A stretch of 60,067 nt of DNA, from the NCBI GenBank assembly GCA_035528575.1, contig DATKYK010000028.1, positions 1-60,067 of the forward strand. Direction: 5' to 3'. A model generated the notes under the pieces. That model searched no databases. It worked only from the letters and a program-made list of their open reading frames with translations, and was not told where the DNA came from. Source of the stretch: Dehalococcoidia bacterium. Lineage in GTDB: Bacteria; Chloroflexota; Dehalococcoidia; E44-bin15. Positions 1-60,067 of the stretch are shown piece by piece; positions within the stretch are counted from its first letter, which is position 1, and the number at the start of each line of letters is the position of its first letter. The translations under genes were made by a program, and so were the position numbers.

Positions 1-16
1 CCACCATATTTAATAA

Positions 17-45
17 CCCCCCATAACCCATTGGGGGGATTTTTG
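17..45 (+). terminator. Rho-independent terminator of the gene before the window
   Basis: Six C (17-22) and six G (33-38) can form a stem around a 10-base loop, followed by ATTTTTG. This is the standard shape of an intrinsic terminator. It would end an upstream gene that lies outside the window. Confidence 0.7.
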
Positions 46-51
46 TTGTTG

Positions 52-80
52 TTGACAGCCCCACAGCCGTAACTTAGAAT
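52..80 (+). promoter_or_regulatory. Sigma-70-type promoter for the first operon
   Basis: TTGACA (52-57) and TAGAAT (75-80) are separated by exactly 17 bases. Transcription would begin near 87, about 14 bases before the TTG start codon at 101. It directly follows the terminator at 17-45, so it marks a fresh transcription unit. Confidence 0.75.
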
Positions 81-100
81 GGGACTGAAAAGGGTATGAA

Positions 101-802
101 TTGAGCAAGGGAAGACAGCTATATGATCTCCAGGAGATTGACTCGGAGATAGATGCCAAGCGGGATGCGCTCTCCGAGGTTATGAGCCGCTTGGACGATA
201 GCGAGGTTGTGGATCAGTCGCGCCTATCCCTTGCCAGGGACGAGGAGCGTCTCGCCGATCTGGAGAGGAGTCAGCGAGAGCTTGAGAGGGAGGTGGAAGA
301 CCTGCAGGCCAAGGCAGCCGTTTCGGAAGAGAGGCTCTATGGCGGGACGGTGAAGATTCCCAAGGAGCTTGCAAGCCTGCAGGAGCAGGTAGCAAATCTA
401 AAGCGGAGAATGAAGGGGTTGGACGATAAAACACTTGACATAATGTCTGATTTTGAGACAGTGCATCAACAGGTATCCTCAAAACGCCAGGAACTGGCAA
501 AGGTCGAGGAGGAATGGCAAGAAGAGCAGGCCTCGCTATCGCAGGAGCAAGCTGAGCTAAACTCTGCCCTTGCCACCCTGGAGCAAAAGAGAAAAGACCT
601 CGCTTCCAAGCTCGATACGGCGAGCCTGGAGCTTTATCAGGCACTAAGGCGAATACGGCAGGGGAAGGCTGTGGCCAAGGTGGAGCAGGGGGTATGTCAG
701 GGATGCCGAATTGCCCTTCCGATGAGCGAAATGCAGCGCGCCAAGATAGGGCAGGAACTGGTGCAGTGTAGTAGCTGTGAGAGGATTCTTTATCTGAGCT
801 AG
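101..802 (+). CDS. Coiled-coil zinc-ribbon protein (zf-RING_7/DUF164 family)
   Basis: The 233-residue product has a long, highly charged coiled-coil hairpin (about residues 5-185). It ends in a C4 zinc ribbon, CQGC and CSSC separated by about 20 residues. This is the architecture of the widespread bacterial family with a C-terminal zf-RING_7 domain, proposed to bind nucleic acid, whose exact role is unsettled. The start is TTG at 101: the nearby ATG at 96 runs straight into a stop, and AAAAGGG at 88-94 can act as ribosome site. The next gene begins 3 bases after this stop, so the two are co-transcribed. Confidence 0.85.
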   Translation: MSKGRQLYDLQEIDSEIDAKRDALSEVMSRLDDSEVVDQSRLSLARDEERLADLERSQRELEREVEDLQAKAAVSEERLYGGTVKIPKELASLQEQVANLKRRMKGLDDKTLDIMSDFETVHQQVSSKRQELAKVEEEWQEEQASLSQEQAELNSALATLEQKRKDLASKLDTASLELYQALRRIRQGKAVAKVEQGVCQGCRIALPMSEMQRAKIGQELVQCSSCERILYLS

Positions 803-805
803 GCG

Positions 806-2230
806 ATGAAAGCGATCGGCTACTTCCGCGTTTTTTCAGATGCCGAGCAGGGTGCTCCATCTCCCCAAGCTGAGCAGCAGGAGGGATTTCACCAATTTTG
901 CCAAGAGCACGGTTATGGGCCGTTAAAGACCTTCACCGATACGGACTCAGCAGGAAGGTTTAACGACACAGAGTACCGACGCATGCTCCGCCACATCCGA
1001 GATCAGCGGGAGAACCTCATCGTTGTGGTGAAAAGCCTCCGTTATCTCCACCCCGACCCTAAGGAAACGGTGCGCTGTGTCCTGGAACTCGACGGCCTTG
1101 GAGCCATGGTTAACTCCATAGATGAAGCGCTCGAAGAACCCCTGGCAGCAGCCTTAAATATGTGGTCTACCCAGCGCCAGGGTAAAGGAAGTGGGGAGCG
1201 GGTGAGAGAAGCAATGAAGATGAGAGCGATACATGGAATGGGACTGGGCAAACCCCCTTTTGGCTATCGGATCGGCGCCAACCAGAAGCTGGAGGTCATG
1301 CCCGAGGAGGCGGAAACCGTTGGTCTTATCTATCGACTATATCTTCAGGAGAATATGGGCGTTCGCCTCATCGCTCGCTATCTTAATGAGCAGGGTATCA
1401 CTACCAGGAAGGGTAACCGGTGGAGCATCGTGGGGATTCGCGATATCCTGCGCAATCGAGCATATCTGGGGACCTACTCCCGTTTCGGCGTAAAGGTTCC
1501 AGGCAGTCATCCCCCGATAATCCCCACCAGCGTCTTCAGCAGGGTACAGGAGCGGCTTTGTGCAAAGCCCAGGCAAGGGGGATATACCCGCAGGCAGCCC
1601 TTCCTCCTGGCTGGCCTTGCCTACTGCGGTTATTGTGGCAATAAGATGATCGGGGTGAACCGTAGCCAGACCTGGACCCGGCAGAGGGATGGGGGGCAGA
1701 GCAAGGGGGAGTATCGCTATTATCAGTGCCAGTCGAGAGCCAACCAGAGCGTTTGCCAGTACCACACACGGAGAGCTGAGAGTCTAGAGATCGCTGTCCT
1801 TGCTGCGCTATGGAGATTCAGCAGCCCCGATGCGCGGGAGCAATTGATTAAGCAACCCATACCCCCTGTTGACGATAAAACAACAGATCAGCCTGAATTA
1901 GACAAAAAGCTGAAGGCTCTGGGAAGAAAATTCCACGTGCACCTCGACCAGGCAGCCCGGGGCGTTATATCCCTGGAGGAGCTGCGCGCTGCTGGTGGGG
2001 AACTGGTGAAGGAGAGGCAGTTTTTGCAGCAAAGGCTCGCCATCCTTCAGGCTGAGGCGAGTGGGGAGATCACCACAGAGCAACGCCGGCGATCTACCCT
2101 CGAGGCGCTGGAGAAGCTTCAGCAGCTGTGGGAGTCAATGACCTTCCCGGCGAGACGAGCCCTGCTTCAGTATGTAATAGAACGCATTGTGGTCTACGAT
2201 GACCACATAGACCCAATGCTCAGGCTATGA
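806..2230 (+). CDS. Large serine recombinase homologue, catalytic site degenerate
   Basis: A 474-residue protein with the domain order of large serine recombinases: resolvase-like N-terminus (1-140), 'recombinase' domain (about 145-250, including KPPFGYRI), zinc beta-ribbon (CGYCG near 273 and two later cysteines), and a C-terminal coiled coil (350-450). The canonical YxRVS motif reads YFRVFS, so Phe10 sits where the nucleophilic serine belongs and Ser11 follows. The usual DRLxR motif reads KSLRYL. Arg8 is kept. Strand transfer is therefore doubtful. The gene is wedged between housekeeping genes: it starts 3 bases after the previous stop and overlaps rnhA by 4 bases, and no att sites or element boundary are visible. 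I infer a domesticated DNA-binding relative; a decaying integrase is the alternative. Confidence 0.8.
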   Translation: MKAIGYFRVFSDAEQGAPSPQAEQQEGFHQFCQEHGYGPLKTFTDTDSAGRFNDTEYRRMLRHIRDQRENLIVVVKSLRYLHPDPKETVRCVLELDGLGAMVNSIDEALEEPLAAALNMWSTQRQGKGSGERVREAMKMRAIHGMGLGKPPFGYRIGANQKLEVMPEEAETVGLIYRLYLQENMGVRLIARYLNEQGITTRKGNRWSIVGIRDILRNRAYLGTYSRFGVKVPGSHPPIIPTSVFSRVQERLCAKPRQGGYTRRQPFLLAGLAYCGYCGNKMIGVNRSQTWTRQRDGGQSKGEYRYYQCQSRANQSVCQYHTRRAESLEIAVLAALWRFSSPDAREQLIKQPIPPVDDKTTDQPELDKKLKALGRKFHVHLDQAARGVISLEELRAAGGELVKERQFLQQRLAILQAEASGEITTEQRRRSTLEALEKLQQLWESMTFPARRALLQYVIERIVVYDDHIDPMLRL

Positions 2231-2643
2231 TGAGCGCGAAAAACCTGATCATTCATGCTGATGGGGCTTCAAGGGGCAACCCGGGGCCCGCTGCCATCGG
2301 GGTTGTCATAGAGGCTGAGCAGGGGAGAGTGGTCGCAAGAATCTCAAAGGCAATCGGCATAACCACTAACAATCGAGCGGAGTACCTCGCCCTTATCGCC
2401 GGCCTTAAAGAGGCGCTGAAACTGGGTGCGGAGAGCGTGGAGCTCAAAATGGACTCCGAGCTCATCGTGAAGCAACTTACCGGCAGATACCGGGTAAGAA
2501 ATCCAGCGTTGAAGCCGCTATTTGAACAAGCCCATCAACTGATGAAGGAATTTCAATCTTCTCCTATCGTTCACATCCCCAGGGAGCAAAACAAAGCAGC
2601 GGATGCCTTATGCCGCCAGGCGCTCCGCAGCGCGGGCAATTAA
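2227..2643 (+). CDS. rnhA: Ribonuclease HI-like protein
   Basis: This 138-residue protein cleaves the RNA strand of RNA-DNA hybrids. The catalytic carboxylates are recognisable: Asp in HADGASRGNPGP, Glu in NNRAEYLAL, Asp in KMDSELIVKQL and the final Asp in KAADALCR. The length and the RGNPGPA signature fit the short RNase HI branch without an N-terminal hybrid-binding domain. Its ATG overlaps the stop of the recombinase-like gene (ATGA), which implies translational coupling; a second ATG follows immediately at 2230. Confidence 0.9.
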   Translation: MMSAKNLIIHADGASRGNPGPAAIGVVIEAEQGRVVARISKAIGITTNNRAEYLALIAGLKEALKLGAESVELKMDSELIVKQLTGRYRVRNPALKPLFEQAHQLMKEFQSSPIVHIPREQNKAADALCRQALRSAGN

Positions 2644-2665
2644 ATCACCAGGAAAGGAGATTAAT

Positions 2666-3463
2666 ATGCCTACGGTATGGGTTGGCGACATCAACATGTA
2701 TTACGAGATTCATGGAAAGGGCGAACCCCTGCTCTTGATTATGGGATTGGGCAGTGACCTGACAAGCTGGATATTTCAGATTCCAGAGTTCTCAAAAAAG
2801 TACCGGGTGATAGCCTTCGATAACCGCGGCGTGGGGCGAAGCGATGCACCGGATATGCCATACTCCACTGCGATGATGGCCGATGACACCACCGGACTCC
2901 TGGATGCATTGGGCATCGAAAGAGCCCATATTCTGGGACTATCTATGGGTGGCTTCATCGCACAGGAGCTTGCCCTTAAATACCCGCAACGGGTGAAAAG
3001 CCTGGTCCTGGCTGCGACCGCAGTCGGCCCCTATTCCTGGGCTACGCACGTCCTGGGTATACAGATAAGGCTAGCCCAGGAGGGCGTCAAACAGGAAACG
3101 CTCATCACCCTGCGGCTTTCCTGGCTGTTCACCGATAAGTTCTTTAACAACCCGGAAATGGTTCGTAAGGTGACCGATATAATGCTGGCAAATCCCTATC
3201 CACAGCCGGTGCACGCCTACGCTCGACAGTTTGCTGCCGCAAATGAGCATGACACGCGGGACCGCATCGGTAAAATAACCGCTCCAACGCTGGTGCTCGT
3301 GGGCAAGGAGGATATGCTGCTCCCGGTCAAGATGTCGGAGGAGCTGGCAGCAGGTATACCCAATTCCGAACTGGTTGTCCTTGAGGGGGGAGGACACGGT
3401 TTCTTGGTCGAGATTGCGGGCAGGTTCAATCAGGCAGTGATGGATTTTTTAGCGAAGGTATAG
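2666..3463 (+). CDS. Alpha/beta-fold hydrolase
   Basis: A 265-residue alpha/beta hydrolase. The nucleophile elbow GLSMGG carries the catalytic Ser, the oxyanion region is IMGLGSDLTSW, the acid is probably Asp in LVGKEDMLLP, and the catalytic His lies in GGGHGFLVE. The substrate cannot be read from sequence; related proteins are 3-oxoadipate enol-lactonase-like esterases. I chose ATG 2666 because AAAGGAGA (2653-2660) lies 5 bases upstream, whereas earlier in-frame starts lie inside rnhA and have no ribosome site. It is the last gene before the RNase P RNA. Confidence 0.85.
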   Translation: MPTVWVGDINMYYEIHGKGEPLLLIMGLGSDLTSWIFQIPEFSKKYRVIAFDNRGVGRSDAPDMPYSTAMMADDTTGLLDALGIERAHILGLSMGGFIAQELALKYPQRVKSLVLAATAVGPYSWATHVLGIQIRLAQEGVKQETLITLRLSWLFTDKFFNNPEMVRKVTDIMLANPYPQPVHAYARQFAAANEHDTRDRIGKITAPTLVLVGKEDMLLPVKMSEELAAGIPNSELVVLEGGGHGFLVEIAGRFNQAVMDFLAKV

Positions 3464-3535
3464 AAGAAGTTGCGCGGGCTTTAGCCCCGCCCCAATTCAG
3501 AAAGAAAACGATGGCCACCGCCTGACGGATTTACC

Positions 3536-3564
3536 TTGATATTTTCCCTGCTTTGTAGTAGAGT
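3536..3564 (+). promoter_or_regulatory. Promoter of the RNase P RNA gene
   Basis: TTGATA (3536-3541) and TAGAGT (3559-3564) are 17 bases apart. The predicted start, about seven bases downstream, coincides with the first base of the P1 helix of the RNA at 3571-3572. That agreement makes the assignment strong. Confidence 0.7.
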
Positions 3565-3571
3565 CTAAAGT

Positions 3572-3949
3572 GGGCCAGGTGAACCGGGTGACCGCTCCCC
3601 GATAATGTCGGGGGGAGGAAAGTCCGAGCTCCACCGGGCAGGAGGCTGGGTAACGCCCAGGGTCCTCCGATAAATCGGGGGATACGGAAAGTGCCACAGA
3701 AACATACCACCCCGGCTCGCCGGGGTAAGGGTGAAATGGCGAGGTAAGAGCTCACCGCTCCGATGGTGACATCGGTGGCGGGCAAACCCCCTCCGGAGCA
3801 AGACCAAATAGAAGGGAAGAGGACGCCCGGCCTCGCTACAACCCTCGGGTAGGTCGCTTGACCCCGATGGTAACATCGGGGCTAGATAGATGGTCACCAC
3901 CCCGATTAAATCGGGGTACAGAACTCGGCTTACAGGTTTGCCTGGCCCT
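3572..3949 (+). ncRNA. rnpB: RNase P RNA, class A
   Basis: This is the catalytic RNA that matures tRNA 5' ends. The P1 helix closes the molecule (GGGCCAGG at 3572-3579 with CCTGGCCC at 3941-3948), followed by a T run. Conserved core segments are present in order: GAGGAAAGTCCGAGCTCC, GAAAGTGCCACAGAAA, GTGAAATGGCGAGGTAAGAG, GGAGCAAGACCAAATAG and CAGAACTCGGCTTACAG. Several peripheral helices are capped by very similar short palindromes built on CCGAT/ATCGG (see findings). Its own promoter lies directly upstream. The following gene starts about 30 bases beyond the 3' end. Confidence 0.95.
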
Positions 3950-3978
3950 TTTGCTTACTAAGCATAGGAGAGAGGCTA

Positions 3979-5586
3979 GTGTGCGTTCTTCTTATTGATA
4001 CCCCTTACCCCTTTGTAGAATACCCCAGGCCACCCCTCTCCCTGGGGTATCTTGCCGCCGTCCTGGAAAGGGAAGATGTCGATGTCCAAATTCTCGATTT
4101 TCTGGTGGCCGAGTATTCATCTGAAAAGCTTAGCAAAAAGCTCGTGGAATATCAGCCTCAGGTTGTAGGAGTTACATGCTCCACCCTTAACTATCTCACC
4201 GCTCGTCAAATCCTCCAAGTCTGCAAGGGCTGTGACCCTGATATTGTTACTGTCATTGGCGGCCCCCATGTGAGCTTTACTGCCAGAGATACGCTTGAGC
4301 AAGCCCCTTGGATCGATATCGTGGTTCTTGGAGAGGGGGAGGAGACGATAATCGAGCTAATAAGGGCATTAGAAACAGGGGGAGAGCTTGGGGGGGTTAT
4401 GGGGATTGCCTTTCGCCAGGATCATAGGGTGGTGCTAACGCAACCACGCCCCTTTATTACAGATGTGGATTCCCTTCCTTTCCCCGCCTGGCACCTGGTT
4501 CCCCTCTCAAAATATTTAGCGATTAAGTCCCCTTTAAGTGTGTCTACCAGTAGGGGTTGCCCCTACAGCTGTATATTTTGCTGCGGGCCCCTCATGATGG
4601 GACATCGAGTGCGACTTCGCAGTCCCAAATTGGTGGTTGATGAGATAGAGAGGGATCACAAGGAATTTGGCATTAAAGAATTTAGCTTTATCGATGATAC
4701 CTTTACCCTCAACCATAGACATGCCCAGCAAATTTGTGATGAGATAAAGGCGCGCCATCTCGATATTGAATTAGGTTCTTTCTCCAGAGCTGATCATCTG
4801 ACCAAAGAGCTACTGGTAAGCATGAGAGAGGCTGGTTTCACCAGGGTTCTCTTTGGGGTTGAGTCCGCGTCTCAGAAGATATTAAACACAATTAAAAAGA
4901 AGATCGCCTTAGATGAAATAAGAGAGGGGACAAAGCTTGCCACGGAGAATGGCATCGGTGTTTTCGCAAACTTCATTCTAGGACTGCCCGGTGAAACCCC
5001 GGAAACTGCTCGGCAGAGCATGGATTTTGCCCGCGAACTGCGTGAGGAGTATGGCGCTATCTATGGCTTCCACCTATTATCCCCCTTCCCGGGAAGCGAG
5101 CTATATGAGAAGGCCGATGAATATGGCATTAGCATACTCAGTAGGGATTGGGCTGATTATGACGCTAATCGACCGATAACGGAGACCGCTGATATGAAGG
5201 CTTGGCAAGCACAGGAGATATCGGATTATTACGATCGAGCGGTAGCTTATGCCGGGGCGGAAAAGAGGCACTTGGCAGAATCTGGAGACCTCCAGTCAAA
5301 GAAGGAATTGGAGGAAAAGGAAAGCAGGGAGTTCGCCTGGAGGCTACTGAAAGGCGATGTAATCGAGAGGGTGGGAGGGATAAAGATAACTCAGAACCCC
5401 GCCCAAGGTGAGCAGGTGGAGGAGCTGGCACGACGGGTGTCACAAAGACTGGCCACCCCTCTAGATTCAGCCCGGCATGAGATGTGGAAGCTGGCTCAGA
5501 AAGGCCTGCTCAGGTGTGAGCGGGAAGGGAAAGGCTTTGTTTGGAAATGGGCTAACCTAAGCCATGATGAGGGAAAATGGCGGTGA
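3979..5586 (+). CDS. B12-binding-domain radical SAM protein
   Basis: A 535-residue protein. Residues 1-130 form a cobalamin-binding-like Rossmann domain (PPLSLGYLAAVLE, GGPHVSFT). Residues 175-400 form a radical SAM core with the CxxxCxxC cluster motif in SRGCPYSCIFCCGP and downstream elements FIDDTFT and GVESASQ. The C-terminal 85 residues look like a winged helix. The family does methylations and rearrangements on many substrates; this substrate is unknown. The start is GTG 3979 after GGAGAGAGG, since an alternative GTG at 3981 is out of frame. The gene overlaps the biotin ligase gene by 10 bases, so the two are coupled. Confidence 0.85.
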   Translation: MCVLLIDTPYPFVEYPRPPLSLGYLAAVLEREDVDVQILDFLVAEYSSEKLSKKLVEYQPQVVGVTCSTLNYLTARQILQVCKGCDPDIVTVIGGPHVSFTARDTLEQAPWIDIVVLGEGEETIIELIRALETGGELGGVMGIAFRQDHRVVLTQPRPFITDVDSLPFPAWHLVPLSKYLAIKSPLSVSTSRGCPYSCIFCCGPLMMGHRVRLRSPKLVVDEIERDHKEFGIKEFSFIDDTFTLNHRHAQQICDEIKARHLDIELGSFSRADHLTKELLVSMREAGFTRVLFGVESASQKILNTIKKKIALDEIREGTKLATENGIGVFANFILGLPGETPETARQSMDFARELREEYGAIYGFHLLSPFPGSELYEKADEYGISILSRDWADYDANRPITETADMKAWQAQEISDYYDRAVAYAGAEKRHLAESGDLQSKKELEEKESREFAWRLLKGDVIERVGGIKITQNPAQGEQVEELARRVSQRLATPLDSARHEMWKLAQKGLLRCEREGKGFVWKWANLSHDEGKWR

Positions 5587-6368
5587 ACGATATTCCTTTA
5601 ACTTCAATCGTGGAGAATCTGAGGACAAAGTTCATCGGCCAAAACATCCTTTATTATCCGGTCACCCCCTCCACTATGGATGCGGCGAAGCAGGCAATAA
5701 GGGAAGTTGCAGCGGAGGGAACCGTTGTCATCGCCGACCACCAGACTGCAGGCCGGGGGCGACTGGGCCGTGAGTGGCTTTCACCCCCAGATAGTAACAT
5801 CCTGCTATCTATCGTTCTCTATCCAATGCCGGAACAGCTCCCCCGACTCACCATAGCCGCTTGCCTGGCGGTGGCACAGAGCATCGAGAAGGTCACCGGT
5901 CTTGAGACCACCATCAAGTGGCCCAACGATGTCCTCATCGCAGGAAAAAAGGTGAGTGGTATTTTAATCGAGAGCGATGCTCACGGGGACAGGGTTAACT
6001 ACGCCATTGTGGGCATCGCCTTAAATGTCAATCTTGACCCCACCACCATCCCTGAGATTTCAGAAACGGCCACCAGCCTCAAGGAGATGCTGGGCAGGAA
6101 AGTGTCCCGCAGGGAGATGCTGATAGCACTACTGGATGAATTTGAAACGCTATATAATGCGCTACGCCGCGGCGAGCCAATCGATCGTGAGTGGCGCCAG
6201 CGCCTAGAAACCTTGGGGCAAAGGGTTGCGGTGCGCTGCGGTGATGAGGTTCAGGAGGGCGTTGCCGAGGGGGTGGACGAAGATGGCAACCTGCTGCTCA
6301 GGCACTCCGATGGCAGCCTGATGACCATTGCCGCCGGTGATGTCACAATCAAATCATCGAATTATTGA
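5577..6368 (+). CDS. birA: Biotin-[acetyl-CoA-carboxylase] ligase, monofunctional
   Basis: This enzyme activates biotin with ATP and attaches it to the biotin carrier domain of carboxylases. The biotinyl-AMP loop GRGRLGREW, the KWPNDV motif and KVSGILIE are all present, followed by a C-terminal SH3-like domain. At 263 residues it lacks the N-terminal HTH that bifunctional BirA repressors carry, so it should not regulate transcription. ATG 5577 overlaps the end of the radical SAM gene; GTG 5583 is an alternative start. Its 3' end overlaps the convergent aldehyde oxidoreductase gene by 7 bases. Confidence 0.93.
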   Translation: MAVNDIPLTSIVENLRTKFIGQNILYYPVTPSTMDAAKQAIREVAAEGTVVIADHQTAGRGRLGREWLSPPDSNILLSIVLYPMPEQLPRLTIAACLAVAQSIEKVTGLETTIKWPNDVLIAGKKVSGILIESDAHGDRVNYAIVGIALNVNLDPTTIPEISETATSLKEMLGRKVSRREMLIALLDEFETLYNALRRGEPIDREWRQRLETLGQRVAVRCGDEVQEGVAEGVDEDGNLLLRHSDGSLMTIAAGDVTIKSSNY

Positions 6369-8293
6369 GCCAGCAGGCCCTCGCTCTTCAGTTTCTCGGC
6401 AACCTCTCCCAGGCCCAGCTCCTCCAGTTTAGCCCTTTTCTGAAAACCTGTAGAAACATCCCAACCACGGATCTGGTAATACTCATCCTTCATCTGTTCA
6501 AATTTCTCCCGTTCCACCACCATTCCCTTCCTGGAAAGGGTTTCGCCATCCCTGCCAGGCACTATGCAACCTGGGTTGCCAAAATCGCCCTTTAAGGGGA
6601 CGGTGTAATTGAACTCCTCCAGACAGTCACCCTCTCTTCCCCTGTGTCCTTCCCTGATGTGAATAGCCCGCTGCAGGTTGAAGACCCTCTCCCCGATTTT
6701 GTATAGCCCCTGCTCATCGATATCCCTTCCCGTTACAGCAGCACAAACCTGACTCTCTAAGGTGGGGTCTCCAACATGGTCTTCAGAGAGCCCGCTGTAG
6801 GAAATGGGCCAGGTGAAATCGCACAGGATGAGGCACTCCTTGGCATACTGACGCTCCTGAATCTTGGCAGCGGCCAGGGCCTTACCTTCATAGGTGGAAA
6901 AGTCGGCGGCCATCTCGCCCCCCCAGAAACGCTTCGCTATGGCGCGCATAACATCGGATGTAACACAGATATTCTCCATCCCCGCCGCCCGCATCGCCCA
7001 CAACATGTTCAGAATACTGATCTCATGAAGCTGTTGAATGGGCTGCCTCGGTTCCATGGCATAGAAGAGGCCGGTGGTAATATATAACCTGGCCCCATAG
7101 TTGTTATTGTAGCCAGTCCTGGTCATATAGTCGGTGATCAATTCTTTGGCCTTACTGCCCAGGGTTTCCGCCGCCTTATGGGTGCCACCGGCAAGAACAT
7201 CGCCAAACCCCTCGCGGTGGGATACCTTCCTGAGCAATGCCTCGATGAATTCCCTGCTTCCCATCTTAGAGAGGGGTATACCGGTCTGCTCCTCGGTTAG
7301 GATTCCAGCCTTATAGCACCTCGAGAGCCACATTATCATAGTCTCGATGGCGTGGGTATCGACCCCGTATTCATCGCAGAGCTTGGTGGCCTCAAAAGGA
7401 ACCTCGTTGATCTCCCCATAATAGCGCTGTGCTCGAACCTGATAGAAAAGACTGGCCTGGCACATGAATTTGCCGGTTACCCCGCTCATCGCCCTGTAGG
7501 TCAGGCGCATGCACCCGCTGCCGCAGCCATAGCACACATCCTTCTTCATCATGTCCGGGTTCACCAGGGGGGGCAATATCATCTGCTCGAACGAAAACCT
7601 GCTCTTTAGTTCAAGGCGCAGCCGTTCCCTCAGTTTCCGGGCCTTCTCCGCATCATCCACGGCGATCTTTCGCCTGTTTCCCCTTACGGCAATGGCCTTC
7701 AGGTTCTTGGAGCCCATCACTGCGCCTAACCCACTGGAGCCGGTGGAATCACCATCCGCCATCAGAATAGCAAAGACGACTCCGTTCTCACCCGCCGCAC
7801 CTACGGTCACCACGCGAAATGCCTTTCCCAGTTCCTGCTTCAGTCTCTCCCGGCAGGAGATGGCGCCCATGCCGGTAAGATGAGTCGCCTCCCTTATCTC
7901 CACCCGCTCCCCATCTACCAGCAGATAGACCGGCCCATCCGCCTTCCCATAGACCACCAGGCCATCGTAACCGGCAAATTTTAGCTCGGCACCCCAGGAG
8001 CCACCCAGATTCGAGTAGGAAAATCGATCGTGAATGGGGGATTTGCCGCAAACCTGCCACCTTGAGCCAGCGAGACCTGGAACGCCAGCAACGGGACCGG
8101 TTATGAATATTAGCCTATTTCCCGGATCGAAGGCATCGATCCCCGGTGGAACCTCATCCCAATAGATTTTAGCAGCTATCCCTCTCCCTCCCAGAAAGAG
8201 ATCCTCATAACCCTCGGTTGGCACCCTGTCAACACTCCCATCAGAGAGATTTACCCGCAAAATACTTCCTGCATACCCCTTGGAATGAGTCAT
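6362..8293 (-). CDS. aor: Aldehyde:ferredoxin oxidoreductase (tungsten enzyme family)
   Basis: A 643-residue AOR-family enzyme that oxidises aldehydes to carboxylates, with ferredoxin as partner and a bis-pterin tungsten (or molybdenum) cofactor. The N-terminal domain is recognisable by GGRGIAAKIYWDE and GSRWQVCGKSP. The [4Fe-4S] ligands are CYGCGSGC (CxxCxxxC) plus a distal Cys in ILCDFTWP. I placed the start at ATG 8293 because GGAGGAG lies just upstream of it; a TTG at 8305 would put this ribosome site inside the gene. No ferredoxin or pterin-biosynthesis gene is adjacent. A candidate structured leader lies 70-280 bases upstream. Which aldehyde is used cannot be told from sequence. Confidence 0.93.
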   Translation of the reverse strand: MTHSKGYAGSILRVNLSDGSVDRVPTEGYEDLFLGGRGIAAKIYWDEVPPGIDAFDPGNRLIFITGPVAGVPGLAGSRWQVCGKSPIHDRFSYSNLGGSWGAELKFAGYDGLVVYGKADGPVYLLVDGERVEIREATHLTGMGAISCRERLKQELGKAFRVVTVGAAGENGVVFAILMADGDSTGSSGLGAVMGSKNLKAIAVRGNRRKIAVDDAEKARKLRERLRLELKSRFSFEQMILPPLVNPDMMKKDVCYGCGSGCMRLTYRAMSGVTGKFMCQASLFYQVRAQRYYGEINEVPFEATKLCDEYGVDTHAIETMIMWLSRCYKAGILTEEQTGIPLSKMGSREFIEALLRKVSHREGFGDVLAGGTHKAAETLGSKAKELITDYMTRTGYNNNYGARLYITTGLFYAMEPRQPIQQLHEISILNMLWAMRAAGMENICVTSDVMRAIAKRFWGGEMAADFSTYEGKALAAAKIQERQYAKECLILCDFTWPISYSGLSEDHVGDPTLESQVCAAVTGRDIDEQGLYKIGERVFNLQRAIHIREGHRGREGDCLEEFNYTVPLKGDFGNPGCIVPGRDGETLSRKGMVVEREKFEQMKDEYYQIRGWDVSTGFQKRAKLEELGLGEVAEKLKSEGLLAQ

Positions 8294-8360
8294 CTTCTCC
8301 TCCAATCAATTCCTATAGAGGATACCGTTGATGCCCTATATCGCTATTCTTGTAACTCAC

Positions 8361-8573
8361 AGTCCCAACCGGTAGGAATGCCGTATGCCATGCCACTTAG
8401 TACATCGCCTCCACAAGCAGCGAGCCGAACGCTAGTGCGGGAATAGTACACACCACGCTCCACCACATGGCAGTAGCAGGCGTTGAGTCCCAGTGGGATA
8501 GCACCCTGCTTCCCTATATAACCGAGGCACAACACAAGCTCAAGCCGGTCGGACTATAGGAATTGCCGTATTG
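8361..8573 (-). other. Candidate structured RNA/leader upstream of the aldehyde oxidoreductase
   Basis: The stretch of about 430 bases between the AOR and slipin genes holds a nested set of complementary segments on the minus strand. The outer stem pairs 8361-8372 with 8545-8555 (one bulge). Inside it 8384-8389 pairs with 8526-8531, 8391-8395 with 8468-8472, and 8476-8480 with 8505-8509. A direct repeat TAGGAAT(T)GCCGTAT lies next to each outer arm (8373 and 8557). A 63-codon reading frame (8344-8535, minus) crosses it but has no ribosome site and no family I know. The position, ending about 70 bases before the AOR start, fits a leader or riboswitch. A small independent RNA or a small repeat element is equally possible. 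Confidence 0.4.
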
Positions 8574-8725
8574 ACCTGGCGATCTAGTTACAATTATCTA
8601 TTGTTACCGCTGTCCTAGATCTCCATCTCTGCCCAATGTTTGGCTACACAGAGTGCCTGCCTAATTACAGTTTTTCAGCTACCCCTAATTTCTCAGTTTA
8701 GACCATAAATCAGATCTGTCCCCCC

Positions 8726-9481
8726 TCAATCCTTCTTTTTTGGTATGAAGGCGCTGAGCAGGTCCAGGGGCAGGGGGAATACCAGGGTATTGGTCTTCTC
8801 GGTGGCGATCTCGGTAAGAGTCTGTAGATAGCGCAGTTGCAGCGTTGTCGGCTCCCTGCCGATTATAGCGCCCGCCTCAGCTAGCTTTACAGAAGCCTGC
8901 AGCTCGCCCTCAGCGTGGATGATCTTGGCGCGCCGCTCGCGTTCCGCCTCAGCCTGTGCCGCCATCGCCCGCTGCATTGAGCTGGGCAGCTCCACATCCT
9001 TTACCTCCACCACACTCACCTTGATTCCCCAGGGCTCCGTCTGCTCATCGATGATCTGCTGCAGCTGCTGATTTATCTTTTCGCGGCGCGCCAGCAGCTC
9101 ATCAAGCTCGGATTGGCCCAGCACGCTCCTTAAGGTGGTCTGAGCGATCTGGTAGGTGGCCAGCCTGTAGTCAAAGACCTCAATTACAGCAGCCTCCGGG
9201 TGCATCACCCTGAAGTAGACCACCGCGTTCACCTTGAGTGTAACATTGTCCCTGGTGATCGCCTCCTGAGAGGGAACATCCATGGTGATAGTACGAGTGT
9301 CCACCTTGCGCATGCGGTCGAGGAAGGGGATGATAAAGCGTATCCCCGGTCCTCTAGTCTTCTCCAATCGGCCCAGCCGAAACACAACGCCAGCCTCATA
9401 CTGGTAGACGATCTTTATGGACGCCGGCAGCAGGATGAGCAGTAGTGCCGCCACTACGGCAATAATTATCACCCAATCCAT
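8726..9481 (-). CDS. Slipin (stomatin/SPFH-domain membrane protein)
   Basis: The 251-residue product has one N-terminal membrane helix ([18 protein letters not shown]) followed by an SPFH/Band-7 domain ([37 protein letters not shown]). A coiled coil of the [17 protein letters not shown] type completes it. Slipins assemble into membrane-microdomain scaffolds. The start is ATG 9481, which has GAGGAGG at ideal spacing; the GTG at 9490 overlaps that site. It lies one base after the nfeD stop, the conserved NfeD-slipin operon in which the protease cleaves the slipin C-terminus (known for the Pyrococcus 1510-N/1511 pair). Confidence 0.92.
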
Positions 9482-9482
9482 A

Positions 9483-10781
9483 TTATTCACCTCCTCTATT
9501 TTTCTTGACTACCCTTAGTTTTAAGCCATCGACCCTGGTTATCACCACCTCCTCTCCTATCTCAACCTTTCCTTCGTCCAGTGTTGCCTCCCAGCGTTCC
9601 CCGTGCACAAACACGGTTCCTGTTGGGTCGAGGGTTGTTCTGGCTACCGCCACCATGCCCACCATCGCCTCTCGCCCTGTCTGCTGTCGCCTTCGGTGGG
9701 TGCGCAGGATAGCCCCGATAACAAAGACGCCAACGATGGTGAACACGATCACCACCCCGGCGATAACACCTGGACTTATCTGGAAAAAGGGACTGCCCAT
9801 CAGGATCATCGAGCCCACGGTAAACGTTGCAATGCCGCCCATGGCAAGCAACCCGTGACTGGATATAAAAACCTCTGCCACAAATAGCCCAAAGGCGAGA
9901 ACGATCAGTAATACCCCGGCATAGTTGACCGGGAGCATCCCTAGGGAATAGAAGGAAAGAAAAAGGCAGATGGCACCGACGACCCCGGGGAAGATGGTCC
10001 CCGGATGAAACAGCTCCAGCATGATACCGAGCATCCCCAGGCTCAGCAGGATGTAGGCGATATTCGGGTCCGCGATTGTGAAGAGAAAGCGCTCCATGGC
10101 ACCCATGTCGGTGTAATCAATTTTGGCACCATCGGTCTTAAGGGTGACCTCCTCCCCGCTTAATAGTGTCACCTGCCATCCATCAAGCTGGATGAGGAGG
10201 TCATCCAAATTATTTGCCACAATATCTATAACCCCCAGCTCCAGGACCTCCGAGGCGGGACTTGACCTGCTCTCCCTTACCGCAGCCTCGGCCCAGTCTA
10301 CATTGCGACCTCGTGCCTCTGCAATGCTTATGATATATGCAACGGCGTCGTTTACCACCTTCTGCTCCATGGTCTCATCTATCCCATCCTCGCCCAGGGC
10401 CACGGGGTGGGCGGCCCCAACTTCGGTGCCCGGTGCCATCGCCGCTACGTGAGATGCGAGTGTGATAAATGCCCCCGCCGAGGCAGCCCTCGACCCTGGC
10501 GGAATATAGACCACCACTGGAATATTCGCCTCCAGGATACGCTGCACAATGTCACGCATGGCACTGTCTAACCCCCCTGGCGTATCCATCTCAATGACGC
10601 AGGCGGTGGCGCCATGCTCCTCAGCCAGCCCGATTCCGCGGTCAATATAGCCAGCAAGGACAGGGTTTACCGTCCCCTCAACCCTGAGGACATCCACCTG
10701 TGGAGTGGCCGCACTAGCTTCCCCGGGTATAAAGAGGATGAGCAACCCGAGCGCTATAAGGAAAAGCCAGAGCTTTCTCAT
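9483..10781 (-). CDS. nfeD: NfeD family membrane serine protease (long form)
   Basis: A 432-residue protein: signal peptide (about 1-25, ending ASAA), a ClpP-like protease domain (30-215), four or more membrane helices (230-360) and a C-terminal OB-fold (375-432). The catalytic Ser is in [10 protein letters not shown] and the oxyanion region is DTPGGL, as in the 1510-N protease that uses a Ser-Lys dyad. It is expected to cleave the hydrophobic C-terminus of the slipin encoded next. A good promoter lies 30-60 bases upstream on the minus strand. Confidence 0.92.
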
Positions 10782-10809
10782 ACCGGATGCTACCTTAGAT
10801 TATCAATTC

Positions 10810-10838
10810 ATTATAGTTGGGTGGTATTCTTTTTACAA
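10810..10838 (-). promoter_or_regulatory. Promoter of the nfeD-slipin operon
   Basis: On the minus strand TTGTAA (10838-10833) and TATAAT (10815-10810) are separated by 17 bases. Transcription would begin around 10803, giving a leader of about 22 bases for nfeD. Confidence 0.65.
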
Positions 10839-10921
10839 TCAAGTGTGCTCATCCATTACACTGGTGATACATTATCACTCGTTTATTGAACCCGCCATCA
10901 CCCCCCTCCGCTTTGCGAGAG

Positions 10922-10971
10922 TCCGATTTATCGGACGATTTAGGCCGAAGCATCCCCCGATATAATCGGGG
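10922..10971. repeat. Two short CCGAT/ATCGG palindromes
   Basis: TCCGATTTATCGGA (10922-10935) and CCCCGATATAATCGGGG (10955-10971) lie in the divergent nfeD/hisZ intergenic region. The second matches the hairpins found in the RNase P RNA (for example 3862-3881 and 3899-3917) and resembles the one at 48661-48675, so this looks like a dispersed mini-palindrome family. Confidence 0.5.
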
Positions 10972-11020
10972 TCGGGGAAAGGAATCTAATATTTCCCACC
11001 CGCCCTCCCTGATATGTATT

Positions 11021-11077
11021 TATGGGGGACACCCCCATGCCCCCGCCAGAGGGGAGACCCCTCTGGACACCCCTCCC
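11021..11077 (-). repeat. Dispersed GC-rich repeat, copy 1
   Basis: Read on the minus strand, this contains GTCCAGAGGG, a short spacer, CCCTCTGG, then a G-run, TGGGGGTGTCCCCC. The same order occurs on the plus strand at 48873-48925. It is non-coding, in the leader region of the histidine operon, and can fold into two stable hairpins. Confidence 0.55.
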
Positions 11078-11091
11078 ATCAGGCCACGTTA

Positions 11092-11120
11092 TTGAAGGCG
11101 GTAGCATATTATTGTAGAAT
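11092..11120 (+). promoter_or_regulatory. Promoter of the histidine operon
   Basis: TTGAAG (11092-11097) and TAGAAT (11115-11120) are 17 bases apart. The predicted start near 11127 leaves a leader of about 22 bases before hisZ. The -10 sequence is identical to that at 75-80. Confidence 0.65.
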
Positions 11121-11148
11121 AACCAAAGCTTTGAAAAAGGTGGTAGGG

Positions 11149-12384
11149 ATGAAAGTGCCAAGATGTAAAGGGATGCGTGATCTGCTTCCCGATGACATGG
11201 TGAAGTTTCGGCAGATCGAGGAGGTCTTTCGCCGCTGCTCGATAAAGTGGGGCTATGAGGAGGTGAGAACCCCGATGCTCGAGTATCTCCACCTTTTTAC
11301 CGCCACCGGGACGCTGACCCCGGGTATGCTTGGCAGAGTGTATTCCTTCCTTGACTGGGATGGCTGGAGTGGCGAAAGGGTGGTACTGCGACCGGAGGGC
11401 ACTATCCCCACCGCGAGACTATATCTGGAAGACTTCGCTGGTGACGAGATATCCCGGCTTTCCTATGTGGGAAATACCTTTACCTTTGAAGAAACGGGAA
11501 GGGAGCAGAGGGAGCGCTGGCAGTGCGGTGTTGAGCTCATCGGAAAAAGCCAGCCCCTCGCTGATGTGGAGCTTGTGCTTCTAGCCTCGGAGGTGCTTGG
11601 TAAACTGGGACTCGGTCCCCTGGAGGTAAAGCTATCCCACGCTGGCTTGATCAAGGCGCTCATAGAGGAGCTCGGATTGGGGGCTGCGGAGCAGACCCAG
11701 ATATTGGACCAGGTGCTGGAGGGTAATATAAAGGCACTGGGTGATATTGAGACCCAGGATGCTGACCTAAAACAGGCGCTAGCCCTTTTAATGGATGTCA
11801 CCGGGAGCTCTCCCGGCTTTCTGGAGAACGTAAGGACAATCCTTGGAAATGCCCTGCCCAGGTTTGAGCCTAGCCTGAAAGACCTTGCCAGCATTGCCGA
11901 GCTACTTGGCGCTATGGATTGCCCCTACCAGATCGATATCGCTTCAGGTAGAGGCTTTGAATACTATACAGGGGTAATATTTCAATTCGATATCTCCAAT
12001 AAGCGGGTTGGAGGAGGGGGAAGATACGATGACCTGATCTCGCTGGTGGGTGGACCTTCCATTCCAGCATCGGGTTTTGCACTGTATATAGATCAACTGA
12101 TGGATCTCCTGAAGCTGGAGGAGAGGCCGGTGCCGGGGATCCTGATCCAGTACCAGGAAGGCAGTATGACTGGGCTCAAGTCCTGCTTTGAGGTGGCTCG
12201 CTCACTGAGGGACTCGGGATATATCGTTCAGCTTGACCAGGGACAGAAGGCGGTGGGCGATTATCGATGGCTTCTTACGGTGTCAGGGAAGGGCCTTTTC
12301 CGCTTAACCGATCAGGCTACCGGTGAAAAGCATGAACTTGCCTCCGAGGCGGAGATTCGGCAGGCAATGGAGAGTTCCGGGTGA
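11149..12384 (+). CDS. hisZ: ATP phosphoribosyltransferase regulatory subunit
   Basis: A 411-residue paralogue of histidyl-tRNA synthetase that forms the regulatory partner of short-form HisG in histidine synthesis. The class II synthetase core is visible (GMRDLLPDD, RPEGTIPTARLYL, ASGRGFEYYTGVIF, GGGGRYDDLI). I call it HisZ, not HisS, because it is joined to hisG by a 4-base overlap and heads a his operon. The start is ATG 11149 with AAAAAGGTGG upstream; a longer in-frame extension to 11014 runs through the GC-rich repeat and the promoter. Confidence 0.88.
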   Translation: MKVPRCKGMRDLLPDDMVKFRQIEEVFRRCSIKWGYEEVRTPMLEYLHLFTATGTLTPGMLGRVYSFLDWDGWSGERVVLRPEGTIPTARLYLEDFAGDEISRLSYVGNTFTFEETGREQRERWQCGVELIGKSQPLADVELVLLASEVLGKLGLGPLEVKLSHAGLIKALIEELGLGAAEQTQILDQVLEGNIKALGDIETQDADLKQALALLMDVTGSSPGFLENVRTILGNALPRFEPSLKDLASIAELLGAMDCPYQIDIASGRGFEYYTGVIFQFDISNKRVGGGGRYDDLISLVGGPSIPASGFALYIDQLMDLLKLEERPVPGILIQYQEGSMTGLKSCFEVARSLRDSGYIVQLDQGQKAVGDYRWLLTVSGKGLFRLTDQATGEKHELASEAEIRQAMESSG

Positions 12385-13814
12385 AGCTGGCGCTACCGAA
12401 GGGGCGACTCTTAAAGGATAGTGCATCTTTACTGGAGAGGGCAGATGTCGGGCTTGAGGGGTATGATAAGCGGTCGCGCTCCTATCGCCTGAAATCATCC
12501 AGATTCCCCGACCTGTTTTTCAAGGTGTTCCAGGAGCGGGACATCCCCATTCAGGTGGCTATTGGAAACTACGATTTGGGAATCTGCGGGCTGGACTGGG
12601 TGGAGGAGCTCATGGCGAAATACCCCAGCGGCGAACTGGTGAAGCTGAGGGACCTGGGGTATGGCAGGAGTGATATTTATATAGTTACCAGCGGGCATTC
12701 CGGTGTCTCCTCGCTTGAGGAGATCAACGATAGATTTGCTCAGGTGCGCATCGTCAGCGAGTATCAGAACATGGCGGAATCATTCGCACGAAGGCAGAGG
12801 CTTAGGCGTTTCAGTATTCTCCCAATATATGGTGCTGGTGAAGTCTACCCACCGGAGAGCGCCGACCTAGCAATAATCACTGAAGCCTCTGCGGGCAGCT
12901 TTGCAAGCTACGACCTGGTTCCACTGTCGAGGATCCTTACCTCAAATGCTACCTTAATCGCCAATAGGAACAGCCTGGCAAAGGCTGATCTGAGCGAGTT
13001 CCTGGGATGCCTGCAGCCCTTTGCGGCGGAAACTAAATCGGGGACAGTTTTACCCGCCGCTGGCGAGGTAAAAGGAGGAAAAATTCAAGCGGTTAAAGGG
13101 CTAGGGGACAAGGTAGAGGGCAGGGTCGGAGACAGTGAAGTAACTCGCCTAGCCCTGCCCGATGGGCACCTGTTGAAATCGGCCGCGGAGTTCCTCGAAA
13201 AAGCAGGCCTAAACATCCGGGGGTACTCGGGGGCACCCGCCACCCGCAGGCTGACCACTGATTTGCCCGGAGTTATGATCAAGGTGATCAGGCCCCAGGA
13301 CATGCCACTCCAGGTAGCAAATGATAACTTTGACCTGGCCATCACCGGCGAGGATTGGCTTAAAGACCACCTCTATCGCTTCCCCTCAAGCCCGGTAAAG
13401 GAAATCCTAAAACTGGGGTTCGGGAAGGTAACCCTGGTTGCTGTGGTCAGCCAAGATCTGCCCGCACGCGACGTCCATGAATTGAGGGACCTGGTCACGG
13501 GAGGTTATATTCCCTCTCTCAGGGTAGCTTCGGAGTATGTGAACATCGCCGATAAGTATGCCCGGGATAATCACCTGGGGCGCTTCAAGATAATCCCCAC
13601 CTGGGGGGCGAGCGAGGCCTTTCTGCCTGAGGATGCCGACCTGCTGATCGAAAACACCGAGACCGGTGAGACCCTGGCGAGGCACAACCTGGCGGTTATA
13701 GATACCGTCTTTGAGTCCTCGGCATGCCTTATCGGACACCGGGACACTCTTTCCCATACCTCGAAGAAAGGCGGAATCGAACGTATAATAGATATTATCA
13801 GGAAGGGCTGCTAA
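12381..13814 (+). CDS. hisG: Tandem-duplicated ATP phosphoribosyltransferase (HisG-HisG)
   Basis: First enzyme of histidine synthesis (ATP + PRPP). The 477-residue protein is about twice the length of short-form HisG (around 210) because two HisG domains lie in tandem (1-205 and 253-477) with a linker between. Domain 1 begins with the classic LALPKGRL, but its PRPP loop is degenerate (SAGSF at 170-174). Domain 2 begins with a degenerate LALPDGHL (257-264) yet keeps the PRPP loop TGETL (428-432). Both keep the DLGICG/DLAITG segment and the SEYxN segment. It overlaps hisZ by 4 bases. I infer a composite or pseudo-dimeric enzyme; alternatively one half is only structural. Confidence 0.87.
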   Translation: MKLALPKGRLLKDSASLLERADVGLEGYDKRSRSYRLKSSRFPDLFFKVFQERDIPIQVAIGNYDLGICGLDWVEELMAKYPSGELVKLRDLGYGRSDIYIVTSGHSGVSSLEEINDRFAQVRIVSEYQNMAESFARRQRLRRFSILPIYGAGEVYPPESADLAIITEASAGSFASYDLVPLSRILTSNATLIANRNSLAKADLSEFLGCLQPFAAETKSGTVLPAAGEVKGGKIQAVKGLGDKVEGRVGDSEVTRLALPDGHLLKSAAEFLEKAGLNIRGYSGAPATRRLTTDLPGVMIKVIRPQDMPLQVANDNFDLAITGEDWLKDHLYRFPSSPVKEILKLGFGKVTLVAVVSQDLPARDVHELRDLVTGGYIPSLRVASEYVNIADKYARDNHLGRFKIIPTWGASEAFLPEDADLLIENTETGETLARHNLAVIDTVFESSACLIGHRDTLSHTSKKGGIERIIDIIRKGC

Positions 13815-13879
13815 AAGTAGAAAAAACGCCAGATTGGTAATTTCCCCACAGACTCGAATAATAGGATAAACTAGAAAAG

Positions 13880-14641
13880 ATGCCGTTACTTTATCTTCAC
13901 CTGAGCATTGCCCAGGAGGCAGCAGAGCTGATGCATCATCCCGTAGTAGACCTGAACATGGGAGGCTACCTGGTGGGAACCATCTCGCCCGATGTACACC
14001 ACATTAGCGGTGTCTCACGAAGCGAAACTCACTTTTTCGACCTGGACAAGAAAGAGTATGAGAGCGGGACACGTCTGCTGTTTGAAGCTCATCCCGACCT
14101 TGCCCGAGGGAATAGTCTGGATGCTGCAACGAGATCTTTTATTGCTGGCTACCTCTCCCACCTCATTGTCGATGAGGTCTGGATTAAGGATGTCTATCGC
14201 CCTTTCTTCGGCAATTTATCACCGCTCGGCGGGGACCCGATGGCTAACGCTCTCGACAGGCTGCTCCAGTTCGAGCTTGACCGAAGGGAAAGGGAGGATA
14301 AAGCGAAGATGGCAGCGATTCGGGCTGAGCTCTGCCAGTGGGAGCCACGGGTAAATATCGATTTTCTGGCGACCACTACCCTGCGCCAGTGGCGGGACTT
14401 CGCCTGCGCCGCGATGGCCCGGGAGGTAAAACTGGCCGATTTTCCACCATTTGCCCGAAGCTTCCTTCTCCCCAGCAAAAAGATCGATGCTGAGCAGCTA
14501 GAGCCGTTCCTTTTATCAGTGCCGGATAAGCTGGATTGGGCTATTCAGCATGTTACCCCCCAGCGGCTCACCGCCTTCCGGGGGAAAGCCATAAGCCAGT
14601 CTGTGAAAGCGGCCAGGGAGTATTTGGGTGAAGATAATTAG
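13880..14641 (+). CDS. Zinc-dependent phospholipase C-like protein
   Basis: A 253-residue protein of the zinc-dependent phospholipase C/S1-P1 nuclease-like fold. Recognisable elements are LHLSIAQEA near the N-terminus, GYLVGTISPDVHHISG (metal-binding Asp and His) and GYLSHLIVDEVW (His and Asp). No signal peptide is evident, so a cytoplasmic role is likely and the substrate is unknown. It sits inside the histidine operon and its end overlaps hisD by 14 bases, so it is translationally coupled to hisD though no histidine step is known for this family. Confidence 0.75.
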   Translation: MPLLYLHLSIAQEAAELMHHPVVDLNMGGYLVGTISPDVHHISGVSRSETHFFDLDKKEYESGTRLLFEAHPDLARGNSLDAATRSFIAGYLSHLIVDEVWIKDVYRPFFGNLSPLGGDPMANALDRLLQFELDRREREDKAKMAAIRAELCQWEPRVNIDFLATTTLRQWRDFACAAMAREVKLADFPPFARSFLLPSKKIDAEQLEPFLLSVPDKLDWAIQHVTPQRLTAFRGKAISQSVKAAREYLGEDN

Positions 14642-15956
14642 TGATTTTCAAAAGGCTAAAGCTGTATTGCAGCGTGCCACCTTTGACCTAGGTGAAGCCC
14701 CTCTTGAGGTGAAACGAAGGATAAAAGAGGCCTTCGCTATTGAACTCACCCCTGAGGAGGCGGTGGGCCGGATCATCGCTGCGGTGCGAGATAAAGGGGA
14801 TGCAGCCCTGCTGGACTTTACCCGGAGGATTGACGGAATAGCGCTGGAATCTCTGGAGGTAAGCGGGCAGGAGCGCCGCGAAGCCCATGGAAAGGTGGAT
14901 CGGGAGCTCATCGCGGCGCTTAATATCGCTGCGGAGCGGGTGCGCTCATTTCACCAGACCCAACTGCGACACAGTTTCATGCAATTTATGGAAGGCGGAC
15001 TGGGGCAGACCGTCCGCCCCCTAGAGAGGGTAGGCATCTATGCGCCCGGCGGCACTGCCTGCTACCCATCGACGGTACTAATGACGGCGATCCCGGCCCG
15101 GGTCGCCGGGGTGGAAGAGATCATCCTCACCACTCCTCCTGCAAATGGGGGCTATGTCCCCCCGGCTACCCTGGTGGCAGCAGATATAGCCGGGGTAGAC
15201 CGGGTTTTCAAGGTGGGGGGTGCTCAGGCCATCGCCGCCCTTGCCTATGGCACCGAGTCCATCCCTAGGGTGGATAAGGTCTGCGGGCCAGGCGGACTTT
15301 TCGTGACCCTGGCTAAGCGCATGGTCTTCGGCGCAGTCGCTATTGATGGCCTCGCAGGGCCCACCGAGACTTTGATAGTGGCCGACGACTCCGCCTCTCC
15401 TGACCGCTGCGCTGCCGACCTTCTGGCACAGGCGGAGCACGACGTACTGGCCACCGCAATACTGATTACCACCTCCTCCAGGCTGGCTAAGGCTGTGGAC
15501 AAATGGGTGACACGCCAGCTCGAAGGGCTGGAGCGGTCCCAAATTGCCCGCCGCTCTCTGGAGGGAAGGGGCAGGATAATCGTGGTAAGCGATATGGAGC
15601 AGGCGATTGAACTGGTTAACATCTATGCTCCGGAGCACGTCTCTTTAATGGTTCGCGATGCCCCGTCATATATAGAACGGATCCGCCACGCCGGGGCTAT
15701 CTTCATCGGCGAAAATTCACCCGGGGTGCTGGGTGACTACGTTGCCGGGCCGAGCCATGTTTTACCTACGGGAGGAACTGCCCGCTTCTGCTCCTCCCTC
15801 GGGGTGGGCGATTTCCTAAAGCTCACCAGCATCATTTCTTTGAGCGACGAGGATGTAGAGGCGCTGGGTCCTGCTGCGTCGACCATCGCCGTAGCGGAGG
15901 GGCTCACCGCCCACGCCCGAGCCGCAGAGCTAAGGCTGAAGAAGGGTGGTAAATGA
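14628..15956 (+). CDS. hisD: Histidinol dehydrogenase
   Basis: Catalyses the last two steps of histidine synthesis, oxidising L-histidinol to L-histidine with two NAD+ and a catalytic zinc. The 442-residue length is normal. Family signatures include PGGTACYPSTVLMTAIPA, KVGGAQAIAALAYGT, KVCGPGG, LLAQAEHD and YAPEHVSLM. The start is GTG 14628, inside the end of the phospholipase-like gene. It is followed by hisC with a 4-base overlap. Confidence 0.96.
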   Translation: MKIISDFQKAKAVLQRATFDLGEAPLEVKRRIKEAFAIELTPEEAVGRIIAAVRDKGDAALLDFTRRIDGIALESLEVSGQERREAHGKVDRELIAALNIAAERVRSFHQTQLRHSFMQFMEGGLGQTVRPLERVGIYAPGGTACYPSTVLMTAIPARVAGVEEIILTTPPANGGYVPPATLVAADIAGVDRVFKVGGAQAIAALAYGTESIPRVDKVCGPGGLFVTLAKRMVFGAVAIDGLAGPTETLIVADDSASPDRCAADLLAQAEHDVLATAILITTSSRLAKAVDKWVTRQLEGLERSQIARRSLEGRGRIIVVSDMEQAIELVNIYAPEHVSLMVRDAPSYIERIRHAGAIFIGENSPGVLGDYVAGPSHVLPTGGTARFCSSLGVGDFLKLTSIISLSDEDVEALGPAASTIAVAEGLTAHARAAELRLKKGGK

Positions 15957-17071
15957 TGGGCGATATCGCAAGGGGGAGGGGGCAAGGTGGGGATATCGAA
16001 AAAATGATGCGGGGCGACCTATTGGGACTCAAGGCATACCAGCCCATCATACCCCTCGATGTGCTAAGCGAACGGGCTGGTGTCCCCACCGAGGGGGTGA
16101 TAAAGCTCGACGGCAACGAGAACCCCTATGGCTGCTCGCCGAGGGTAGGACGTGCCCTTGCCGGTTACCCCTTCTATCACATCTACCCCGACCCGGAGCA
16201 GCGTGAAATACGAAAATCATTAGCGGGATATGTTGGGGTGGATGCAGCACATATCATAGCCGGCGCCGGCAGCGACGAGCTCATCGACCTCATCCTGCGC
16301 CTCTTCCTCAAGCCCGGCGATGGCGTTATCAACTGCGTTCCCACCTTCGGTATGTACCACTTCTGCACCGAGATTTGCGGTGGTAAGGTTAGCGAAGTAC
16401 CCAGGGACAAATCCTATGCCATCGATATCACCGGTGTAAAAGAGGCTGTAAATGAAAAAACCAAGGTCATCTTCGTCACATCGCCAAATAACCCCACGGG
16501 GAATATCACCCCCCAGCGCGATATACTGGAGCTGGTTAAGCTGGGTAAGGTTGTAGTGATCGATGAGGCATACTATGAATTCAGCGGGACCACCGTCGCC
16601 CCACTGGTTCCCCAGTATGAAAACCTGATCGTGCTTCGCAGCTTCAGCAAATGGGCAGGGCTCGCCGGGCTGCGCATTGGCTACGGGATATTCCCTACCC
16701 TGATCGCAGAACAGCTCATAAAGATCAAGCAACCTTATAACATAAACCTGGCGGCTCAGGTTGCGCTTAAGGAGTCGCTTGCCGACATCGAATACCGCAA
16801 GGGCACGGTGCAAAAAATTATCTCAGAACGGGAGCGTCTTACCCAAAAACTCGGCGAGCTCAAGTCTCTAAGGCCATTCCCCTCCCAGGCCAATTTCATC
16901 CTCTGCACCGTGGTTAAAGGGGATGCCCGGGTGATTTACGAGGGGCTGCAGAAAAGGGGCATCTTCATCCGCTACTTCGACACCCCACTCCTGAGAAACT
17001 CGATTCGCATCAGCGTGGGCAAGCCGGAGCACACCGATGCCCTCATTGAAGCACTGAAGGAGATGTGCTAA
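15953..17071 (+). CDS. hisC: Histidinol-phosphate aminotransferase
   Basis: A PLP enzyme converting imidazole-acetol phosphate to histidinol phosphate. The PLP lysine is in RSFSKWAGLAGLRIGYG. Other family motifs are LDGNENPYGCSP near the N-terminus, AGAGSDELIDL, SPNNPTGN and IDEAYYEF. The 372-residue form has about 25 extra residues before the family's normal beginning. ATG 15953 overlaps the hisD stop and has GGGTGG upstream, so I keep it. Confidence 0.95.
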   Translation: MMGDIARGRGQGGDIEKMMRGDLLGLKAYQPIIPLDVLSERAGVPTEGVIKLDGNENPYGCSPRVGRALAGYPFYHIYPDPEQREIRKSLAGYVGVDAAHIIAGAGSDELIDLILRLFLKPGDGVINCVPTFGMYHFCTEICGGKVSEVPRDKSYAIDITGVKEAVNEKTKVIFVTSPNNPTGNITPQRDILELVKLGKVVVIDEAYYEFSGTTVAPLVPQYENLIVLRSFSKWAGLAGLRIGYGIFPTLIAEQLIKIKQPYNINLAAQVALKESLADIEYRKGTVQKIISERERLTQKLGELKSLRPFPSQANFILCTVVKGDARVIYEGLQKRGIFIRYFDTPLLRNSIRISVGKPEHTDALIEALKEMC

Positions 17072-17148
17072 TCTAAGAGGAGTCCATTCCTACCTTGGGT
17101 TGGGTAGGCGCAGTGTATGATGCTTAGCTGTGCTCGTGGAGGGAAGAC

Positions 17149-17754
17149 ATGGCAAGACAAAGTGTGAAAAAAAGAACAGCTACCATTACCCGTGAGACCG
17201 GAGAGACAAAGATAAGTATTGAGTTCTCCCTCGACGGCAGGGGGAAGTTTGAGATCGTGACCGGCAGCAAGATGTTCGACCACATGCTGACTCATATTGC
17301 CCAGCACGGTTTATTTGACATAACTATTTCAGCCTCGGGCTGGGACCAGCACCACGTGGTGGAGGATGTGGCCATATCACTGGGCCAGGCGTTAAATAAG
17401 GCGCTGGGGGATAAGAAGGGCATTACCCGCATGGGGCATGCCATCGTGCCGATGGATGAGGCGCTCGCCCTGGTGGCGGTTGACCTTTCCGGCAGGGGAT
17501 ATGCGGTGATAGATGCGTCTTTCAAGAGGAAGAAGATAGGTGACCTGGAGAGCGACCTGGTGCGCCATTTCCTGGATACCTTCGCCCTGGAGGCAAAGAT
17601 GAACCTCCACGCCAAGGTGCTTGCCGGTATCAACGACCATCACAAGGCAGAGGCTATCTTCAAGGCGCTGGGGCGGGCGCTGGATAGCGCCACCAAGATC
17701 GATGCGCGGCTCAGTGGCAAAGTGCCCAGCACTAAAGGGGTTATTGAGGGCTAG
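17149..17754 (+). CDS. hisB: Imidazoleglycerol-phosphate dehydratase
   Basis: Dehydrates imidazoleglycerol phosphate to imidazole-acetol phosphate, one step before HisC. The 201-residue monofunctional form carries the manganese ligands in [20 protein letters not shown] and [24 protein letters not shown] precedes the ATG. A 77-base spacer separates it from hisC. It appears to be the last gene of this his operon, and the next genes are convergent. hisA, hisF, hisH and hisIE are not in the window. Confidence 0.95.
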
Positions 17755-17841
17755 ACCTCTTCTGTCTCGAATCTGAAATCCTCGATTGCGCGAGTGGCCA
17801 GGGGCTTCCCAGTAAACCTCCTGTACCTAATCCTCGACCGC

Positions 17842-18204
17842 TCACTCGACGATTACAGTATCATCGTGTCTGTAAGCGGGGGAACAGCAGCACAGGAAAA
17901 TGAGGTCCGAGCCACCGATGTTCCAAATCCTGTGTCTCTTGCCGGGGAGAATAGCAATGCCGTCGCAGGGGCAGACCTCTCTCTCCTCATCCTCGATCTT
18001 CATCCTGCCCCTGCCCTCGAGTATATAATATATCTCCTCAGACTTGGGGTGAAAATGCTCGTCGGTTGTAATGCCCGGTGCTAACCTTGCCTCCGCCAGG
18101 CTCTGATTCTTTATAGAGGAGTTTGCCGGAGCCAGGATCTCCCTTATCTCTGAGTTATCCTTGGTTATGAAGGGCTCTACCCCGTTCCGGTTTACCACTT
18201 CCAT
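17842..18204 (-). CDS. Cupin-domain protein
   Basis: A 120-residue single cupin barrel. Motif 1 is HFHPKSEEIYYILEGRG (two His and a Glu as metal ligands) and motif 2 is GDGIAILPGKRHRIWNIG-like with its His. The function is not predictable: single-domain cupins include isomerases, dioxygenases and sugar-binding proteins. AAGGAGCT precedes the ATG and overlaps the end of purC, so the gene is the distal member of the minus-strand purine run. Confidence 0.85.
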   Translation of the reverse strand: MEVVNRNGVEPFITKDNSEIREILAPANSSIKNQSLAEARLAPGITTDEHFHPKSEEIYYILEGRGRMKIEDEEREVCPCDGIAILPGKRHRIWNIGGSDLIFLCCCSPAYRHDDTVIVE

Positions 18205-18205
18205 A

Positions 18206-19114
18206 TTAGAGCTCCTTGCCGGTGAGCCGGCGATACGCCTCCCGATACCTCTCGGTGGTCTGTGCGATTATATCATCAGGCAGCATCGGTGCCGGCGGCT
18301 CCTTATTCCAGCCAGCCTGGACGAGCCAGTCACGTACCGGCTGCTTATCGAAGCCTGGCTGGGAGCGCCCCGCCCGATACTGGCTCGCGTCCCAGAAGCG
18401 GCTGGAGTCGGGGGTTAGAAGCTCGTCGATCAGTATTACCCTGCCGTTTACCAGGCCAAACTCCACCTTGGTATCGACGATGATGATGCCACGCTCCAGA
18501 GCATACTCGTGGGCGTAGCGGTATATAATCATGGTCTTCTCCATCAGCTCCTCTGCCCGCTCCTCCCCCAAAAGCCGCCTCATCTCATCGAGGGTGATCG
18601 GCTCATCGTGCCCTGAGTCCGCTTTTGTTGTTGGGGTGAAGATAGGCTCGGGAAGCCTTTCGCTCTCCGCCAGCCCCTGGGGGAAGGGAACACCGGAAAC
18701 GGTGCCCTTTTCCCCGTATTCTGCCCACGCCGCGCCGGAGAGGTAGCCCCGCGCCACGCACTCGATGTCGATACGCTCCGCCTTCCTCACCACCATGGAG
18801 CGGCGTGCCACGTAGTCAGGGAAGGAGTAGTAGCCAGAGCAGACCTTCTCCCCATATGTATCATTGAGCCATTGGGCATCGTCCACCACCGCGATGAGAT
18901 GGTTGGGGACAATGTGCTCTGTCTTCTCAAACCAGAATGCGGAGAGCTGGTTCAGGACCATACCCTTGTCGGGGATGCCGCAGGGAAGAACCGAATCGAA
19001 GGCGGAGATGCGGTCGGTGGCTATCAACAGCAGGCTATCGCCCAGGTCATAGGTATCCCGCACCTTCCCCCGGTAGAATAGGTTGGACAGGTTGGTTTCA
19101 AGTAATAGCTCCAT
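18206..19114 (-). CDS. purC: Phosphoribosylaminoimidazole-succinocarboxamide synthase
   Basis: The SAICAR synthetase of purine synthesis joins CAIR and aspartate using ATP. The 302-residue form belongs to the longer branch. Motifs are RGKVRDTYDLGDSLLLIATDRISAFD at the N-terminus, ECVARGYLSGAAWAEY, and IIVDTKVEFG and LIDELLTPDSSR near the middle. It sits in a minus-strand run with purB, purE, purD and guaA. Confidence 0.95.
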   Translation of the reverse strand: MELLLETNLSNLFYRGKVRDTYDLGDSLLLIATDRISAFDSVLPCGIPDKGMVLNQLSAFWFEKTEHIVPNHLIAVVDDAQWLNDTYGEKVCSGYYSFPDYVARRSMVVRKAERIDIECVARGYLSGAAWAEYGEKGTVSGVPFPQGLAESERLPEPIFTPTTKADSGHDEPITLDEMRRLLGEERAEELMEKTMIIYRYAHEYALERGIIIVDTKVEFGLVNGRVILIDELLTPDSSRFWDASQYRAGRSQPGFDKQPVRDWLVQAGWNKEPPAPMLPDDIIAQTTERYREAYRRLTGKEL

Positions 19115-19135
19115 CGTTCCTATATCTCTGCTCGA

Positions 19136-19489
19136 TTACTTCTTTCGTCGCTTGGCAGGAAATGAATCCTCGGTACAGTGAACTTTCTCCCACTTACCCT
19201 CTTCATTCTGTTCCCGTACCTCATGCAGCTTTTTTGTCTCTTTATTGCTCGTTCGGTCGATTTCCAGTCTTTCCTCAGCTCTCTGCCCAGTCTGCCCTGC
19301 TCGCTTCAACTTTAACTTTAACTTTCTCTCGACAAACCCTGAAGGGTCTTTTGCTTTAAGCTTGAGGGCCTCGTTGCCCACTCCCCCATCACCAACGAGA
19401 TTATTACGATCTCTCGAACCACATTTTGGACATGCCTTGTCCGACACTTTTAGTTTTACGCCACAACTTCCACAAAAGGTGTCAGCCAC
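19136..19489 (-). CDS. Small zinc-ribbon, lysine-rich protein
   Basis: A 117-residue protein. The N-terminal zinc ribbon has CGSCG and CPKCGS, 13 residues apart, and the rest is a highly charged, lysine-rich region with repeated KLKLKLK and ending in PAKRRKK. Nucleic-acid binding is plausible but unproven. The start is GTG 19489, with AAGGAGG seven bases upstream. It follows the duplicated purB tail at 19538-19622 and precedes purC in the same direction. Confidence 0.7.
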   Translation of the reverse strand: MADTFCGSCGVKLKVSDKACPKCGSRDRNNLVGDGGVGNEALKLKAKDPSGFVERKLKLKLKRAGQTGQRAEERLEIDRTSNKETKKLHEVREQNEEGKWEKVHCTEDSFPAKRRKK

Positions 19490-19537
19490 CGCTCCGCCTC
19501 CTTGTCATAGTCATAGACCAAGCCCAACATACCCTTG

Positions 19538-19622
19538 CCCTACCCCAGCCCCAGGCGCTCGAAGATCGTATCCACATGGCGCAGGAAATAGCCATAGTCA
19601 AAAATGCCCTCAAGCTCAGATT
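19538..19622 (-). repeat. Duplicated fragment of the purB 3' end
   Basis: These 85 bases match 19883-19967, the last 27 or so codons and stop of purB, with only three mismatches. The copy is separated from purB by the four-motif zinc-finger reading frame. It would read the same C-terminal peptide of adenylosuccinate lyase but has no gene body. It is a scar of a tandem duplication or of an insertion that copied the junction. Confidence 0.85.
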
Positions 19623-19861
19623 CTGCTAGGTGCAACAATCCCAGCACCATTACATCTCTCGCAGGCGCGCCCTATTACTATCGTATGAGCTTCTTTTCCC
19701 CACCCGTTACACTTTGGACAAATTACCCATCGTCGCAAACGGTCTTTGAGCTTACCCCTCCCCTTGCATGTAGGGCATCTCTTCCAAGACCAAATAATTG
19801 GTGGTAAATATTTGGGGCCATTTATTGCCCCTACACCTTTGCAGTTTGGGCATGTTATCAT
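19616..19861 (-). CDS. DnaJ-type CxxCxGxG zinc-finger small protein
   Basis: An 81-residue protein with four CxxCxGxG motifs (CPNCKGVG, CPTCKGRG, CPKCNGWG, CERCNGAG), the pattern of the DnaJ cysteine-rich domain, but without a J-domain. It could bind two zinc ions and act as a chaperone-like or redox module. AGAGAGG precedes the ATG. Its last codons and stop lie in the duplicated purB tail, read in a different frame, so the C-terminus may be truncated. It sits between purB and the zinc-ribbon gene. Confidence 0.65.
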   Translation of the reverse strand: MITCPNCKGVGAINGPKYLPPIIWSWKRCPTCKGRGKLKDRLRRWVICPKCNGWGKEAHTIVIGRACERCNGAGIVAPSRI

Positions 19862-19884
19862 CCATTACCTCTCTTCATCACACC

Positions 19885-21177
19885 CTACCCCAGACCCAGG
19901 CGCTCGAAGATCGTATCCACATGGCGCAGGAAGTAGCCGTAGTCAAAAATGCCCTCAAGCTCAGATTTGGAAAGATGCTTGCCGACATTGGGGTCGGCCT
20001 GAAGAAGGTCGAGGAAGCTTACCCTATCCTGCCAAGCCTTCATTGCGTTGCGCTGCACCATCTCATACGCGTCTTGCCGGCTGAGTCCCTTATCGATGAG
20101 TGAGAGCATCACCCGCTGCGAGAAGACCAGCCCCCTGGTCACCTCCATGTTCTCCTTCATACGCTCCGGGTATACCCGCAGCCCCTTTATGATATAGATA
20201 AAGAGGTAGAGGACATAGTCGAGCACCAGGCAGGAGTCGGGGAGTATGATTCGCTCGTTGGAGGAATGGCTGATGTCCCGCTCGTGCCACAGAGCGATGT
20301 TCTCAAGCGATGTAAGGGCGTGCCCCCGCACCAGCCTCGACAGGCCAGAGATGCGCTCGCAGAGCTCGGGGTTGCGCTTGTGGGGCATTGCCGATGAACC
20401 GGTCTGCCCCTCCTCAAAGGGTTCCTCGGCCTCCAAAGTCTCGGTCCGCTGCAGCCCCCTGATCTCGGTGGCGAACTTCTCCAGTGAGCTGGCGATAATG
20501 GCCAGCGTGGTTACAAACTGTGCATGGCGGTCGCGCTGCACAATCTGGCTTGATATCGGCGCTGCCTCAAGCCCCAGTTTGGCGCAGGCTATTTTTTCGA
20601 CCTCAGGGGTCACTGTAGCATAGGTGCCCACAGCTCCCGAGATCTTGCCCACCGCGATCGCCTTTCTCGCCGCGGCAAGCCGTTCCTCGTTCCGCTTCAT
20701 CTCCTCGACCCATAGGGCGAGCTTCAGGCCGAAAGTGGTGGGCTCGGCATGAACGCCGTGGGTGCGCCCCATCATTATGGTATGCCGGTGCGCCACCGCC
20801 TTCTCCTTCAGATCCACGATAAGCTCGGCGATGTCACGAGCCAGGATGTCCGATGCCGCCACCAGTTGCAGGCCGAGCGCTGTGTCTATAACATCAGAGG
20901 AGGTAAGCCCGAGGTGAATGAAGCGACTCTCCTCCCCCAGGCTCTCCGCCACTGCGCCAAGGAAGGCGGTCACATCGTGGTGCGTCTTTTTGAGTATCTC
21001 ATCGAAGCGTTTAATATTAAAGCGAGCTGTTTTTATCCCGGGGATAGCCTCACTGGGTATGGCCCCTAACTCCGCCCAGGCCTCGCATACAGCGATCTCC
21101 ACCTGGAGCCACTTCTCGAACTTGGATTCGTCGGACCAGACCTTTTTCATCTGTGGCCTTGAATATCGCTCAATCAT
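19885..21177 (-). CDS. purB: Adenylosuccinate lyase
   Basis: Cleaves SAICAR and adenylosuccinate, releasing fumarate, in purine synthesis. The 430-residue protein has the superfamily signature GSSAMPHKRNPE, the catalytic region TSSDVIDTALGLQL, and MMGRTHGVHAEPTTFG with its catalytic His. The start overlaps the purE stop by 4 bases. A short copy of its 3' end occurs downstream at 19538-19622. Confidence 0.96.
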   Translation of the reverse strand: MIERYSRPQMKKVWSDESKFEKWLQVEIAVCEAWAELGAIPSEAIPGIKTARFNIKRFDEILKKTHHDVTAFLGAVAESLGEESRFIHLGLTSSDVIDTALGLQLVAASDILARDIAELIVDLKEKAVAHRHTIMMGRTHGVHAEPTTFGLKLALWVEEMKRNEERLAAARKAIAVGKISGAVGTYATVTPEVEKIACAKLGLEAAPISSQIVQRDRHAQFVTTLAIIASSLEKFATEIRGLQRTETLEAEEPFEEGQTGSSAMPHKRNPELCERISGLSRLVRGHALTSLENIALWHERDISHSSNERIILPDSCLVLDYVLYLFIYIIKGLRVYPERMKENMEVTRGLVFSQRVMLSLIDKGLSRQDAYEMVQRNAMKAWQDRVSFLDLLQADPNVGKHLSKSELEGIFDYGYFLRHVDTIFERLGLG

Positions 21178-21677
21178 CTTTTTGCTCCTTTTCGAGCTTT
21201 ACGCTGCCTGGACTGTGGCTCCCCGTTTCCTTGTGATAGGCTTCGCCGGTATTCTTCATATGTTCCCTTTATCTTTTCATGCTTTAGCGCGAGAATTGCA
21301 GCAGCGAGGATTGCGGCGTTCTCAGCACCATCGATGGCAACACACGCCACCGGCACCCCAGCGGGCATCTGGGCCATGGAGTAGAGGGCATCTACCCCCA
21401 ATAGCTCGCTTGTCCCCAGGGGAACCCCGATGATAGGCAGTGTAGTCCAGCTGGCGAGTACACCGGGAAGATGCGCCGCTTTCCCCGCACCGGCAATGAT
21501 CACCTCAATCCCTCGCCGCTCGGCCTCTAACCCGTACTCCCGTGTCTTTTCCGGGTTGCGGTGTGCGGAGATGACCGAGACCTCATACTCGATACCTAAC
21601 TGCTGCAGCATATCCAGCGCTGGCTGCATCAATGGCTCATCCGATTTGCTTCCCATAACCACGCCGACTAGTGACAT
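21174..21677 (-). CDS. purE: N5-carboxyaminoimidazole ribonucleotide mutase
   Basis: Converts N5-CAIR to CAIR. The class I PurE signature is clear: VGVVMGSKSDEPLM at the N-terminus, SAHRNPEKT with its catalytic His, and AGAGKAAHLPGVLAS. The length of 167 residues is normal. There is no purK next to it in the window. It overlaps purB by 4 bases. Confidence 0.95.
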   Translation of the reverse strand: MSLVGVVMGSKSDEPLMQPALDMLQQLGIEYEVSVISAHRNPEKTREYGLEAERRGIEVIIAGAGKAAHLPGVLASWTTLPIIGVPLGTSELLGVDALYSMAQMPAGVPVACVAIDGAENAAILAAAILALKHEKIKGTYEEYRRSLSQGNGEPQSRQRKARKGAKR

Positions 21678-21698
21678 ATCGAAGCTCCTATAAGAAGA

Positions 21699-22781
21699 TT
21701 AAGTGCAGACCGGCCATGTTCCCAGCAGGGCATGCCAGGCATAGCTCCAGACGCGGTCGCTCCTACTCGCTAAATCGAAGTAGAAGCGCGGAGACCAGGC
21801 GAAAAGGTTTAGCAGGACCCGTCCTACCTCAAGGCTGGGCATTAACTGGTCATCCACAGCCCGTTGGTAGCTTTTTAGATCAATCGTACCAGACCGCAAT
21901 GATTCGGCAATTACCGGGGCCGCAAGCTGGGCGCTCCTGATTGCATAGTAAATGCCCTCCCCGGTGAGGGGGTGAACTAAACCGGCAGCATCGCCAAGCA
22001 ATAAAGCATTGCCTCGCTGGATAGCCATGCCCCGCCTTCTGAGCGGCATGAGGTGCCCGGTGAAATCGTCGATGTCGTTTTTTCCCAAGTGGCGGAGCAG
22101 CCGTCCCAGGTACTGTTTAAGACTTTTGGATAAATGAAGCGGTCCTCCCACCCCGACCGACAGGTGATCCCTCTTGGGGAAGACCCATCCGTAGCCGCCC
22201 GGTATTTGCCCGATATCCAGGCCTATAAGGGAATCCCAATCGGCCAGTTTATCCTGGGTTACATAGACTTCGTCCTCGAGGGCGAGGCCAAGTTCGAAAT
22301 CCCTGATCATGCCCAATCTCCTGCCCACCGTCCCTCTGGCACCATCGGCTGCGGCGACAACTTTAGCGGTTATGGGGCCTTCGGCAGTCAGCACCCTGAC
22401 CCCGGAAGCTGTCATCTCAAGTTGATCAGCCCGCACGCCATCGCTTACAACCGCGCCCGCTTCCTGAGCCTTCTTAACGAGGAAATGATCGAATCTGCTA
22501 CGCATCACCATGTAGACCAATGGTTGCTTATGCCGCTTAATGCACTCATCGCTTAGTCGATAGGTGATCCTGGCCCCGTAAGCTATCCCTTCGGTCACCG
22601 CGCCAATGTCAAAGTCGAGCAGGCTGGCGGCCCTGAAGGTTATACCACCGGCGCAGGGCTTTTCACGGGGTAGCTTCTCCTTTTCCACTATGAGAACTGC
22701 TAGCCCCCTGTGGCACAGCTCACGACCCAGCGTGGCGCCAGCAGGACCGGCACCGACTATTATTACATCATAGGAGCTCAT
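21699..22781 (-). CDS. Geranylgeranyl reductase family FAD-dependent oxidoreductase
   Basis: A 360-residue flavoprotein with an N-terminal FAD-binding Rossmann motif (VIIVGAGPAGATLGREL), KPCAGGITFRA characteristic of geranylgeranyl reductases, DGARGTVGR, and the second FAD motif LLGDAAGLVHPLTGEGIYYA. Family members saturate isoprenoid chains of lipids or quinones. The substrate is not determined here. I chose ATG 22781, behind GAGGGGTGG; a TTG at 22796 would overlap purD. It lies among purine genes with no obvious pathway link. Confidence 0.85.
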   Translation of the reverse strand: MSSYDVIIVGAGPAGATLGRELCHRGLAVLIVEKEKLPREKPCAGGITFRAASLLDFDIGAVTEGIAYGARITYRLSDECIKRHKQPLVYMVMRSRFDHFLVKKAQEAGAVVSDGVRADQLEMTASGVRVLTAEGPITAKVVAAADGARGTVGRRLGMIRDFELGLALEDEVYVTQDKLADWDSLIGLDIGQIPGGYGWVFPKRDHLSVGVGGPLHLSKSLKQYLGRLLRHLGKNDIDDFTGHLMPLRRRGMAIQRGNALLLGDAAGLVHPLTGEGIYYAIRSAQLAAPVIAESLRSGTIDLKSYQRAVDDQLMPSLEVGRVLLNLFAWSPRFYFDLASRSDRVWSYAWHALLGTWPVCT

Positions 22782-22792
22782 GGGGCCACCCC

Positions 22793-24046
22793 TCAAGCCC
22801 CGATGTCATGGCGATAATGGCAGCCCTCAAAATGAATGCGCCGTATATTGCTATAGACCCTATCACCCGCTTCAGCGATGGTTCCACCCGTGGCAGTAAC
22901 AGTAAGCACCCTTCCGCCATCTGTATATATTTTGCCCTCGCTCTCCCTGGTTCCGGCATGAAACACCAGGATGTCATCTTCAACTTTGTCCAGCCCCCTG
23001 ATGGGGAAGCCTGTTTTGTAGCTACCGGGATAACCACCGGATGCCATGACCACCCCAACACAGGCTTCATCGCGCCACTCAATCTGAGTCTTGTCCAGAC
23101 GCTCGTCGAGCACCGCTAACATGATCTCCACAAGATCGCTCTTGAGAAGCGGGAGCATCACCTGGCTCTCGGGGTCGCCGAAGCGGGCATTGAATTCCAG
23201 TGCCCTTGGCCCCTCTTCCGTCAGCATGAGCCCGGCATAGAGAACGCCTTTATAGGGCTTGCCCTCCTTTGCCATCGCCCGCACGGTGGGTTCGAGTATG
23301 GTATCTCTCACCCTGTTTATCATCTCCCTACCGAAGAACTTCGGCGGACTATAGCTACCCATACCGCCGGTATTTGGACCCTTATCGCCATCGCAGGCCC
23401 TCTTGTAGTCACAGGCAGGCACCATAGGAACAACGGTCTTTCCATCGCTGAAGGCAAGTAGGCTCACCTCCTTACCTTGAAGACACTCTTCCACCAGGAC
23501 CTGGTCTCCGGCCTCACCGAAGATGCGCTTCTCCATTATATCGGATAGCGCCGCCAGTGCCTCAGCGGTGGAACCTGCCACAACGGAACCTTTGCCCGCT
23601 GCCAGCCCGTCTGCCTTTACTACAATAGGGATTTGCTGAGTCTTGACATAATCTTTGGCCTCGGCAAAGGACGAGAAACTCCTGCTCCTGGCACAGGGGA
23701 TACCATATTTTTGCATCAGCCCCTGGGCGAAAACCTTGCTCGACTCGATCCTGGTCGCCTCTTTGCTGGGACCGAAGACAGGAATGCCACGAGCTTGAAA
23801 GAGATCGACGATACCTGTGGCAAGCGGTGCTTCAGGGCCGACTACGGTGAGATCGATTCTTCGTTCCTGGGCTACTTGGGCCAGGGACTCAAGCTCTGTA
23901 GGTTTAATGTCCAGGTTTTTTGCGATGAGCCCAGTCCCCGCATTTCCCGGCGCAATATAGATCTCCTCAACATTGGGGCTCTGACCGAGCTTCCATGCCA
24001 GGGTATGCTCCCTGGCACCACCGCCGATGACCAGCACCTTCAGCAA
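22793..24046 (-). CDS. purD: Phosphoribosylamine-glycine ligase
   Basis: GAR synthetase, the second step of purine synthesis, an ATP-grasp enzyme. The 417-residue protein opens with VLVIGGGAREHTLAWKL and has GPEAPLATGIVD, VKADGLAAGKGSVV, the EFNARFGDPE metal-binding motif and VGVVMASGGYPG. Its start codon abuts the stop of the small membrane protein gene, so the two are coupled. Confidence 0.96.
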   Translation of the reverse strand: MLKVLVIGGGAREHTLAWKLGQSPNVEEIYIAPGNAGTGLIAKNLDIKPTELESLAQVAQERRIDLTVVGPEAPLATGIVDLFQARGIPVFGPSKEATRIESSKVFAQGLMQKYGIPCARSRSFSSFAEAKDYVKTQQIPIVVKADGLAAGKGSVVAGSTAEALAALSDIMEKRIFGEAGDQVLVEECLQGKEVSLLAFSDGKTVVPMVPACDYKRACDGDKGPNTGGMGSYSPPKFFGREMINRVRDTILEPTVRAMAKEGKPYKGVLYAGLMLTEEGPRALEFNARFGDPESQVMLPLLKSDLVEIMLAVLDERLDKTQIEWRDEACVGVVMASGGYPGSYKTGFPIRGLDKVEDDILVFHAGTRESEGKIYTDGGRVLTVTATGGTIAEAGDRVYSNIRRIHFEGCHYRHDIGA

Positions 24047-24286
24047 TTATTCACTCTCCGGCGGTATGCTCCTCACCTTACGCGTCGAGCGCAGTCTCAG
24101 AATTGCCAGCCATGCCGCAGCCATAAAAACAGCGATAGCAACATAGTACCACGAATCTGTGATAAGCCCAAGTTTCTCCCCAGGGTCACTATAAAGCACT
24201 TCGCTTACTATACCCGCCGCAAGACATCCCAGTGCCACAACCCCCAATATGTACGATAATACTGTCTTCCATGCCCATGTTTCCAT
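24047..24286 (-). CDS. Small two-helix membrane protein, unknown
   Basis: A 79-residue protein with two predicted membrane helices (about residues 9-29 and 46-63) and a short basic tail RLRSTRKVRSIPPESE. I do not recognise the family. The stop is immediately adjacent to the purD start, which suggests that it belongs to the purine transcript and is a real gene, not a chance frame. Confidence 0.6.
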   Translation of the reverse strand: METWAWKTVLSYILGVVALGCLAAGIVSEVLYSDPGEKLGLITDSWYYVAIAVFMAAAWLAILRLRSTRKVRSIPPESE

Positions 24287-24311
24287 CTATAATCAACCCC
24301 TTTTTAGCCAG

Positions 24312-24566
24312 TTATAGCCCCTCTTTTCTAAACATCTCAGCCTGGAGTGGGTCGAGCTTCCGAATGAGCTTGGTAAGCTCGACAACGTGCTCCTTTTCCT
24401 CGTCACGAATGTGCTCCAGGACCTTTGCTGCCTCTTCGTCCGCTACGGTGTCGCTATGCTCTTGATACTGGTTGATAGCCTGAAGTTCCCCGATCAGGTC
24501 CTCTCGCAGCATCTCCAGATCCAGCTCCGGATCTGCCTCATCCTCATAGTCGGAATCGTATGTCAT
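24312..24566 (-). CDS. Encapsulin-ferritin-like (EncFtn-type) iron protein
   Basis: An 84-residue two-helix protein with the EncFtn pattern: ELQAINQYQEH in the first helix and VLEHIRDEEKEHVVEL in the second. The Glu and ExxH-type residues are those that bind the di-iron site when two subunits pair. In EncFtn proteins a C-terminal targeting peptide directs them into an encapsulin shell; none is evident here and no encapsulin gene is in the window. The start has AAGGAGG eight bases upstream. A stand-alone ferroxidase or iron-handling protein is the likely role. Confidence 0.75.
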   Translation of the reverse strand: MTYDSDYEDEADPELDLEMLREDLIGELQAINQYQEHSDTVADEEAAKVLEHIRDEEKEHVVELTKLIRKLDPLQAEMFRKEGL

Positions 24567-24582
24567 TTATCGCCTCCTTTTC

Positions 24583-26244
24583 TTACTCCCATTCTATAGT
24601 TGACGGCGGCTTTGATGAGATATCATAAACCACCCGGTTAACCTGGGGAACCTCGTTGACGATGCGGTTTGAGATACGCGCCAGCAGGTCGTACGGCAGG
24701 CGTGCCCAGTCGGCGGTCATGGCATCCTCCGAGGTAACGGCGCGTATAGCAATGAGATAGCCGTAAGTGCGATAATCACCCATCACCCCAACGCTCCTGG
24801 TATCGGTCAGGACAGCAAAGCTCTGCCAGAGCTGGCGGTATAGCTTGGCCTTCTTGATCTCGTTCATTACGATCCAGTCGGCAGCCCGTAGTATCTCCAG
24901 CTTCTCCCTGGTTACCTCACCGATAATCCTTATAGACAGCCCCGGCCCGGGGAAGGGCTGGCGCCATACCATCTCCTCGGACATGCCCAGCTTGACCCCC
25001 ACCTCTCTCACCTCATCCTTGAACAGGTAGCGAAGCGGCTCTATAAGGGAAAGCGTCATCTTTGTCGGCAGGCCGCCCACGTTGTGATGGGTCTTTATCT
25101 TCGCCGAAGCCCTGCTCTCAGAAGTGATGCTCTCTATAACATCAGGATAAAGGGTCCCCTGAACCAGCAAATCCACCTTCCCCAGCCTGGCAGCCTCTTC
25201 CTCGAACACCCGGATGAATTCCTCCCCCACCAGGCGACGCTTCATTTCAGGATCAGTAACCCCCTCAAGACGCTGGAGAAACCTATCGGTGGCATCGATG
25301 GTAATAATGTTCATCCTCAGGTTCCGCTGGAAGGTATTGATGGTTCGCTCCGCCTCCTCCTGACGCAGCAGGCCGTTATTGACAAAGATACAGGTTAACT
25401 GATCGCCGATGGCACGATGAACTAACGCCGCCGTTACTGCAGAGTCGACACCGCCAGAGAGGGCGCAGATAGCACGACCCTCACCCACCTGCTTCCTGAT
25501 CCTGTCTATACTCTCTGTGATGAAGCTGCCCGGGCTCCAGTTACCGGTGCAGCCGCAGACACGGTAGAGGAAGTTCTTCAGCACCTCCTTCCCCTGAGGG
25601 GTATGTACCACCTCGGGGTGAAACTGTATTCCAATGATCCCGTGATCATTGCCCATGGCCGCGACAGGGGAATTTTCGGTATAACCTAGTACGGCAAATC
25701 CGGGGGGCATCTCCACTATCAGATCGCCGTGGCTCATCCAGACCGGCATGGAGGGTGGCAAGTCAGCGAAAATGGGCGATTCCACATCACCCTGATGCAG
25801 GATAGCATGACCGTATTCACGCCTGGTACCCCGGGCAACCCTCCCTCCAAAATGATGAGTGAGCACCTGCATTCCATAGCAAATACCCAGTATGGGGAGA
25901 TGGCTTTCGTATATATGGCTAGGGGCAAGCGGTGCTCCGTCGTCATAGACGCTGGCTGGACCACCGGAGAAGATGAACCCCCTGGGCTTTATGGAGGCTA
26001 TCCTTTGCCAGTCGGTATCGTAGGGCAATACCTCGCTGTAGACCTGGCATTCCCGTACCCTGCGGGCGATGAGCATGCTGTATTGCGAGCCGAAGTCGAT
26101 TACCACCACCGCCTCCCGTTCCACCTCGGGTTCCCTCTCCACTACAGGCTTCTCGCCAGCCTTCTGCTTGGCGATCTCTAGATATGTGGAAACCTCCAGG
26201 TCATCGCTGGTGGTTACCCGAAATCCTTCCTCTTTCCTATCCAT
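24583..26244 (-). CDS. guaA: GMP synthase (glutamine-hydrolysing)
   Basis: Converts XMP to GMP. The order is a glutamine amidotransferase domain ([20 protein letters not shown], nucleophile in [17 protein letters not shown]), an ATP pyrophosphatase domain ([11 protein letters not shown]) and a dimerisation domain ([12 protein letters not shown], ending PPSTIEWE). About 45 charged residues precede the amidotransferase domain, an unusual extension. The start at ATG 26244 gives 553 residues; a TTG at 26295 would reach into an integrase relic. No strong ribosome site is visible, so the start is less certain than the gene. Confidence 0.93.
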
Positions 26245-26272
26245 AGCACGCCAAATCCTCGACCAAAGCTTA

Positions 26273-26539
26273 TCACTGTGGTATGCTTTTATCAATAGGC
26301 GTTATGCTTTGGTCATCCGACGTTATACTTTCGTCGCAAATGGATATAAGAGGATTGAATTTTTTATTCTTATCGATTAATTCATTTTGTGACAGATTGG
26401 CATAGTCTTGAGTCATCTCTAAGCTGGAGTGACCCAGTATCCTCTGTAAACTAACCGCATCGCCACCCTGCGTTATCCAGTTACGCCCGAAGGTGTGCCG
26501 AAGAGTGTGAGGACTCGGTCGTATACCCTCTATACCTGC
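26273..26539 (-). pseudogene. Tyrosine integrase remnant, C-terminal part
   Basis: The minus strand encodes the catalytic C-terminal segment of a tyrosine recombinase: HTLRHTF (HxxR motif), RILGHSSLEMTQDYANLS with the second His and the nucleophilic Tyr, then a tail to a stop at 26273. A stop lies directly before the fragment at about 26540 and there is no start codon. It is a relic, beside guaA. Confidence 0.8.
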
Positions 26540-26557
26540 TTAACAAATCTGTTAATT

Positions 26558-26651
26558 GCCTTAATTAAAAATATTACATCGCCTTCTAATCACAACAAAT
26601 CACGGGCTGATTTCCGCATTTAAATGAAACTAAAGAACTTCAGTTAAGTAA
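26558..26651. repeat. Left copies of two short direct repeats
   Basis: GCCTTAATTAAAAA (26558-26571) and GAACTTCAGTTAAGTAA (26635-26651) each recur about 1 kb downstream (27644-27657 and 27548-27564). They bracket the small heptad-repeat gene and the IS200-like relic. The AT-rich DNA between them holds no gene. Confidence 0.55.
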
Positions 26652-26668
26652 AGGAAACTAAAAGGAAA

Positions 26669-26697
26669 TTGATAATTATTTACGCCCATGCTATAAA
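26669..26697 (+). promoter_or_regulatory. Strong promoter of the small heptad-repeat gene
   Basis: TTGATA (26669-26674) and TATAAA (26692-26697) are 17 bases apart. The start near 26704 gives an untranslated leader of about 130 bases containing a hairpin (TTTGCC at 26745-26750 with GGCAAA at 26762-26767). Confidence 0.65.
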
Positions 26698-26832
26698 TGT
26701 TAATGTGAATCCTCAGTATTTCCTACAAATGTGATTTTGGTCTTTTGCCAGGTGCCTGCCGGCAAATTGGCCCTTTAAGTAGCGTATAGCCGCTCTTTTT
26801 AAAAACTTAAAAAGGAAGGGGGTGAGATCAAA

Positions 26833-27027
26833 ATGGCAACTATGTTTGCTGCAGTCGTGGACCTGCTCTTAGTCGTTAAGCAGATGTTATTGGATATAGT
26901 TGGTATGCTGCTTGGCAACGTGACGGATCTGCTCAACTCGACGGTAAGCCTGCTAGGTATACTAGCCGGAGTACTTTACGACGTCGAGGCCTTGCTGGAG
27001 AAGGTCATAACAATGTTGATCTCGTAA
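26833..27027 (+). CDS. Small acidic leucine-rich heptad-repeat protein, unknown
   Basis: A 64-residue protein unlike any family I recognise. From residue 8 to 63 it reads as eight consecutive seven-residue units, with Leu-Leu (or VL/ML) at positions 5 and 6 of every unit. Acidic residues (Asp10, Asp21, Asp32, Asp50, Glu52, Glu56) far outnumber the two lysines. That suggests one long amphipathic or self-associating helix, possibly lying on a membrane. GGAAGGGGGTGA sits at ideal distance from the ATG. A canonical promoter and a terminator bracket it, so it is an independent, expressed unit inside a decayed mobile region. Confidence 0.7.
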   Translation: MATMFAAVVDLLLVVKQMLLDIVGMLLGNVTDLLNSTVSLLGILAGVLYDVEALLEKVITMLIS

Positions 27028-27073
27028 GAGCATCACGATATAAAGTATCGCAAAAGAGATTTGCAAGGAGTGG

Positions 27074-27105
27074 GGGCCTCCAAATGAGGCCCTCATTCCA
27101 TTTTC
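27074..27105 (+). terminator. Intrinsic terminator of the small heptad-repeat gene
   Basis: GGGCCTC (27074-27080) pairs perfectly with GAGGCCC (27086-27092) around a five-base loop, followed by a T-rich tract. It lies 47 bases after the stop codon. Confidence 0.65.
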
Positions 27106-27169
27106 AAACCGCTTCCGGCCACAAAGCACACTCTTCATTGAATTGAGCTGCCCCAAAGTCCGTCTTGGT

Positions 27170-27477
27170 TATCCTTCTAACGCCTATCACGCCGTCCTAC
27201 GAAGGTAATATGGATATGGCTCTGGATACGTACTCTGTGTGACATTACTGAGCAACTAGGTGAATCACCCCTCAGCGAGCGGAGGAGTATCTGAAAGCCC
27301 TTCCAACATGCGTAATTGGAAGGCGTTCTCCTAGTGGGTTTGATATTCAGTGGTATATATCTATCTCTCCAGCACTGTGGAACTTCATTGCCTAAAATGC
27401 GCTTCCTGCACTCGGGTACCCCAGACCAGGTGGTACTTAAGGTCAAAAACGTTATACTTCGTCTTTCTGACCCCCAT
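27170..27477 (-). pseudogene. IS200/IS605-type TnpA transposase relic
   Basis: From an ATG at 27477 the minus strand reads MGVRKTKYNVFDLKYHLVWG, the typical N-terminus of IS200-family Y1 transposases. It then breaks: a frameshift and stops follow, with pieces such as CRKRILGNEV and SHIHITFVGRR in other frames. It is inactive. Confidence 0.65.
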
Positions 27478-27547
27478 GTTAACCCGCCAGAACCGAACCC
27501 ATAGTTAAAACGGAACCCCATTTAGCAAATCATAAAACCAAACTGTA

Positions 27548-27657
27548 GAACTTCAGTTAAGTAATGTCAATTAATCAACTTAATACTCACATTAAACTCG
27601 AATAAGAGGACGATTTTATAGCTATAATACAAATATGTATACAGCCTTAATTAAAAA
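27548..27657. repeat. Right copies of two short direct repeats
   Basis: GAACTTCAGTTAAGTAA (27548-27564) and GCCTTAATTAAAAA (27644-27657) repeat sequences at 26635 and 26558, but in swapped order. The surrounding AT-rich stretch 27522-27800 has no gene I can support. Confidence 0.55.
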
Positions 27658-27808
27658 CATATGTTTACTCATGAATTATGCATCATTAATGGCTAATCAG
27701 GCCACAAATTTTTCTTTTGTGCACGCTCCGAGTAAAAAAGCCGCATGTTCAGCGGGAGATGCCGTCCAGCCTGAGCCGGGCGCCTCGGCTCAAACTGGGG
27801 GCTAGATG

Positions 27809-27943
27809 TTACTCCTCCTCTTCGTCAGCCTGCTCAACCAAATCATCGAAGACCACGGCAGGAATATGGATGTCTTCGGGGTCAGCACCGAGCTTCTTGA
27901 CATCTTCCCACAGATGTTTCAATCCAGAACGCGAGCGGTATCC
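27809..27943 (-). pseudogene. Fragment of an unknown acidic-tailed protein
   Basis: In a second frame overlapping the end of the integrase piece, the minus strand reads a 44-residue peptide with GLKHLWEDVKKLG and an acidic tail ending QADEEEE, to a stop at 27809. It has no start of its own and appears fused by deletion to the integrase remnant. I do not recognise the parent protein. Confidence 0.35.
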
Positions 27944-28322
27944 GCTCTACCCTTTGCTCCAGGGCTTGCCTGCTGCGAAAAACGCCCTCATTCCTGCCGA
28001 AAAATGAGGCTAGTGCTTGCTTCGTGTTATCGGTGATTAACAAGGCCCTCACTCCTGCCTTTGTTTTTGGCCCCCAAGCTCCTTGCCTAAACTTTTTGCA
28101 CTCGTAGCAGCTACAATGCTGCCTACTGGGTATCTCGATATAGCCTTTGTCCCAGTTAACCCAAGTTTTCAAGGTGTGTTGAACCTCGCCAATTCTCAGG
28201 CCAGCGAACAAAGGTAAGCGTACTACCAGGTGATCGAGTTCATCACGGCACGTACTAAGTAGCTGCCTCGCTTCCTCGGAGTTTAGCGCATCATCCTTGC
28301 TGCTTCTTAGCGTTGTTGGCAC
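27940..28322 (-). pseudogene. Tyrosine integrase remnant, core part
   Basis: The minus strand encodes LNSEEARQLLSTC, FAGLRIGEVQ with the first catalytic Arg, and GPKTKAGVRALLI with the catalytic Lys region, up to QALEQRVERI, where similarity stops. It lacks the HxxR and Tyr motifs, which occur in the matching fragment at 26273-26539. The two pieces look like one gene split by about 1.4 kb of inserted DNA. Confidence 0.75.
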
Positions 28323-28462
28323 AATACTCCTTCTTGAGGTTTAGAATTGTCAGCCTCAAGGCTGTTCGCCAATCCAATTAGCGATTGTGATACGTGGTCG
28401 AGAGCTATTCCAATTTCACGAATGTAGTGGACAGGGCTTTGGCATGTGGCATAACACTGTGA

Positions 28463-28468
28463 TATACT
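28463..28468 (+). promoter_or_regulatory. Probable -10 element of tsaC
   Basis: TATACT (28463-28468) lies 9 bases before the tsaC ATG. If used, transcription would start only a few bases before the start codon, giving an almost leaderless mRNA. No convincing -35 box is seen. Confidence 0.4.
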
Positions 28469-28477
28469 GGCGTCAAG

Positions 28478-29089
28478 ATGGAAAGGAAGATACATCAGGC
28501 TATAGAAACACTGAAGAATGGGGGGATCGTCGCCTTCCCCACAGATACCGTCTATGGGCTGGGTGCTAATGCCTCTAGTCATGGCGCCATCTTAAGGATT
28601 TATGAGGCAAAAAGGAGACCGCGCCATCTTGCCCTTCCCCTGCTACTCGCCGACGTGTCCCAGATTCCGTCCGTGGCCAGGGATATGCCCGAGATTGCAT
28701 GGCTGTTGGCGAAGCACTTCCTACCTGGGGGTTTAACCCTTGTTTTGTATAAATCTCCATCAGTATCGAGCCTGATCACGGGGGGGAGCGAAAAAATTGC
28801 AGTGCGGGTGCCGGCTCACCCTATTCCTATCGCCCTACTGGAGGGTCTGGACGCCCCCATCACCGGCACAAGCGCAAACCTCACCGGCAAACCCAGCCCG
28901 CTAACCACCCAGGAGGTTCATAACCAATTGGGAGACATGGTCGACCTCATTATCGATGGTGAATGTCCAGGAGGAGTCGTTTCCACAGTAATTGACATAA
29001 CCACTGACCCCATCAGGATTCTCAGGGAAGGGGCGATAAGCAGTGAGGAGATCTCAAGGGTATGCGAGGCTACAGTAAAGGAGGGCTGA
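28478..29089 (+). CDS. tsaC: L-threonylcarbamoyladenylate synthase
   Basis: Makes threonylcarbamoyl-AMP from Thr, bicarbonate and ATP, for the t6A37 modification of tRNAs. The 203-residue TsaC/YrdC-domain form contains GGIVAFPTDTVYGLGANA, IYEAKRRPRHLALPLLL, FLPGGLTLVL and ITGTSANLTGKP. The KR and SAN motifs are the substrate-binding signature. The stop overlaps the rpiB start by one base. Confidence 0.93.
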   Translation: MERKIHQAIETLKNGGIVAFPTDTVYGLGANASSHGAILRIYEAKRRPRHLALPLLLADVSQIPSVARDMPEIAWLLAKHFLPGGLTLVLYKSPSVSSLITGGSEKIAVRVPAHPIPIALLEGLDAPITGTSANLTGKPSPLTTQEVHNQLGDMVDLIIDGECPGGVVSTVIDITTDPIRILREGAISSEEISRVCEATVKEG

Positions 29090-29538
29090 TGCTCATCGCT
29101 ATTGGCTGTGATCACCGGGGGCTGACTCTGAAGAAGAAAATTATGGAGCTCCTCCCGGAGTTGGGATACGAGTACGAGGACTTGGGCTGCTATGATACTG
29201 GCTCGGTGGACTATCCCGATATCGGGGGCAAGGTAGCTCAGGCGGTCGCCCAGGGGCGCGTGAACCACGGCATCCTGATATGCAGCACGGGTATAGGCAT
29301 GAGCATGGTGGCCAACAAGTTACCCGGAGTCCGTGCTGCCCTCTGCCACGATACCTTCAGCGCACAGCGCAGCAGGGCGCATAACAATGCCAATGTCCTC
29401 TGCCTCGGGGAGTGGGTAGTAGGGGAGGGACTGGCCAAAGATATCGTCAAGGCCTACCTTGCCGCTGATTTCGAAGGGGGGAGGCATGCCGAGCGTCTGG
29501 AGAAGTTAAGGGCACTGGAGGAAGGAAAGCTTCCTTGA
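29089..29538 (+). CDS. rpiB: Ribose-5-phosphate isomerase B
   Basis: Interconverts ribose 5-phosphate and ribulose 5-phosphate. The 149-residue protein has the RpiB/LacAB signature: IGCDHRGLTLK, GSVDYPDIG, the catalytic Cys loop GILICSTGIGMSMVANK, and RSRAHNNANVLCLG. ATG 29089 overlaps the tsaC stop (TGATG) and has AAAGGAGGG upstream. Confidence 0.95.
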   Translation: MLIAIGCDHRGLTLKKKIMELLPELGYEYEDLGCYDTGSVDYPDIGGKVAQAVAQGRVNHGILICSTGIGMSMVANKLPGVRAALCHDTFSAQRSRAHNNANVLCLGEWVVGEGLAKDIVKAYLAADFEGGRHAERLEKLRALEEGKLP

Positions 29539-29593
29539 CAAATTTCAGCCTCCATTGCTAATATGGCCTCATCTAAAGGAGACAAATACTGTA

Positions 29594-31480
29594 ATGCTGG
29601 ATAGCATCAATGATCCCTCTGACCTGAAGGGACTCACCCATCCCCAGTTGGAGCAGCTTGCCGCTGAACTGCGGAGCATTATCATTAAAACAGTGGATGC
29701 CAATGGCGGACATCTCGCCTCCAACCTGGGTGTTGTGGATCTCACCATCGCGCTGCATCGCACATTCAAGAGCCCCAGGGACAAGATCGTATGGGATGTA
29801 GGTCATCAGACCTACGCTCATAAGCTGCTAACCGGGCGCAGGGAACGCTTCGCTACTATTCGACAGTACGGGGGTCTTAGCGGATTTACCGATCGTGAGG
29901 AGAGCCCTCATGATCCCTTCGGCGCCGGACACGCCTCGACATCGCTCTCCGCAGCACTGGGTATGGCGATTGCCCGAGACCTCGCCGGTGAAAAATACCA
30001 CGTAATTGCAGTCATAGGTGATGGCTCCATGACCGGTGGGATGGCTTTTGAAGCCATCAATCAGGCGGGACACCTGGGCACCAGGCTCATCGTGGTGCTC
30101 AATGACAACGGGATGGCGATCTCCCCCAGCGTGGGTGCCCTATCCCGGCTCTTTTCAAGGCTGAGGCTTGGCCGCCGCTACTATCGAGCCAGGGTGGAGG
30201 CCTCACAGGTGGTTACCAGGCTGCCCTGGGCAAACTGGCTTCGTCTGGTGGAGGAGAGGGTTAAGAAGGGCGTTAAGGGTATGATAATTCCCTCCATGTT
30301 CTGGGAGGAACTGGGCTTCACCTATATTGGACCGATCGATGGTCACGATCTAACCGAGCTTGAAGACACCCTCGCCCATGCCAGAGACTACGCACGAAGG
30401 CCTATACTGGTCCATGTGGTTACCAGAAAGGGCAAAGGGTACCTTCCTGCTGAGAATGATGCGGTCGCTTTTCACGGCGTGTCCCCAAATCAAGGCAAGA
30501 AGGCAAACGCCCCTTCCTATAGCCAGGTCTTCGGCCAGACCCTCCTTCGCCTGGTCAGGGAGAATCCCAAGATAATTGCGGTCACCGCGGCGATGCCCGA
30601 AGGTACCGGGCTAAACCCTCTCGCCGCCGAGTTTCCCAGGCGATTCTTCGATGTAGGCATCTGTGAACAACATGCCGTTACCTTCGCCGCAGGGCTCGCT
30701 ACCCACGGTTTTATCCCCGTTGTCGCCATATACTCCACCTTCCTCCAGCGAGCCCTGGACCAGATCATTCACGATGTATGCATCCAGAACCTACCGCTTA
30801 TCTTTGCCATCGACCGCGGGGGAATTGTGGGCGAGGATGGCAAGACCCACCAGGGCACCTTCGACCTATCCTACCTTGGCATTATCCCCAACCTGGTGCT
30901 CGCATCGCCTAAGGACGAAAACGAACTTCAGCACCTTCTCAATACCGCGGTGAGGGCAAACCGCCCCTTTGCGCTTCGCTACCCCAAGGGCCCAGGACTG
31001 AACGTGCCACTGGATGAGGTATGGCAGGAACTCCCTATTGGGAAGGGGGAGGTACTCCGGGCGGGAGAGGATGTCAGCATTCTCGCTATCGGGGCTACCG
31101 TGGCCCCTGCCCTTGAAGCGGCCAATAGGCTGGCTGACAAGGGGATTGAATGCACGGTAGTTAATGCCCGCTTCGTAAAGCCCCTGGATTCCTCGCTTAT
31201 TCATGATGTTGCTCGTCGCACCAAGAGGGTGGTCACCGTGGAGGAGAATGCCCTCTGCGGCGGGTTTGGCAGCGCGGTTACCGGGCTTCTGGCAAGCTCC
31301 CATACATCCGATCTTCGGGTAGAGCGTATCGGGCTACCTGACGAGTTCGTGGAGCATGGCCCTCAGGAAGTACTCCGTGCCAAATACGGTCTGGATGCCG
31401 ACGGTATCGCCCAGCGGGTTATTTCGTCATTTCCCGAGCTCAGTCCTCCAATGAAAGTTAAAAATAGGTCAGGCCTTTAA
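29594..31480 (+). CDS. dxs: 1-deoxy-D-xylulose-5-phosphate synthase
   Basis: Thiamine-diphosphate enzyme that opens the MEP isoprenoid pathway from pyruvate and glyceraldehyde 3-phosphate. The 628-residue protein has HLASNLGVVDLTIALH, WDVGHQTYAHKLLTGR, the ThDP motif GDGSMTGGMAFEAIN, YIGPIDGHD and DRGGIVGEDGKTHQGTFD. ATG 29594 follows AAAGGAGA (29576-29583); an in-frame TTG at 29555 precedes that site and was rejected. A strong terminator follows the gene. Confidence 0.96.
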   Translation: MLDSINDPSDLKGLTHPQLEQLAAELRSIIIKTVDANGGHLASNLGVVDLTIALHRTFKSPRDKIVWDVGHQTYAHKLLTGRRERFATIRQYGGLSGFTDREESPHDPFGAGHASTSLSAALGMAIARDLAGEKYHVIAVIGDGSMTGGMAFEAINQAGHLGTRLIVVLNDNGMAISPSVGALSRLFSRLRLGRRYYRARVEASQVVTRLPWANWLRLVEERVKKGVKGMIIPSMFWEELGFTYIGPIDGHDLTELEDTLAHARDYARRPILVHVVTRKGKGYLPAENDAVAFHGVSPNQGKKANAPSYSQVFGQTLLRLVRENPKIIAVTAAMPEGTGLNPLAAEFPRRFFDVGICEQHAVTFAAGLATHGFIPVVAIYSTFLQRALDQIIHDVCIQNLPLIFAIDRGGIVGEDGKTHQGTFDLSYLGIIPNLVLASPKDENELQHLLNTAVRANRPFALRYPKGPGLNVPLDEVWQELPIGKGEVLRAGEDVSILAIGATVAPALEAANRLADKGIECTVVNARFVKPLDSSLIHDVARRTKRVVTVEENALCGGFGSAVTGLLASSHTSDLRVERIGLPDEFVEHGPQEVLRAKYGLDADGIAQRVISSFPELSPPMKVKNRSGL

Positions 31481-31533
31481 GCAAACAGGGGTTCTTGCTT
31501 CATGAAGCCTTGCGTAAAATTCGTAAAAGGGAA

Positions 31534-31567
31534 TCAGGTGCTACTTGCGCACCTGACTTTTTTATTT
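31534..31567 (+). terminator. Intrinsic terminator after dxs
   Basis: TCAGGTGC (31534-31541) pairs perfectly with GCACCTGA (31549-31556), followed by CTTTTTTATTTT. It separates the tsaC-rpiB-dxs unit from the cooC-glycolysis unit. The remaining intergenic bases up to 31714 are AT-rich with no other clear signal. Confidence 0.85.
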
Positions 31568-31714
31568 TACCGGGTGTTAGGCAGATTAATCTGATTATTA
31601 AAATCATGCCGATATATGAATCGAGTTAAAAATACTGAGAGCTATCATCGAGGCTTTGGCTTCGAAATCTAATCTCGACCTGAAGAAGTGAAAAAAACTA
31701 AACGAGTGTGAAAA

Positions 31715-32494
31715 ATGAAACTGGCGATCACTGGAAAGGGAGGCGTGGGAAAGACCACACTGGCAAGCCTGCTGGCACGCCTCTACGCCGCTGAAGGAAA
31801 GGCTGTGCTGGCGATAGATGCGAACCCCGACGCCAATCTCGCATTGGCCCTCGGTCTCCCACCGGGTGAGGCGCGTCGCATCAGCCCCATCGCTGAGATG
31901 AAAGACCTGATAGAGGAGCGAACCGGAGCTAGGCCGGGGAGCGAGGCTCCCTTCTTCAAGCTCAACCCCAGGGTTGATGACATCCCTGAGCGGTTCTCGG
32001 CGAAAATAGATGGGATCAGGCTACTTATTATGGGCACGGTGAAGACTGGGGGAAGCGGTTGCATGTGCCCTGAGAGCGCTCTGCTTAAAAACCTGATAAG
32101 CCACCTCCTCCTAAGGGAGTCCGATGTGGTAATTATGGATATGGACGCTGGCGTGGAGCACCTCGGCCGGGGAACGGCACAGGCAATGGATGCCTTGATC
32201 ATCGTCGTAGAGCCGGGGAGGAGGAGCATCCAAACGGCGGAGGCGATCGGGAGACTGGCGTCAGACCTGGGCATCAAGAGGTACTATGTCGTGGGTTCTA
32301 AAACTATTAGCGACGCCGACCGCCGTTTTATTACCAAGAGCTTGCCCGATTTTGAGGTGCTCGGCTTTATAGGTTACAGCCCAAAGATCAGGGAGGCCGA
32401 TCTGAGCGGGGTGAGCATCTTCGATGCTGACCCGGAGGTAGTGGCGGAGGTGAGAAGCATAAAGGAAAGGCTAGAGCGCAAGGAGGCGAAATGA
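31715..32494 (+). CDS. cooC: CooC-type ATPase for CO dehydrogenase nickel insertion
   Basis: A 259-residue MinD/ParA-fold ATPase with a deviant Walker A (ITGKGGVGKTT), DANPDANLA, and the CxC motif in GSGCMCPESALL that binds metal in CooC proteins, near the invariant DMDAGVEHLGRG. CooC loads nickel into carbon monoxide dehydrogenase. No CODH gene lies next to it, but the window's last bases may open an acetyl-CoA synthase gene. The gene overlaps pgk by 4 bases, which puts it at the head of a glycolytic operon. Confidence 0.88.
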   Translation: MKLAITGKGGVGKTTLASLLARLYAAEGKAVLAIDANPDANLALALGLPPGEARRISPIAEMKDLIEERTGARPGSEAPFFKLNPRVDDIPERFSAKIDGIRLLIMGTVKTGGSGCMCPESALLKNLISHLLLRESDVVIMDMDAGVEHLGRGTAQAMDALIIVVEPGRRSIQTAEAIGRLASDLGIKRYYVVGSKTISDADRRFITKSLPDFEVLGFIGYSPKIREADLSGVSIFDADPEVVAEVRSIKERLERKEAK

Positions 32495-33687
32495 ATAAAA
32501 AAACCGTCAGGGACATCGATGTCAGCGGGAAGAGGGTTCTGGTCCGAGCTGACCTCAACATTCCATTGGATGAGGAGACCGGAGCAATCAGCGATGACAC
32601 CCGCATTCGAGCAGTAATTCCCACTATACGATATCTCATCGATAGGAAGGCGCGGGTGATCCTCTGCTCTCACTTGGGGCGTCCCGAGGGAAAGGTAGTC
32701 GATGAGCTGAGGCTAGCTTCGGTTGCCGGGCGACTCTCCGAGATTCTAGGATCGCCGGTGGAGATGGCAACGGATTGTATCGGCCCACAGGTGGAAGAAG
32801 TGGTGGGGAGGCTCAAAGAGGGAGATGTCCTCTTGCTGGAGAACCTTCGCTTTCACCCTGAGGAAGAGAAAAATGACCCCGGCTTCGCCAAAGCGCTGGC
32901 GCGACTGGCTGACATCTATGTAAATGATGCCTTCGGTACTGCCCACAGGGTACACGCCTCCACTGTGGGTGTCGCCGAGCATCTGCCCGCGGTCGCTGGT
33001 TTCCTCATGGAGAAAGAGATAGATGTTATGTATAAGGTGCTGAATGATCCAGTTCGTCCCTTCGCCGCTATCATCGGCGGAGCAAAGATAAACAGCAAAA
33101 TCGGTGTTTTAGAGTATATACTGGATAAGGTGGATTCCCTGCTCATTGCTGGCGGCATGAGCTCCACCTTCCTAAGGGCTTTGAAATATGATGTCGGCCA
33201 GTCATCGGTGAAGGAGGATAAAGTGAGCTTGGCCCAGTCGCTGATGGAGAAAGCCGCCGAGAAGGGAGTTCATCTCCTTTTACCCAGCGATGTGGTGGTT
33301 GCCGATAGATTCGCCTCTGATGCCCGGTCCAGGACTGTGCCTATCGACAACGTGCCTGCCAGTTGGTATGTTATGGATATAGGGCCACGAACCATCGAGC
33401 TATTTGAGGCCAAGCTGCGTAAGAGCAAAACAATAATATGGAATGGACCGGTAGGGGTATTCGAGTTCCCTAAGTTCAGCAAGGGTACCGAGGCTATGGC
33501 GAACCTGCTGGCAGGTTTGGACGCTACCACCATAATTGGTGGCGGTTCAACCGCTGAGGCTGTAGTGGAGATGGGCTTCGCGGGTAAGATAACCCACGTC
33601 TCCACCGGCGGTGGGGCATCACTGAAGTTCCTGGAGGGAAAAACCCTGCCTGGGGTGGAGGTGCTGCAAGACAAGGAGAATGGATGA
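32491..33687 (+). CDS. pgk: Phosphoglycerate kinase
   Basis: Transfers phosphate between 1,3-bisphosphoglycerate and ADP. The 398-residue protein has the substrate-binding N-domain (VLVRADLNIPLD, SHLGRPEGK, ENLRFHPEEEKND, DAFGTAHRVHAST) and the nucleotide-binding C-domain (GGAKINSKIGVLEY, WNGPVGVFEFPKFSKGT, GGGSTAEAV). It overlaps both neighbours by 4 bases, as expected for a tightly coupled operon. Confidence 0.97.
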   Translation: MNKKTVRDIDVSGKRVLVRADLNIPLDEETGAISDDTRIRAVIPTIRYLIDRKARVILCSHLGRPEGKVVDELRLASVAGRLSEILGSPVEMATDCIGPQVEEVVGRLKEGDVLLLENLRFHPEEEKNDPGFAKALARLADIYVNDAFGTAHRVHASTVGVAEHLPAVAGFLMEKEIDVMYKVLNDPVRPFAAIIGGAKINSKIGVLEYILDKVDSLLIAGGMSSTFLRALKYDVGQSSVKEDKVSLAQSLMEKAAEKGVHLLLPSDVVVADRFASDARSRTVPIDNVPASWYVMDIGPRTIELFEAKLRKSKTIIWNGPVGVFEFPKFSKGTEAMANLLAGLDATTIIGGGSTAEAVVEMGFAGKITHVSTGGGASLKFLEGKTLPGVEVLQDKENG

Positions 33688-34889
33688 TCGGGCTTGAGCA
33701 AATAAAAGAGATAGCCAGACCGACTCCCTCCAGAATTGTATTACTGGTTATCGATGGACTAGGAGGGCTGCCCCATCCTGAGACGGGCAAGACAGAGCTG
33801 GAAAGCGCTAAAACCCCTAACCTCGATCGGCTGGCAAGCGAAGGTATCTGTGGCATGATCGACCCGATCGGCCCAGGGATCACCCCGGGCAGCGCCCCCG
33901 GCCATCTGGCTCTATTCGGATACGACCCGCTAAAATTTACCGTGGGGCGCGGTATCCTTGAGGCTCTGGGCATAGACTTCGAGCTTAAAGCTGGTGACGT
34001 CGCTGCCAGAGGCAACTTCTGCACCATTGACGAGAGCGGCGTAATCACCGACCGCCGGGCAGGTCGTCTCTCCACCCAGATTTGCTCCGAACTATGTAGG
34101 CTCCTGGACAGGATGAATATAGATGGTGTGGCGATTTTTGTCTCGCCGGTAAGGGAGCACCGCTTTGTGGCGGTGTTTCGTGGGGAGGGGCTCTTGAGCG
34201 CGCTTCATGATTCCGATCCGCAGCAGGAGGGACTGCCACCAAGGGATGTTGTCGCTCATTCTCCCCAGGCTGAAAGGGCTGCAAGTATTGCCAATAAATT
34301 TATCTCTCAGGCAAGGGCTACCCTCGCCAATCGCCATCCCGCAAACATGGTTATGCTGCGGGGATTTGCCCACCATCCCGATCTCCCCAAGATGAGCGAG
34401 GTCTTCAGTCTCAAACCCGCAGCCATCGCCCACTATCCCATGTATCGGGGGCTGGCAAAGCTGGTAGGCATGGAGGTTCTCCCCACAGGAGCCACCATTG
34501 AGGAGGAAATTTTCACTCTGGCCGAACACTACGATGCCTACGATTTTTTCTTTCTCCATGTAAAAGAGGCCGACAGCGCCGGCGAGGATGGCGACTTTAC
34601 ACAAAAGGTCGGGGTTATCGATAAGGTGGATATGGCCTTGCCCCAGCTTCTGCACCTCGCTCCAGAGGTCATCATGGTTACCGCTGACCATTCTACCCCC
34701 GCAGTGCTGAAGGGGCACAGCTGGCATCCAGTCCCCTTTCTACTGCATTCTAAGTGGTGCCGCCCCGATGGAGTGGTGGAATTCTCCGAGCGTGCCTGCA
34801 TTAGCGGGGCACTGGGGAGATTTGCAGCAACCGATGTTATGTCCCTGGCCTTGGCAAATGCCCTGAAGCTTAAAAAATTTGGAGCGTAA
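33684..34889 (+). CDS. apgM: Cofactor-independent phosphoglycerate mutase, archaeal type
   Basis: Interconverts 3- and 2-phosphoglycerate without 2,3-bisphosphoglycerate. It is an alkaline-phosphatase-superfamily enzyme of 401 residues, the short archaeal ApgM class, not the 510-residue GpmI. Signatures are VLLVIDGLGGLPHP (metal Asp), AKTPNLDRLASEGICG, GPGITPGSAPGHLALFGYDP with the phospho-acceptor Ser, VKEADSAGEDGD and TADHSTP. It continues the glycolytic operon between pgk and tpiA. Confidence 0.93.
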   Translation: MIGLEQIKEIARPTPSRIVLLVIDGLGGLPHPETGKTELESAKTPNLDRLASEGICGMIDPIGPGITPGSAPGHLALFGYDPLKFTVGRGILEALGIDFELKAGDVAARGNFCTIDESGVITDRRAGRLSTQICSELCRLLDRMNIDGVAIFVSPVREHRFVAVFRGEGLLSALHDSDPQQEGLPPRDVVAHSPQAERAASIANKFISQARATLANRHPANMVMLRGFAHHPDLPKMSEVFSLKPAAIAHYPMYRGLAKLVGMEVLPTGATIEEEIFTLAEHYDAYDFFFLHVKEADSAGEDGDFTQKVGVIDKVDMALPQLLHLAPEVIMVTADHSTPAVLKGHSWHPVPFLLHSKWCRPDGVVEFSERACISGALGRFAATDVMSLALANALKLKKFGA

Positions 34890-34891
34890 AG

Positions 34892-35650
34892 ATGAGAACA
34901 CCGATGATCGCAGGCAACTGGAAGATGAATACCACCCTGGCGGAAGCCTCAGTCCTGGTAAGGGAGATGAAGGAGGGGCTTGAGCGTGTAACGGGTGTGG
35001 AGAAGGTGCTCTGTCCCCCATTCATTTCCCTGTCTTTGGTCCAGGAGCACCTGCAGGGCTCATCTATCAAGGTGGGGGCACAGAATATGCACTTTGAGCA
35101 GCACGGTGCCTATACCGGTGAGATTTCACCCTTGATGCTTTGCGGAATTTGTGAATATGTCATCCTGGGCCACTCCGAGCGCAGGCAATACTTCGATGAG
35201 AGCAATGACATCGTGAACCGGAAGATTAAAGCAGCGCTCGATGCCGGGCTAACCCCAATCCTTTGCGTTGGTGAGCGGCTTGAGGAGAAGGAATCAGAAA
35301 AAACTGAGGAGGTGGTAACCAGCCAGGTGAGGGAATCGCTTCAGGGCGTCGAATCGCTAAACCGGATGATTATCGCCTACGAGCCGGTCTGGGCTATAGG
35401 AACTGGAAGGGCAGCGAGCGGTGAGGGAGCGAATGCTACCATTACTATAATCAGGAATACAGTGGCCGAGCTTGACAGCAAGCGGAGCGCCCAGGAGACA
35501 AGGATCCTATACGGAGGAAGCGTGACCGCTGCCAATATAGCCGAATATTTCGGGCAGCCAGAGATCGACGGTGCACTGGTAGGGGGAGCGAGCCTCAAAG
35601 CGGAGGAATTTGTATCTATCGTGGCGAAAACGGCAGCGATAAAGAAATGA
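34892..35650 (+). CDS. tpiA: Triosephosphate isomerase
   Basis: Interconverts dihydroxyacetone phosphate and glyceraldehyde 3-phosphate. The 252-residue TIM barrel shows the N-terminal AGNWKMN with catalytic Lys, ILGHSERRQ with catalytic His, and YEPVWAIGTG with catalytic Glu. ILYGGSVTAAN and DGALVGGASL form the phosphate-binding end. The start is two bases after the apgM stop and the end overlaps miaA by 4 bases. Confidence 0.97.
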   Translation: MRTPMIAGNWKMNTTLAEASVLVREMKEGLERVTGVEKVLCPPFISLSLVQEHLQGSSIKVGAQNMHFEQHGAYTGEISPLMLCGICEYVILGHSERRQYFDESNDIVNRKIKAALDAGLTPILCVGERLEEKESEKTEEVVTSQVRESLQGVESLNRMIIAYEPVWAIGTGRAASGEGANATITIIRNTVAELDSKRSAQETRILYGGSVTAANIAEYFGQPEIDGALVGGASLKAEEFVSIVAKTAAIKK

Positions 35651-36591
35651 GCCACCTTATAGCGATTGTAGGCCCCACCGCGGTGGGCAAGAGTTCTCTG
35701 GCAATCCATCTGGCGCAGGTCTTCGGTGGCGAGATCGTAAGCGCCGACAGCAGACAGGTTTTTCACGGAATGGACATCGGCACAGCCAAGCCAAGCCCCG
35801 AGGAGCGCGAACTGGTTCCCCACCACCTCATCGATGTAGTAGAACCGGACCAGGATTTCACCCTCGCCCTCTATCAGCAGATGGCAACCAAGGCAATCCA
35901 GGATATTCAGCGTCGGGGCAGGCTGGCACTCCTAGTGGGAGGCAGTGGGCTTTACGTGCGGGCGCTGTTAGGAGGCTTCAGAATCCCCCATGTCTCCCCG
36001 GATGCCGAGCTGAGGCGTAGCCTGAAGCAGAAAGCGGCAGAGGAAGGCTATATGGCGCTCTATGAGGAACTAAAAGGGGTCGACCCCACTGCGGCTAAAC
36101 GGATAGACCCCCGCAATGTGCGCCGGGTAATAAGGGCGCTTGAGGTTTTTCGTTCTATCGGGCTCCCCTTCTCCCAACTCCAGGGTAGCTCGCCTTTTTT
36201 ACCAAACTATCGCACTATAACAATCGGGCTTACCACCAGCAGAGGGGATCTATACCGCAGAATCGATTCCAGGGTTGATACTATGATGGAGCAAGACCTG
36301 GTTAAGGAGGTCAAGCTGCTGCTGGAGCAGGGCTACTCTCTCGATCTACCCGCGATGTCGGGTCTGGGCTATAAACAGATCGGTCAATACCTTAAGGGGG
36401 AGTTGAATCTGGCTGAAGCGGTACAGAAGATAAAAAACGAGACCCACCGTTTCGCCCGCCATCAGTATGCCTGGTTCCGCCTCAATGATGAGGCAATCCA
36501 GTGGTTCCATGTGGGACTTGGTATGGAACAACTGGTTCAGAGCCTCCTTCAAGGATTCATTCCTGAACCAACAGGTGGTGAACTGGCATGA
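35647..36591 (+). CDS. miaA: tRNA dimethylallyltransferase
   Basis: Adds the dimethylallyl group to A37 of tRNAs reading UNN codons. The 314-residue protein has the P-loop GPTAVGKSSLAIHLA, SADSRQVFHGMDIGTAKP, PHHLIDVVEPDQDFTLALYQQ, GGSGLYVRALLGG and PAMSGLGYKQIGQYL. It overlaps tpiA, and it uses dimethylallyl diphosphate from the MEP pathway that dxs begins upstream. It ends with an 87-base gap before dapF. Confidence 0.96.
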   Translation: MSHLIAIVGPTAVGKSSLAIHLAQVFGGEIVSADSRQVFHGMDIGTAKPSPEERELVPHHLIDVVEPDQDFTLALYQQMATKAIQDIQRRGRLALLVGGSGLYVRALLGGFRIPHVSPDAELRRSLKQKAAEEGYMALYEELKGVDPTAAKRIDPRNVRRVIRALEVFRSIGLPFSQLQGSSPFLPNYRTITIGLTTSRGDLYRRIDSRVDTMMEQDLVKEVKLLLEQGYSLDLPAMSGLGYKQIGQYLKGELNLAEAVQKIKNETHRFARHQYAWFRLNDEAIQWFHVGLGMEQLVQSLLQGFIPEPTGGELA

Positions 36592-36678
36592 GCCAGGAGA
36601 ACGAATATAAGTCAATGAAAAGGACAGGTTGTTGCAAACTCAGGATTGAATTGACGGACCAGCCGAATAGAACGAAAA

Positions 36679-37497
36679 ATGAAATTTGCTAAGCTGCAGG
36701 CAACAGGCAACGATTTCATATTGATCGAGGACGGTAAGGAGCGCGATTGGTCGTCGCTGGCAAAAGCCATGTGCCATCGCCACTTCGGCATCGGCGCCGA
36801 TGGCCTTATCATTTTGCTCCAATCAAAGGTTGCCGAACTGGGGATGCGCCTTTTCAACCCGGATGGCTCGGAGGCAGAGGCCTGCGGTAATGGTCTGAGG
36901 TGCCTCACCAGATATGCTATTGAGAGGGGAATACTCGCCGCCGGGGAGTTTACCGTGGAAACGCTGGGAGGTATAAGAAAGGTAAACTCTTGTGGAAACC
37001 TCATCCAGGTAAATATGGGAAAGCCCGAGTTTAAGGCGGATGAGATACCAATGTGCATCGAAGAGAATCTTGACATAATAATAGATTACCCCATTACGGT
37101 TCAGGGCAGAAAACTCCTTTTGACCTGTCTTTCTATGGGGAATCCACACGCCGTCTGCTTCCCGGATGATCCGGTGGCAGACTTTCCTCTTTCCGCACTG
37201 GGGCCAGAGGTGGAAACCCATCTACTTTTCCCCAAACGGGTAAATTTTGAGGTAGCAAATATTCTGGATCGGAAAAAGGTGAGGGCCAGGGTATGGGAGC
37301 GCGGGGTAGGGGAGACCCTTTCATGCGGCACCGGTGCCTGTGCGGTGACAGTAGCAGCCCGACTCCACGACCGCGTTTCTGGCGATGTCGATATAGTGTT
37401 ACCCGGAGGCGTACTCACAGTTACCTGGGATGGGGTTGGGGAGATGATGCTCAGCGGATCTGCGGATCTGGTATTTTGGGGTGAGTGGCCTGAATAG
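36679..37497 (+). CDS. dapF: Diaminopimelate epimerase
   Basis: Cofactor-independent epimerase that converts LL- to meso-diaminopimelate. Both catalytic Cys motifs are present: EACGNGLRC and SCGTGACAV; the N-terminus KLQATGNDFILIED is diagnostic. The length of 272 residues is normal. It is found with dapL about 500 bases downstream, which together point to the aminotransferase variant of lysine synthesis. If the host is a Dehalococcoidia member without peptidoglycan, this would serve lysine only. Confidence 0.96.
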   Translation: MKFAKLQATGNDFILIEDGKERDWSSLAKAMCHRHFGIGADGLIILLQSKVAELGMRLFNPDGSEAEACGNGLRCLTRYAIERGILAAGEFTVETLGGIRKVNSCGNLIQVNMGKPEFKADEIPMCIEENLDIIIDYPITVQGRKLLLTCLSMGNPHAVCFPDDPVADFPLSALGPEVETHLLFPKRVNFEVANILDRKKVRARVWERGVGETLSCGTGACAVTVAARLHDRVSGDVDIVLPGGVLTVTWDGVGEMMLSGSADLVFWGEWPE

Positions 37498-37545
37498 GCG
37501 TGGACATATCGTTTACAGGCAATTAAAATAGTTGGAGGTGTAATT

Positions 37546-37959
37546 ATGGACGAGAGTTTGACTGAGAAAATCAAGCCCAGCGCTAACCTGCGCGGCGATG
37601 ATTTGAGTGGCACCGACCTGTCTGGTGCAATGCTTATACAGGCTGATATGCTGAATTGTGACCTCTCCGCGGCAAACCTATCCGGCGCCGACCTGAATGG
37701 CGCCGATCTCACCGATGCCGACCTTTCGGATGCCAACCTCACCGGTACCAATTTAACCCGCGCCAGGCTCAGGGGCACGCTCTTCTGCCATGCCGATCTC
37801 ACCGGCACCATATTAGCCCAGACCGACCTCGAGGACGCAGACTTCAGCGGGGCGAAACTCGATGCGGCAAAGCTCGACATTTCGGGTGCCCGGGCTTGGC
37901 AGCAGGCGAGGTGGGATCCGCCGGTGCTCGAGGTACTGAAGGAAAGGTTTGAAAAGTAG
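37546..37959 (+). CDS. Pentapeptide-repeat protein
   Basis: A 137-residue protein built from about 18 tandem A(D/N)LXX pentapeptides (residues 14-110), which fold as a right-handed quadrilateral beta helix. A short non-repeat C-terminus follows. Small relatives include gyrase-protecting DNA mimics, but most have unknown roles. TTGGAGGTG precedes the ATG. It lies between dapF and dapL in one transcriptional run. Confidence 0.9.
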   Translation: MDESLTEKIKPSANLRGDDLSGTDLSGAMLIQADMLNCDLSAANLSGADLNGADLTDADLSDANLTGTNLTRARLRGTLFCHADLTGTILAQTDLEDADFSGAKLDAAKLDISGARAWQQARWDPPVLEVLKERFEK

Positions 37960-37975
37960 GCCTTAGTTCGATAAA

Positions 37976-39148
37976 ATGAGAACCGCCAAGCGCATTGAGA
38001 AACTGCCGCCCTACCTTTTCGTCACTATTTCCAAGAAGATAGCAGAGAAGCGGGCTCAGGGGGAGGATGTGATAACCCTAGCAGTGGGTGACCCGGATAT
38101 CCCCACCCCCAGGCATGTCATCGAGCGGTTGTGCCAGGCAGCTCAGGACCCACAAAATCATCGCTACCCCGAGTCAGAGGGACTTCCCCAGTTCCGAAAT
38201 GCCATTGCCCAATGGTATGAAAAAAGATTCGGCGTGACCCTCGAACCCGATAGGGAGATACTTCCTCTAATCGGCTCGAAGGAGGGCATCGGGCATATAG
38301 CACTTTGCCTCATCGACCCCGGGGATATCGCCCTGGTCCCCGACCCAGCCTATCCGGTTTACTCCATAGGGACCATGTTCGCCGGCGGTTCTTCATACTA
38401 TATGCCGCTTACCGAAGATAACGAATTTTTACCCGATTTGGACCGCATTCCGGCGGAAATTGCCCGAAGAGCGAAAATACTCTGGATCAACTATCCCAAC
38501 AACCCTACGGCGGCGGTGGCAGATCATGAATTCTTCGAGCGGGTGGTCGCCTTTGCCAGAAAATATGACATCGCTGTCTGCCATGATGCACCCTATACTG
38601 AGGTGGCCTTCGACGGCTACCGCCCGGTGAGCTTTCTCGAGGCCCATGGGGCCATAGAGACGGGGGTGGAATTTCACTCCCTATCCAAGAGCTACAATAT
38701 GACCGGCTGGAGAGTGGGTATGATGGTAGGAAATGCGGGGATAATCGATGCACTGAGGAGGGTAAAGTCTAACCTCGATTCGGGGATTCCCCAGGCGATC
38801 CAGCAAGCCGCCATCGAGGCACTAACCGGGCCGCAGGATTGTGTGACGGAACATAATACGATATATAAGCGCCGCCGCGATCGCTTGCTACAGACACTTA
38901 ACCAAATAGGACTAGAGGCCAGACCCCCCAGCGCCAGCCTATACATCTGGGCCAGGGTTCCTGTTGGATATACCTCGCTGGAATTCGCCACCTCGCTACT
39001 CGAGGATGCTGGGGTAGTGGTTACCCCGGGCATCAGCTACGGAAAGTACGGGGAGGGCTACATCCGACTCTCCCTGACCGTTCCCGACCAGCGCCTGGAG
39101 GAAGCCCTAGCGCGGCTCCGGGCGTGGCACAAGCAGGATTTGACATAA
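37976..39148 (+). CDS. dapL: LL-diaminopimelate aminotransferase
   Basis: Makes LL-diaminopimelate directly from tetrahydrodipicolinate, bypassing the acylated branch of lysine synthesis. A class I PLP aminotransferase of 390 residues, with [11 protein letters not shown] near the N-terminus, [19 protein letters not shown], the PLP Lys in [15 protein letters not shown], and [10 protein letters not shown]. The match to DapL rather than a general aspartate aminotransferase rests on these motifs and on its pairing with dapF. Confidence 0.9.
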
Positions 39149-39206
39149 GGAGATAGCTATCGCCAGGAATACCTCTCCCACCCGGCCATCAATTGAGCGA
39201 GCCTTT

Positions 39207-40274
39207 TTGGTAGGAGTAGAGGAAAAGGGGGCCAGAAATACCTGGTCTGTGGAGGACTCCCTTGAGGAGCTGGCCCTACTGGCAGTTACCGCCGGTGCTA
39301 AGGTGGTGGGGGCACTGGTGCAACGCCTGCAAAGGCCAACGCCTGCCTATTATCTTGGCAAAGGAAAATTGGAGGAGCTCGCCGCGCTCAGGGAGGAGGT
39401 AGGGTATGACGTGATCCTTCTAGACGATGAGCTCTCACCGACACAACAGAGAAATCTGGAACAGGCTCTCGAGGTCAAGATCATTGACCGCACCGCCCTA
39501 ATCCTGGACATCTTTGCCAAGCGAGCCCGGACCCACGAGGGGAGCCTTCAGGTGGAACTGGCACAGCATGAGTATCTCCTACCTCGCCTGGTGGGACAAT
39601 GGAGCCACCTGGAGCGTCTCGGCGGTGGCATAGGCACCAGGGGACCTGGCGAGTCACAATTGGAGACCGATCGGCGCCTCATCCGCCAGAAGATCCACCG
39701 ACTCCAAAAGGAGATCGAGGGGGTGAGGAAGCATCGTGCCCTTTATAGGCGTCAGCGCACCCAGAAAGGCATACAATTTGTAGCCTTAATAGGTTATACC
39801 AATTCGGGAAAGAGCACCCTGATGAACTCGCTGAGTTCTGCCGGTGTATTTGTCGAGGACAAGCTCTTCGCCACCCTCGACCCGACCACCAGGAGGCTAA
39901 CCCTCCCCAGCACAAAGGAGGTTCTGATCACCGATACTGTAGGCTTTATTCAGAAGCTACCCCACATGTTGGTGGCCGCCTTTAGAGCTACCCTGGAGGA
40001 ACTTGAGGAGGCCTCCCTGCTCCTACACATCATCGACATAACGCATAAAAATGCTGTGGAGCAGAGCGTAACGGTAGAGAAGATACTCGCCGAGCTGGGG
40101 TTAGGGGAAAAACCAAGGCTCTCTGTCCTCAATAAGGTGGATCTCCTCGTCCCAAGCGAGGATGATATCGGCGAATTCGCGAGATCGATACCGGACAGAG
40201 AGTCAGTAATGATCTCGGCAGCTAAGGGATGGGGTCTACGCGAATTACTGGAGAGGATCGAGCAGATGCTATAG
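39207..40274 (+). CDS. hflX: Ribosome-associated GTPase HflX
   Basis: A GTPase that binds and splits stalled ribosomes. The N-terminal HflX domain (GAKVVGALVQ, AYYLGKGKLEEL, LDDELSPTQQRNLE) and GGGIGTRGPGESQLE precede the G domain: IGYTNSGKSTLMN, DTVGFIQKLPH, NKVD. TTG 39207 is the first conventional start codon but it cuts the conserved first strand. The frame is open upstream to 39144 and reads IERAFLVGVEE across that point. AAGGAGA at 39147-39153 lies 5 bases before an ATC codon (39159). The true start is probably non-AUG upstream (see findings). Confidence 0.9.
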   Translation: MVGVEEKGARNTWSVEDSLEELALLAVTAGAKVVGALVQRLQRPTPAYYLGKGKLEELAALREEVGYDVILLDDELSPTQQRNLEQALEVKIIDRTALILDIFAKRARTHEGSLQVELAQHEYLLPRLVGQWSHLERLGGGIGTRGPGESQLETDRRLIRQKIHRLQKEIEGVRKHRALYRRQRTQKGIQFVALIGYTNSGKSTLMNSLSSAGVFVEDKLFATLDPTTRRLTLPSTKEVLITDTVGFIQKLPHMLVAAFRATLEELEEASLLLHIIDITHKNAVEQSVTVEKILAELGLGEKPRLSVLNKVDLLVPSEDDIGEFARSIPDRESVMISAAKGWGLRELLERIEQML

Positions 40275-40555
40275 AGAAGTGGTTCGCACAATAGCTATTA
40301 TGTAATATAGTATATGTTGTGTAGTTAAATTGTTGACATAATATCTCATTTTTTATAACGCCTCCAAGAATTTTTTTTGGTACAATTTTTCATTGACTTT
40401 TAATCATGCAGTAACTGACATCTTCCCCTTGTCCGTAAAACATCACCCAGGCTTAGCAGGAATAAGCATCACGTCGCCGCAGTAACTTCCTTATAAAGCG
40501 ACCATGCTCACTATTTGTAACACGGACTCCCTGAGTTGCGACCCACGAGATATTA
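40275..40555. other. AT-rich intergenic stretch
   Basis: Between hflX and the small membrane gene I see no supported gene. It holds a run of eight T after GAATT and a TTGACA (40333) followed by TATAAC (40354) at only 15-base spacing, a poor promoter candidate. A 67-codon minus-strand frame (40453-40656) has no ribosome site and overlaps the better small gene. Confidence 0.4.
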
Positions 40556-40681
40556 TTACTGGTAAGGCCTTTCTGAGGTAGTAGCTTGACATGTAGTCTC
40601 GGTTTCCTGAGCAACTTCATATATAACAGTAGAAATGAGCCCAGCAATAATGCCACCTAGTATAGTCAAGAATATATTCAT
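40556..40681 (-). CDS. Small single-helix membrane protein
   Basis: A 41-residue protein with one hydrophobic helix (IFLTILGGIIAGLISTVIY) and a short polar tail. It is preceded by AAGGAGGCAGC directly before the ATG, an excellent ribosome site. A TATAAT on the minus strand lies about 35 bases upstream within the palindrome CTATAATTATAG. It is divergent from ctpA. I do not recognise a family; the short length is typical of membrane microproteins. Confidence 0.6.
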   Translation of the reverse strand: MNIFLTILGGIIAGLISTVIYEVAQETETTCQATTSERPYQ

Positions 40682-40690
40682 GCTGCCTCC

Positions 40691-40720
40691 TTGCCATTGT
40701 TGGAGGGGGGAGACTATAAT
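40691..40720 (+). promoter_or_regulatory. ctpA promoter within a divergent pair
   Basis: TTGCCA (40691-40696) and TATAAT (40715-40720) are 18 bases apart on the plus strand. The -10 is part of the palindrome CTATAATTATAG (40714-40725), so the same bases can serve the divergent small membrane gene. Confidence 0.55.
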
Positions 40721-40770
40721 TATAGCACATGGCAGCTTTCTGCCATGAACCGGTGATGTTCGGAGCGAAT

Positions 40771-41934
40771 ATGAACAATAGGCGAAGTCTAATGCCCACC
40801 CTACTGGTACTGGTACTAATCGTCCTCTCCTTTGGAGCAGGCTTTGCCTATTCCCAGTTGCTGTACACCACACCAGAACTTCCTGATGAGTTCAACGCCT
40901 TAAGGGATACTTGGAATATACTGACAAATGATTATGTCAACAATGAGGCTCTCGACCCTGAAGAGCTAAGCAAAGGGGCTATTGAGGGGATGCTCGATGC
41001 TTTGGGCGACCCCTATACCTCCTATATAGAAAACTACGATTTAGCGGTGAGCGATCTACAGGGCTCCTTCGAGGGCATCGGGGCGGTCATTTCTGTAGAG
41101 AATAGCGAGCTGACCGTGGTCTCCCCTATCGCCGGCGGTCCAGCGGAGCGGCAAGGGGTGAGGAGTGGCGACAAGATCCTGAAGGTCGACGGCGAGCCTA
41201 CCTCGAATATGAGCCTGATGGAGGCGGTACTAAAGATACGGGGTGAAAAGGGTAGCACGGTAACCCTGCTTATACTGCACCAGGATGAGAACACGCCGGT
41301 GGAGATCGAGATCATCAGAGAGGAGATCATGATTGACAGCGTTTACCTGGATATGCTTCCCGACGATATCGCCCACCTCCAGATAACCTACTTCGCTGAG
41401 ACAACTCCAGGTGAGTTCACCACGGCTCTAAATAATGCTCTGCAAAGCGACGCGTTGGGTATTATCCTCGACCTCAGGGGCAACTCCGGCGGTTACCTTT
41501 ACGTCGTGGCAGATGTAGCCAGCGAGTTTCTCGACGGCGGCATCGTCCTATATGAAGCCGATAACGCTGGGGATATAATAGATGAGTGGACGGCAAGCAC
41601 AGGTGGACTGGCTACCGATATGCCCCTTGTTGTTCTTATCGATGGCGGCAGTGCTAGTGGCAGCGAGGTGCTCGCCGGTGCGCTTCAGGATCATGGCCGC
41701 GCCACGCTCATTGGCACCAAAACATTTGGTAAGGGCAGTGTTAATGTCCTTCACAAGCTTAGCGACAACTCAGCGCTTTATATAACCACCGCCCGGTGGT
41801 TGACCCCGAACCGTTACCTGATAGAGGGGAAAGGAATCACACCGGATATTGAGGTGGAAATCACCGAAGAAGACATCTCCAGCGGGCTGGATCCGCAACT
41901 GGAATCTGCCATCGAGTATCTTCAGGATCAATGA
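40771..41934 (+). CDS. ctpA: S41-family C-terminal processing peptidase
   Basis: A 387-residue membrane-anchored protease: N-terminal hydrophobic segment (LLVLVLIVLSFGAGFAYS), a PDZ domain (about 95-175, GIGAVISVEN, GDKILKVDGEP) and the S41 catalytic domain with the nucleophile in DGGSASGSEVLAGAL and the Lys in GTKTFGKGSVN. It would act outside the cytoplasmic membrane on protein C-termini. I placed the start at ATG 40771, with CGGAGCG upstream and directly before the anchor. The in-frame ATG at 40729 would fall almost on the transcription start. Confidence 0.9.
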   Translation: MNNRRSLMPTLLVLVLIVLSFGAGFAYSQLLYTTPELPDEFNALRDTWNILTNDYVNNEALDPEELSKGAIEGMLDALGDPYTSYIENYDLAVSDLQGSFEGIGAVISVENSELTVVSPIAGGPAERQGVRSGDKILKVDGEPTSNMSLMEAVLKIRGEKGSTVTLLILHQDENTPVEIEIIREEIMIDSVYLDMLPDDIAHLQITYFAETTPGEFTTALNNALQSDALGIILDLRGNSGGYLYVVADVASEFLDGGIVLYEADNAGDIIDEWTASTGGLATDMPLVVLIDGGSASGSEVLAGALQDHGRATLIGTKTFGKGSVNVLHKLSDNSALYITTARWLTPNRYLIEGKGITPDIEVEITEEDISSGLDPQLESAIEYLQDQ

Positions 41935-42163
41935 TAGAGGGCGCCGATACGATTTTTCTATCCTCTGTGACGCTTGGCAGTTTTTCCTTAAGAGCGAAAT
42001 AATCAAGGCTAAGCTACAATAATCGCAAGCAGTATATTAGTTACCCATTACTATAAGCTATAGCTCTATCCCATAATGGCGAAGGAACATTCTGGGAGCA
42101 ACCCCCCTACTGCGTCAAGATAAACTGTTACCGAAATGCTTTTAAAACACTTGCTATGTGTGG

Positions 42164-42169
42164 TAAAAT
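42164..42169 (+). promoter_or_regulatory. -10 element of a possibly leaderless smpB
   Basis: TAAAAT (42164-42169), preceded by TG two bases upstream, ends six bases before the smpB ATG at 42175. Transcription would begin at or next to the start codon, and no ribosome-binding sequence is visible. This resembles leaderless transcription. Confidence 0.4.
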
Positions 42170-42174
42170 ATAAT

Positions 42175-42630
42175 ATGAAGACAATCAGCTTTAATCGCAA
42201 AGCATACCATGACTATACCATTCTGGAAAGCGTTGAGGCCGGTATTGTCCTTACCGGAACTGAGATTAAGTCGGTTCGAGCGGGACGGGTAAACATCCGC
42301 GATGCATATGCCCATCCCCAGGGCGGTGAGTTATGGTTATTCAATGCTCACATTGCCCGATATGAAGCGAGCAGCCGCGACAATCACGAACCGACACGCC
42401 CGAGGAAGCTTTTACTTCACCGAAGGCAAATCAATGAGCTTGCCGGTAAGGTGACGCAAAAGGGCTTCACAATAGTGCCCTTAAAGCTGTACATTAAAAA
42501 TGGAGTCGCCAAGCTAGAACTGGGCCTGGCCACAGGAAAGAAGCGTTATGACAAACGCGAATCCATGGCCAGCCGCCAGGCAGAGCGTGACATGGAGCGC
42601 GCTATGAAGCTGGCGAAGCAGAGGTTTTAA
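42175..42630 (+). CDS. smpB: SsrA-binding protein SmpB
   Basis: Binds tmRNA and brings it to stalled ribosomes. The 151-residue protein has the family core (FNRKAYHDYTILESVEAGIVLTGTEIKS, ELWLFNAHIARYE, RPRKLLLHRRQI) and the basic C-terminal tail needed for trans-translation (KKRYDKRESMASRQAERD). The in-frame start at 42136 would precede the promoter-like -10 element and is not conserved. It lies directly upstream of its RNA partner, the tmRNA gene. Confidence 0.95.
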   Translation: MKTISFNRKAYHDYTILESVEAGIVLTGTEIKSVRAGRVNIRDAYAHPQGGELWLFNAHIARYEASSRDNHEPTRPRKLLLHRRQINELAGKVTQKGFTIVPLKLYIKNGVAKLELGLATGKKRYDKRESMASRQAERDMERAMKLAKQRF

Positions 42631-42677
42631 CATATTTTGGTGACTCTTAATAAGATTCCCTGATGAAGCAAGAAAAT

Positions 42678-43019
42678 GGGGACGAGTGGCTTCGACAGGG
42701 GAGGAGCGCTACGGGATTGCAGGCCGAGGTGCCATTAATCTCGCTAAACAAGTGGCAACAAAGTAACTGACGAATACGTCTACGCTAGCTAAGCGAGGCA
42801 CGTTCCTCCAACCTCCCTCGATGGGCTGGGGAGAGCGACGAGCAGTCGAGGTGCGGCAATCCAGACGTCGATAAGGGTGGTCAAAGAGATTATCGACTGG
42901 CTCAATTGTACTCGGCCGGCAGAGTACGTTGTGTGAGAGCAAAGAGCCGACTAAGCCTGTAGCACATCCTGTAGGAACCTTTTCTGGACGGGGAGTTCGA
43001 CCCTCCCCCGTCTCCACCA
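42678..43019 (+). ncRNA. ssrA: Transfer-messenger RNA (tmRNA)
   Basis: The one-piece tmRNA rescues stalled ribosomes with SmpB. The tRNA-like acceptor pairs GGGGACG (42678-42684) with CGTCTCC before ACCA (ends 43019), and the T-arm loop is GTTCGACC. The tag frame starts at resume codon GGC (42754) and reads GNKVTDEYVYAS before TAA at 42790. The tag ends in Tyr-Ala-Ser, where most bacterial tags end in Leu-Ala-Ala. A 19-base-pair terminator hairpin follows. The 3' end is duplicated at 44280-44315 and 45917-45954. Confidence 0.95.
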
Positions 43020-43024
43020 ATGAC

Positions 43025-43072
43025 AATAAATAGAAACGCTAGCCTTTTACCGCTAGCGTTTCTATTTATTTG
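43025..43072 (+). terminator. Long perfect terminator hairpin after tmRNA
   Basis: Bases 43025-43043 and 43052-43070 form a perfect 19-base-pair stem (core AACGCTAGC/GCTAGCGTT) around an 8-base loop, ending in an AT-rich tract. It may work in both directions. Confidence 0.85.
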
Positions 43073-43205
43073 GAGATTATGCAAATTTGACGGACCCTCG
43101 ATCTCCCCGTCTAAATCACACCGAAATTCCCTTTCTTCATCAATATTTAGAAACCAAGGATAGAGAGCCAATTGCCATCTCAACAAAATAACGTCCTTGA
43201 AACTG

Positions 43206-43273
43206 AGTCAGGGTGTCTGCCTGTCGAGCTCATAACCCGAAGGTCGTTGGTTCGAATCCAACCCCTGCTGGCA
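43206..43273 (+). pseudogene. tRNA-Met (CAT) remnant with shortened D-arm
   Basis: The 3' two thirds are tRNA-like: anticodon loop CTCATAA, variable AGGTC, T-arm GTTGG-TTCGAAT-CCAAC and acceptor CCCTGCT. The 5' acceptor AG-CAGGG matches only with a bulged T, the anticodon stem has one mismatch, the D-arm region is about 10 bases instead of 17-20, and the end is GCA instead of CCA. I judge it non-functional, a relic of integration or recombination at a tRNA-Met gene. Confidence 0.6.
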
Positions 43274-43282
43274 AGGGAATGT

Positions 43283-43325
43283 AAAAAGGCAGGGTGTTTC
43301 TATTAAAAGATTACCCTGCCTTTTT
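43283..43325. terminator. Bidirectional terminator
   Basis: AAGGCAGGGT and ACCCTGCCTT form a stem with a 17-base loop, flanked by A-runs on the left and T-runs on the right. It can end the convergent membrane-protein gene (minus) as well as plus-strand transcripts. Confidence 0.75.
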
Positions 43326-43351
43326 GTTCGCACTGGGAGTGTGAGAGCGTT

Positions 43352-44035
43352 TTACGTAGTAGGTACTCCCTCTTGGACAGATGCCTTTCCCGAGCTACTA
43401 ACTGCATGATAGAGTGAAGCGAATGCGAGACTTACCCACATAATCGATATTATGATTCCTACACAGCAGCAGAGCAGCCCGGCGATACAGATAGGAATTG
43501 ACAACAAGCCGATAAGGAACACTTTCCACGCATGCCCACCTGTCATTCGCCAACTCTCCTCAATCGCTTCCATTACCGCCATTTTTCTGTCTACCACGAG
43601 GTAGGGTGTGAAGGCTAACTTACAGGCAAATATTATTCCTGGTACTATTAAAAGCACAAACCCAATACCGATGATAACACCAACTAGTAGACTCGCCAAA
43701 ACAGCATTCCAGTAGTTACGAAAGGCTTCAAACATATCTTTTATCTCAAGCTTGTCCCCCCTCGCTGCCTTAAGATAGGCAAATGTTACACCATATTGCA
43801 CTGGCCCATTAACTAAAATACTGTAGACAAATGCAAGAAAGCTTAATATACCCACGGCAGCAGCACCCTGTGCCCATCCATACATTCCGGTGGGGATGCC
43901 AATGATGAAGCCAATGATACCTATTACGAACAGCACTAGGAAATACTTCCAGAGTTGTCGCCATCCGTTCGCATAGGCCGAACCTACCCCCGGTGCCAGG
44001 GTAACAGAGTTCTTTTGGACGTTATTATTCTGCAT
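43352..44035 (-). CDS. Multi-pass membrane protein, DUF975-like
   Basis: A 227-residue integral membrane protein with about five or six hydrophobic helices. The centre (GPVQYGVTFAYLKAARGD, FVLLIVPGIIFACKLAFTPYLVVDRK, AIEESWRMTGGHAWKVF) resembles the DUF975/GDPD-membrane-domain type. No catalytic motif is visible. It lies between tmRNA and the first tRNA/tmRNA fragments, so it is probably a passenger of the decayed integration region. Confidence 0.7.
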   Translation of the reverse strand: MQNNNVQKNSVTLAPGVGSAYANGWRQLWKYFLVLFVIGIIGFIIGIPTGMYGWAQGAAAVGILSFLAFVYSILVNGPVQYGVTFAYLKAARGDKLEIKDMFEAFRNYWNAVLASLLVGVIIGIGFVLLIVPGIIFACKLAFTPYLVVDRKMAVMEAIEESWRMTGGHAWKVFLIGLLSIPICIAGLLCCCVGIIISIMWVSLAFASLYHAVSSSGKASVQEGVPTT

Positions 44036-44149
44036 ATCGACAGCCCTCCTATTAGTCTTTCTCCGGTACGAAAAACTCCTGCATGGTTAATACTGTAGCT
44101 GATGATTTCAAGAACTATATATCACGATGGTAGGCTTGTCAATATGGCG

Positions 44150-44183
44150 CCATTCGTTGGTTCGAAACCAACCCCCGCTACCA
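44150..44183 (+). repeat. tRNA-Met 3'-end fragment with CCA
   Basis: This carries only a T-arm (GTTGG-TTCGAAA-CCAAC), a 3' acceptor strand CCCCGCT and ACCA. It resembles the 3' part of the tRNA-Met remnant at 43206-43273 but no 5' half precedes it. Such isolated tRNA ends are typical attachment-site scars. Confidence 0.7.
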
Positions 44184-44279
44184 AGAAAATGGGAGATCAA
44201 AGAAGCGATTGATTGGTCAAGGCTACTTAAACACCACTGCCAAGGCCCGCCGCTCTCGAAGGTTATGGAATATAATTTC

Positions 44280-44315
44280 GGTAGGAGGGAGATGGGACCT
44301 CCCCCTTCTCCACCA
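44280..44315 (+). repeat. Degenerate copy of the tmRNA 3' end
   Basis: GGAGGGAGATGGGACCTCCC followed by CCTTCTCCACCA resembles the last 35 bases of ssrA, with the T-loop mutated. A terminator-like T-run follows, as after the real tmRNA. It is an att-site-like relic. The remaining bases between 44036 and 44515 hold no gene I can support. Confidence 0.65.
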
Positions 44316-44515
44316 ATATTATGTCAAGCAGCACTGGCTATTCGTAGCTGGCGCTTTTTCATTCAGTTAAGATTTTCATGACATTTACATCATGTTATTG
44401 GTAGGCATAAGACCAGGACTTTTGACATGATGATAGTAGTTAGGGTTCAGAGTTTTGTGTATATAGAGAGATTCAAACAGGTTTTCCCTGAGGATAGATT
44501 GCGTCTTCCTCGAGT

Positions 44516-45607
44516 TCAGTGCCCAATGGCTTTTAATGTTTCCAGATCCTGCGCTGCCGTTACCAGTCGTTCTATATTTGCTGCAGTTATTTGCTGCCCG
44601 TAGTTGATAGGTGGCGTTATCAACCATCCAATTACCAGCCCCCATATCACAGCACGCCTGTACATTTCCCAGGCTGATTTAAAATCTGGCGGCGAAGTCA
44701 CACCATTCTGTTTCAACTCTGCCAGGTATAACTCAATGAATTCGCGCTCATGTTTCCGGCGCACTTCTGTATCCAGCCCTGTAATCAATAAGTAGGTTAA
44801 ATCATGGGCCCAGCATCCCCTGATCATCAGCTGCCAATCCAGTAGTCCAGCCTTCCCGTCAGGCAGGACGTAGGTGTTTCCGATATGTGGATCACCATGT
44901 AACAAGGTCGTCGGCTCTTGCTCTAGAAGTTGTTGAACTTTCCAAAGTTTGGACCAAAGAGCTTTTATAGTTGTACGCAACGAACTAATAAGTTCAACTT
45001 TGAATTCATCTTTCGCCATACGCCTTTCCAGATATTCAAATCCTTTAAGCTTGAATACTTGAGACATACCTCCACTACAAGGGGTAGACAGCCAATTGAG
45101 ATCAGTTAATAAACGTGGACTCATCCAAAATTGTGCATGTAGTGAGGCTAGGGTTTTTACGAGATACGTAATCACGGAAAGACTGATCGGTATGGTGGCA
45201 TTAGGAAAACGAGCACCGCGTACCCTTAGGTCCTCCAAAATCACGCCAAATTGCCCGGTTTGCTCGTCGAATGCGCTTCCATAACTCTGCGGTGTTTCGA
45301 TATCCAGAGAAGACCGTATCTTCTGGTAGAATCTGACCTCATTTAGATACATCACGTCTGGCGCATGGGGGAACATCAGCATGGTTTTAATCACAACGCG
45401 GTCTGGCAGATCGCACTGACAACCAGGTGCATATTCGAGGTTCATAACCACTCTATCCGCTGTAGAGACAATCCCCTCACCGAATTGTTTAATTTCGATG
45501 ATGTCAAATCCCCTTATCTTGACTCCGGGCCTTTGCTCTGCAAGTAACCCAGTGAGTAACTCAGGGGTAATGTCTTCTACTCTTGAGGGAAATACAGTTG
45601 TTTTCAT
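44516..45607 (-). CDS. Aminoglycoside/choline-kinase-like phosphotransferase
   Basis: A 363-residue kinase-fold protein. The catalytic loop HGDPHIGNTYVLPDG (HxDxxxxN) and the metal-binding DWQ are intact, and VVIKTMLMFP carries the ATP-binding Lys. The closest broad group is the APH/ecdysteroid-kinase-like family; the substrate is unknown. ATG 45607 is preferred: a GTG at 45649 abuts a TATAAT on the same strand and so would precede the transcript. It lies inside the tmRNA-bounded region and is likely acquired. Confidence 0.8.
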   Translation of the reverse strand: MKTTVFPSRVEDITPELLTGLLAEQRPGVKIRGFDIIEIKQFGEGIVSTADRVVMNLEYAPGCQCDLPDRVVIKTMLMFPHAPDVMYLNEVRFYQKIRSSLDIETPQSYGSAFDEQTGQFGVILEDLRVRGARFPNATIPISLSVITYLVKTLASLHAQFWMSPRLLTDLNWLSTPCSGGMSQVFKLKGFEYLERRMAKDEFKVELISSLRTTIKALWSKLWKVQQLLEQEPTTLLHGDPHIGNTYVLPDGKAGLLDWQLMIRGCWAHDLTYLLITGLDTEVRRKHEREFIELYLAELKQNGVTSPPDFKSAWEMYRRAVIWGLVIGWLITPPINYGQQITAANIERLVTAAQDLETLKAIGH

Positions 45608-45916
45608 GAATCTAGCCTGATTAGACCTTAATGATATTACTATGGCCACATTATAGTATAATTATTCGTCTCAGTCTCCCAAATTACTATATCTTTCTTG
45701 CATTCTAACCAGTCAAATGGCATGGTTACAAGTGAATCCATGTATATAAAAAGGCTGATATCATGATCAGAAGGCAGTGATTCGTGATTTTGTATCTACA
45801 GAGGACTAAAAGCGGTTTGGACACCCCAACTTGGTGAATGACGAACAATTTTCTTCTTAAGTATCACGGAACATCATTGCTAGAGCATGATGTTCAGCTA
45901 ATCGATTGAGGATTGT

Positions 45917-45954
45917 ACGGGGAGACGTAGTTCGACCCTCCCCCGTCTCCACCA
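45917..45954 (+). repeat. Second tmRNA 3'-end duplicate (att-like)
   Basis: Bases 45931-45954 are identical to the last 24 bases of ssrA (42996-43019), and ACGGGGAG before them also matches, with six extra bases between. A stem-loop and T-run (45966-45995) follow. This is how the far end of an element integrated in ssrA looks. The rest of 45650-46040 holds no gene I can support. Confidence 0.85.
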
Positions 45955-46046
45955 TTATGTAAAGAAGCGTCAGCTATTTAAGGCTGGCGTTTTTATTATT
46001 TATATGCGGAAGGGTTGCAAAATATATTGTTCCCAAGTATTGTATA

Positions 46047-46075
46047 TTGTGAGTTCATAGATAATATGCTATAAA
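46047..46075 (+). promoter_or_regulatory. Promoter of the thiolase-acyl-CoA dehydrogenase unit
   Basis: TTGTGA (46047-46052) and TATAAA (46070-46075) are 17 bases apart. A start near 46082 gives a leader of about 60 bases. Confidence 0.5.
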
Positions 46076-46140
46076 CCGGGGTACATGGAGTAGATAAGAA
46101 GGCCCTTGGAGCAAGAGAAATGAGAGAGGAGGCAGTTTCA

Positions 46141-47349
46141 ATGGAGGAAGCGGTCATAGTTGATTATCTGAGGTCCCCCTTTTCCAGGGCGAGACCCGGG
46201 GAGCCGGAGAGGGATATATTTAATAGCTTGAGAATGGATGATGTGGCTGCAATGCTGGTTAAGGAGCTCATCAAGCGAACAGGCGTCAAGCCAGAAGAAA
46301 TAAGTGATGTTCTAGTGGGAACCGCAATGCCCATGGGTGAACAGTGGGTCTATGGGGGAAGAATGATTACCTTCCTGGCAGGCCTGCCGTTTACTGTCCC
46401 AGCCCAGCAGATAGACCGGCAGTGTGGCTCCTCAATGTCCACCATCCACCAGGGAGCCATGGAAATAATGCTCGGATATTCAGACCTGGTTATCTCCTGC
46501 GGAATTGAACACATGACGCATAATCCCATGCTTGCTCCCGGCGTTGACCTTAGTAAAATTATGATATCACCGAACTCCAGGCTCTTTACCGAGAAGGAGT
46601 ATAAGAAATATGATATCTGGACGAGCGTTCAAATGGGGCTCACCGCGGAAAAGCTGTTTGAACAGACAGACTTCAGCAGAGAAGACATGGATAATTGGGC
46701 GCTTGGAAGTCACCAAAAGGCCGCGAAAGCACTTGAAGAGGGGTTTTTCACAGGGGAGATAATGCCAGTCGAAGTAACGATGCCAGATGGTACGAAGAAG
46801 GTCATTGACCATGATGTAAGCATCAGGCCAGATACGTCCCTGGAGGCACTTGCCGATCTAGAGCCGCCTTTTAAGCCGGATGGCCAGATAACTGCAGGAA
46901 ACTCCGCTCCTATGAATGATGCTGCTACTGCGATGATTATAATGTCAAGAGAAAAGGCGAAGGAATACAGGCTTAAGCCCTTGGCGAAGATCGTATCGAT
47001 GGGGTGGGCAGGTGTGGACCCGACCCTCATGGGATTAGGCCCCATCCCTGCGAGCAGGATAGCTCTAAAGCGTGCAGGTCTGGATGTGAAAGATATTGAT
47101 TTCTGGGAGATCAACGAGGCATTTGCCATGGTGGCCATTAACACTATAGAAGAGATGGGCATCGATCCAGCCAAGGTAAACGTGAAAGGTGGAGCAATAG
47201 CAATTGGGCACCCTTTGGGGGCAACAGGGACACGGCTTGTGGGTACGCTGGCCCGGATACTTGCCTGGGAGAATGGCAGACTCGGGCTTGCAACCGCATG
47301 CGTTGGCGGAGGGCAGGGTATTGCGACTATAATTGAGAGGGAATCGTAA
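46141..47349 (+). CDS. Thiolase (acetyl-CoA acetyltransferase family)
   Basis: A 402-residue thiolase. The acyl-accepting Cys is in DRQCGSSMSTIH, the NEAFA motif and GHPLGATGTR (catalytic His) follow, and the second Cys is in CVGGGQG. It condenses or cleaves acyl-CoA with CoA. I chose ATG 46141 because GAGAGGAGG lies seven bases upstream; the ATG at 46120 precedes that site. It is followed after 24 bases by an acyl-CoA dehydrogenase, suggesting a beta-oxidation-type or ketoacyl-CoA pathway. Confidence 0.9.
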   Translation: MEEAVIVDYLRSPFSRARPGEPERDIFNSLRMDDVAAMLVKELIKRTGVKPEEISDVLVGTAMPMGEQWVYGGRMITFLAGLPFTVPAQQIDRQCGSSMSTIHQGAMEIMLGYSDLVISCGIEHMTHNPMLAPGVDLSKIMISPNSRLFTEKEYKKYDIWTSVQMGLTAEKLFEQTDFSREDMDNWALGSHQKAAKALEEGFFTGEIMPVEVTMPDGTKKVIDHDVSIRPDTSLEALADLEPPFKPDGQITAGNSAPMNDAATAMIIMSREKAKEYRLKPLAKIVSMGWAGVDPTLMGLGPIPASRIALKRAGLDVKDIDFWEINEAFAMVAINTIEEMGIDPAKVNVKGGAIAIGHPLGATGTRLVGTLARILAWENGRLGLATACVGGGQGIATIIERES

Positions 47350-47373
47350 ATTTACAGTTAAGGAGGAAAGGCA

Positions 47374-48597
47374 ATGGATTTCGAATTTACAGAAGAGGAA
47401 AAGATGTTCAGGGAGAGCCTGCGAGATCTTCTGGAGCGGGAGTTTGCCCCAATAGTTAATGAAATGGATCGGAAGGGTCCCCTTACCAGAGAAGAGGCAA
47501 TTGAGGTGATGCAAAAGTTTAAAAAGATAGGGATTGGCCTTGACCCGGAGGGCTCCAGAGAGTTAATCGGCAATCCTATGCTATTCGCCATATTTGCCGA
47601 GGAAGTTGGTGGAGTATGGCCAAGCATACTGCCACTTTTTGGCATGGGGGCTATTCCGGCGATGTTTATCCCGGTGGCCTCAGAGGCTGTCAGAAGCAGG
47701 TTGTTGCCAAGGCTCGAGAGCGGTGAGTTCATCGGGTGCTTCGCCGAAACGGAGCCGGAGGCAGGGTGTGATACATCAAACCTCAAGACCACAGCCGTTT
47801 TAGACGGAGATCACTACATTATCAATGGAAGTAAAACCTGGATAAGCAATGCAACGATTGCCGATACAGCGTTTGTTGCTGCAATAGATGCAACAACAGG
47901 TAAAGAGACTTTCTTTATAGTAGAAAAGGAGATATCTCCGTGGGAGACAAATGAGTTGCATAAGATAGGTTGGAGAGCCTCACCCACTGGCGAGATGTTT
48001 TTCGAAGATTGCAGGGTTCCAAAAGAGAATGAGATGGGAGCCATAATGGGTGAAGCCTTTAAGCTTGGCCCCAAAATGAAGAAGGTCTTGCCGGTATCGG
48101 ACGGGTTTATGAAACTGTTAAGTACGATGTCTCCAGTTACGGCGTTACTCACCACGCCAAGAGCTGGAATGGGATTGGTATCAGTCGGAATAGCTCAGGC
48201 AGCTCTGGATGCTTCAATAAACTATGCGAGGGAAAGGAAGCAATTCGGCAAGCCTATTGGTAAGTTCCAGTTGATTCAAGAGATGCTTTATGAGATGAGC
48301 GTCTTAACCGAGACAGCCAGACTCCTCGGATATAAAGCTATTGATGCAATCGTCAAGGGGGATCCAGACGCCAGGAGACTCTCATCGATGGCTAAGGTGT
48401 ATGGAGGTGAGGCTGCCGTTAAGGTGACATATAATGCAATACAGATTCATGGGGGCATGGGGCTTTCGGATGAGATGCCACTAGAGCGATACTTCAGAGA
48501 TGCCAGAATAATGACGATTCCTGATGGCACCAGCGAGATGATGAAGTTGATAACCGGCTATACGCTGCTGGGTAAAGGATTCTCAGCATATGCCTGA
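47374..48597 (+). CDS. Acyl-CoA dehydrogenase
   Basis: A 407-residue flavoprotein that introduces the alpha-beta double bond in acyl-CoA. It has ETEPEAGCDTSN, NGSKTWISNA (FAD and substrate contacts), RKQFGKPIGKFQLIQ and QIHGGMGLSDEMPLERYFRDAR. Where many members carry a catalytic Glu in YEGT, this one reads PDGTSE, a variant in several ACAD subfamilies, so the catalytic base may be elsewhere or be Asp. AAGGAGG precedes the ATG. A hairpin follows the gene. Confidence 0.92.
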   Translation: MDFEFTEEEKMFRESLRDLLEREFAPIVNEMDRKGPLTREEAIEVMQKFKKIGIGLDPEGSRELIGNPMLFAIFAEEVGGVWPSILPLFGMGAIPAMFIPVASEAVRSRLLPRLESGEFIGCFAETEPEAGCDTSNLKTTAVLDGDHYIINGSKTWISNATIADTAFVAAIDATTGKETFFIVEKEISPWETNELHKIGWRASPTGEMFFEDCRVPKENEMGAIMGEAFKLGPKMKKVLPVSDGFMKLLSTMSPVTALLTTPRAGMGLVSVGIAQAALDASINYARERKQFGKPIGKFQLIQEMLYEMSVLTETARLLGYKAIDAIVKGDPDARRLSSMAKVYGGEAAVKVTYNAIQIHGGMGLSDEMPLERYFRDARIMTIPDGTSEMMKLITGYTLLGKGFSAYA

Positions 48598-48654
48598 GCA
48601 CCATACCCTAGCTAAGTGGCTGGTAACTTCAAATATATGAGACTGCTGAAAAAG

Positions 48655-48682
48655 AGCTGCCCCGACGTATCGGGGCAGCTTT
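48655..48682 (+). terminator. Hairpin after the acyl-CoA dehydrogenase gene
   Basis: AGCTGCCCCGA (48655-48665) and TCGGGGCAGCT (48670-48680) form a perfect 11-base-pair stem with a 4-base loop. Only TTT follows, so termination may be weak. The core CCCCGA/TCGGGG resembles the mini-palindromes elsewhere in the window. Confidence 0.6.
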
Positions 48683-48715
48683 AAAAAGTCCCCCAAGATT
48701 GGGGGATTAGGGGGG
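48676..48715 (+). repeat. GC-rich hairpin repeat, copy 1
   Basis: CAGCT, one variable base, then TAAAAAGTCCCCCAAGATTG and GGGGATTAGGGGG. An identical copy except for that one base lies at 48923-48962. Each can fold through CCCCC and GGGGG. Confidence 0.85.
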
Positions 48716-48732
48716 TTCATAAAGAATTCTAA

Positions 48733-48870
48733 ATGTCATTGCGAGCGCAGCGTGGCAATCCCAGTGTTGCAATCCCAACGCACCCCCCTGTCCTTGCGAC
48801 CCTTTCCTGTCACTGCGTCCCTTTCCCGTCATTCCCGCCTCCCTTCTGTCATTCCCACGCAGGCGGGAAT
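48733..48870 (+). repeat. Dispersed intergenic palindromic repeats
   Basis: This non-coding stretch contains TGTCATTGCGAGCGCAGCGT and GGCAATCCC (48733-48762), and CATTCCCACGCAGGCGGGAA (48850-48869). These are typical REP-like intergenic repeats seen in many anaerobe genomes (general knowledge). Nothing in it looks coding. Confidence 0.6.
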
Positions 48871-48872
48871 CC

Positions 48873-48925
48873 AAGGGAGTCCAGAGGGATTTCCCTCTGG
48901 TGGGGGTCTGGGGGTGTCCCCCAGC
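48873..48925 (+). repeat. Dispersed GC-rich repeat, copy 2
   Basis: GTCCAGAGGG, a short spacer, CCCTCTGG, a G-run, then TGGGGGTGTCCCCC. The same sequence order occurs inverted at 11021-11077. It lies between the two copies of the 40-base hairpin repeat. Confidence 0.6.
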
Positions 48926-48962
48926 TGTAAAAAGTCCCCCAAGATTGGGGGATTAGGGGGTT
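48923..48962 (+). repeat. GC-rich hairpin repeat, copy 2
   Basis: A copy of 48676-48715 with one base difference. The two copies bracket about 210 bases of other repeats, so the whole intergenic region 48655-48962 is a repeat nest. Confidence 0.85.
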
Positions 48963-49047
48963 GATTGAGACTATTTCGGCAATCTCTAATTGTTAAACAA
49001 ATCGTTATCTGAAATAGCAAGTATTTAGAGAAAAAGGAGATTCTTCT

Positions 49048-50157
49048 GTGATTGAGAAAGGGAGAGCAGCAGTTTATTGTGGCCTGGGCCATCCCTTTGA
49101 GATCAAGGAATACCCCGTGCCCGAACCCGAGCCAGGGGCTATCCTTATCAAGGTGTCAAGAGCCAATATATGTGGCTCAGACCTTCATATGTGGCGTGGT
49201 GACATCGACCTCGCTGCCCTGGGAGCACCGCTACCGGCAATCATCGGCCACGAGATGACAGGCACCGTAGCCAAGCTGGGTGAGAGCGTCACCACCGACT
49301 CGGCGGGCCAGCCCCTGGCAGTGGGGGATCGGGTAGTTCACCGCTATTTCTACCCCTGCGGGCGTTGCCGGGCGTGCCTGAAGGGAAACGACGGCGCGTG
49401 CCTTATTGCCCCCCTCACTTATATTAGCCCCTGCGAGCAGCCCCCTCACTTCCTGGGCGTTTATGCCGAGTACTTCTACCTGCGCCCCAATCACACCGTT
49501 TTTAAAGTGCCTGACGACCTCACCGACGAGATGGTGGCTCCAGCAAACTGCGCCCTATCCCAGGTTATCTATGGCCTGGGGAAAGTGGGGTTCGGCTTCG
49601 GGGAGACCATCGTCATTCAGGGGGCGGGAGGCCTGGGCATATATGCAACCGCTGTGGCCAGGGACATGGGTGCGGAGAAGATCATCGTCATCGATGGCAT
49701 CGATGAGCGCTTGAGGTTGGCAAAGGCCTTCGGCGCCGATGAGCTGATCGACTTGAGGGAGCTTAAGACCCCAATGGAACGGTCGCTAAGGGTAAAGGAG
49801 CTAACCGGAGGTTGGGGAGCGGATGTCGTCGCCGAACTCGTGGGCTTCCCCCAGGTTATCCCTGAGGGCATAGACATGTTAGGTAACGGCGGTCGCTACC
49901 TGGAGATGGGCAACGTCACCTTTGGAATGACCTATGAGGCTGACCCCTCCAAGCTGGTGACAGGAAACAAGAGCATAGTGGGTGTCATGCTATATGGGCC
50001 CTATGCCTTGAAGCAGGCCCTCGACTTCCTCAGCCGAACCAAGGATAAATACCCCTTCGACAAGATACTCTCTCGTTCCTATCCTCTGGAGGAGATCAAC
50101 AGGGCCTTTGAGGAGCAGGATAAGGGACTGGTCACCAGGGCTACCATCATCCCCTAG
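49048..50157 (+). CDS. Zinc-binding medium-chain alcohol dehydrogenase
   Basis: A 369-residue MDR-family dehydrogenase. It has the catalytic zinc site (ANICGSDLHMW, GHEMTGTV), the structural-zinc Cys cluster in CGRCRACLKGNDGAC, and the NAD(P) Rossmann motif VIQGAGGLGIYA. It is of the threonine/sorbitol-dehydrogenase type, with substrate unknown. The start is GTG 49048, behind AAAAAGGAGA. It stands alone between the repeat nest and a CoA-transferase relic. Confidence 0.9.
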   Translation: MIEKGRAAVYCGLGHPFEIKEYPVPEPEPGAILIKVSRANICGSDLHMWRGDIDLAALGAPLPAIIGHEMTGTVAKLGESVTTDSAGQPLAVGDRVVHRYFYPCGRCRACLKGNDGACLIAPLTYISPCEQPPHFLGVYAEYFYLRPNHTVFKVPDDLTDEMVAPANCALSQVIYGLGKVGFGFGETIVIQGAGGLGIYATAVARDMGAEKIIVIDGIDERLRLAKAFGADELIDLRELKTPMERSLRVKELTGGWGADVVAELVGFPQVIPEGIDMLGNGGRYLEMGNVTFGMTYEADPSKLVTGNKSIVGVMLYGPYALKQALDFLSRTKDKYPFDKILSRSYPLEEINRAFEEQDKGLVTRATIIP

Positions 50158-50252
50158 GAGCCCATCGCACCAATTCCTTTTTTCACGCAGCCACACATTG
50201 ACCGGGCAGTCCACCCTAAAGAGGATGGACGCAGCATTCGGTATCTGGGATT

Positions 50253-50456
50253 TTACCAAGCCGTAGTAAGGGGCTCAGCCTCAGTGGTTATAACCCCTTC
50301 CATCATCACATCGGCTACCTCATCATCGGAGAACCAACCAATCTCGCTCAAGACATACTGATTGTCCTGTCCCAAACATGGACCAGGCCTTTCTTCACTA
50401 CCCCTGCCTGAAGCCCGGACTACTGCAACACCGTCATTAACTGCTCGCCACTCAGC
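50253..50456 (-). pseudogene. CaiB/BaiF-type CoA-transferase C-terminal relic
   Basis: The minus strand reads a 63-residue C-terminal segment including RPGPCLGQDNQYVLSEIG and ADVMMEGVITTEAEPL, ending at a stop at 50253. The LGQDNxYV segment is typical of the end of family III CoA-transferases. An in-frame stop lies just upstream and no start or catalytic domain remains. The rest of 50158-50620 appears empty. Confidence 0.5.
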
Positions 50457-50623
50457 TCAAATTCCATCTCTCATCCATTAAAAATATTTTTACAATTTTG
50501 ATGCTAGGTCGACAACTTCCTAGGCCTCTCCGGAGTATTTCGACAGAATGCATCTCGACCCACCATCAGAAATTATCGGGCTTCAATTTAGCTTGAGGCG
50601 ATCTTTATAAATGGCACAGGGAA

Positions 50624-50652
50624 TTGACAATTTATCAGCATTTTGTTATTAT
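50624..50652 (+). promoter_or_regulatory. Promoter of the iron-sulfur cluster
   Basis: TTGACA (50624-50629) and TATTAT (50647-50652) are 17 bases apart; a second TATAAT occurs at 50676-50681. It stands 40-75 bases before the DUF134 gene, the first of the dense cluster. Confidence 0.65.
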
Positions 50653-50698
50653 AATAATGGACATAGGTTCATTACTATAATACGGAGTGGAGGATTTT

Positions 50699-51169
50699 AT
50701 GCCTAGACCACCCAAATGGCGTCGAGTCGGTTCCATACCGGAAGTAACTTTCTTCAAGCCAGCGGGAATTCCAATGATACATTTGGAGGAGATACGCCTT
50801 TCAATAGAGGAAGCAGAAGCGATACGTCTGAAGGATTTGGAAGGCCTTGAGCAAGAAGAGTGTGCTCAGAAGATGCTGATATCACGCCCTACCTTTCATA
50901 GGGTGCTCGGATCCGCCAGGAAGAAGCTGGCAGACGCTCTGCTCAATGGCAAAGCTATTAGGATCGAGGGTGGTAATTTCGAGATGGCGATGCGACGCTT
51001 CAAATGCGGTAATGATGGCAAGGAATGGGATGTCCCCTTTGAGAACATAGTGTCCGGACAAATTCAGGTTTGTCCCAGTTGTGATAACCCGAATGTATAT
51101 CCTGTCCATGCCCCGGGCTTCGGCTTTGCCGGCAGGAGAGGCCGGCGTCGGATGGGAGAGATGTTGTAG
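50699..51169 (+). CDS. DUF134 HTH-type putative regulator
   Basis: A 156-residue member of the DUF134 (COG1342) family. It begins with the characteristic MPRPPKWRRV, followed by EAEAIRLKDLEGLEQEECAQ and a sigma-region-4-like HTH (MLISRPTFHRVLGSARKKLADAL). The C-terminal part carries CxnxG and CPSC pairs that may bind zinc or an iron-sulfur cluster. I infer a transcriptional regulator of the downstream cluster, perhaps metal- or cluster-responsive. ATG 50699 has GGAGTGGAGG upstream. Confidence 0.85.
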   Translation: MPRPPKWRRVGSIPEVTFFKPAGIPMIHLEEIRLSIEEAEAIRLKDLEGLEQEECAQKMLISRPTFHRVLGSARKKLADALLNGKAIRIEGGNFEMAMRRFKCGNDGKEWDVPFENIVSGQIQVCPSCDNPNVYPVHAPGFGFAGRRGRRRMGEML

Positions 51170-51173
51170 CGAC

Positions 51174-51620
51174 ATGTTTCATGTAGATTTAGATAAGTGC
51201 AATGGATGCGGCGCCTGCGTCGATGTTTGCTCCCAGGTGGCAATAAGCATCAGGGACGGCAAGGCCGCAATCGATCATATATGCTGTATTGAATGCGGCA
51301 TGTGCTTCTCGGTATGTGCTGCGGGTGCCATTCAGGAGGCGGTACCGCAGGCCGCTGGAATGTATCGAGGATTAGATACTAACCTAGAAGAGAGGGAGGT
51401 GAGCAATATGCTTGCGAGAGGATGGTTTGGCAGAAGCAGAAGCTTTGGCATGGGCAGAGGCCTAGGCATGGGCAGAGGCCTAGGCATGGGCAGAGGCTTT
51501 GGCATGGGCAGAGGCTTGGGCATGGGTAGAGGCCTAGGCATGGGCAGAGGCCTAGGCATGGGCAGAGGCTTTGGTATGGGTAGAGGCTTTGGCATGGGCA
51601 GAGGCTTGGGCAGGTATTAA
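51174..51620 (+). CDS. 2[4Fe-4S] ferredoxin with a (GMGRG[L/F])9 tail
   Basis: The 148-residue protein has a bacterial ferredoxin domain (residues 1-60) with both cluster motifs: CNGCGACVDVC and CCIECGMCFSVC. A linker of about 30 residues leads to nine tandem copies of the hexapeptide GMGRG(L/F) and ends GRY. The repeat is glycine-, methionine- and arginine-rich, so it could bind a metal (through Met sulfur), RNA or a partner. The start is ATG 51174, four bases after the DUF134 stop; the ribosome site is weak, which suggests coupling. Confidence 0.85.
   Translation: MFHVDLDKCNGCGACVDVCSQVAISIRDGKAAIDHICCIECGMCFSVCAAGAIQEAVPQAAGMYRGLDTNLEEREVSNMLARGWFGRSRSFGMGRGLGMGRGLGMGRGFGMGRGLGMGRGLGMGRGLGMGRGFGMGRGFGMGRGLGRY
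51447..51608 (+). repeat. Nine tandem 18-base repeats inside the ferredoxin gene
   Basis: Nine in-frame copies of GGCATGGGCAGAGGC plus a Leu or Phe codon. Differences among copies are few and mostly silent or Leu/Phe, indicating recent slippage or gene conversion. The copy number probably varies among strains. Confidence 0.95.
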
Positions 51621-51700
51621 GCTGTCCGCTAAGAAGAGGCCTGGAAAATAACCGGGAGATTAGTTAAAGAGTTCGTAGAATTCAAGGAGGGAGGTAAGTG

Positions 51701-52015
51701 ATGCCTGGATTTGACGGAACAGGACCACGAGGAATGGGCCCAATGACCGGAGGGGGTAGAGGTTTGTGCAGCTCCTGGGGAGGAGGGGCATCTTTCAGGC
51801 GCGGGATTGTCCAGCCTTACCCTAGAGTTCCCTATGCTCCATATTGGGGATTTGGGTCTATGCCCTACAGGTCAACTGCGCCGTGGGCGGCACCATTCGA
51901 GCCCCAGATAACCCGTGAGCAGGAGCTTGACTTCTTGAAGAAAAAGGCTCAGGCAACAAGGGAGCAACTGGAGCAGATCGAGTCCAGAATAAAAGGGCTC
52001 ACCGCCGAAGAGTAA
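51701..52015 (+). CDS. DUF5320-type protein
   Basis: A 104-residue protein with the N-terminal MPGFDGTGPRGMGPMTGGGR signature of DUF5320, a Pro/Tyr/Gly-rich middle and a C-terminal coiled coil TREQELDFLKKKAQATREQL. The function is unknown; the family accompanies NifX-like and Mrp/MinD genes. The same C-terminal module recurs in the next two proteins. A GGAGGGAGG ribosome site precedes ATG 51701. Confidence 0.8.
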   Translation: MPGFDGTGPRGMGPMTGGGRGLCSSWGGGASFRRGIVQPYPRVPYAPYWGFGSMPYRSTAPWAAPFEPQITREQELDFLKKKAQATREQLEQIESRIKGLTAEE

Positions 52016-52037
52016 CCTCGTAAAGAGGAGGTGTTTT

Positions 52038-52361
52038 ATGCCAAACGGCTTTGGTTATAGAGGGGGGTGGGGTTTTGGATTCAGGGGAAGCTCTCCTCCC
52101 TGGCCCTACATTGGCCTGGGTAGGGGCGGACTCCCCAGGTGCGGGTACTTCCCTGCTGGAACACCGGTGGCACCCGGTTACGCCCCCTACTATGGAGCAG
52201 CTTGGGATATGCCCTATGCGGCCACACAAGGGACTACACCCTTCGCCCCGCAGATGACCCGTGAGCAGGAGCTTGACTTCCTGAGGAATGAGGCGGAGGC
52301 GGTGAGTGAGAACCTGGGGCAGATCGAAGCCAGGATAAGCGAGCTGGAAGCAGAGGGATAA
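52038..52361 (+). CDS. DUF5320-like Gly/Pro/Tyr-rich protein
   Basis: A 107-residue paralogue-like protein. It has a glycine-aromatic N-terminus (GFGYRGGWGFGFRG), a Pro/Tyr-rich centre and the same C-terminal coiled coil as its neighbour (MTREQELDFLRNEAEAVSEN). The N-terminal GTGP signature is absent. AAAGAGGAGG lies upstream of the ATG. It probably partners the preceding protein. Confidence 0.75.
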   Translation: MPNGFGYRGGWGFGFRGSSPPWPYIGLGRGGLPRCGYFPAGTPVAPGYAPYYGAAWDMPYAATQGTTPFAPQMTREQELDFLRNEAEAVSENLGQIEARISELEAEG

Positions 52362-52377
52362 TAAAGGGAGGTGATTC

Positions 52378-52956
52378 ATGAAAATTGCGGTTTCAGCGAC
52401 AGGACCCGGCCTCGACGCCGAGGTTGACCCGAGATTCGGCCGTTGCCAGTACCTTATCGCTGCCGACACGGATACGATGGAGTTCGAGGCCACCGAGAAT
52501 ACCAATATCATGGCCGGTGGTGGCGCTGGGATCTCCACCGCCCAGACGGTAGCTAATATGGGCGTTCAGGTGGTGCTCACCGGTAATTGTGGCCCCAATG
52601 CCTATCAAACCCTCTCCGCAGCCGGGATCCAGGTGATAACCGGTGTTAGCGGTACTGTGAGACAGGCCATCGAGGGCTACAAAGAGGGAAGGTTTCAGGC
52701 GTTATCCGCGCCCAGTGTAGACGCGCATTTCGGAATGGGTGGCGGAATGGGCGGTAGCGGACGTGGCATGGGAATGGGAGGCGGTGGTGGACGTGGCATG
52801 GGAATGGGCATGGGTATGGCTCCAGCAGAGCCAATCCCCCAGCCGCAGAGCCCCGAGCAGGAGATGGAGATACTCAAGGGCCAGACCGAGATGCTGAACC
52901 AGCAGCTGGAAGCGATCCAGCAACGCATCGCGGAGCTGGATAAAAAGGGTAGCTAA
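52378..52956 (+). CDS. NifX/NifB-domain protein with Gly-Met linker and coiled-coil tail
   Basis: A 192-residue three-part protein. Residues 1-105 form a dinitrogenase iron-molybdenum cofactor-type domain (MKIAVSATGPGLDAEVDPRF, GGGAGISTAQ, LTGNCGPNAYQTL). Residues 118-148 are a GMGGG/GRGMGMG-rich linker. Residues 155-192 are a coiled coil like those of the DUF5320 neighbours. Domains of this family bind Fe-S or heterometal clusters (NifX, NafY, orange protein). I infer a cluster carrier. Confidence 0.85.
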   Translation: MKIAVSATGPGLDAEVDPRFGRCQYLIAADTDTMEFEATENTNIMAGGGAGISTAQTVANMGVQVVLTGNCGPNAYQTLSAAGIQVITGVSGTVRQAIEGYKEGRFQALSAPSVDAHFGMGGGMGGSGRGMGMGGGGGRGMGMGMGMAPAEPIPQPQSPEQEMEILKGQTEMLNQQLEAIQQRIAELDKKGS

Positions 52957-52967
52957 GGAGGCAGATT

Positions 52968-53171
52968 GTGCCATTCTACGAATACCACTGTACCCAATGT
53001 GACGAGAGGTTTGAGGTTCGCCAGGCCATGGGCGAGGATGGCTCCAAGCTGAACTGTCCCAGGTGTAAGGCGGGAAATCCTCAAAGGCTCATCTCGACCT
53101 TTTCCAGTCCTGGTGCCAGTGGCTCGGCTGGTATGGGTGATAGCTGCAGCACGTTCAGCGGCAGCACCTGA
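52968..53171 (+). CDS. FmdB-type zinc-ribbon protein
   Basis: A 67-residue protein with the FmdB signature MPFYEYHCTQCDERFEV and a second pair CPRC. The serine/glycine-rich tail has no known role. Small FmdB ribbons are annotated as putative regulatory proteins. The start is GTG 52968 with TAAGGAGG upstream. Confidence 0.8.
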   Translation: MPFYEYHCTQCDERFEVRQAMGEDGSKLNCPRCKAGNPQRLISTFSSPGASGSAGMGDSCSTFSGST

Positions 53172-53182
53172 GGGACAGGTAG

Positions 53183-53344
53183 ATGACCTCGGAGAGAGTC
53201 AAAGAGCTGGAAGAGCAAATAGCAGACCTTAAGCATCGCTGGCCTCCCCACTCGGTTCCGCCACAGATGCTTGAGCGGCTCGATGAACTGGAGGAAGCCC
53301 TTAGGGAAGCCAAGAAGGCTGAGGGCCAAGGACAGTTGCGTTAA
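53183..53344 (+). CDS. Small coiled-coil protein, unknown
   Basis: A 53-residue, highly charged protein: two helices (RVKELEEQIADLKHRW and MLERLDELEEALREAKKAE) separated by PPHSVPPQ. It fits neatly between its neighbours, with GGGACAGGTAG upstream of the ATG. The regular heptads and the helix-PP-helix pattern favour a real gene. It may be an adaptor for the cluster proteins. Confidence 0.6.
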   Translation: MTSERVKELEEQIADLKHRWPPHSVPPQMLERLDELEEALREAKKAEGQGQLR

Positions 53345-53366
53345 TAGAAATACTGGAGGTGTTATT

Positions 53367-53588
53367 ATGCCTGGGGGAGATGGAACAGGGCCGCCCGGTG
53401 GGGGTGGCCCGGGAACAGGAAGAGGCTTAGGTAGAGGCAGGGGTAGGATGGGGGGTGCACGAGCTGGCGCTGGCCCAGGAGGGAATTGTGTGTGCCCCAG
53501 TTGCGGTGCTACGACCCAACACCAAGTAGGGATACCCTGCTACAGCATAAGCTGCCCCAAGTGTGGCACCAATATGGTGAGGGGCTAG
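53367..53588 (+). CDS. Glycine-rich double-CxxC zinc-ribbon protein
   Basis: A 73-residue protein. The N-terminus MPGGDGTGPPGGGGPGTGRG shares the GTGP signature of the DUF5320 protein at 51701, followed by a GRGRGRMGG stretch and a C-terminal ribbon with CVCPSCG and CPKCG. GGAGGTGTTATT precedes the ATG. It is followed without a gap by the first MinD ATPase gene. Confidence 0.75.
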   Translation: MPGGDGTGPPGGGGPGTGRGLGRGRGRMGGARAGAGPGGNCVCPSCGATTQHQVGIPCYSISCPKCGTNMVRG

Positions 53589-54449
53589 TTGATAATCTCC
53601 GTCGCCAGTGGTAAAGGGGGTACCGGCAAGACCCTAATCGCCACCAGCCTCGCACTGTCCCTGGAGAGTGACCTGCAGTTCCTCGACTGCGATGTTGAGG
53701 AGCCTAACGCCCATATATTCCTTAAGCCTGTTATAGATTGCCAGGAGTCAGTAAAAATCCCCGTACCTAATGTTGATGAGACCACATGCACATTCTGTGG
53801 CAAATGCGCTGAGGTTTGCGCCTTTAACGCTATCGCTGTTTTACCCAAGAAGGTGCTGGTGTTTCCAGAACTGTGCCATGGGTGTGGTGCCTGCTACTAC
53901 CTGTGCCCAGAAGGTGCTATCAATGAGATAGGAAGGCCTGTTGGCATAGTGGAAACGGGTCATTCGGGACAGATTGAGTTCATCCACGGTAAGCTAAGCG
54001 TTGGCGAGGCGATGGCGCCGCCTATTATCAGGAAAGTAAAGGCTCATATCGACCGGCAGAAGACCGTGATCATAGATGTCCCTCCGGGAACTTCGTGTCC
54101 AGTGGTAGAGGCAGTACGTGGGAGCGATTTCTGCCTGCTGGTAACCGAGCCCACGCCCTTTGGCCTTAATGACTTGGCCTTAGCGGTTGAGGTCATGAGG
54201 AAGCTAAGTATACCCTGTGGAATAGTAATTAATCGCGAAGGGGTGGGAGACCGTAAGCTGGAGGATTACTGTAGCGAGGAGGGATTGCCCGTTCTGCTCC
54301 ATATCCCGCTGGATATGGAGATCGCACGCCTTTATTCTCGAGGCGTTCCACTCGTAAAAGGTATGCCACAGTGGCAGCCGGCTTTCCAAGCTCTTTTCAA
54401 GAATATCTCTGAAATAGTATCGAAGCAATGTGCCAGGAGTAATGTCTGA
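53589..54449 (+). CDS. MinD/Mrp-superfamily ATPase with inserted ferredoxin domain (first copy)
   Basis: A 286-residue P-loop ATPase: VASGKGGTGKTLIATSLA (deviant Walker A), DCDVEEPNAH and PPGTSCPVVEAV. Between residues 60 and 115 it contains a 2[4Fe-4S] ferredoxin insertion (CTFCGKCAEVC, CHGCGACYYLC). Such proteins, for example Orp3/Orp4 of the orange-protein complex, are thought to drive metal-cluster assembly. The start is TTG 53589, immediately after the previous stop, with GAGGGG upstream. It overlaps the next gene by one base. Confidence 0.9.
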   Translation: MIISVASGKGGTGKTLIATSLALSLESDLQFLDCDVEEPNAHIFLKPVIDCQESVKIPVPNVDETTCTFCGKCAEVCAFNAIAVLPKKVLVFPELCHGCGACYYLCPEGAINEIGRPVGIVETGHSGQIEFIHGKLSVGEAMAPPIIRKVKAHIDRQKTVIIDVPPGTSCPVVEAVRGSDFCLLVTEPTPFGLNDLALAVEVMRKLSIPCGIVINREGVGDRKLEDYCSEEGLPVLLHIPLDMEIARLYSRGVPLVKGMPQWQPAFQALFKNISEIVSKQCARSNV

Positions 54450-54667
54450 TGAATAGTATCAGTAGGGCAGGCCAAGAGTGGAGAGAAATTGGTATTAGTA
54501 GTGGGGATCATCTTAACAGAATGGTACAAATGTATGAAGAGCTAGGATTCGAAGTGAGCCTCGAGGAGGTTGAGAAGGTAGACCAGCAGTGTCTTGAATG
54601 CTATCAAAACAGAGGGGAAGTCGCTTATAGGCTTTATGTTAAATCAGAAGATAGGTTACACAGATGA
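54449..54667 (+). CDS. Small Cys-containing protein, unknown
   Basis: A 72-residue protein with MVQMYEELGFEVSLEEVE and a CLECYQNRGEVAYRLYV segment. It has a CxxC. I recognise no family. Tight one-base and four-base overlaps with the ATPase genes on both sides show it is translated with them and may be an adaptor between the two ATPases. Confidence 0.65.
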   Translation: MNSISRAGQEWREIGISSGDHLNRMVQMYEELGFEVSLEEVEKVDQQCLECYQNRGEVAYRLYVKSEDRLHR

Positions 54668-55524
54668 AGGAACTTGTTGTATTGAGCGGTAAAGGGGGAA
54701 CGGGGAAGACTACTATAGTTGCCTCCTTTGCCGCTTTAACAAAAGACAAGGTTCTAGTAGATTGCGATGTGGATGCTGCTGATCTTCATCTACTACTTCA
54801 GCCAGATGTTAAAAAAAGTGAGGAGTTTTGGAGTGGGAAGACTGCGGTCATTGATAAAAATTTCTGCACTGGCTGTGGCGTCTGTGAGCAGGTGTGCCGG
54901 TTTGATGCCATAGAGAATTTCAAGGTTGATCACATCCCTTGCGAGGGATGTGGCTTCTGTTTTCACGTCTGCCCCGAGAATACTATTAGGATGAAGGATA
55001 ACCTCGCCGGACACTGGTTTATCTCCGAAACCAAATACGGCCCACTGGTCCATGCCAGGCTGGGGATCGCCCAGGATAATTCGGGAAAGCTGGTGGCGCT
55101 TGTCAGGCAGCAGGCCAAGGTCCTTGCACAGGAACAGGGCTTTAATTATATTCTCAGTGACGGACCGCCCGGCATCGGCTGTCCTGTCATCTCCTCGCTA
55201 TCAGGAACCAACCTCGCGCTCCTCATAACTGAGCCCACTCTCTCGGGGATGCATGACCTTGAGCGGGTTCTCGGTGTATGCGGCCATTTTGGTGTTCCTG
55301 CCGTGGTTTGTATAAATAAATATGATATCAATGAGGAAAACGCAACCGGTATTGAGGAATTCTGCAGAGATATGGGTGTGGAGGTAATCTCGAAACTTCC
55401 GTTTGATAATGTCGTTACCGAGGCATTAGTTAAGGGATTACCAGTGGTGGAATACTCTACCAATGGGATTGCCCGAGAAGTAGAGTTGCTGTGGCAGAAC
55501 ATTTTTAGAGTGCTGGAAAATTAG
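54664..55524 (+). CDS. MinD/Mrp-superfamily ATPase with inserted ferredoxin domain (second copy)
   Basis: A paralogue of the preceding ATPase, also 286 residues. It has VLSGKGGTGKTTIVASFA, DCDVDAADLHLLL, ferredoxin motifs CTGCGVCEQVC and CEGCGFCFHVC, and DGPPGIGCPVISSL. Pairs of such ATPases occur in ORP-type operons and may form a heterodimer. It overlaps the small gene by 4 bases. Confidence 0.9.
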   Translation: MKELVVLSGKGGTGKTTIVASFAALTKDKVLVDCDVDAADLHLLLQPDVKKSEEFWSGKTAVIDKNFCTGCGVCEQVCRFDAIENFKVDHIPCEGCGFCFHVCPENTIRMKDNLAGHWFISETKYGPLVHARLGIAQDNSGKLVALVRQQAKVLAQEQGFNYILSDGPPGIGCPVISSLSGTNLALLITEPTLSGMHDLERVLGVCGHFGVPAVVCINKYDINEENATGIEEFCRDMGVEVISKLPFDNVVTEALVKGLPVVEYSTNGIAREVELLWQNIFRVLEN

Positions 55525-55575
55525 ATATAAATACCAAATATGAGTCTATAAAGATGCTTATAAGGAGGTTCGATT

Positions 55576-55914
55576 ATGAGATATGCTCTACCCATGAGCA
55601 ATGGCAAGGTATCCTCGCATTTTGGCCACTGTGAGCAATTCGCCTTGATCGATGTGGATGAAGCTGCTCGAAAGATCGTGAACAAAGAACTGGTTATTCC
55701 CCCAGAACACCAGCCAGGTGTGTTCCCTTCATGGCTGGCAGAAGAAGGAGTTAATATTGTCATAGCCGGTGGCATGGGCCCCAGGGCTCAGAACCTGTTC
55801 AGTGAGAACCGAATCGAGGTCGTTGTCGGGGCTGTGGGAGATGACCCGGAGGAGATTGTTCTAGCCCACCTTTACGGCACGTTGGCAACAGGCGATAACG
55901 TCTGCGATCATTAA
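55576..55914 (+). CDS. NifX/NifB-domain protein
   Basis: A 112-residue single-domain member of the dinitrogenase iron-molybdenum cofactor family: MRYALPMSNGKVSSHFGHCE, the VIAGGMGPRAQNLF segment and the C-terminus VCDH. Orange-protein and NafY relatives carry heterometallic clusters; here the role is inferred. ATAAGGAGG precedes the ATG. It is the second of three such proteins in the cluster. Confidence 0.9.
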   Translation: MRYALPMSNGKVSSHFGHCEQFALIDVDEAARKIVNKELVIPPEHQPGVFPSWLAEEGVNIVIAGGMGPRAQNLFSENRIEVVVGAVGDDPEEIVLAHLYGTLATGDNVCDH

Positions 55915-55982
55915 CATTGGTATTGGGCAACTAGGTATTAAGAAACTTTATTTGGACCACTCTAGAAATAAGGAGGACAATC

Positions 55983-56219
55983 ATGCCGATTTATGACTAT
56001 AGTTGTCGTGAATGTGGCAGGGTATCAGAGATGCTCGTGAGAACCTCTGAGGGTGAAGTAAGATGTCCCCATTGTGGCGGAGCCGATATGGAGCAGCTCG
56101 TTTCCGCCTCATACCGCATAAAAATGAATAAAGCGGAGCCGGGCACGACATGCTGCGGAAAAGAAGAGCGCTGTGAAACACCGCCGTGCTCCAGCGGTGA
56201 AGTTTGCAGGAGGAGGTGA
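55983..56219 (+). CDS. FmdB-type zinc-ribbon protein, Cys-rich tail
   Basis: A 78-residue FmdB ribbon (MPIYDYSCRECGRVSEML, CPHCGG) followed by a Cys-rich tail (TTCCGKEERCETPPCSSGEV). The extra cysteines, six or more beyond the ribbon, may bind a second metal. AAGGAGG precedes the ATG. It is the second FmdB gene in this cluster. Confidence 0.8.
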   Translation: MPIYDYSCRECGRVSEMLVRTSEGEVRCPHCGGADMEQLVSASYRIKMNKAEPGTTCCGKEERCETPPCSSGEVCRRR

Positions 56220-56220
56220 A

Positions 56221-56511
56221 ATGGACCCAATAGAAATTAAGCCATCATATTCCAGTATAGAAGTATCAGGAAAGTGCATTAAGTGCCTTACTGAGCAAAA
56301 CCTTGGAAGTTGCCTCAAGGAACTTTTAAGGGGGGATATAGAGAACAAGGAAATCGGTGAGAAATATGAGGCTCTTGTAGCTTTCCTTAAATCACCCGTC
56401 TCAAGAAAGCTAAGCGATGTATGCGAAAGGTATCTTTCAGAGGGGAAGGAGGTAACGGCCAAAATATATTTCTGGAAGGGTAAACCAAAATACAAGATAA
56501 CATTATCTTAG
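56221..56511 (+). CDS. Uncharacterised cluster protein
   Basis: A 96-residue protein with CIKCLTEQNLGSC near the N-terminus, then helical and beta segments ending KPKYKITLS. No known family. The ATG at 56221 has GGAGGAGGTGAA at ideal distance, which rejects an earlier in-frame ATG at 56173 inside the FmdB gene. It lies between an FmdB and a NifX-like gene. Confidence 0.65.
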   Translation: MDPIEIKPSYSSIEVSGKCIKCLTEQNLGSCLKELLRGDIENKEIGEKYEALVAFLKSPVSRKLSDVCERYLSEGKEVTAKIYFWKGKPKYKITLS

Positions 56512-56521
56512 CCATATTTAA

Positions 56522-56932
56522 ATGGAAAACGGTATGAAGATTGCCATTGCATCAGACGATGAAATGAACGTTAGCCAGCACTTTGGTCGGGCACCTTACT
56601 ATGTAGTTTTCTCCGTCGATTCTGGAAAGATCACCGCTAAAGAGACCCGGTCTAAGGCTGGCCATCAGACCTTTGCTGCCCATGTGCCAGCGAAGCTAGC
56701 GGAGGGTGAGCGACATGGCTACGATGCCGGATCTCAATCCAGGCATGAGAGCATGGCGGAGGCAATCCGCGATTGCCAGGTATTGCTCGCCGGGGGCATG
56801 GGCTGGGGAGCTTATGAGGCTATACAGGGCTATAGCATTGAGACCATTGCCACTGATGTAGGAAATATCGACGAAGCGGTGGAGCTGTATGTTGCCGGCA
56901 AGCTCGACAACCTGATGGACCGTTTACACTAA
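56522..56932 (+). CDS. NifX/NifB-domain protein
   Basis: A 136-residue member of the dinitrogenase iron-molybdenum cofactor family: MKIAIASDDEMNVSQHFGRA, GGMGWGAYEAI and IDEAVELYVAGKL. It has an insertion (KLAEGERHGYDAGSQSRHES) not seen in the other two. The family start is probably the Met at 56534. It is the third NifX-like paralogue, directly upstream of the Mrp ATPase. Confidence 0.88.
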   Translation: MENGMKIAIASDDEMNVSQHFGRAPYYVVFSVDSGKITAKETRSKAGHQTFAAHVPAKLAEGERHGYDAGSQSRHESMAEAIRDCQVLLAGGMGWGAYEAIQGYSIETIATDVGNIDEAVELYVAGKLDNLMDRLH

Positions 56933-56958
56933 AGTAATCTATGTAAAGGAGGATATGA

Positions 56959-57963
56959 ATGCAGCAAGAGGAAGCAGTCAAAGAGGCCTTAAACCAGGTA
57001 CTAATTCCCGGGATAGGACGAAGCTTAACCGGATTGAATATGATCCGGGCAATTAAGGTTAACAGTGATAGGCTGAAGGTAACCTTGGCGTCAACCGGCC
57101 TCAATACTAACACTCAGGAACACGTTCGAGATAAGGCAAGTAGTGCTCTCAAAGACTTACCTAAGATCAAGGGAATCGCTATAGAATTCGAAGAGGCAAA
57201 ACCGCAGGACCTGAACCAAATAGATCACGTTATCGCAGTAATGAGTGGCAAGGGCGGCGTAGGCAAGTCGCTGGTTACCGGCCTTCTGGCTATTGGCCTG
57301 AACCGCCAGGGCTATGAGGTAGGGGTGTTGGATGCCGATATCACCGGCCCCAGCATCCCTAAGATGTTTGGCATCACCGCCCGTCCCGGTGGCAGCGATA
57401 CAGGCATCCTGCCGGTGCTATCCAAGTCAGGTATTGAGATCATGTCCATTAACCTCCTCCTACCCCATGAGGACGATGCCGTTATCTGGCGGGGGCCCCT
57501 TATCGGCAAAGCGATCCAGCAGTTCTGGGAAGAGGTAGTGTGGGGGAAACTAGACTATCTTCTAGTCGATCTCCCTCCCGGCACCGCCGATGTCCCCCTC
57601 ACGGTGATGCAGACATTACCCCTCTCTGGGGTAGTCATCGTCTTTACCCCGCAGGACCTAACGGCAATGGTGGTCAGAAAGGCGATGCATATGGCGCAGA
57701 CGATGGATATACCCATTTTGGGGGTGGTAGAGAACATGAGCTATCTTGTTTCCCCAGACACCGGGAAAAGGATCGATATCTTTGGCAATACCAAGGGGGA
57801 GGAGATGGCACTGGCAGCAGGGGCACCACTTATAGAGCAACTGCCCCTGGACCCTGAGCTGGCCAGGCTTTGTGACGAGGGGAATATCGAGCATTACAAC
57901 TCTAAAGGTGTAAATAACCTTGCCCAGGCTTTGCTTCAATCTACACCAATCAAGACAGTATGA
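56959..57963 (+). CDS. mrp: Mrp/NBP35-family Fe-S carrier ATPase
   Basis: A 334-residue protein with an N-terminal MIP18/DUF59-like domain (1-80) and an Mrp ATPase domain: VMSGKGGVGKSLVTGLLA, DADITGPSIPKMFG, WRGPLIGKAIQQF, LPPGTADVPLTVMQ and VENMSYLVSPDTGK. Mrp proteins bind and hand on [4Fe-4S] clusters. At the usual CPxC site this protein reads SPDT, so both cysteines that bridge a cluster between subunits are missing. TAAAGGAGG lies upstream. Confidence 0.92.
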   Translation: MQQEEAVKEALNQVLIPGIGRSLTGLNMIRAIKVNSDRLKVTLASTGLNTNTQEHVRDKASSALKDLPKIKGIAIEFEEAKPQDLNQIDHVIAVMSGKGGVGKSLVTGLLAIGLNRQGYEVGVLDADITGPSIPKMFGITARPGGSDTGILPVLSKSGIEIMSINLLLPHEDDAVIWRGPLIGKAIQQFWEEVVWGKLDYLLVDLPPGTADVPLTVMQTLPLSGVVIVFTPQDLTAMVVRKAMHMAQTMDIPILGVVENMSYLVSPDTGKRIDIFGNTKGEEMALAAGAPLIEQLPLDPELARLCDEGNIEHYNSKGVNNLAQALLQSTPIKTV

Positions 57964-57988
57964 AAGGGTCTCAAATCAGGGGCTATGG

Positions 57989-58441
57989 ATGGATTCTGAA
58001 TTCGAAGTGATGGAAGAGAACATCGCGGATAAGATGCGAAGCATTTACTCGGACACGGTCATCGATTATGCCATGAATCCGAGAAACGTGGGGAGTATAC
58101 CCAATGCCGATGGTTTTGCCTGCGTAACCGGCCCCTGTGGAGATACTATGGAGATATGGCTCAGGGTTAAAGAGGACCGAATAAGGTATGCCACTTTCTG
58201 GACCGATGGCTGCGGGACCTCCATCGCCTGCGGCAGCATGACTACAGAACTGGTCAAAGGGAAGAGCATCGGCGAGGCTCTAGGGATTACCCAAAAGGAC
58301 ATCCTCAGTAGCCTGGGCGGGTTACCGGAGGAAAGCCAGCACTGCGCCCTGCTGGCATCAAACACCCTCAAGGCAGTTCTCAGGGACTATCTGGCTCTCA
58401 AGAATGAACCGTGGAAAAGGGCCTACCGCAACAATGTATGA
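57989..58441 (+). CDS. NifU/IscU-like iron-sulfur scaffold
   Basis: A 150-residue U-type scaffold on which Fe-S clusters are built. The three ligand cysteines are placed as in IscU: TGPCGDTMEIWLRV, DGCGTSIACGSMTTEL and HCALLASNTLK. DxAMNPRNVG is the family's opening motif. No cysteine desulfurase gene is in the window. ATG 57989 (with another ATG at 57985 out of frame) follows ATCAGGGGC. It closes the run of cluster genes. Confidence 0.9.
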   Translation: MDSEFEVMEENIADKMRSIYSDTVIDYAMNPRNVGSIPNADGFACVTGPCGDTMEIWLRVKEDRIRYATFWTDGCGTSIACGSMTTELVKGKSIGEALGITQKDILSSLGGLPEESQHCALLASNTLKAVLRDYLALKNEPWKRAYRNNV

Positions 58442-58468
58442 TCCGAGACAAAGCAGGATCGCATTAGA

Positions 58469-58571
58469 GTGGCTAACTTAAAGGAGATAGACAGAGCTCC
58501 GAGACTGCTGGGCCTGGGAAATGCAGCAACGCTTAAGGATATCAAGCGTGCCTATAGACTGAGGATTAGGC
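58469..58571 (+). pseudogene. Truncated J-domain-like fragment
   Basis: From GTG 58469 the frame reads RAPRLLGLGNAATLKDIKRA, which resembles helices I-II of a DnaJ J-domain. The similarity ends where the HPD motif should begin, at the start of the radical SAM gene. It has no HPD motif and is probably a remnant, or a short helical peptide. Confidence 0.35.
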
Positions 58572-59339
58572 TTGATAAACTCCATTATCTACGGCCCCGT
58601 AGCCTCATGGCGACTGGGAAGGTCACTGGGTATCGACCTATTATCAACGGATGGCAAGACCTGCTCCTTCGATTGCATATATTGCCAACTGGGCAAGACC
58701 CTTTACCCCCTGGCGGAGCGAAGAGAGTTTGTGTCCCTCGATCGACTCGTTAACCAACTTGAGGCGCTTGGGGAAATAGAGGCTGACTTCGTCACATTCT
58801 CCGGAGTGGGAGAGCCCACCCTGGCCAGCAACCTCGCTCAAGCCATAGAGATAGCTAAATCCGTCCTACATCTGCCGGTGGCAGTGCTGACAAACTCCGC
58901 ACTCATTCCCAAGTATGACGTGCGCCTTGACCTCACCGGGGCGGACGTGGTGGTAGCTAAAGTAGATGCCCCTGAAGAGGAGTTCTTCCGCAGGGTGAAC
59001 AGACCTTACGGAGGCCATTCCATCGACGAGATAATTCAGGGCATCAAATTATTCAGGGAGAATTACCAAGGGAAGCTCGCTATCCAGATGATGTTCATCG
59101 AGGCAAATAGGCACTACGCGAGAGAAATGGCGGAAATCGCGATGGGCCTCTCACCCGATGAGGTTCAACTCAACACACCGCTGCGCCCCTGTGCGGTGAA
59201 ACCACTGAGGCAGTATGCGATGGCTGCTGTTAAAGAAGAATTTGAGGGACTAAATGTGGTTCAGGTTTATGAGGCACCGTTACGCGAAGTGACACCCCTG
59301 AATTCTGCTGAGACAATTCGAAGAAGGCCTGAATCTTAA
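58572..59339 (+). CDS. Radical SAM protein
   Basis: A 255-residue radical SAM enzyme with CSFDCIYCQLG (CxxxCxxC) for the [4Fe-4S] cluster, IYGPVASWRLGRSLGIDLL just before it, and TFSGVGEPTL and VLTNSAL as SAM-binding elements. The conserved family is uncharacterised. The start TTG 58572 puts the conserved IYGPV segment near the N-terminus. It follows the NifU-like gene by 130 bases and may modify a cluster partner; that is inference. Confidence 0.85.
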   Translation: MINSIIYGPVASWRLGRSLGIDLLSTDGKTCSFDCIYCQLGKTLYPLAERREFVSLDRLVNQLEALGEIEADFVTFSGVGEPTLASNLAQAIEIAKSVLHLPVAVLTNSALIPKYDVRLDLTGADVVVAKVDAPEEEFFRRVNRPYGGHSIDEIIQGIKLFRENYQGKLAIQMMFIEANRHYAREMAEIAMGLSPDEVQLNTPLRPCAVKPLRQYAMAAVKEEFEGLNVVQVYEAPLREVTPLNSAETIRRRPES

Positions 59340-59347
59340 TAAGGGTT

Positions 59348-59376
59348 GGCAGGGTTTACCCTCCACTGCCGGTTTT
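59348..59376 (+). terminator. Intrinsic terminator after the radical SAM gene
   Basis: GGCAG (59348-59352) pairs with CTGCC (59366-59370), followed by GGTTTT. The stem is short with an inner GGGT/ACCC extension. The stretch to 59593 otherwise holds the next promoter and its leader. Confidence 0.5.
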
Positions 59377-59462
59377 ACGATAATTTTACCTGCAAATACG
59401 AGTTGTAAGTGGACTTAGCGGGGTGCCACGCCCAATAGTGTAGAGCCAAGCATATTGAAATG

Positions 59463-59491
59463 TTGACTTGCTTATAGCCTAGTGATAAAAT
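59463..59491 (+). promoter_or_regulatory. Promoter of the stress-protein-like gene
   Basis: TTGACT (59463-59468) and TAAAAT (59486-59491) are 17 bases apart. The start near 59498 leaves a leader of about 95 bases that contains a terminator-like hairpin. Confidence 0.7.
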
Positions 59492-59539
59492 ACACAAAGA
59501 GGCAATTAAGTATCTATGGTTGTTGTTTCAAATCAAGCT

Positions 59540-59576
59540 GCCCTGACCCTATCTAAATATGGGGTTGGGGCTTTTT
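59540..59576 (+). terminator. Terminator-like hairpin in the leader (possible attenuator)
   Basis: GCCCTGACCC (59540-59549) pairs with GGGTTGGGGC (59562-59571) in a 10-base-pair stem with two wobble pairs, followed by TTTTT. It lies between the promoter and the ribosome site (AAAGGAGGGG, 59581-59590) of the next gene. An upstream 20-codon frame (59516-59578) stops exactly in the T-run. Confidence 0.6.
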
Positions 59577-59593
59577 AAAGAAAGGAGGGGTCT

Positions 59594-60013
59594 ATGGCAG
59601 TTGTGAAGCTCTTTAGAGATCCCCTCAGTGCAGCAAGGGCTACTGAGGAACTGAAATCACAGGGTTTTAAGGCGGAGGAGATCGGCATTCTGGTGAGCGA
59701 TGTGGATAAGGCGAAAAAACTGGGCACCAAAGCCACCGATAAGATCGGGGCGGCGTTAACCAAGTTAGACCTGCCGGAGGATACCATCAGATACTATGAG
59801 TTTGGTGCCTCCATAGGCGGAGTCCTGATCAGCGTTCAAGCTGATGAGTCACGCCTTTCTCAGGCTCAAGAGATCCTGAGGAAAGCAGGTATTAAGGACG
59901 CCCCAAAAAAGGGAGAGATGTGGGCTTCAAGCCCGGCGTTCCCCGCAGCAGGAAGAATGACGGCGACCGACCCTATTGACGCCAAGATGACCGGCGATTT
60001 CCGAAAATACTAG
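59594..60013 (+). CDS. General stress protein 17M-like domain protein
   Basis: A 139-residue protein with the alpha/beta module of general stress protein 17M-like (PF11181-type) proteins: VVKLFRDPLSAARATEELKS, GFKAEEIGILVSDVDKAKKL and EFGASIGGVLISVQADE. The usual long glycine-zipper region is missing, so it is a compact form. A strong AAAGGAGGGG precedes the ATG. Its leader holds a terminator hairpin, so expression may be attenuated. The biochemical role is unknown. Confidence 0.7.
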   Translation: MAVVKLFRDPLSAARATEELKSQGFKAEEIGILVSDVDKAKKLGTKATDKIGAALTKLDLPEDTIRYYEFGASIGGVLISVQADESRLSQAQEILRKAGIKDAPKKGEMWASSPAFPAAGRMTATDPIDAKMTGDFRKY

Positions 60014-60035
60014 ATGCAGTTTTTAGGAGGGAAAA

Positions 60036-60067
60036 GTGTCTCGATTTATTGCAACTTCAGCTATCAG
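60036..60067 (+). CDS. Start of a further gene, possibly acetyl-CoA synthase (partial)
   Basis: GTG 60036 follows TAGGAGGGAAAA and reads MSRFIATSAI before the window ends. IATSAI resembles the N-terminus of some CO dehydrogenase/acetyl-CoA synthase (AcsB-type) subunits, but ten residues cannot prove it. Truncated by the window. Confidence 0.4.
   Translation, partial: MSRFIATSAI

Follow-up and report, generated by a model that had tools for sequence, protein, structure and literature searches.

ATP phosphoribosyltransferase (HisG), a textbook case of allostery, is known in two accepted designs, the long form and the short form that works with HisZ. The 60,067-nucleotide stretch of Dehalococcoidia DNA analyzed here (the window) contains a reading frame in which two HisG domains, D1 and D2, share one chain (Table 1), with PKGRL and SAGSF in D1 and PDGHL and ENTETGETL in D2. 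A preliminary description of the window had given both the fusion and these motifs correctly and had read the latter as complementary decay, D1 keeping KGRL and losing the PRPP loop and D2 the reverse, such that the two halves would jointly build one site from KGRL and the PRPP loop, or one of them would have become regulatory. How, then, might such a chain work? The answer that we favor, and hold with somewhat more belief than doubt on the evidence of sequence comparison, is an asymmetric HisG pseudo-dimer in which D2 would form the sole catalytic site and D1 would be a constrained, pseudo-catalytic partner that keeps a trans-acting arginine.

Both profile families that describe the enzyme, PF01634 (196.3 bits) and TIGR00070 (239 bits), find two HisG stretches in the frame with scores above their curated cut-offs; neither Pfam nor NCBIfam shows any other domain in the 477 residues, the HisG_C regulatory domain (PF08029) being absent. 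An AF2 model of the whole chain had a mean pLDDT of 87.3 and a pTM of 0.85 (79-sequence alignment), the latter implying that the placement of D1 relative to D2 is confidently predicted. In a structural comparison that listed D2 only, this half matched known HisG chains with Z 20-24. A frameshift, an assembly error or a pseudogene is ruled out as the source of the arrangement by more than 200 intact fusions, including some in single-contig genomes. Nor is it a chance occurrence, as the same architecture was found in 201 distinct sequences, over which conservation was counted, and both the loss of the loop from D1 and the DGH of D2 are clade-wide.

Table 1. Features of the window (positions on the window; aa, residues of the fusion protein; fractions refer to the 201 distinct fusion sequences)
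Feature	Position	Strand	Remarks
SPFH/NfeD-like gene pair	8726-10781	-	Divergent from hisZ; named from sequence
hisZ	11149-12384	+	Frame already open at 11014; ATG at 11149 is the likely start
hisG-hisG fusion ORF (hisGG)	12381-13814	+	477 aa; GTG start; stop 13812-13814; open and intact
D1, N-terminal HisG domain	12381-13025	+	aa 1-215; putatively pseudo-catalytic; Pfam/NCBIfam and PDB sequence matches to HisG
D1 K7-G8-R9	12399-12407	+	P. arcticus K30-G31-R32; within PKGRL, aa 6-10
D1 R33	12477-12479	+	P. arcticus R56 equivalent; mapped by PDB sequence comparison
D1 Q51	12531-12533	+	P. arcticus R73 position; arginine lost here
D1 degenerate PRPP loop	12876-12908	+	aa 166-176; SAGSF where PRPP loop expected
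Linker	13029-13130	+	aa 217-250; predicted disordered; AF2 pLDDT <50
D2, C-terminal HisG domain	13140-13811	+	aa 254-477; catalytic candidate; Pfam/NCBIfam, HisG sequence and structure matches
D2 D261-G262-H263	13161-13169	+	In place of KGR; within PDGHL, aa 260-264
D2 R289-R290	13245-13250	+	P. arcticus R56-K57 positions; R289 168/201, R290 197/201
D2 R304	13290-13292	+	P. arcticus R73 position; R 200/201, remaining one an undetermined letter
D2 E412	13614-13616	+	P. arcticus E163; 201/201
D2 intact PRPP loop ENTETGETL	13650-13676	+	aa 424-432; TGx[TS] 201/201
Zinc-dependent phospholipase C-like gene (PF00882)	13880-14641		Between hisGG and hisD
hisD	14628-15956	+	ORF named from sequence
hisC	15953-17071	+	ORF named from sequence
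hisB	17149-17754	+	ORF named from sequence

The genome to which the window belongs (G000; 2.3 Mb, 96.25% complete) was searched as a whole and gave no second HisG match, another complete hisG being what, according to the preliminary description, would have spoken against its reading. The presence of hisZ, also claimed there, is borne out: the gene lies directly upstream, its 3′ end overlapping the start of the fusion by 4 bases, and a separate hisS (a second HisRS-like gene) is on contig C20 of the same genome. The hisZ product scores 196 bits with PF13393 and 207 bits with TIGR00443, the latter below the model cut-off, as in 58 of the 60 Dehalococcoidia genomes searched. hisZ precedes hisGG in 99 of 101 loci, and the order hisZ-hisGG-hisD-hisC-hisB is conserved in approximately 100. 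Genes of the hisA/hisF type, hisI and hisH are present elsewhere in the genome. For hisE there was no clear match in the whole of it; the sole PRA-PH match reached just 24 bits and lies in a frame of 259 aa that is perhaps MazG-like. The neighborhood also holds genes of other kinds, the PF00882 gene having a relative at the same operon position in 30 of 101 loci and an NfeD-like gene adjoining hisZ in 59 of 101.

When the whole fusion protein was searched against 393 Dehalococcoidia genomes, 351 matched; in approximately 240 of these the match (E <1e-35) was to the fusion or to parts of it at contig ends, and in approximately 109 it was weak, as for a lone HisG. The preliminary description had suggested a survey across Chloroflexota; in a phylum-wide sample, the fusion was not found in any other class, and the matching genomes there had single-domain matches only. 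Its named relatives are Dehalococcoidia or Chloroflexi MAGs, although two of them (L134 and L158) are labeled Deltaproteobacteria. In a domain tree of 43 D1, 43 D2, 14 lone HisG and 4 PDB sequences, D1 and D2 are each monophyletic, and so is their union, which stands apart from lone HisG (support 100/97); this indicates one duplication-fusion as the simplest history. Family f15 includes complete single-contig genomes, 1.4-2.1 Mb in size, in which the fusion is the only HisG match. Dehalococcoides grows in minimal medium (PMC5764234), and its HisG must therefore work; if f15 is the Dehalococcoides family, the fusion is the sole HisG there. In family f34, some genomes have a lone HisG only and others the fusion only, while G126 and G264 carry both, a pattern that would fit replacement of the lone HisG by the fusion or the reverse, and hence the same function. 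Sixteen genomes had two or more HisG matches, mostly at contig ends or within one ORF, and for this reason split genes were dropped as evidence of working heterodimers. D1 and D2 are separate ORFs only in G054 and perhaps in G069 (a poor MAG). In G054 (L187, 2328-3693) they are two 232-aa ORFs, the second ATG lying just past the first stop, and this arrangement is either a natural split or an indel.

To place the residues of the two halves, P. arcticus HisG numbering was fixed from PDB sequences (5M8H against the R56A entry 7Z6R), such that KGR is K30-G31-R32, SRKL contains R56-K57 and RASDV holds R73. In that enzyme, E163 binds the ribose of PRPP and R56 extends to the pyrophosphate of the PRPP bound by the partner subunit of the dimer (PMC9734150), while R73 (Ab R70) contacts the γ-phosphate of the other subunit's ATP (PMC10998830). 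The hallmark of HisG, a PRPP loop with a conserved glutamate, is present in D2, whereas the loop is gone from D1 in 195 of 201 fusions, the TGx[TS] pattern being found in only 6. Within D1, 196/201 fusions have R or K at position 33. K7 is kept in 173/201, including all of the clade with KGx in D1 to which the window belongs (the KGR clade), and has changed just once on the tree. R9, on the other hand, is present in 130 fusions and missing in 71, having changed no fewer than 19 times on the fusion tree; the earlier statement that D1 keeps KGRL thus holds for the window but not for the fusions at large. Position 51 is R in only 28/201. It is mostly H, Q or N in the KGR clade, and the opposite is seen in a sub-clade with TGD or AGD in D1 (families f3, f18, f26, f34, f59 and others), in which R is mostly kept there. 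Six D1 residues, D54, Q58, Y64, E76, R140 and G151, are invariant (129/129 sequences).

The claim of complementary decay fares differently in the two domains. The loss of the PRPP loop from D1 is real, but the DGH of D2 is, on the sequence record, a fixed motif and no decay, because H263 is invariant (201/201, with D261 in 200/201; few positions in D1 are as conserved) and lone HisG proteins also depart from KGR. Among the latter, KGS is found in L003, L005 and L274-L281, KGE in L006 and L011-L013, DGE in L004, and IGH in L022, which comes from the same order as the window; the structurally solved HisG of M. tuberculosis has KGA. The absence of the KGR arginine from D2 is therefore no sign that this half needs the motif of D1. 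In P. arcticus, the R32A mutation had a 25-fold cost without HisZ, and with HisZ most activity was restored (PMC9734150). Many lineages can dispense with this arginine, whose catalytic importance was measured in P. arcticus. Coupling within D2, which would also count against a site shared with the D1 motif, is strongest between position 267 in the DGHQQ region and position 427 in the PRPP loop of this domain, but the pair is not significant when the tree is allowed for (paired test, median p 0.22), and the underlying mean-field analysis of 201 sequences for D1-D2 contacts was mostly noise, with approximately 40% of the top pairs inter-domain.

Both halves are under purifying selection, with median pairwise dN/dS values of 0.17 (D1) and 0.13 (D2). 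Although clearly constrained, D1 is the faster-diverging half (mean identity 50%, against 58% for D2; less similar than D2 in 97% of pairs). The idea that one half had become regulatory or non-catalytic fits better than that of a jointly built site, because D1 has lost the loop and evolves faster while still under purifying selection. In the pseudo-dimer, the two-chain dimer of HisG would have been turned into one chain for the first step of histidine synthesis; in D2, PRPP would be bound by the intact ENTETGxT loop together with E412, and DGH would serve in place of KGR, while D1 would not bind PRPP and would be retained as dimer partner. By analogy with P. arcticus, R33 of D1 would probably be lent in trans to the D2 site, and this loan would be one form of a shared site. 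HisZ would bind the pseudo-dimer, activate it and bring histidine feedback, as in short-form enzymes. As the sole HisG in a his operon, the fusion would catalyze the conversion of ATP and PRPP to PRATP; that D1 and D2 pair as in HisG homodimers, that D2 alone is catalytic and that HisZ is so arranged are points that we infer. Counting for the pseudo-dimer are its standing as the only HisG, the kept operon, the complete D2 site in all 201 fusions, the loss of the D1 loop, the retention of R33, the lone HisG proteins that do without KGR, the selection on both halves, the single duplication, the AF2 arrangement and the growth of Dehalococcoides in minimal medium. Counting against it is the near invariance of R304, chiefly, and of R290 in D2, which the model does not require; by homology, R304 would point at the empty cleft of D1 in a D1:D2 pair. 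Additionally, D1 of the window's clade is without the R73 equivalent (Q51 in the window) that would serve the D2 site, and K7-G8 is strictly conserved in that clade, which suggests that the D1 cleft still has some role.

Such a role is what the next reading supplies, in which the D1 cleft would be a regulatory nucleotide site, for ATP, ADP or AMP and without PRPP binding, that tunes D2. K7-G8 from D1 and R289/R304 from D2 would form it, giving one catalytic and one sensing site per dimer. We consider it unlikely, if worth keeping in view. It would account for the persistence of K7 with R9 free to vary, and for R304 and R290 of D2, the R73 equivalent being the residue that reaches the other subunit's ATP in P. 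arcticus. The TGD/AGD clade, however, has lost the D1 motif and retains R304, and this residue may be structural. A second alternative pairs D2 with the D2 of another chain as a symmetric dimer, leaving D1 outlying, where it would contact HisZ or stabilize the complex. All the trans residues that such a dimer needs (R289, R290 and R304) are indeed kept in D2, and the R73 equivalent is lost from D1 in most sequences; the AF2 model nevertheless sets D1 and D2 together, and the conservation of R33 in D1 is left unexplained, which makes this arrangement quite improbable. Last, a composite site to which D1 would give KGR and D2 the PRPP loop, as in the preliminary description, has in its favor that the window, like the other fusions among the 130, holds both the D1 arginine and the D2 loop, but it is rejected, with very little probability left to it, on the repeated loss of R9, whose many changes mean that it is not the obligatory half of a shared site (a role that the sequences argue against strongly) and which is absent from the whole TGD/AGD sub-clade, and on the lone HisG proteins that work without this arginine.

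Several known systems resemble the fusion. It shares the HisG fold, hisZ and a his operon with the short-form HisG_S enzymes of P. arcticus (5M8H/6FU2), A. baumannii (8OY0) and L. lactis (1Z7M), likewise lacks HisG_C, and has an intact PRPP loop in D2 and the trans arginines in D2 and partly in D1. HisG_S is a homodimer of approximately 210-aa chains; in the fusion, by contrast, the D1 loop is lost and D2 has DGH instead of KGR, although Arg32 is not a defining feature of HisG_S. The fusion is therefore a variant of the short form and not a plain member, because its two HisG domains share one 477-aa chain. Long-form HisG_L enzymes (M. thermautotrophicus 2VD3, M. tuberculosis 1NH8/5LHT, and lone Chloroflexota proteins such as L003, L005 and L022) also depart from KGR. 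Each half finds its best match among PDB sequences in 2VD3, the lone HisG proteins that stand closest to the fusion on the tree are long-form, and HisG_C is present in L003-L006, L012, L018 and L022; unlike these, the fusion has a second HisG domain in place of HisG_C, plus HisZ.

To our knowledge, HisZ is usually described solely with short-form HisG. Long-form HisG with HisG_C adjoins hisZ in approximately 10 Dehalococcoidia genomes, including those of L004, L006, L012 and L018 (G041, G017, G051 and G053).

Tandem duplication and fusion into two paralogous modules is known as gene elongation in hisA, hisF, hisB and hisD; a review of such events names none for hisG and describes the other his enzymes as without internal repeats (PMC7284861), and the open-access papers searched contained no account of a hisG-hisG fusion. 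Pairs of catalytic and pseudo-catalytic proteins, such as HisZ as a dead paralogue of HisRS, offer a further parallel in that a duplicate loses its substrate site and stays as partner, but in the fusion the putative pseudo-enzyme is covalently joined to its active paralogue. Fold and reaction are known; as a fusion in which one half is probably dead, the protein is a variant of the known enzyme.

For the Dehalococcoidia, the nucleotide-site reading, to which we give only a small share of belief, would mean a built-in sensing regulator of an active twin, added to the feedback through HisZ. On the pseudo-dimer reading, the fusion, usually the only copy of HisG in the genomes that carry it, would be a third, class-wide architecture of the enzyme, in which each chain combines a live HisG domain with a dead one. 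Annotation tools label it simply as HisG, which conceals the putatively dead half. Such a chain would be a natural test of how much each subunit needs the other.

What the first reader, a model, noticed from the sequence alone, without database searches (positions are those of the whole stretch)
26833..27027. Small acidic protein built of eight leucine heptads, with dedicated promoter and terminator
Residues 8-63 divide into eight 7-residue units with Leu-Leu-type pairs at positions 5 and 6 in each. It has a near-consensus promoter, a 130-base structured leader, a strong ribosome site and an intrinsic terminator, yet sits in a graveyard of mobile DNA. Retaining such control sequences suggests function: membrane peptide, toxin, phage-defence trigger or self-assembling fibre.
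Basis: partly seen in the sequence, partly recalled or inferred. Interest (0 to 1): 0.7.

Follow-up and report, generated by a model that had tools for sequence, protein, structure and literature searches.

The report
Orphan amphipathic-helix family on integrative elements
The 64-residue leucine-rich protein is a real gene: it belongs to a five-member family seen only in this one bacterial genome, carried inside small pieces of DNA that inserted themselves into the chromosome, and it probably forms one long membrane-hugging helix whose job is unknown.

Summary
The ORF at 26833-27027 has eight 7-residue units with hydrophobic pairs at positions 5-6 (shuffle p about 1e-4), a near-consensus promoter, a strong ribosome site and a strong 3' hairpin. 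The leader is not unusually structured, and the hairpin's U-run is weak. The gene is real: the same genome holds four tandem paralogues (52-61% identity) on another contig. DNA similarity between window copy and array runs only from ribosome site to stop codon, and residue classes are conserved far beyond neutral expectation (p<0.0003). The strict leucine heptad is peculiar to the window copy; the family shares one continuous amphipathic helix, net charge -4 to -6, and a conserved C-terminus.

Both loci are mobile. The window copy lies in a decayed 2.18-kb insertion between guaA and tsaC, absent from seven relatives. The array lies in a 5.15-kb tRNA-Phe-integrated element with an HTH-XerC integrase, a type also found in related genomes with other cargo.

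No homologue was found in about 790 genomes of the class and phylum, in the genome or viral contig collections, or among phages, plasmids, Pfam, PHROGs, NCBIfam, PADLOC or PDB. Most likely it is a membrane-associated, self-assembling cargo peptide; toxin-like or surfactant-like action is plausible but unshown.

The parts
26268..26287 (.). left copy of an imperfect 20-bp direct repeat (GCTTATCACTGTGGTATGCT) at the edge of the insertion
   Evidence: the matching 20 bp of the relative align to both ends of the insertion
26288..28468 (.). 2,181-bp insertion between guaA and tsaC, absent from relatives; decayed integrative element that holds the gene
   Evidence: guaA-tsaC gap about 190 bp in seven relatives, about 2.4 kb here
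26273..26538 (-). C-terminal fragment of a tyrosine recombinase (HTLRHTFGRNWITQGGDAVSLQRILGHSSLEMTQDYANLS)
   Evidence: translation; 38% identity over 37 aa to the C21 integrase, E=0.003
26669..26697 (+). promoter-like site TTGATA-17-TATAAA with extended TG
26813..26825 (+). ribosome-binding site AGGAAGGGGGTGA; GGTGAG core shared with the paralogues
26833..27027 (+). 64-aa amphipathic-helix protein, five-member orphan family (window copy)
27067..27099 (+). 14-pair hairpin, then AUUUUC; probable terminator
   Evidence: z=-6.1
27882..28322 (-). internal and N-terminal-side fragment of a tyrosine recombinase (LPLFAGLRIGEV...), frame lost afterwards
   Evidence: no Pfam hit at E 0.01, assignment by inspection and a weak match to the C21 integrase
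28449..28468 (.). right copy of the 20-bp repeat (GCATAACACTGTGATATACT), overlapping the likely tsaC -10 region

Best explanation
The ORF is a genuine, expressed-looking gene of an undescribed five-member family of 64-79-residue acidic proteins found only in this genome. Each member folds as one long amphipathic alpha-helix, which probably lies on or in the cytoplasmic membrane and self-associates through its leucine-rich face. The genes are cargo of small tyrosine-recombinase elements: a decayed 2.18-kb insertion here, and a 5.15-kb tRNA-Phe-integrated element with a tandem array on contig C21. Shown: gene reality, coding constraint, family, mobile context. Inferred: helix (model), membrane association and oligomerisation (amphipathicity and hydropathy). 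Most likely role, weakly supported: a membrane-active peptide that benefits the element, in the manner of small hydrophobic toxins or phenol-soluble-modulin-type surfactants.
For: Four tandem paralogues at E=3e-15 to 4e-17, 22 invariant positions. DNA identity between window copy and array is 55-80% inside the ORF and falls to 10-43% outside it. Residue class is kept at 47-51 of 59 sites against 35-38 under neutral simulation, p<0.0003 for all four pairs; dN/dS of the C-terminal half 0.24-0.50. Five intact frames, no indel in the shared 59 codons. Single helix 2-63 in models of the window copy (pLDDT 88) and of array copy 1 (85). 100-degree amphipathicity in four of five copies, p 0.001-0.1. 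Hydropathy up to +1.48, with 19-residue stretches of favourable transfer energy in all copies. Both loci lie in integrated elements. Low GC, 45% against 53%.
Against: The helix models rest on five sequences of one genome, and for the window copy four of the five AlphaFold runs gave pLDDT of only 57-65. Charged residues (D10, K16, D21) interrupt the hydrophobic stretch, so transmembrane insertion is marginal (-2.2 kcal/mol) and a soluble coiled-coil bundle is possible. Within the array dN/dS is near 1 and amino-acid identity is mostly not above neutral expectation for several pairs, so constraint there is looser. No exporter or partner gene in the C21 element. No expression data.
Confidence: 0.55

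Rival explanations
1. Type I toxin-antitoxin module: the peptide depolarises or permeabilises the membrane, is held off by an antisense RNA, and stabilises the element.
For: Small hydrophobic helical protein on mobile DNA, in tandem copies. Membrane-associated type I toxins are small, hydrophobic and alpha-helical, and SprG1 lies in a pathogenicity island (PMC8309996). The predicted leader fold pairs GGCCCUUU with the ribosome site.
Against: No promoter-like site on the minus strand of the array; the two near the window copy do not start within the ORF or its leader. Net charge -4 to -6, without the cationic C-terminus typical of the class; 64-79 aa against under 60. No padloc, phrogs or pfam match.
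Confidence: 0.15
2. Secreted surfactant or bacteriocin-like peptide, comparable to beta-type phenol-soluble modulins or multi-peptide leaderless bacteriocins.
For: Tandem paralogues; leaderless amphipathic helix; sequence diversification in the N-terminal half (dN/dS near or above 1). One PSM (PSM-mec) is encoded on a mobile element (PMC7913919).
Against: No Pfam match to the PSM families at E<=10; no transporter or immunity gene in the 5.15-kb element; much longer helix and acidic charge.
Confidence: 0.12
3. Soluble structural peptide: a coiled-coil bundle, barrel or fibre assembled through hydrophobic positions 2, 5 and 6, with the polar face outwards.
For: Regular 7-residue periodicity of the window copy (p=0.0005 at 2/7 per residue); polar residues concentrated at positions 3, 4 and 7; single continuous helix.
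Against: The strict heptad is lost in the paralogues (4-5 of 8 units), three of which have their best period at 100 degrees (3.6 residues) rather than 3.5; hydropathy too high for a typical soluble coiled coil.
Confidence: 0.15
4. Non-functional relic: a decaying duplicate of the array genes without present function in the window copy.
For: It sits in a decayed insertion with broken recombinase genes; its array-like flanks are gone.
Against: Intact frame where only 22-28% of neutral simulations stay open; class conservation p<0.0003; promoter, ribosome site and hairpin intact.
Confidence: 0.1

Closest known systems
Beta-type phenol-soluble modulins of staphylococci
   Same: leaderless amphipathic alpha-helical small proteins; a PSM is also found on a mobile element; tandem paralogues (from memory)
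   Different: no sequence match; longer single helix, strongly acidic; no exporter nearby; unrelated host
Membrane-associated type I toxins (Fst/Ldr, Ibs, Hok, SprG, AapA)
   Same: small, hydrophobic, alpha-helical; some on mobile elements
   Different: longer, acidic, no cationic C-terminus, no antisense RNA promoter found
tRNA-targeted minimal integrative elements with tyrosine integrase (carrier, not the protein)
   Same: integrase gene opening in a 44-54-nt duplicate of a tRNA end, intact tRNA at the other end, HTH_17 gene, variable cargo
   Different: the C21 element carries the small-protein array; the window insertion is not in a tRNA and its recombinase is broken
DUF7554 (Pfam PF24431)
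   Same: weak local match of residues 11-48, E=0.034, 14.9 bits
   Different: below the curated cut-off of 25 bits; only one of five members matches; treated as chance

Membership tests
Beta-type phenol-soluble modulins | sequence match to the PSM families of Pfam | tested here: not met
   no such match at E<=10 for any of the five members
Beta-type phenol-soluble modulins | leaderless amphipathic alpha-helix | tested here: met
   (prediction only)
Beta-type phenol-soluble modulins | dedicated ABC exporter | tested here: inconclusive
   none among the genes of the C21 element; the rest of the genome was not searched
Beta-type phenol-soluble modulins | secretion and surfactant activity | not testable with these tools
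   needs peptide and assay
Membrane-associated type I toxins | under 60 aa, hydrophobic helix, generally cationic C-terminus (PMC8309996) | tested here: not met
   64-79 aa; hydrophobic; net -4 to -6; C-terminus EKVITMLIS
Membrane-associated type I toxins | antisense RNA antitoxin | tested here: inconclusive
   no minus-strand promoter-like site in the array; two near the window copy, neither inside the ORF or its leader; sigma-70 consensus only
Membrane-associated type I toxins | toxicity on overexpression | not testable with these tools
   experiment
Phage holins and other phage proteins | match to a PHROGs family | tested here: not met
   none at E<=10
Known anti-phage defence proteins | match to a PADLOC model | tested here: not met
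   none at E<=10
tRNA-targeted integrative element (carrier of the array) | tyrosine integrase adjacent to a duplicated tRNA end, with an intact tRNA at the other end | tested here: met
   tRNA-Phe at L008 6218-6291, exact 53-nt copy at 11389-11441, integrase 10406-11437
tRNA-targeted integrative element (window copy) | tRNA target and intact integrase | tested here: not met
   inserted in the guaA-tsaC intergenic region; recombinase in fragments

The most novel reading that the evidence does not exclude
A new class of element-borne peptides: a single uninterrupted amphipathic helix of about 62 residues (about 9 nm), arranged in tandem diversifying arrays as cargo of minimal tRNA-integrating elements. 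It assembles on or in the membrane and acts as a toxin, exclusion factor or defence trigger, with the conserved C-terminal third as the assembly core and the diversified N-terminal half as the specificity part.
Probability: 0.2. Interest if true: 0.7.

Novelty: new variant of a known kind. Interest (0 to 1): 0.45.

Why it matters
The family shows that small ORFs which gene finders often skip can be real, constrained genes carried by tiny integrative elements, with no relative in any library searched. If the peptides are membrane-active, the tandem array with a conserved tail and a diversified head would be a natural set for asking what minimal elements gain from short helical cargo. If not, the family is still a clean case of a lineage-restricted protein family confirmed by internal paralogues alone.

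Tried and rejected
Homologue searches outside the genome gave nothing: phages and plasmids by tblastn, genome and viral contig scans with the profile, about 790 genomes of class and phylum (best outside hits E 0.02-0.1, mostly inside longer ORFs, judged chance), flanks of related integrases, and a degenerate YDxEALLEK DNA scan whose 79 loci matched essentially only through the seed motif. DUF7554 was rejected as below cut-off. Foldseek against viral and solved structures found nothing, as expected for a lone helix. Rfam found no element in either locus apart from tRNA. The exact 17-nt repeats at 26635 and 27548 were considered as element ends, but the comparison with relatives puts the ends at 26268-26287 and 28449-28468. 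A search for other tandem small-protein arrays beside related integrases found none comparable. A dedicated promoter for the array was not found, only a weak site at L008 8443.

Full report
What was checked. The ORF at 26833-27027 translates as MATMFAAVVDLLLVVKQMLLDIVGMLLGNVTDLLNSTVSLLGILAGVLYDVEALLEKVITMLIS. The promoter TTGATA-17-TATAAA with an extended TG lies at 26669-26697; a site this good occurs in 0.6% of shuffled 300-bp stretches. The ribosome site is strong. The 3' hairpin (14 pairs, 27067-27099) folds at z=-6.1 but is followed by only four U; the leader is not unusually stable (z=-1.2).

It is a real gene. A search of the whole genome finds four more copies in tandem on contig C21 (L008 8832-9026, 9135-9329, 9494-9688, 10001-10240), 52-61% identical to the window protein, with 22 invariant positions and a conserved end AGVLYDVEALLEKVITMLIS. 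Between the window copy and the array, DNA identity is 55-80% within the ORF and 10-43% just outside it, apart from the GGTGAG of the ribosome site. Against neutral simulation with the same number of substitutions, residue class is kept at 47-51 of 59 sites rather than 35-38 (p<0.0003, all four comparisons), and only 22-28% of simulated sequences keep an open frame. dN/dS in the C-terminal half is 0.24-0.50 for the window copy against the array; the N-terminal half and comparisons within the array are mostly near 1 or above. These are short sequences, so the ratios are rough.

What the family shares. The eight-fold leucine pair is particular to the window copy; paralogues keep it in 4-5 of 8 units. 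Common to most is amphipathicity at 100 degrees, a net charge of -4 to -6 and high hydropathy. AlphaFold gives one uninterrupted helix 2-63 for the window copy (best model pLDDT 88, the other four 57-65) and for array copy 1 (others 67-80). Transfer energies of 19-residue stretches are favourable but mostly marginal (window copy -2.2 kcal/mol; array copy 1 -10.6). A membrane-surface or membrane-embedded amphipathic helix that self-associates is therefore the likeliest physical state, by inference.

Where the genes live. In relatives of the same family guaA and tsaC are divergent neighbours with a gap of 184-196 bp (G001, G002, G003, G004, G007, G009, G013); in this genome the gap is about 2.4 kb. 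Alignment to G013 places a 2,181-bp insertion whose ends carry an imperfect 20-bp direct repeat (26268-26287, 28449-28468), as left by site-specific recombination. The insertion contains fragments of tyrosine recombinase coding sequence on the minus strand at both sides of the gene, low GC (45% against 53%), and DNA also scattered on other contigs. The C21 array lies in a 5.15-kb element between an intact tRNA-Phe (L008 6218-6291) and an exact 53-nt copy of that tRNA's 3' part (11389-11441), with an HTH_17 gene at one end and an HTH-plus-integrase gene at the other. The same integrase type sits in duplicated tRNA ends in G138 (tRNA-Met, 5.4 kb) and G149 (tRNA-Glu, 7.6 kb), and a more distant one (about 33% identity) in tRNA-Val on contig C40 of this genome (5.0 kb); the HTH_17 gene recurs in G138 and C40. 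The small-protein family is not among their cargo. So the gene is cargo of two separate integrated elements, one decayed and one apparently intact.

What it is related to. Nothing outside this genome: no match in relatives, class or phylum samples, genome or viral contigs, phages or plasmids, Pfam, PHROGs, PADLOC, NCBIfam, solved structures by sequence or by fold. Absence from the sampled collections does not prove absence in nature: the metagenome collection could not be searched, and records very near this genome may have been left out.

How it may work. The most likely reading is a membrane-associated, self-assembling cargo peptide. The conserved C-terminal third would form the common core, and the diversified N-terminal half would vary between copies. 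Toxin-like action (type I) lacks an antisense promoter and the cationic tail usual for that class (PMC8309996). PSM-like secretion lacks an exporter in the element and a sequence match. A soluble coiled-coil bundle cannot be excluded. None of these has direct evidence.

Host. Complete 1.4-1.9-Mb genomes in the same class suggest Dehalococcoidia (inference from genome sizes only; not verified by name).

Noticed in passing
window 27257-27478; copies on C21 95173-95427, C30 38575-38748, C24 128566-128648, C9 24814-24908: A dispersed non-coding repeat (motif CCCCTCAGnnAGCnGAGGGGnATCTGAAAGC...), 67-84% alike, not structured beyond shuffles in the window copy; possibly a small non-autonomous element.
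   Followed up: partly
window 26635-26651 and 27548-27564: Exact 17-nt direct repeat GAACTTCAGTTAAGTAA, found nowhere else in the genome even with 2 mismatches; longer imperfect repeats of 40 nt surround it and resemble a stretch on C9.
   Followed up: partly
L008 6218-6291 (C21), with C21 25316-25354: Two integrated elements share one tRNA-Phe: an exact 39-nt copy of the tRNA 5' part lies 7.9 kb to the left, and a second integrase gene (L008 5046-6227) ends inside the tRNA, which suggests tandem integration.
   Followed up: partly
window 28449-28478: The insertion lies in the likely promoter of tsaC; the right end retains a TATACT -10-like sequence, so tsaC has a new upstream region in this genome.
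   Followed up: no
window 43207-43270: Weak tRNA match (30.7 bits, just above the Rfam cut-off) close downstream of the tmRNA gene, not called by ARAGORN; possible tRNA remnant.
   Followed up: no
L062 7484-8435 and 9245-9346 (contig C9): A broken relative of the HTH-XerC integrase, plus a second fragment of its C-terminus and an HTH_17 remnant: another decayed element of the same type, with a 53-nt direct repeat at 5882 and 7427.
   Followed up: partly

Follow-up and report, generated by a model that had tools for sequence, protein, structure and literature searches.

A closely spaced run of 18 genes in the genome of a Dehalococcoidia bacterium probably encodes a store in which iron and sulfide are kept as a mineral coated with protein, from which iron-sulfur clusters are fed. 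In our reading, to which we assign a probability of about 0.42, this locus is a split and elaborated version of IssA thioferrate (iron-sulfide) storage, in which the IssA principle is divided over several genes and the store comes with dedicated machinery to fill and empty it. The locus lies at positions 50624–59339 of a 60,067-nucleotide stretch of DNA, which we call the window. IssA, a thioferrate storage protein encoded by PF2025 of Pyrococcus furiosus, has been described together with IssX; that description calls the physiological mechanism of cluster assembly yet undetermined and mentions reduction as one possible means of activation (Vaccaro, 2017; PMC5524996). A single mineral-gripping tail seems to be common to several kinds of protein at the present locus, a feature that suggests a way of loading and draining such a store. 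At issue are the means by which anaerobes retain iron and sulfide without recourse to oxygen-dependent ferritin chemistry, and those by which they draw on a store of ferric sulfide. The operon supplies concrete candidates for a coat, a reductant, an exit ATPase and a regulator, gives DUF5320 proteins a testable role, and has a core that is spread over many bacterial and archaeal phyla.

Organization of the locus

The locus consists of a DUF134 gene, a repeat-tailed ferredoxin gene, genes for DUF5320 proteins, three NifX-domain proteins, two FmdB-type proteins, two ferredoxin-MinD ATPases, Mrp, NifU and a radical SAM enzyme, and several genes for small unknown proteins (Table 1). These are the parts named by the original prediction, and all are present on the forward strand. 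Gaps between the 18 genes range from -4 to 130 bp and are shorter than 30 bp at 13 of 17 junctions, and a promoter-like site stands just 5' of the DUF134 gene. A single promoter for the whole locus, as originally proposed, is plausible at most, because the numbers of promoter-like sites (14 vs 8.6 by chance, s.d. 3.4) and terminator-like sites (11 vs 8.3 by chance, s.d. 3.1) exceed the chance values by no more than about 1.6 s.d. All three matches to PF02579 (NifX) in the genome fall inside the locus.

Table 1. Genes and putative transcription signals of the locus (positions in the window).
Feature	Position	Strand	Evidence or remark
Sigma-70-like promoter, TTGACA-17-TATTAT	50624..50652	+	11/12 matches, TG before -10, best of 14 sites
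g01, DUF134 HTH protein, probable regulator	50699..51169	+	PF02001 5.9e-25
g02, ferredoxin, two 4Fe-4S motifs, repeat-encoded tail	51174..51620	+	
g03, DUF5320, IssA-tail-like segment and C-terminal helix-forming segment	51701..52015	+	PF17253 1.2e-18
g04, DUF5320-like, IssA-tail-like segment and g03-type C-terminal segment	52038..52361	+	PF17253 2.9e-4, under cut-off
g05, NifX1, NifX domain of ORP/MTH1175 group	52378..52956	+	PF02579 2e-23
g06, FmdB-type Zn ribbon	52968..53171	+	
g07, small charged protein, 53 aa	53183..53344	+	no family over cut-off
g08, DUF5320-type head, RG-rich segment, Cys ribbon	53367..53588	+	
g09, MinD1, P-loop ATPase with inserted eight-Cys ferredoxin, Cys170 at switch II	53589..54449	+	
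g10, small protein, 72 aa	54449..54667	+	in 4/88 loci including the window
g11, MinD2, second ATPase-ferredoxin, Cys173 at switch II	54664..55524	+	
g12, NifX2, HFGHC motif, separate subfamily	55576..55914	+	
g13, FmdB-type Zn ribbon	55983..56219	+	
g14, small protein, 96 aa	56221..56511	+	in 3/88 loci including the window
g15, NifX3, third subfamily	56522..56932	+	
g16, Mrp-type ATPase without CxxC	56959..57963	+	
g17, NifU/IscU-type scaffold	57989..58441	+	start codon unsure; ATG at 57989
g18, short radical SAM protein, 255 aa	58572..59339	+	
Terminator-like hairpin, 13-pair stem and T tract	59540..59571	+	

DUF5320 proteins and glycine-rich tails

The tail of IssA contains 15 Gly, 14 aromatic, 11 Pro and 7 cationic residues among 70 amino acids, has a pI of 10.7, and holds the sole Cys of the protein (PMC5524996). 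A segment of 69 residues in g03 has 15 Gly, 11 aromatic, 11 Pro and 6 cationic residues, one Cys and a pI of 10.0, and the corresponding 72 residues of g04 include 16 Gly, 15 aromatic, 12 Pro and 4 cationic residues and one Cys, with a pI of 9.4. In composition, the free-standing DUF5320 proteins nearly match the published IssA tail. The two DUF5320 proteins originally predicted differ in how well the family model recognizes them: g03 (68.5 bits), like the C-terminal half of NifX1 (39.6 bits), exceeds the Pfam cut-off of 27 bits for PF17253, while g04 falls below it (22.4 bits) yet aligns with g03 and its homologues. A DUF5320-type N-terminal motif also precedes the Cys ribbon of g08, the pattern of which (CxCPxCG..GxPC..CPxCG) was found in 32 of 89 loci, once in each. 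With thresholds chosen after g03 and g04 had been seen, an IssA-tail-like span of 70 residues occurs in 28 of 55 DUF5320-cluster proteins vs 8 of the remaining 1458 ORFs selected from the loci, and all 8 of the latter read as tail carriers themselves.

The C-terminus of NifX1 is related to those of g03 (12 of 28 residues identical) and g04 (12 of 32), with 0 of 1000 shuffles as good, and there the structural model of NifX1 places a helix of 33 residues (159–191) in addition to a Gly/Met-rich linker of low confidence. A third copy of this helix in g07 was rejected, since 115 of 1000 shuffles were as good. Related Gly/Arg/Met-rich segments are carried by the ferredoxin g02, by NifX1 and by the Cys ribbon protein g08. 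The tail of g02 is encoded by 9.8 copies of an 18-bp repeat, giving 70 residues with 13 Arg/Lys, no acidic residue and a pI of 12.0, and g01 ends in an extra Gly/Arg-rich stretch that contains a Cys. Fusions of these elements occur in related loci: NifX, GMGRG, a helix-like stretch and a ferredoxin form a single ORF in L077, NifX is joined to RG and a Cys ribbon-like end in L033 and L097, a ferredoxin to a DUF5320 head and RG tail in L018, and a DUF5320 head to RG and a ferredoxin in L070. In locus L020, NifX1 has no tail and five free DUF5320-like ORFs lie upstream.

Among 400 Chloroflexota genomes (two draws with identical settings and handles, taken as one set), NifX was found in 22 of 26 with DUF5320 vs 81 of 374 without it (Fisher p = 1e-10, kinship ignored). 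A locus-specific matching of tails was rejected, as likeness within loci was not above that between loci except for one weak pair, NifX with DUF5320 (p = 0.017, one of eight tests). Tail proteins were found in none of 10 of the 37 named loci of at least 15 kb, which belong to the best 80 of at least 300 loci.

NifX-domain proteins

The closest solved structure to NifX1 by sequence is the ORP of D. gigas (5.2e-22), and both fall in an 83-row clade of a NifX tree built from 164/170 domains and five PDB rows. The resemblance to ORP-type neighborhoods noted in the original prediction is thereby confirmed, and it extends to a pair of MinD-like ferredoxin proteins common to both. NifX1 clusters with MTH1175, TM1290 and ORP at 94/94, which is below the starred level; IssA itself is absent from the tree, and the link of NifX1 to an IssA-type protein goes via MTH1175, which has been assigned to that type (PMC5524996). 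The linker of NifX1 contains 18 Gly and 1 aromatic residue among 48, has a pI of 6.5, and is thus neither cationic nor aromatic. Gly-rich NifX tails come and go, as 11 of 31 lie outside the NifX1/MTH1175/ORP group and 21 changes of the label are required over the tree, compared with a shuffled mean of 28.9. An uncharacterised non-thermophilic IssX clade has a Gly-rich tail and high pI, and some members of the IssA clade have little or no tail (PMC5524996). A recent origin of the three NifX genes by duplication was rejected because each gene belongs to a separate supported set (12 rows, 100/96; 18 rows, 99/95; 8 rows, 100/99).

MinD-ferredoxin and Mrp ATPases

Both MinD-ferredoxins contain a Cys seven residues past the switch-II Asp, which is invariant in MinD1 (Cys170, 61 of 61 aligned) and MinD2 (Cys173, 19 of 19), and a strict D-x-P-P-G-x-x-C-type pattern is present in 156 of 164 MinD-type ORFs. 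The NifH examined has equal spacing; the other NifH ligand is the Cys in GxGCAGRG. This comparison rests on spacing, since hhalign aligned MinD1 with NifH convincingly near the P-loop only (local match 7–49). In a fold search, the MinD1 model gave its highest Z score with ApbC (23.8; 219 residues, 2.9 Å), followed by matches to BchL (21.6) and nitrogenase Fe protein (up to 20.8), and no nitrogenase Fe protein was listed at 1e-5 in a PDB sequence-profile search. The fold does not pick out a function, because nitrogenase Fe protein is one of many P-loop ATPases with similar Z. The MinD-ferredoxins share a deviant Walker A motif and, as judged from the MinD1 model, their fold with dimeric ATPases of the NifH, BchL and ApbC-Nbp35 types, and the spacing of the switch-II Cys with NifH. 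Unlike these ATPases, they carry an inserted ferredoxin (motifs at 61–111), and a dimer is only proposed for them. An obligatory MinD1-MinD2 dimer is disfavored by the absence of MinD2 from the locus in two of seven MinD1-bearing relatives (L018, L019).

The Mrp protein g16 has the deviant Walker A motif GKGGhGK[ST] as GKGGVGKS. Its only Cys is residue 305, and it lacks the CxxC for a bridging cluster, a motif that all 8 Chloroflexota Mrp ORFs seen lack and all 30 others have. It scored 318 bits on the MrpORP model, the cut-off of which is 450, and has no NifX domain.

Recurrence and genomic neighborhood

Relatives keep much of the gene set in broadly equal order, and the survey of co-occurrence that had been suggested with the original prediction found the core, MinD-ferredoxin and NifX, in many bacterial and archaeal phyla among the best 80 of at least 300 confirmed loci, many of which end at contig ends. 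This recurrence argues that the gene set is more than chance. The predicted size difference from ORP-type neighborhoods, namely that this locus is much larger, applies to the five-protein complex of D. vulgaris; the loci of other phyla hold many of the same families. Neighboring genes in other genomes point to iron: Fur-like genes were found near 9, DtxR-like genes near 3 and FeoB-like genes near 3 of 88 anchored loci, where the FeoB-like label, like the NSR-like and J-domain labels, is our own reading of the sequences. A Pfam census of 178/223 neighbor genes in two lists yielded no Mo or Cu family among the 25 commonest of each list.

A model for storage and release of iron sulfide

The IssA-like tail composition, together with Fur-, DtxR- and FeoB-like genes in the vicinity of certain related loci, makes iron and sulfide the best-supported cargo. 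The prediction of machinery for building, moving or storing a metal-sulfur cluster fits these data, although that cluster need not be unusual. The genes, their families and linkage, the composition of the tails, the related helix, the fusions and the conserved Cys are observed; the cargo, its assembly, the flow of electrons, the ATPase dimer and its role, and the regulation we infer as follows. NifX1 would nucleate or bind an anionic iron-sulfide polymer, and the DUF5320 proteins, docked to it through the related C-terminal helix, would serve in trans as the cationic-aromatic Gly/Pro tail, which in IssA is present in cis. The ferredoxin, which its Arg/Gly/Met tail would tether to the particle, may bring electrons that convert ferric sulfide into [2Fe-2S]/[4Fe-4S] units. 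MinD1 and MinD2, with their ferredoxin clusters and one switch-II Cys each, could form an ATP-gated extractor comparable to NifH or Nbp35-Cfd1 and hand these units to NifX2, NifX3 and NifU, while DUF134 might read the status of the store or of iron.

A bolder form of this model, which we consider doubtful, is a multi-protein iron-sulfide organelle of anaerobes, in which one common low-complexity tail would serve as a mineral address tag and the CxxC-less Mrp and NifH-like MinD-ferredoxins as an ATP-driven exit gate. The Gly/Arg/aromatic or Met segment would then mark the NifX scaffold, the ferredoxin reductant, the Cys ribbon and the DUF5320 coat. In some relatives the tail may also be present on the regulators DUF134 and Fur, and a regulator of this kind could gauge the fullness of the store by adhering to the mineral.

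Alternative explanations and comparison with known systems

Several observations count against a store: the neutral NifX1 linker, the scattered Gly-rich tails, the missing MinD2 in two relatives, a ferritin and SufB encoded in the same genome, the tail-less long loci, the lack of locus-matched tails and the likely distinct mineral phase of Methanococcus voltae described below. The locus might instead be a plain line of Fe-S assembly and trafficking that matures Fe-S enzymes, with NifU as scaffold, Mrp and the MinD-ferredoxins as carriers and the NifX proteins for handover, the Gly/Arg tails holding a complex together without any mineral. NifU and Mrp are indeed present, ApbC is the best fold match of MinD1, some long loci are tail-less, and MrpORP carries Fe-S clusters on both domains and passes a cluster from its P-loop domain to apo-targets in vitro (PMC6345978). 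We nevertheless find this somewhat unlikely, as family searches gave no cysteine desulfurase match among the 18 genes, the Mrp protein lacks cluster ligands, SufB is encoded elsewhere in the genome, and the IssA-like composition of free-standing proteins is left unexplained.

An ORP-type system tied to redox sensing or cell division, in which a sulfide cluster of Mo-Cu or another heterometal is built or held, would agree with the affinity of NifX1 to D. gigas ORP and with the shared MinD-like pair; the Met-rich linkers could bind Cu(I), and the window contains an AFOR gene, of a tungsten-type family, at 6362–8305. We regard it as improbable given the absence of an Mrp-NifX fusion, the recurrence of iron regulators and the census without Mo or Cu among its commonest families. 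Very improbable is a reading in which g18 makes a carbide-bearing, NifB-co-like cluster and the NifX proteins carry it for an unspecified enzyme, even with radical SAM, NifU and NifX together, a g18-type protein in 15 of the 80 named loci, and a NifB-like radical SAM protein whose level goes up alongside those of IssA-clade proteins in M. voltae (PMC8516115; PMC9431491). The other 65 loci, many cut by contig ends, show no g18-type protein, and none of the 15 NCBIfam hits of g18, a protein of 255 residues, is a NifB model. In agreement with the original prediction that nitrogenase genes are absent, the genome, which is 96% complete, has no match to PF00148 (NifDK/EN), and a nitrogenase-linked function was rejected on these grounds.

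The proposed iron-sulfide store resembles IssA and IssX in combining a NifX-domain protein with a Gly-rich tail. It differs from them in that separate proteins bear the tail chemistry, that a ferredoxin and a Cys ribbon have related segments, that MinD-ferredoxins, Mrp, NifU, DUF134 and radical SAM share one operon, and that the NifX1 linker is Met-rich and neutral. In M. voltae grown on FeS2, cells contain more iron, and the IssA-clade proteins Mvol_0689 and Mvol_0693 are upregulated with the radical SAM proteins Mvol_0696, which is NifB-like, and Mvol_0698, although the authors consider the iron-sulfur phase likely distinct from P. furiosus thioferrate (PMC8516115; PMC9431491). The Desulfovibrio ORP complex (Orp3, 4, 5, 8, 9), in which two MinD-like proteins bear ferredoxin motifs (PMC6345978), shares with this locus an ORP-type NifX, those MinD-like proteins and an Mrp domain. 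In contrast to that complex, Mrp and NifX are separate here, Mrp has no CxxC, and DUF5320 proteins, a tailed ferredoxin, a ribbon protein, NifU and DUF134 are added; the ORP genes form two divergent sigma-54 operons, whereas this locus runs in a single direction behind a sigma-70-like promoter site.

A sulfur/CoA branch occurs in the loci of relatives, where an NSR-like flavoprotein with PCGIPY is encoded in L018 and L022 and a CoA-binding protein in L020 and L022. It was left out of the explanation because it is missing from the window's locus and the genome yielded four homologues of the flavoprotein, all distant, of which the best by E value shows 30% identity.

Organization of the Locus

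Eighteen genes on one strand, with intergenic gaps of -4 to 130 bp, make up this locus of a 2.3-Mb genome (45 contigs, 96% complete), and their families, assigned by Pfam and NCBIfam, bear out the gene inventory of the original prediction. The strongest promoter-like site lies directly upstream of the DUF134 gene (g01); together with a strong hairpin beyond g18, it would be compatible with a single transcription unit but is no proof of one. J-domain proteins, by our reading, also adjoin the radical SAM gene in one related locus (L021) and occur in another (L048). The mechanical ORFs upstream contain stretches that resemble dispersed non-coding repeats.

Positions of the features discussed
Feature	Source	Position	Strand
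Locus genes g01-g18	window	50699-59339	+
Strong hairpin and T tract	window	59540-59571
Apparent remnant of a J-domain (DnaJ-like) gene, 5' of the radical SAM gene	window	58469-58571
Mechanical ORFs reading like VIPTQAGIQ and IPACVGMTE	window	48583-49092	both
Aldehyde ferredoxin oxidoreductase (AFOR), tungsten-type enzyme family, ~42 kb from locus	window	6362-8305	-
DUF134 protein with long Gly/Arg-rich C-terminal tail	L079	7921-8460
NSR/CoA-disulfide-reductase-like flavoprotein and CoA-binding-type protein within relatives' loci	L018; L022; L020	1409-2752; 2624-3955; 11130-11537

A Conserved Core of ATPases and NifX Proteins

Gene order is broadly kept in relatives at the family, order and class levels: DUF134, ferredoxin, DUF5320 copies, NifX1, FmdB, g07 (small, charged), g08 (Cys ribbon), MinD1, g10 (small), MinD2, NifX2, FmdB, NifX3, Mrp, NifU and radical SAM. 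Departures are losses, swaps (g04 ahead of g03; Mrp moved) and truncated contigs, and two loci (L018, L019) have MinD1 without MinD2. The top named MinD1 matches, among those listed, came from Dehalococcoidia/Chloroflexota MAGs. With the MinD1 alignment as query, many bacterial and archaeal phyla yielded a total of 80 named loci, the best of 300. Within these best 80, at least two MinD-type ATPases were present in 77, at least one NifX in 73 and at least two in 59, with DUF5320-type proteins in 36, Mrp in 34, Cys ribbons in 24, NifU in 23 and DUF134 in 20; Gly-rich tails occurred on NifX in 20 and on ferredoxin in 4, and at least one tail protein in 51 (27 of the 37 that span 15 kb or more). 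On these counts, the core is the MinD-ferredoxin pair plus NifX proteins, and tail proteins are a frequent, non-universal addition.

The MinD1 model (pLDDT 96) matches ApbC, MinD, BchL, HypB and NifH with similar Z scores (~20 to 24), so that fold alone picks no function. Beyond the eight ferredoxin cysteines, Cys170 of MinD1 (61/61 aligned) and Cys173 of MinD2 (19/19 aligned) are invariant and lie seven residues past the switch-II Asp; a strict pattern found this Cys in 156 of 164 MinD-type ORFs, and one NifH, from a related genome, has a Cys at the same spacing. In NifH, the switch-II Cys helps hold the cluster between both subunits. The MinD proteins may likewise bind a labile Fe-S unit between the subunits of a putative dimer.

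NifX1 groups with ORP, TM1290 and MTH1175 (94/94), while NifX2 and NifX3 each fall in their own supported clade; judged by these separate clades, the three are different tools and no copies of each other. NifX1 would be the store scaffold, and NifX2 and NifX3 two handover proteins. The CxxC motif of Mrp was absent from all eight Chloroflexota copies seen and present in all 30 others. Because this motif is described as essential for the family's role in Fe-S biogenesis (PMC6345978), the predicted g16 product should not be named an Fe-S carrier; it may have turned into a regulatory subunit.

Tail Proteins and Their Likeness to IssA

The g02 ferredoxin carries a 70-residue tail (30 Gly, 13 Arg/Lys, 10 Met, no acid), encoded by an 18-bp repeat present in 9.8 copies. 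IssA stores iron and sulfur as thioferrate in P. furiosus, and its tail is described numerically as a Pro-rich region followed by one of cationic, aromatic and Gly residues (PMC5524996). The portions of g03 and g04 N-terminal to their helix segment closely match these numbers. With thresholds set after g03 and g04 had been seen, IssA-tail-like windows occurred in 28/55 DUF5320-cluster proteins versus 8/1458 other selected ORFs, and we read those eight as DUF5320-like proteins or tailed ferredoxin/NifX. The C-terminal segments of g03 and g04 resemble that of NifX1 in a shuffle test; the NifX1 model has a confident domain, a linker (pLDDT ~50) and a 33-residue helix. Single chains elsewhere join such parts: in other phyla, NifX, linker, helix-like stretch and ferredoxin (L077), NifX, linker and Cys ribbon-like end (L033, L097), or head, RG and ferredoxin (L070); in a family relative, ferredoxin, DUF5320 head and RG tail (L018). 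L020 has a tail-less NifX1 and five DUF5320-like ORFs upstream.

Across 400 Chloroflexota genomes, NifX occurs in 22/26 with DUF5320 versus 81/374 without, kinship being ignored; where NifX and above-cut-off DUF5320 are both present (n=20), they lie, by our reading, at most 5 kb apart on one contig in 19, the exception being genome G147. Gly-rich NifX tails are scattered on the tree (20 of 31 in NifX1's 83-row clade and the other 11 elsewhere, with 21 changes), and tails within loci were not matched when tested, which counts against a simple shared-tail story.

Gly/Arg-rich ends also occur on 5/25 DUF134 proteins and on some Fur-like proteins near loci. Fur-family-like regulators upstream of NifX genes in L033, L036, L037, L039 and L105 have short Gly/Arg/Trp-rich, DUF5320-style N-terminal heads.

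Iron and Sulfide as the Proposed Cargo

The metal-sulfur machine of the original prediction appears right in kind and is narrowed here to a store of iron sulfide plus the machinery that would load and empty it, a tentative reading with a probability of about 0.4. In literature on DUF5320, ORP/MinD/NifX, IssA and thioferrate, DUF134/NifX/FmdB, the ORP operon and IssX, with limited coverage of subscription journals, no title, abstract or consulted passage tied IssA to either DUF5320 or the MinD-ferredoxin pair. Plain Fe-S trafficking, a main rival, is somewhat less likely; the other, an ORP-type heterometal cluster, is quite improbable, and the commonest neighbor families listed include none for Mo or Cu. 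Near the 88 anchored loci, Fur-type genes occur at 9, DtxR-type at 3 and genes we read as FeoB-like at 3. In M. voltae on FeS2, two IssA-clade NifX proteins reportedly increase, as do two radical SAM proteins (encoded close by, judging from their locus numbers), FeoB and cell iron, and a broad thioferrate-like EPR signal appears; the authors consider the phase probably different from the P. furiosus one (PMC8516115, PMC9431491). The thioferrate idea returns in a later paper on M. barkeri, in a passage that makes no mention of IssA. The iron-type neighbors, the lack of a listed Mo or Cu family and the M. voltae response favor iron and sulfide as the cargo of the proposed store, other metals being possible.

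DUF364 ("heavy-metal chelation") and NSR-like flavoproteins are each found near 7 of the 88 anchored loci, and the flavoprotein and CoA-binding-type genes of L018, L020 and L022 hint at a CoA-thiol or polysulfide link.
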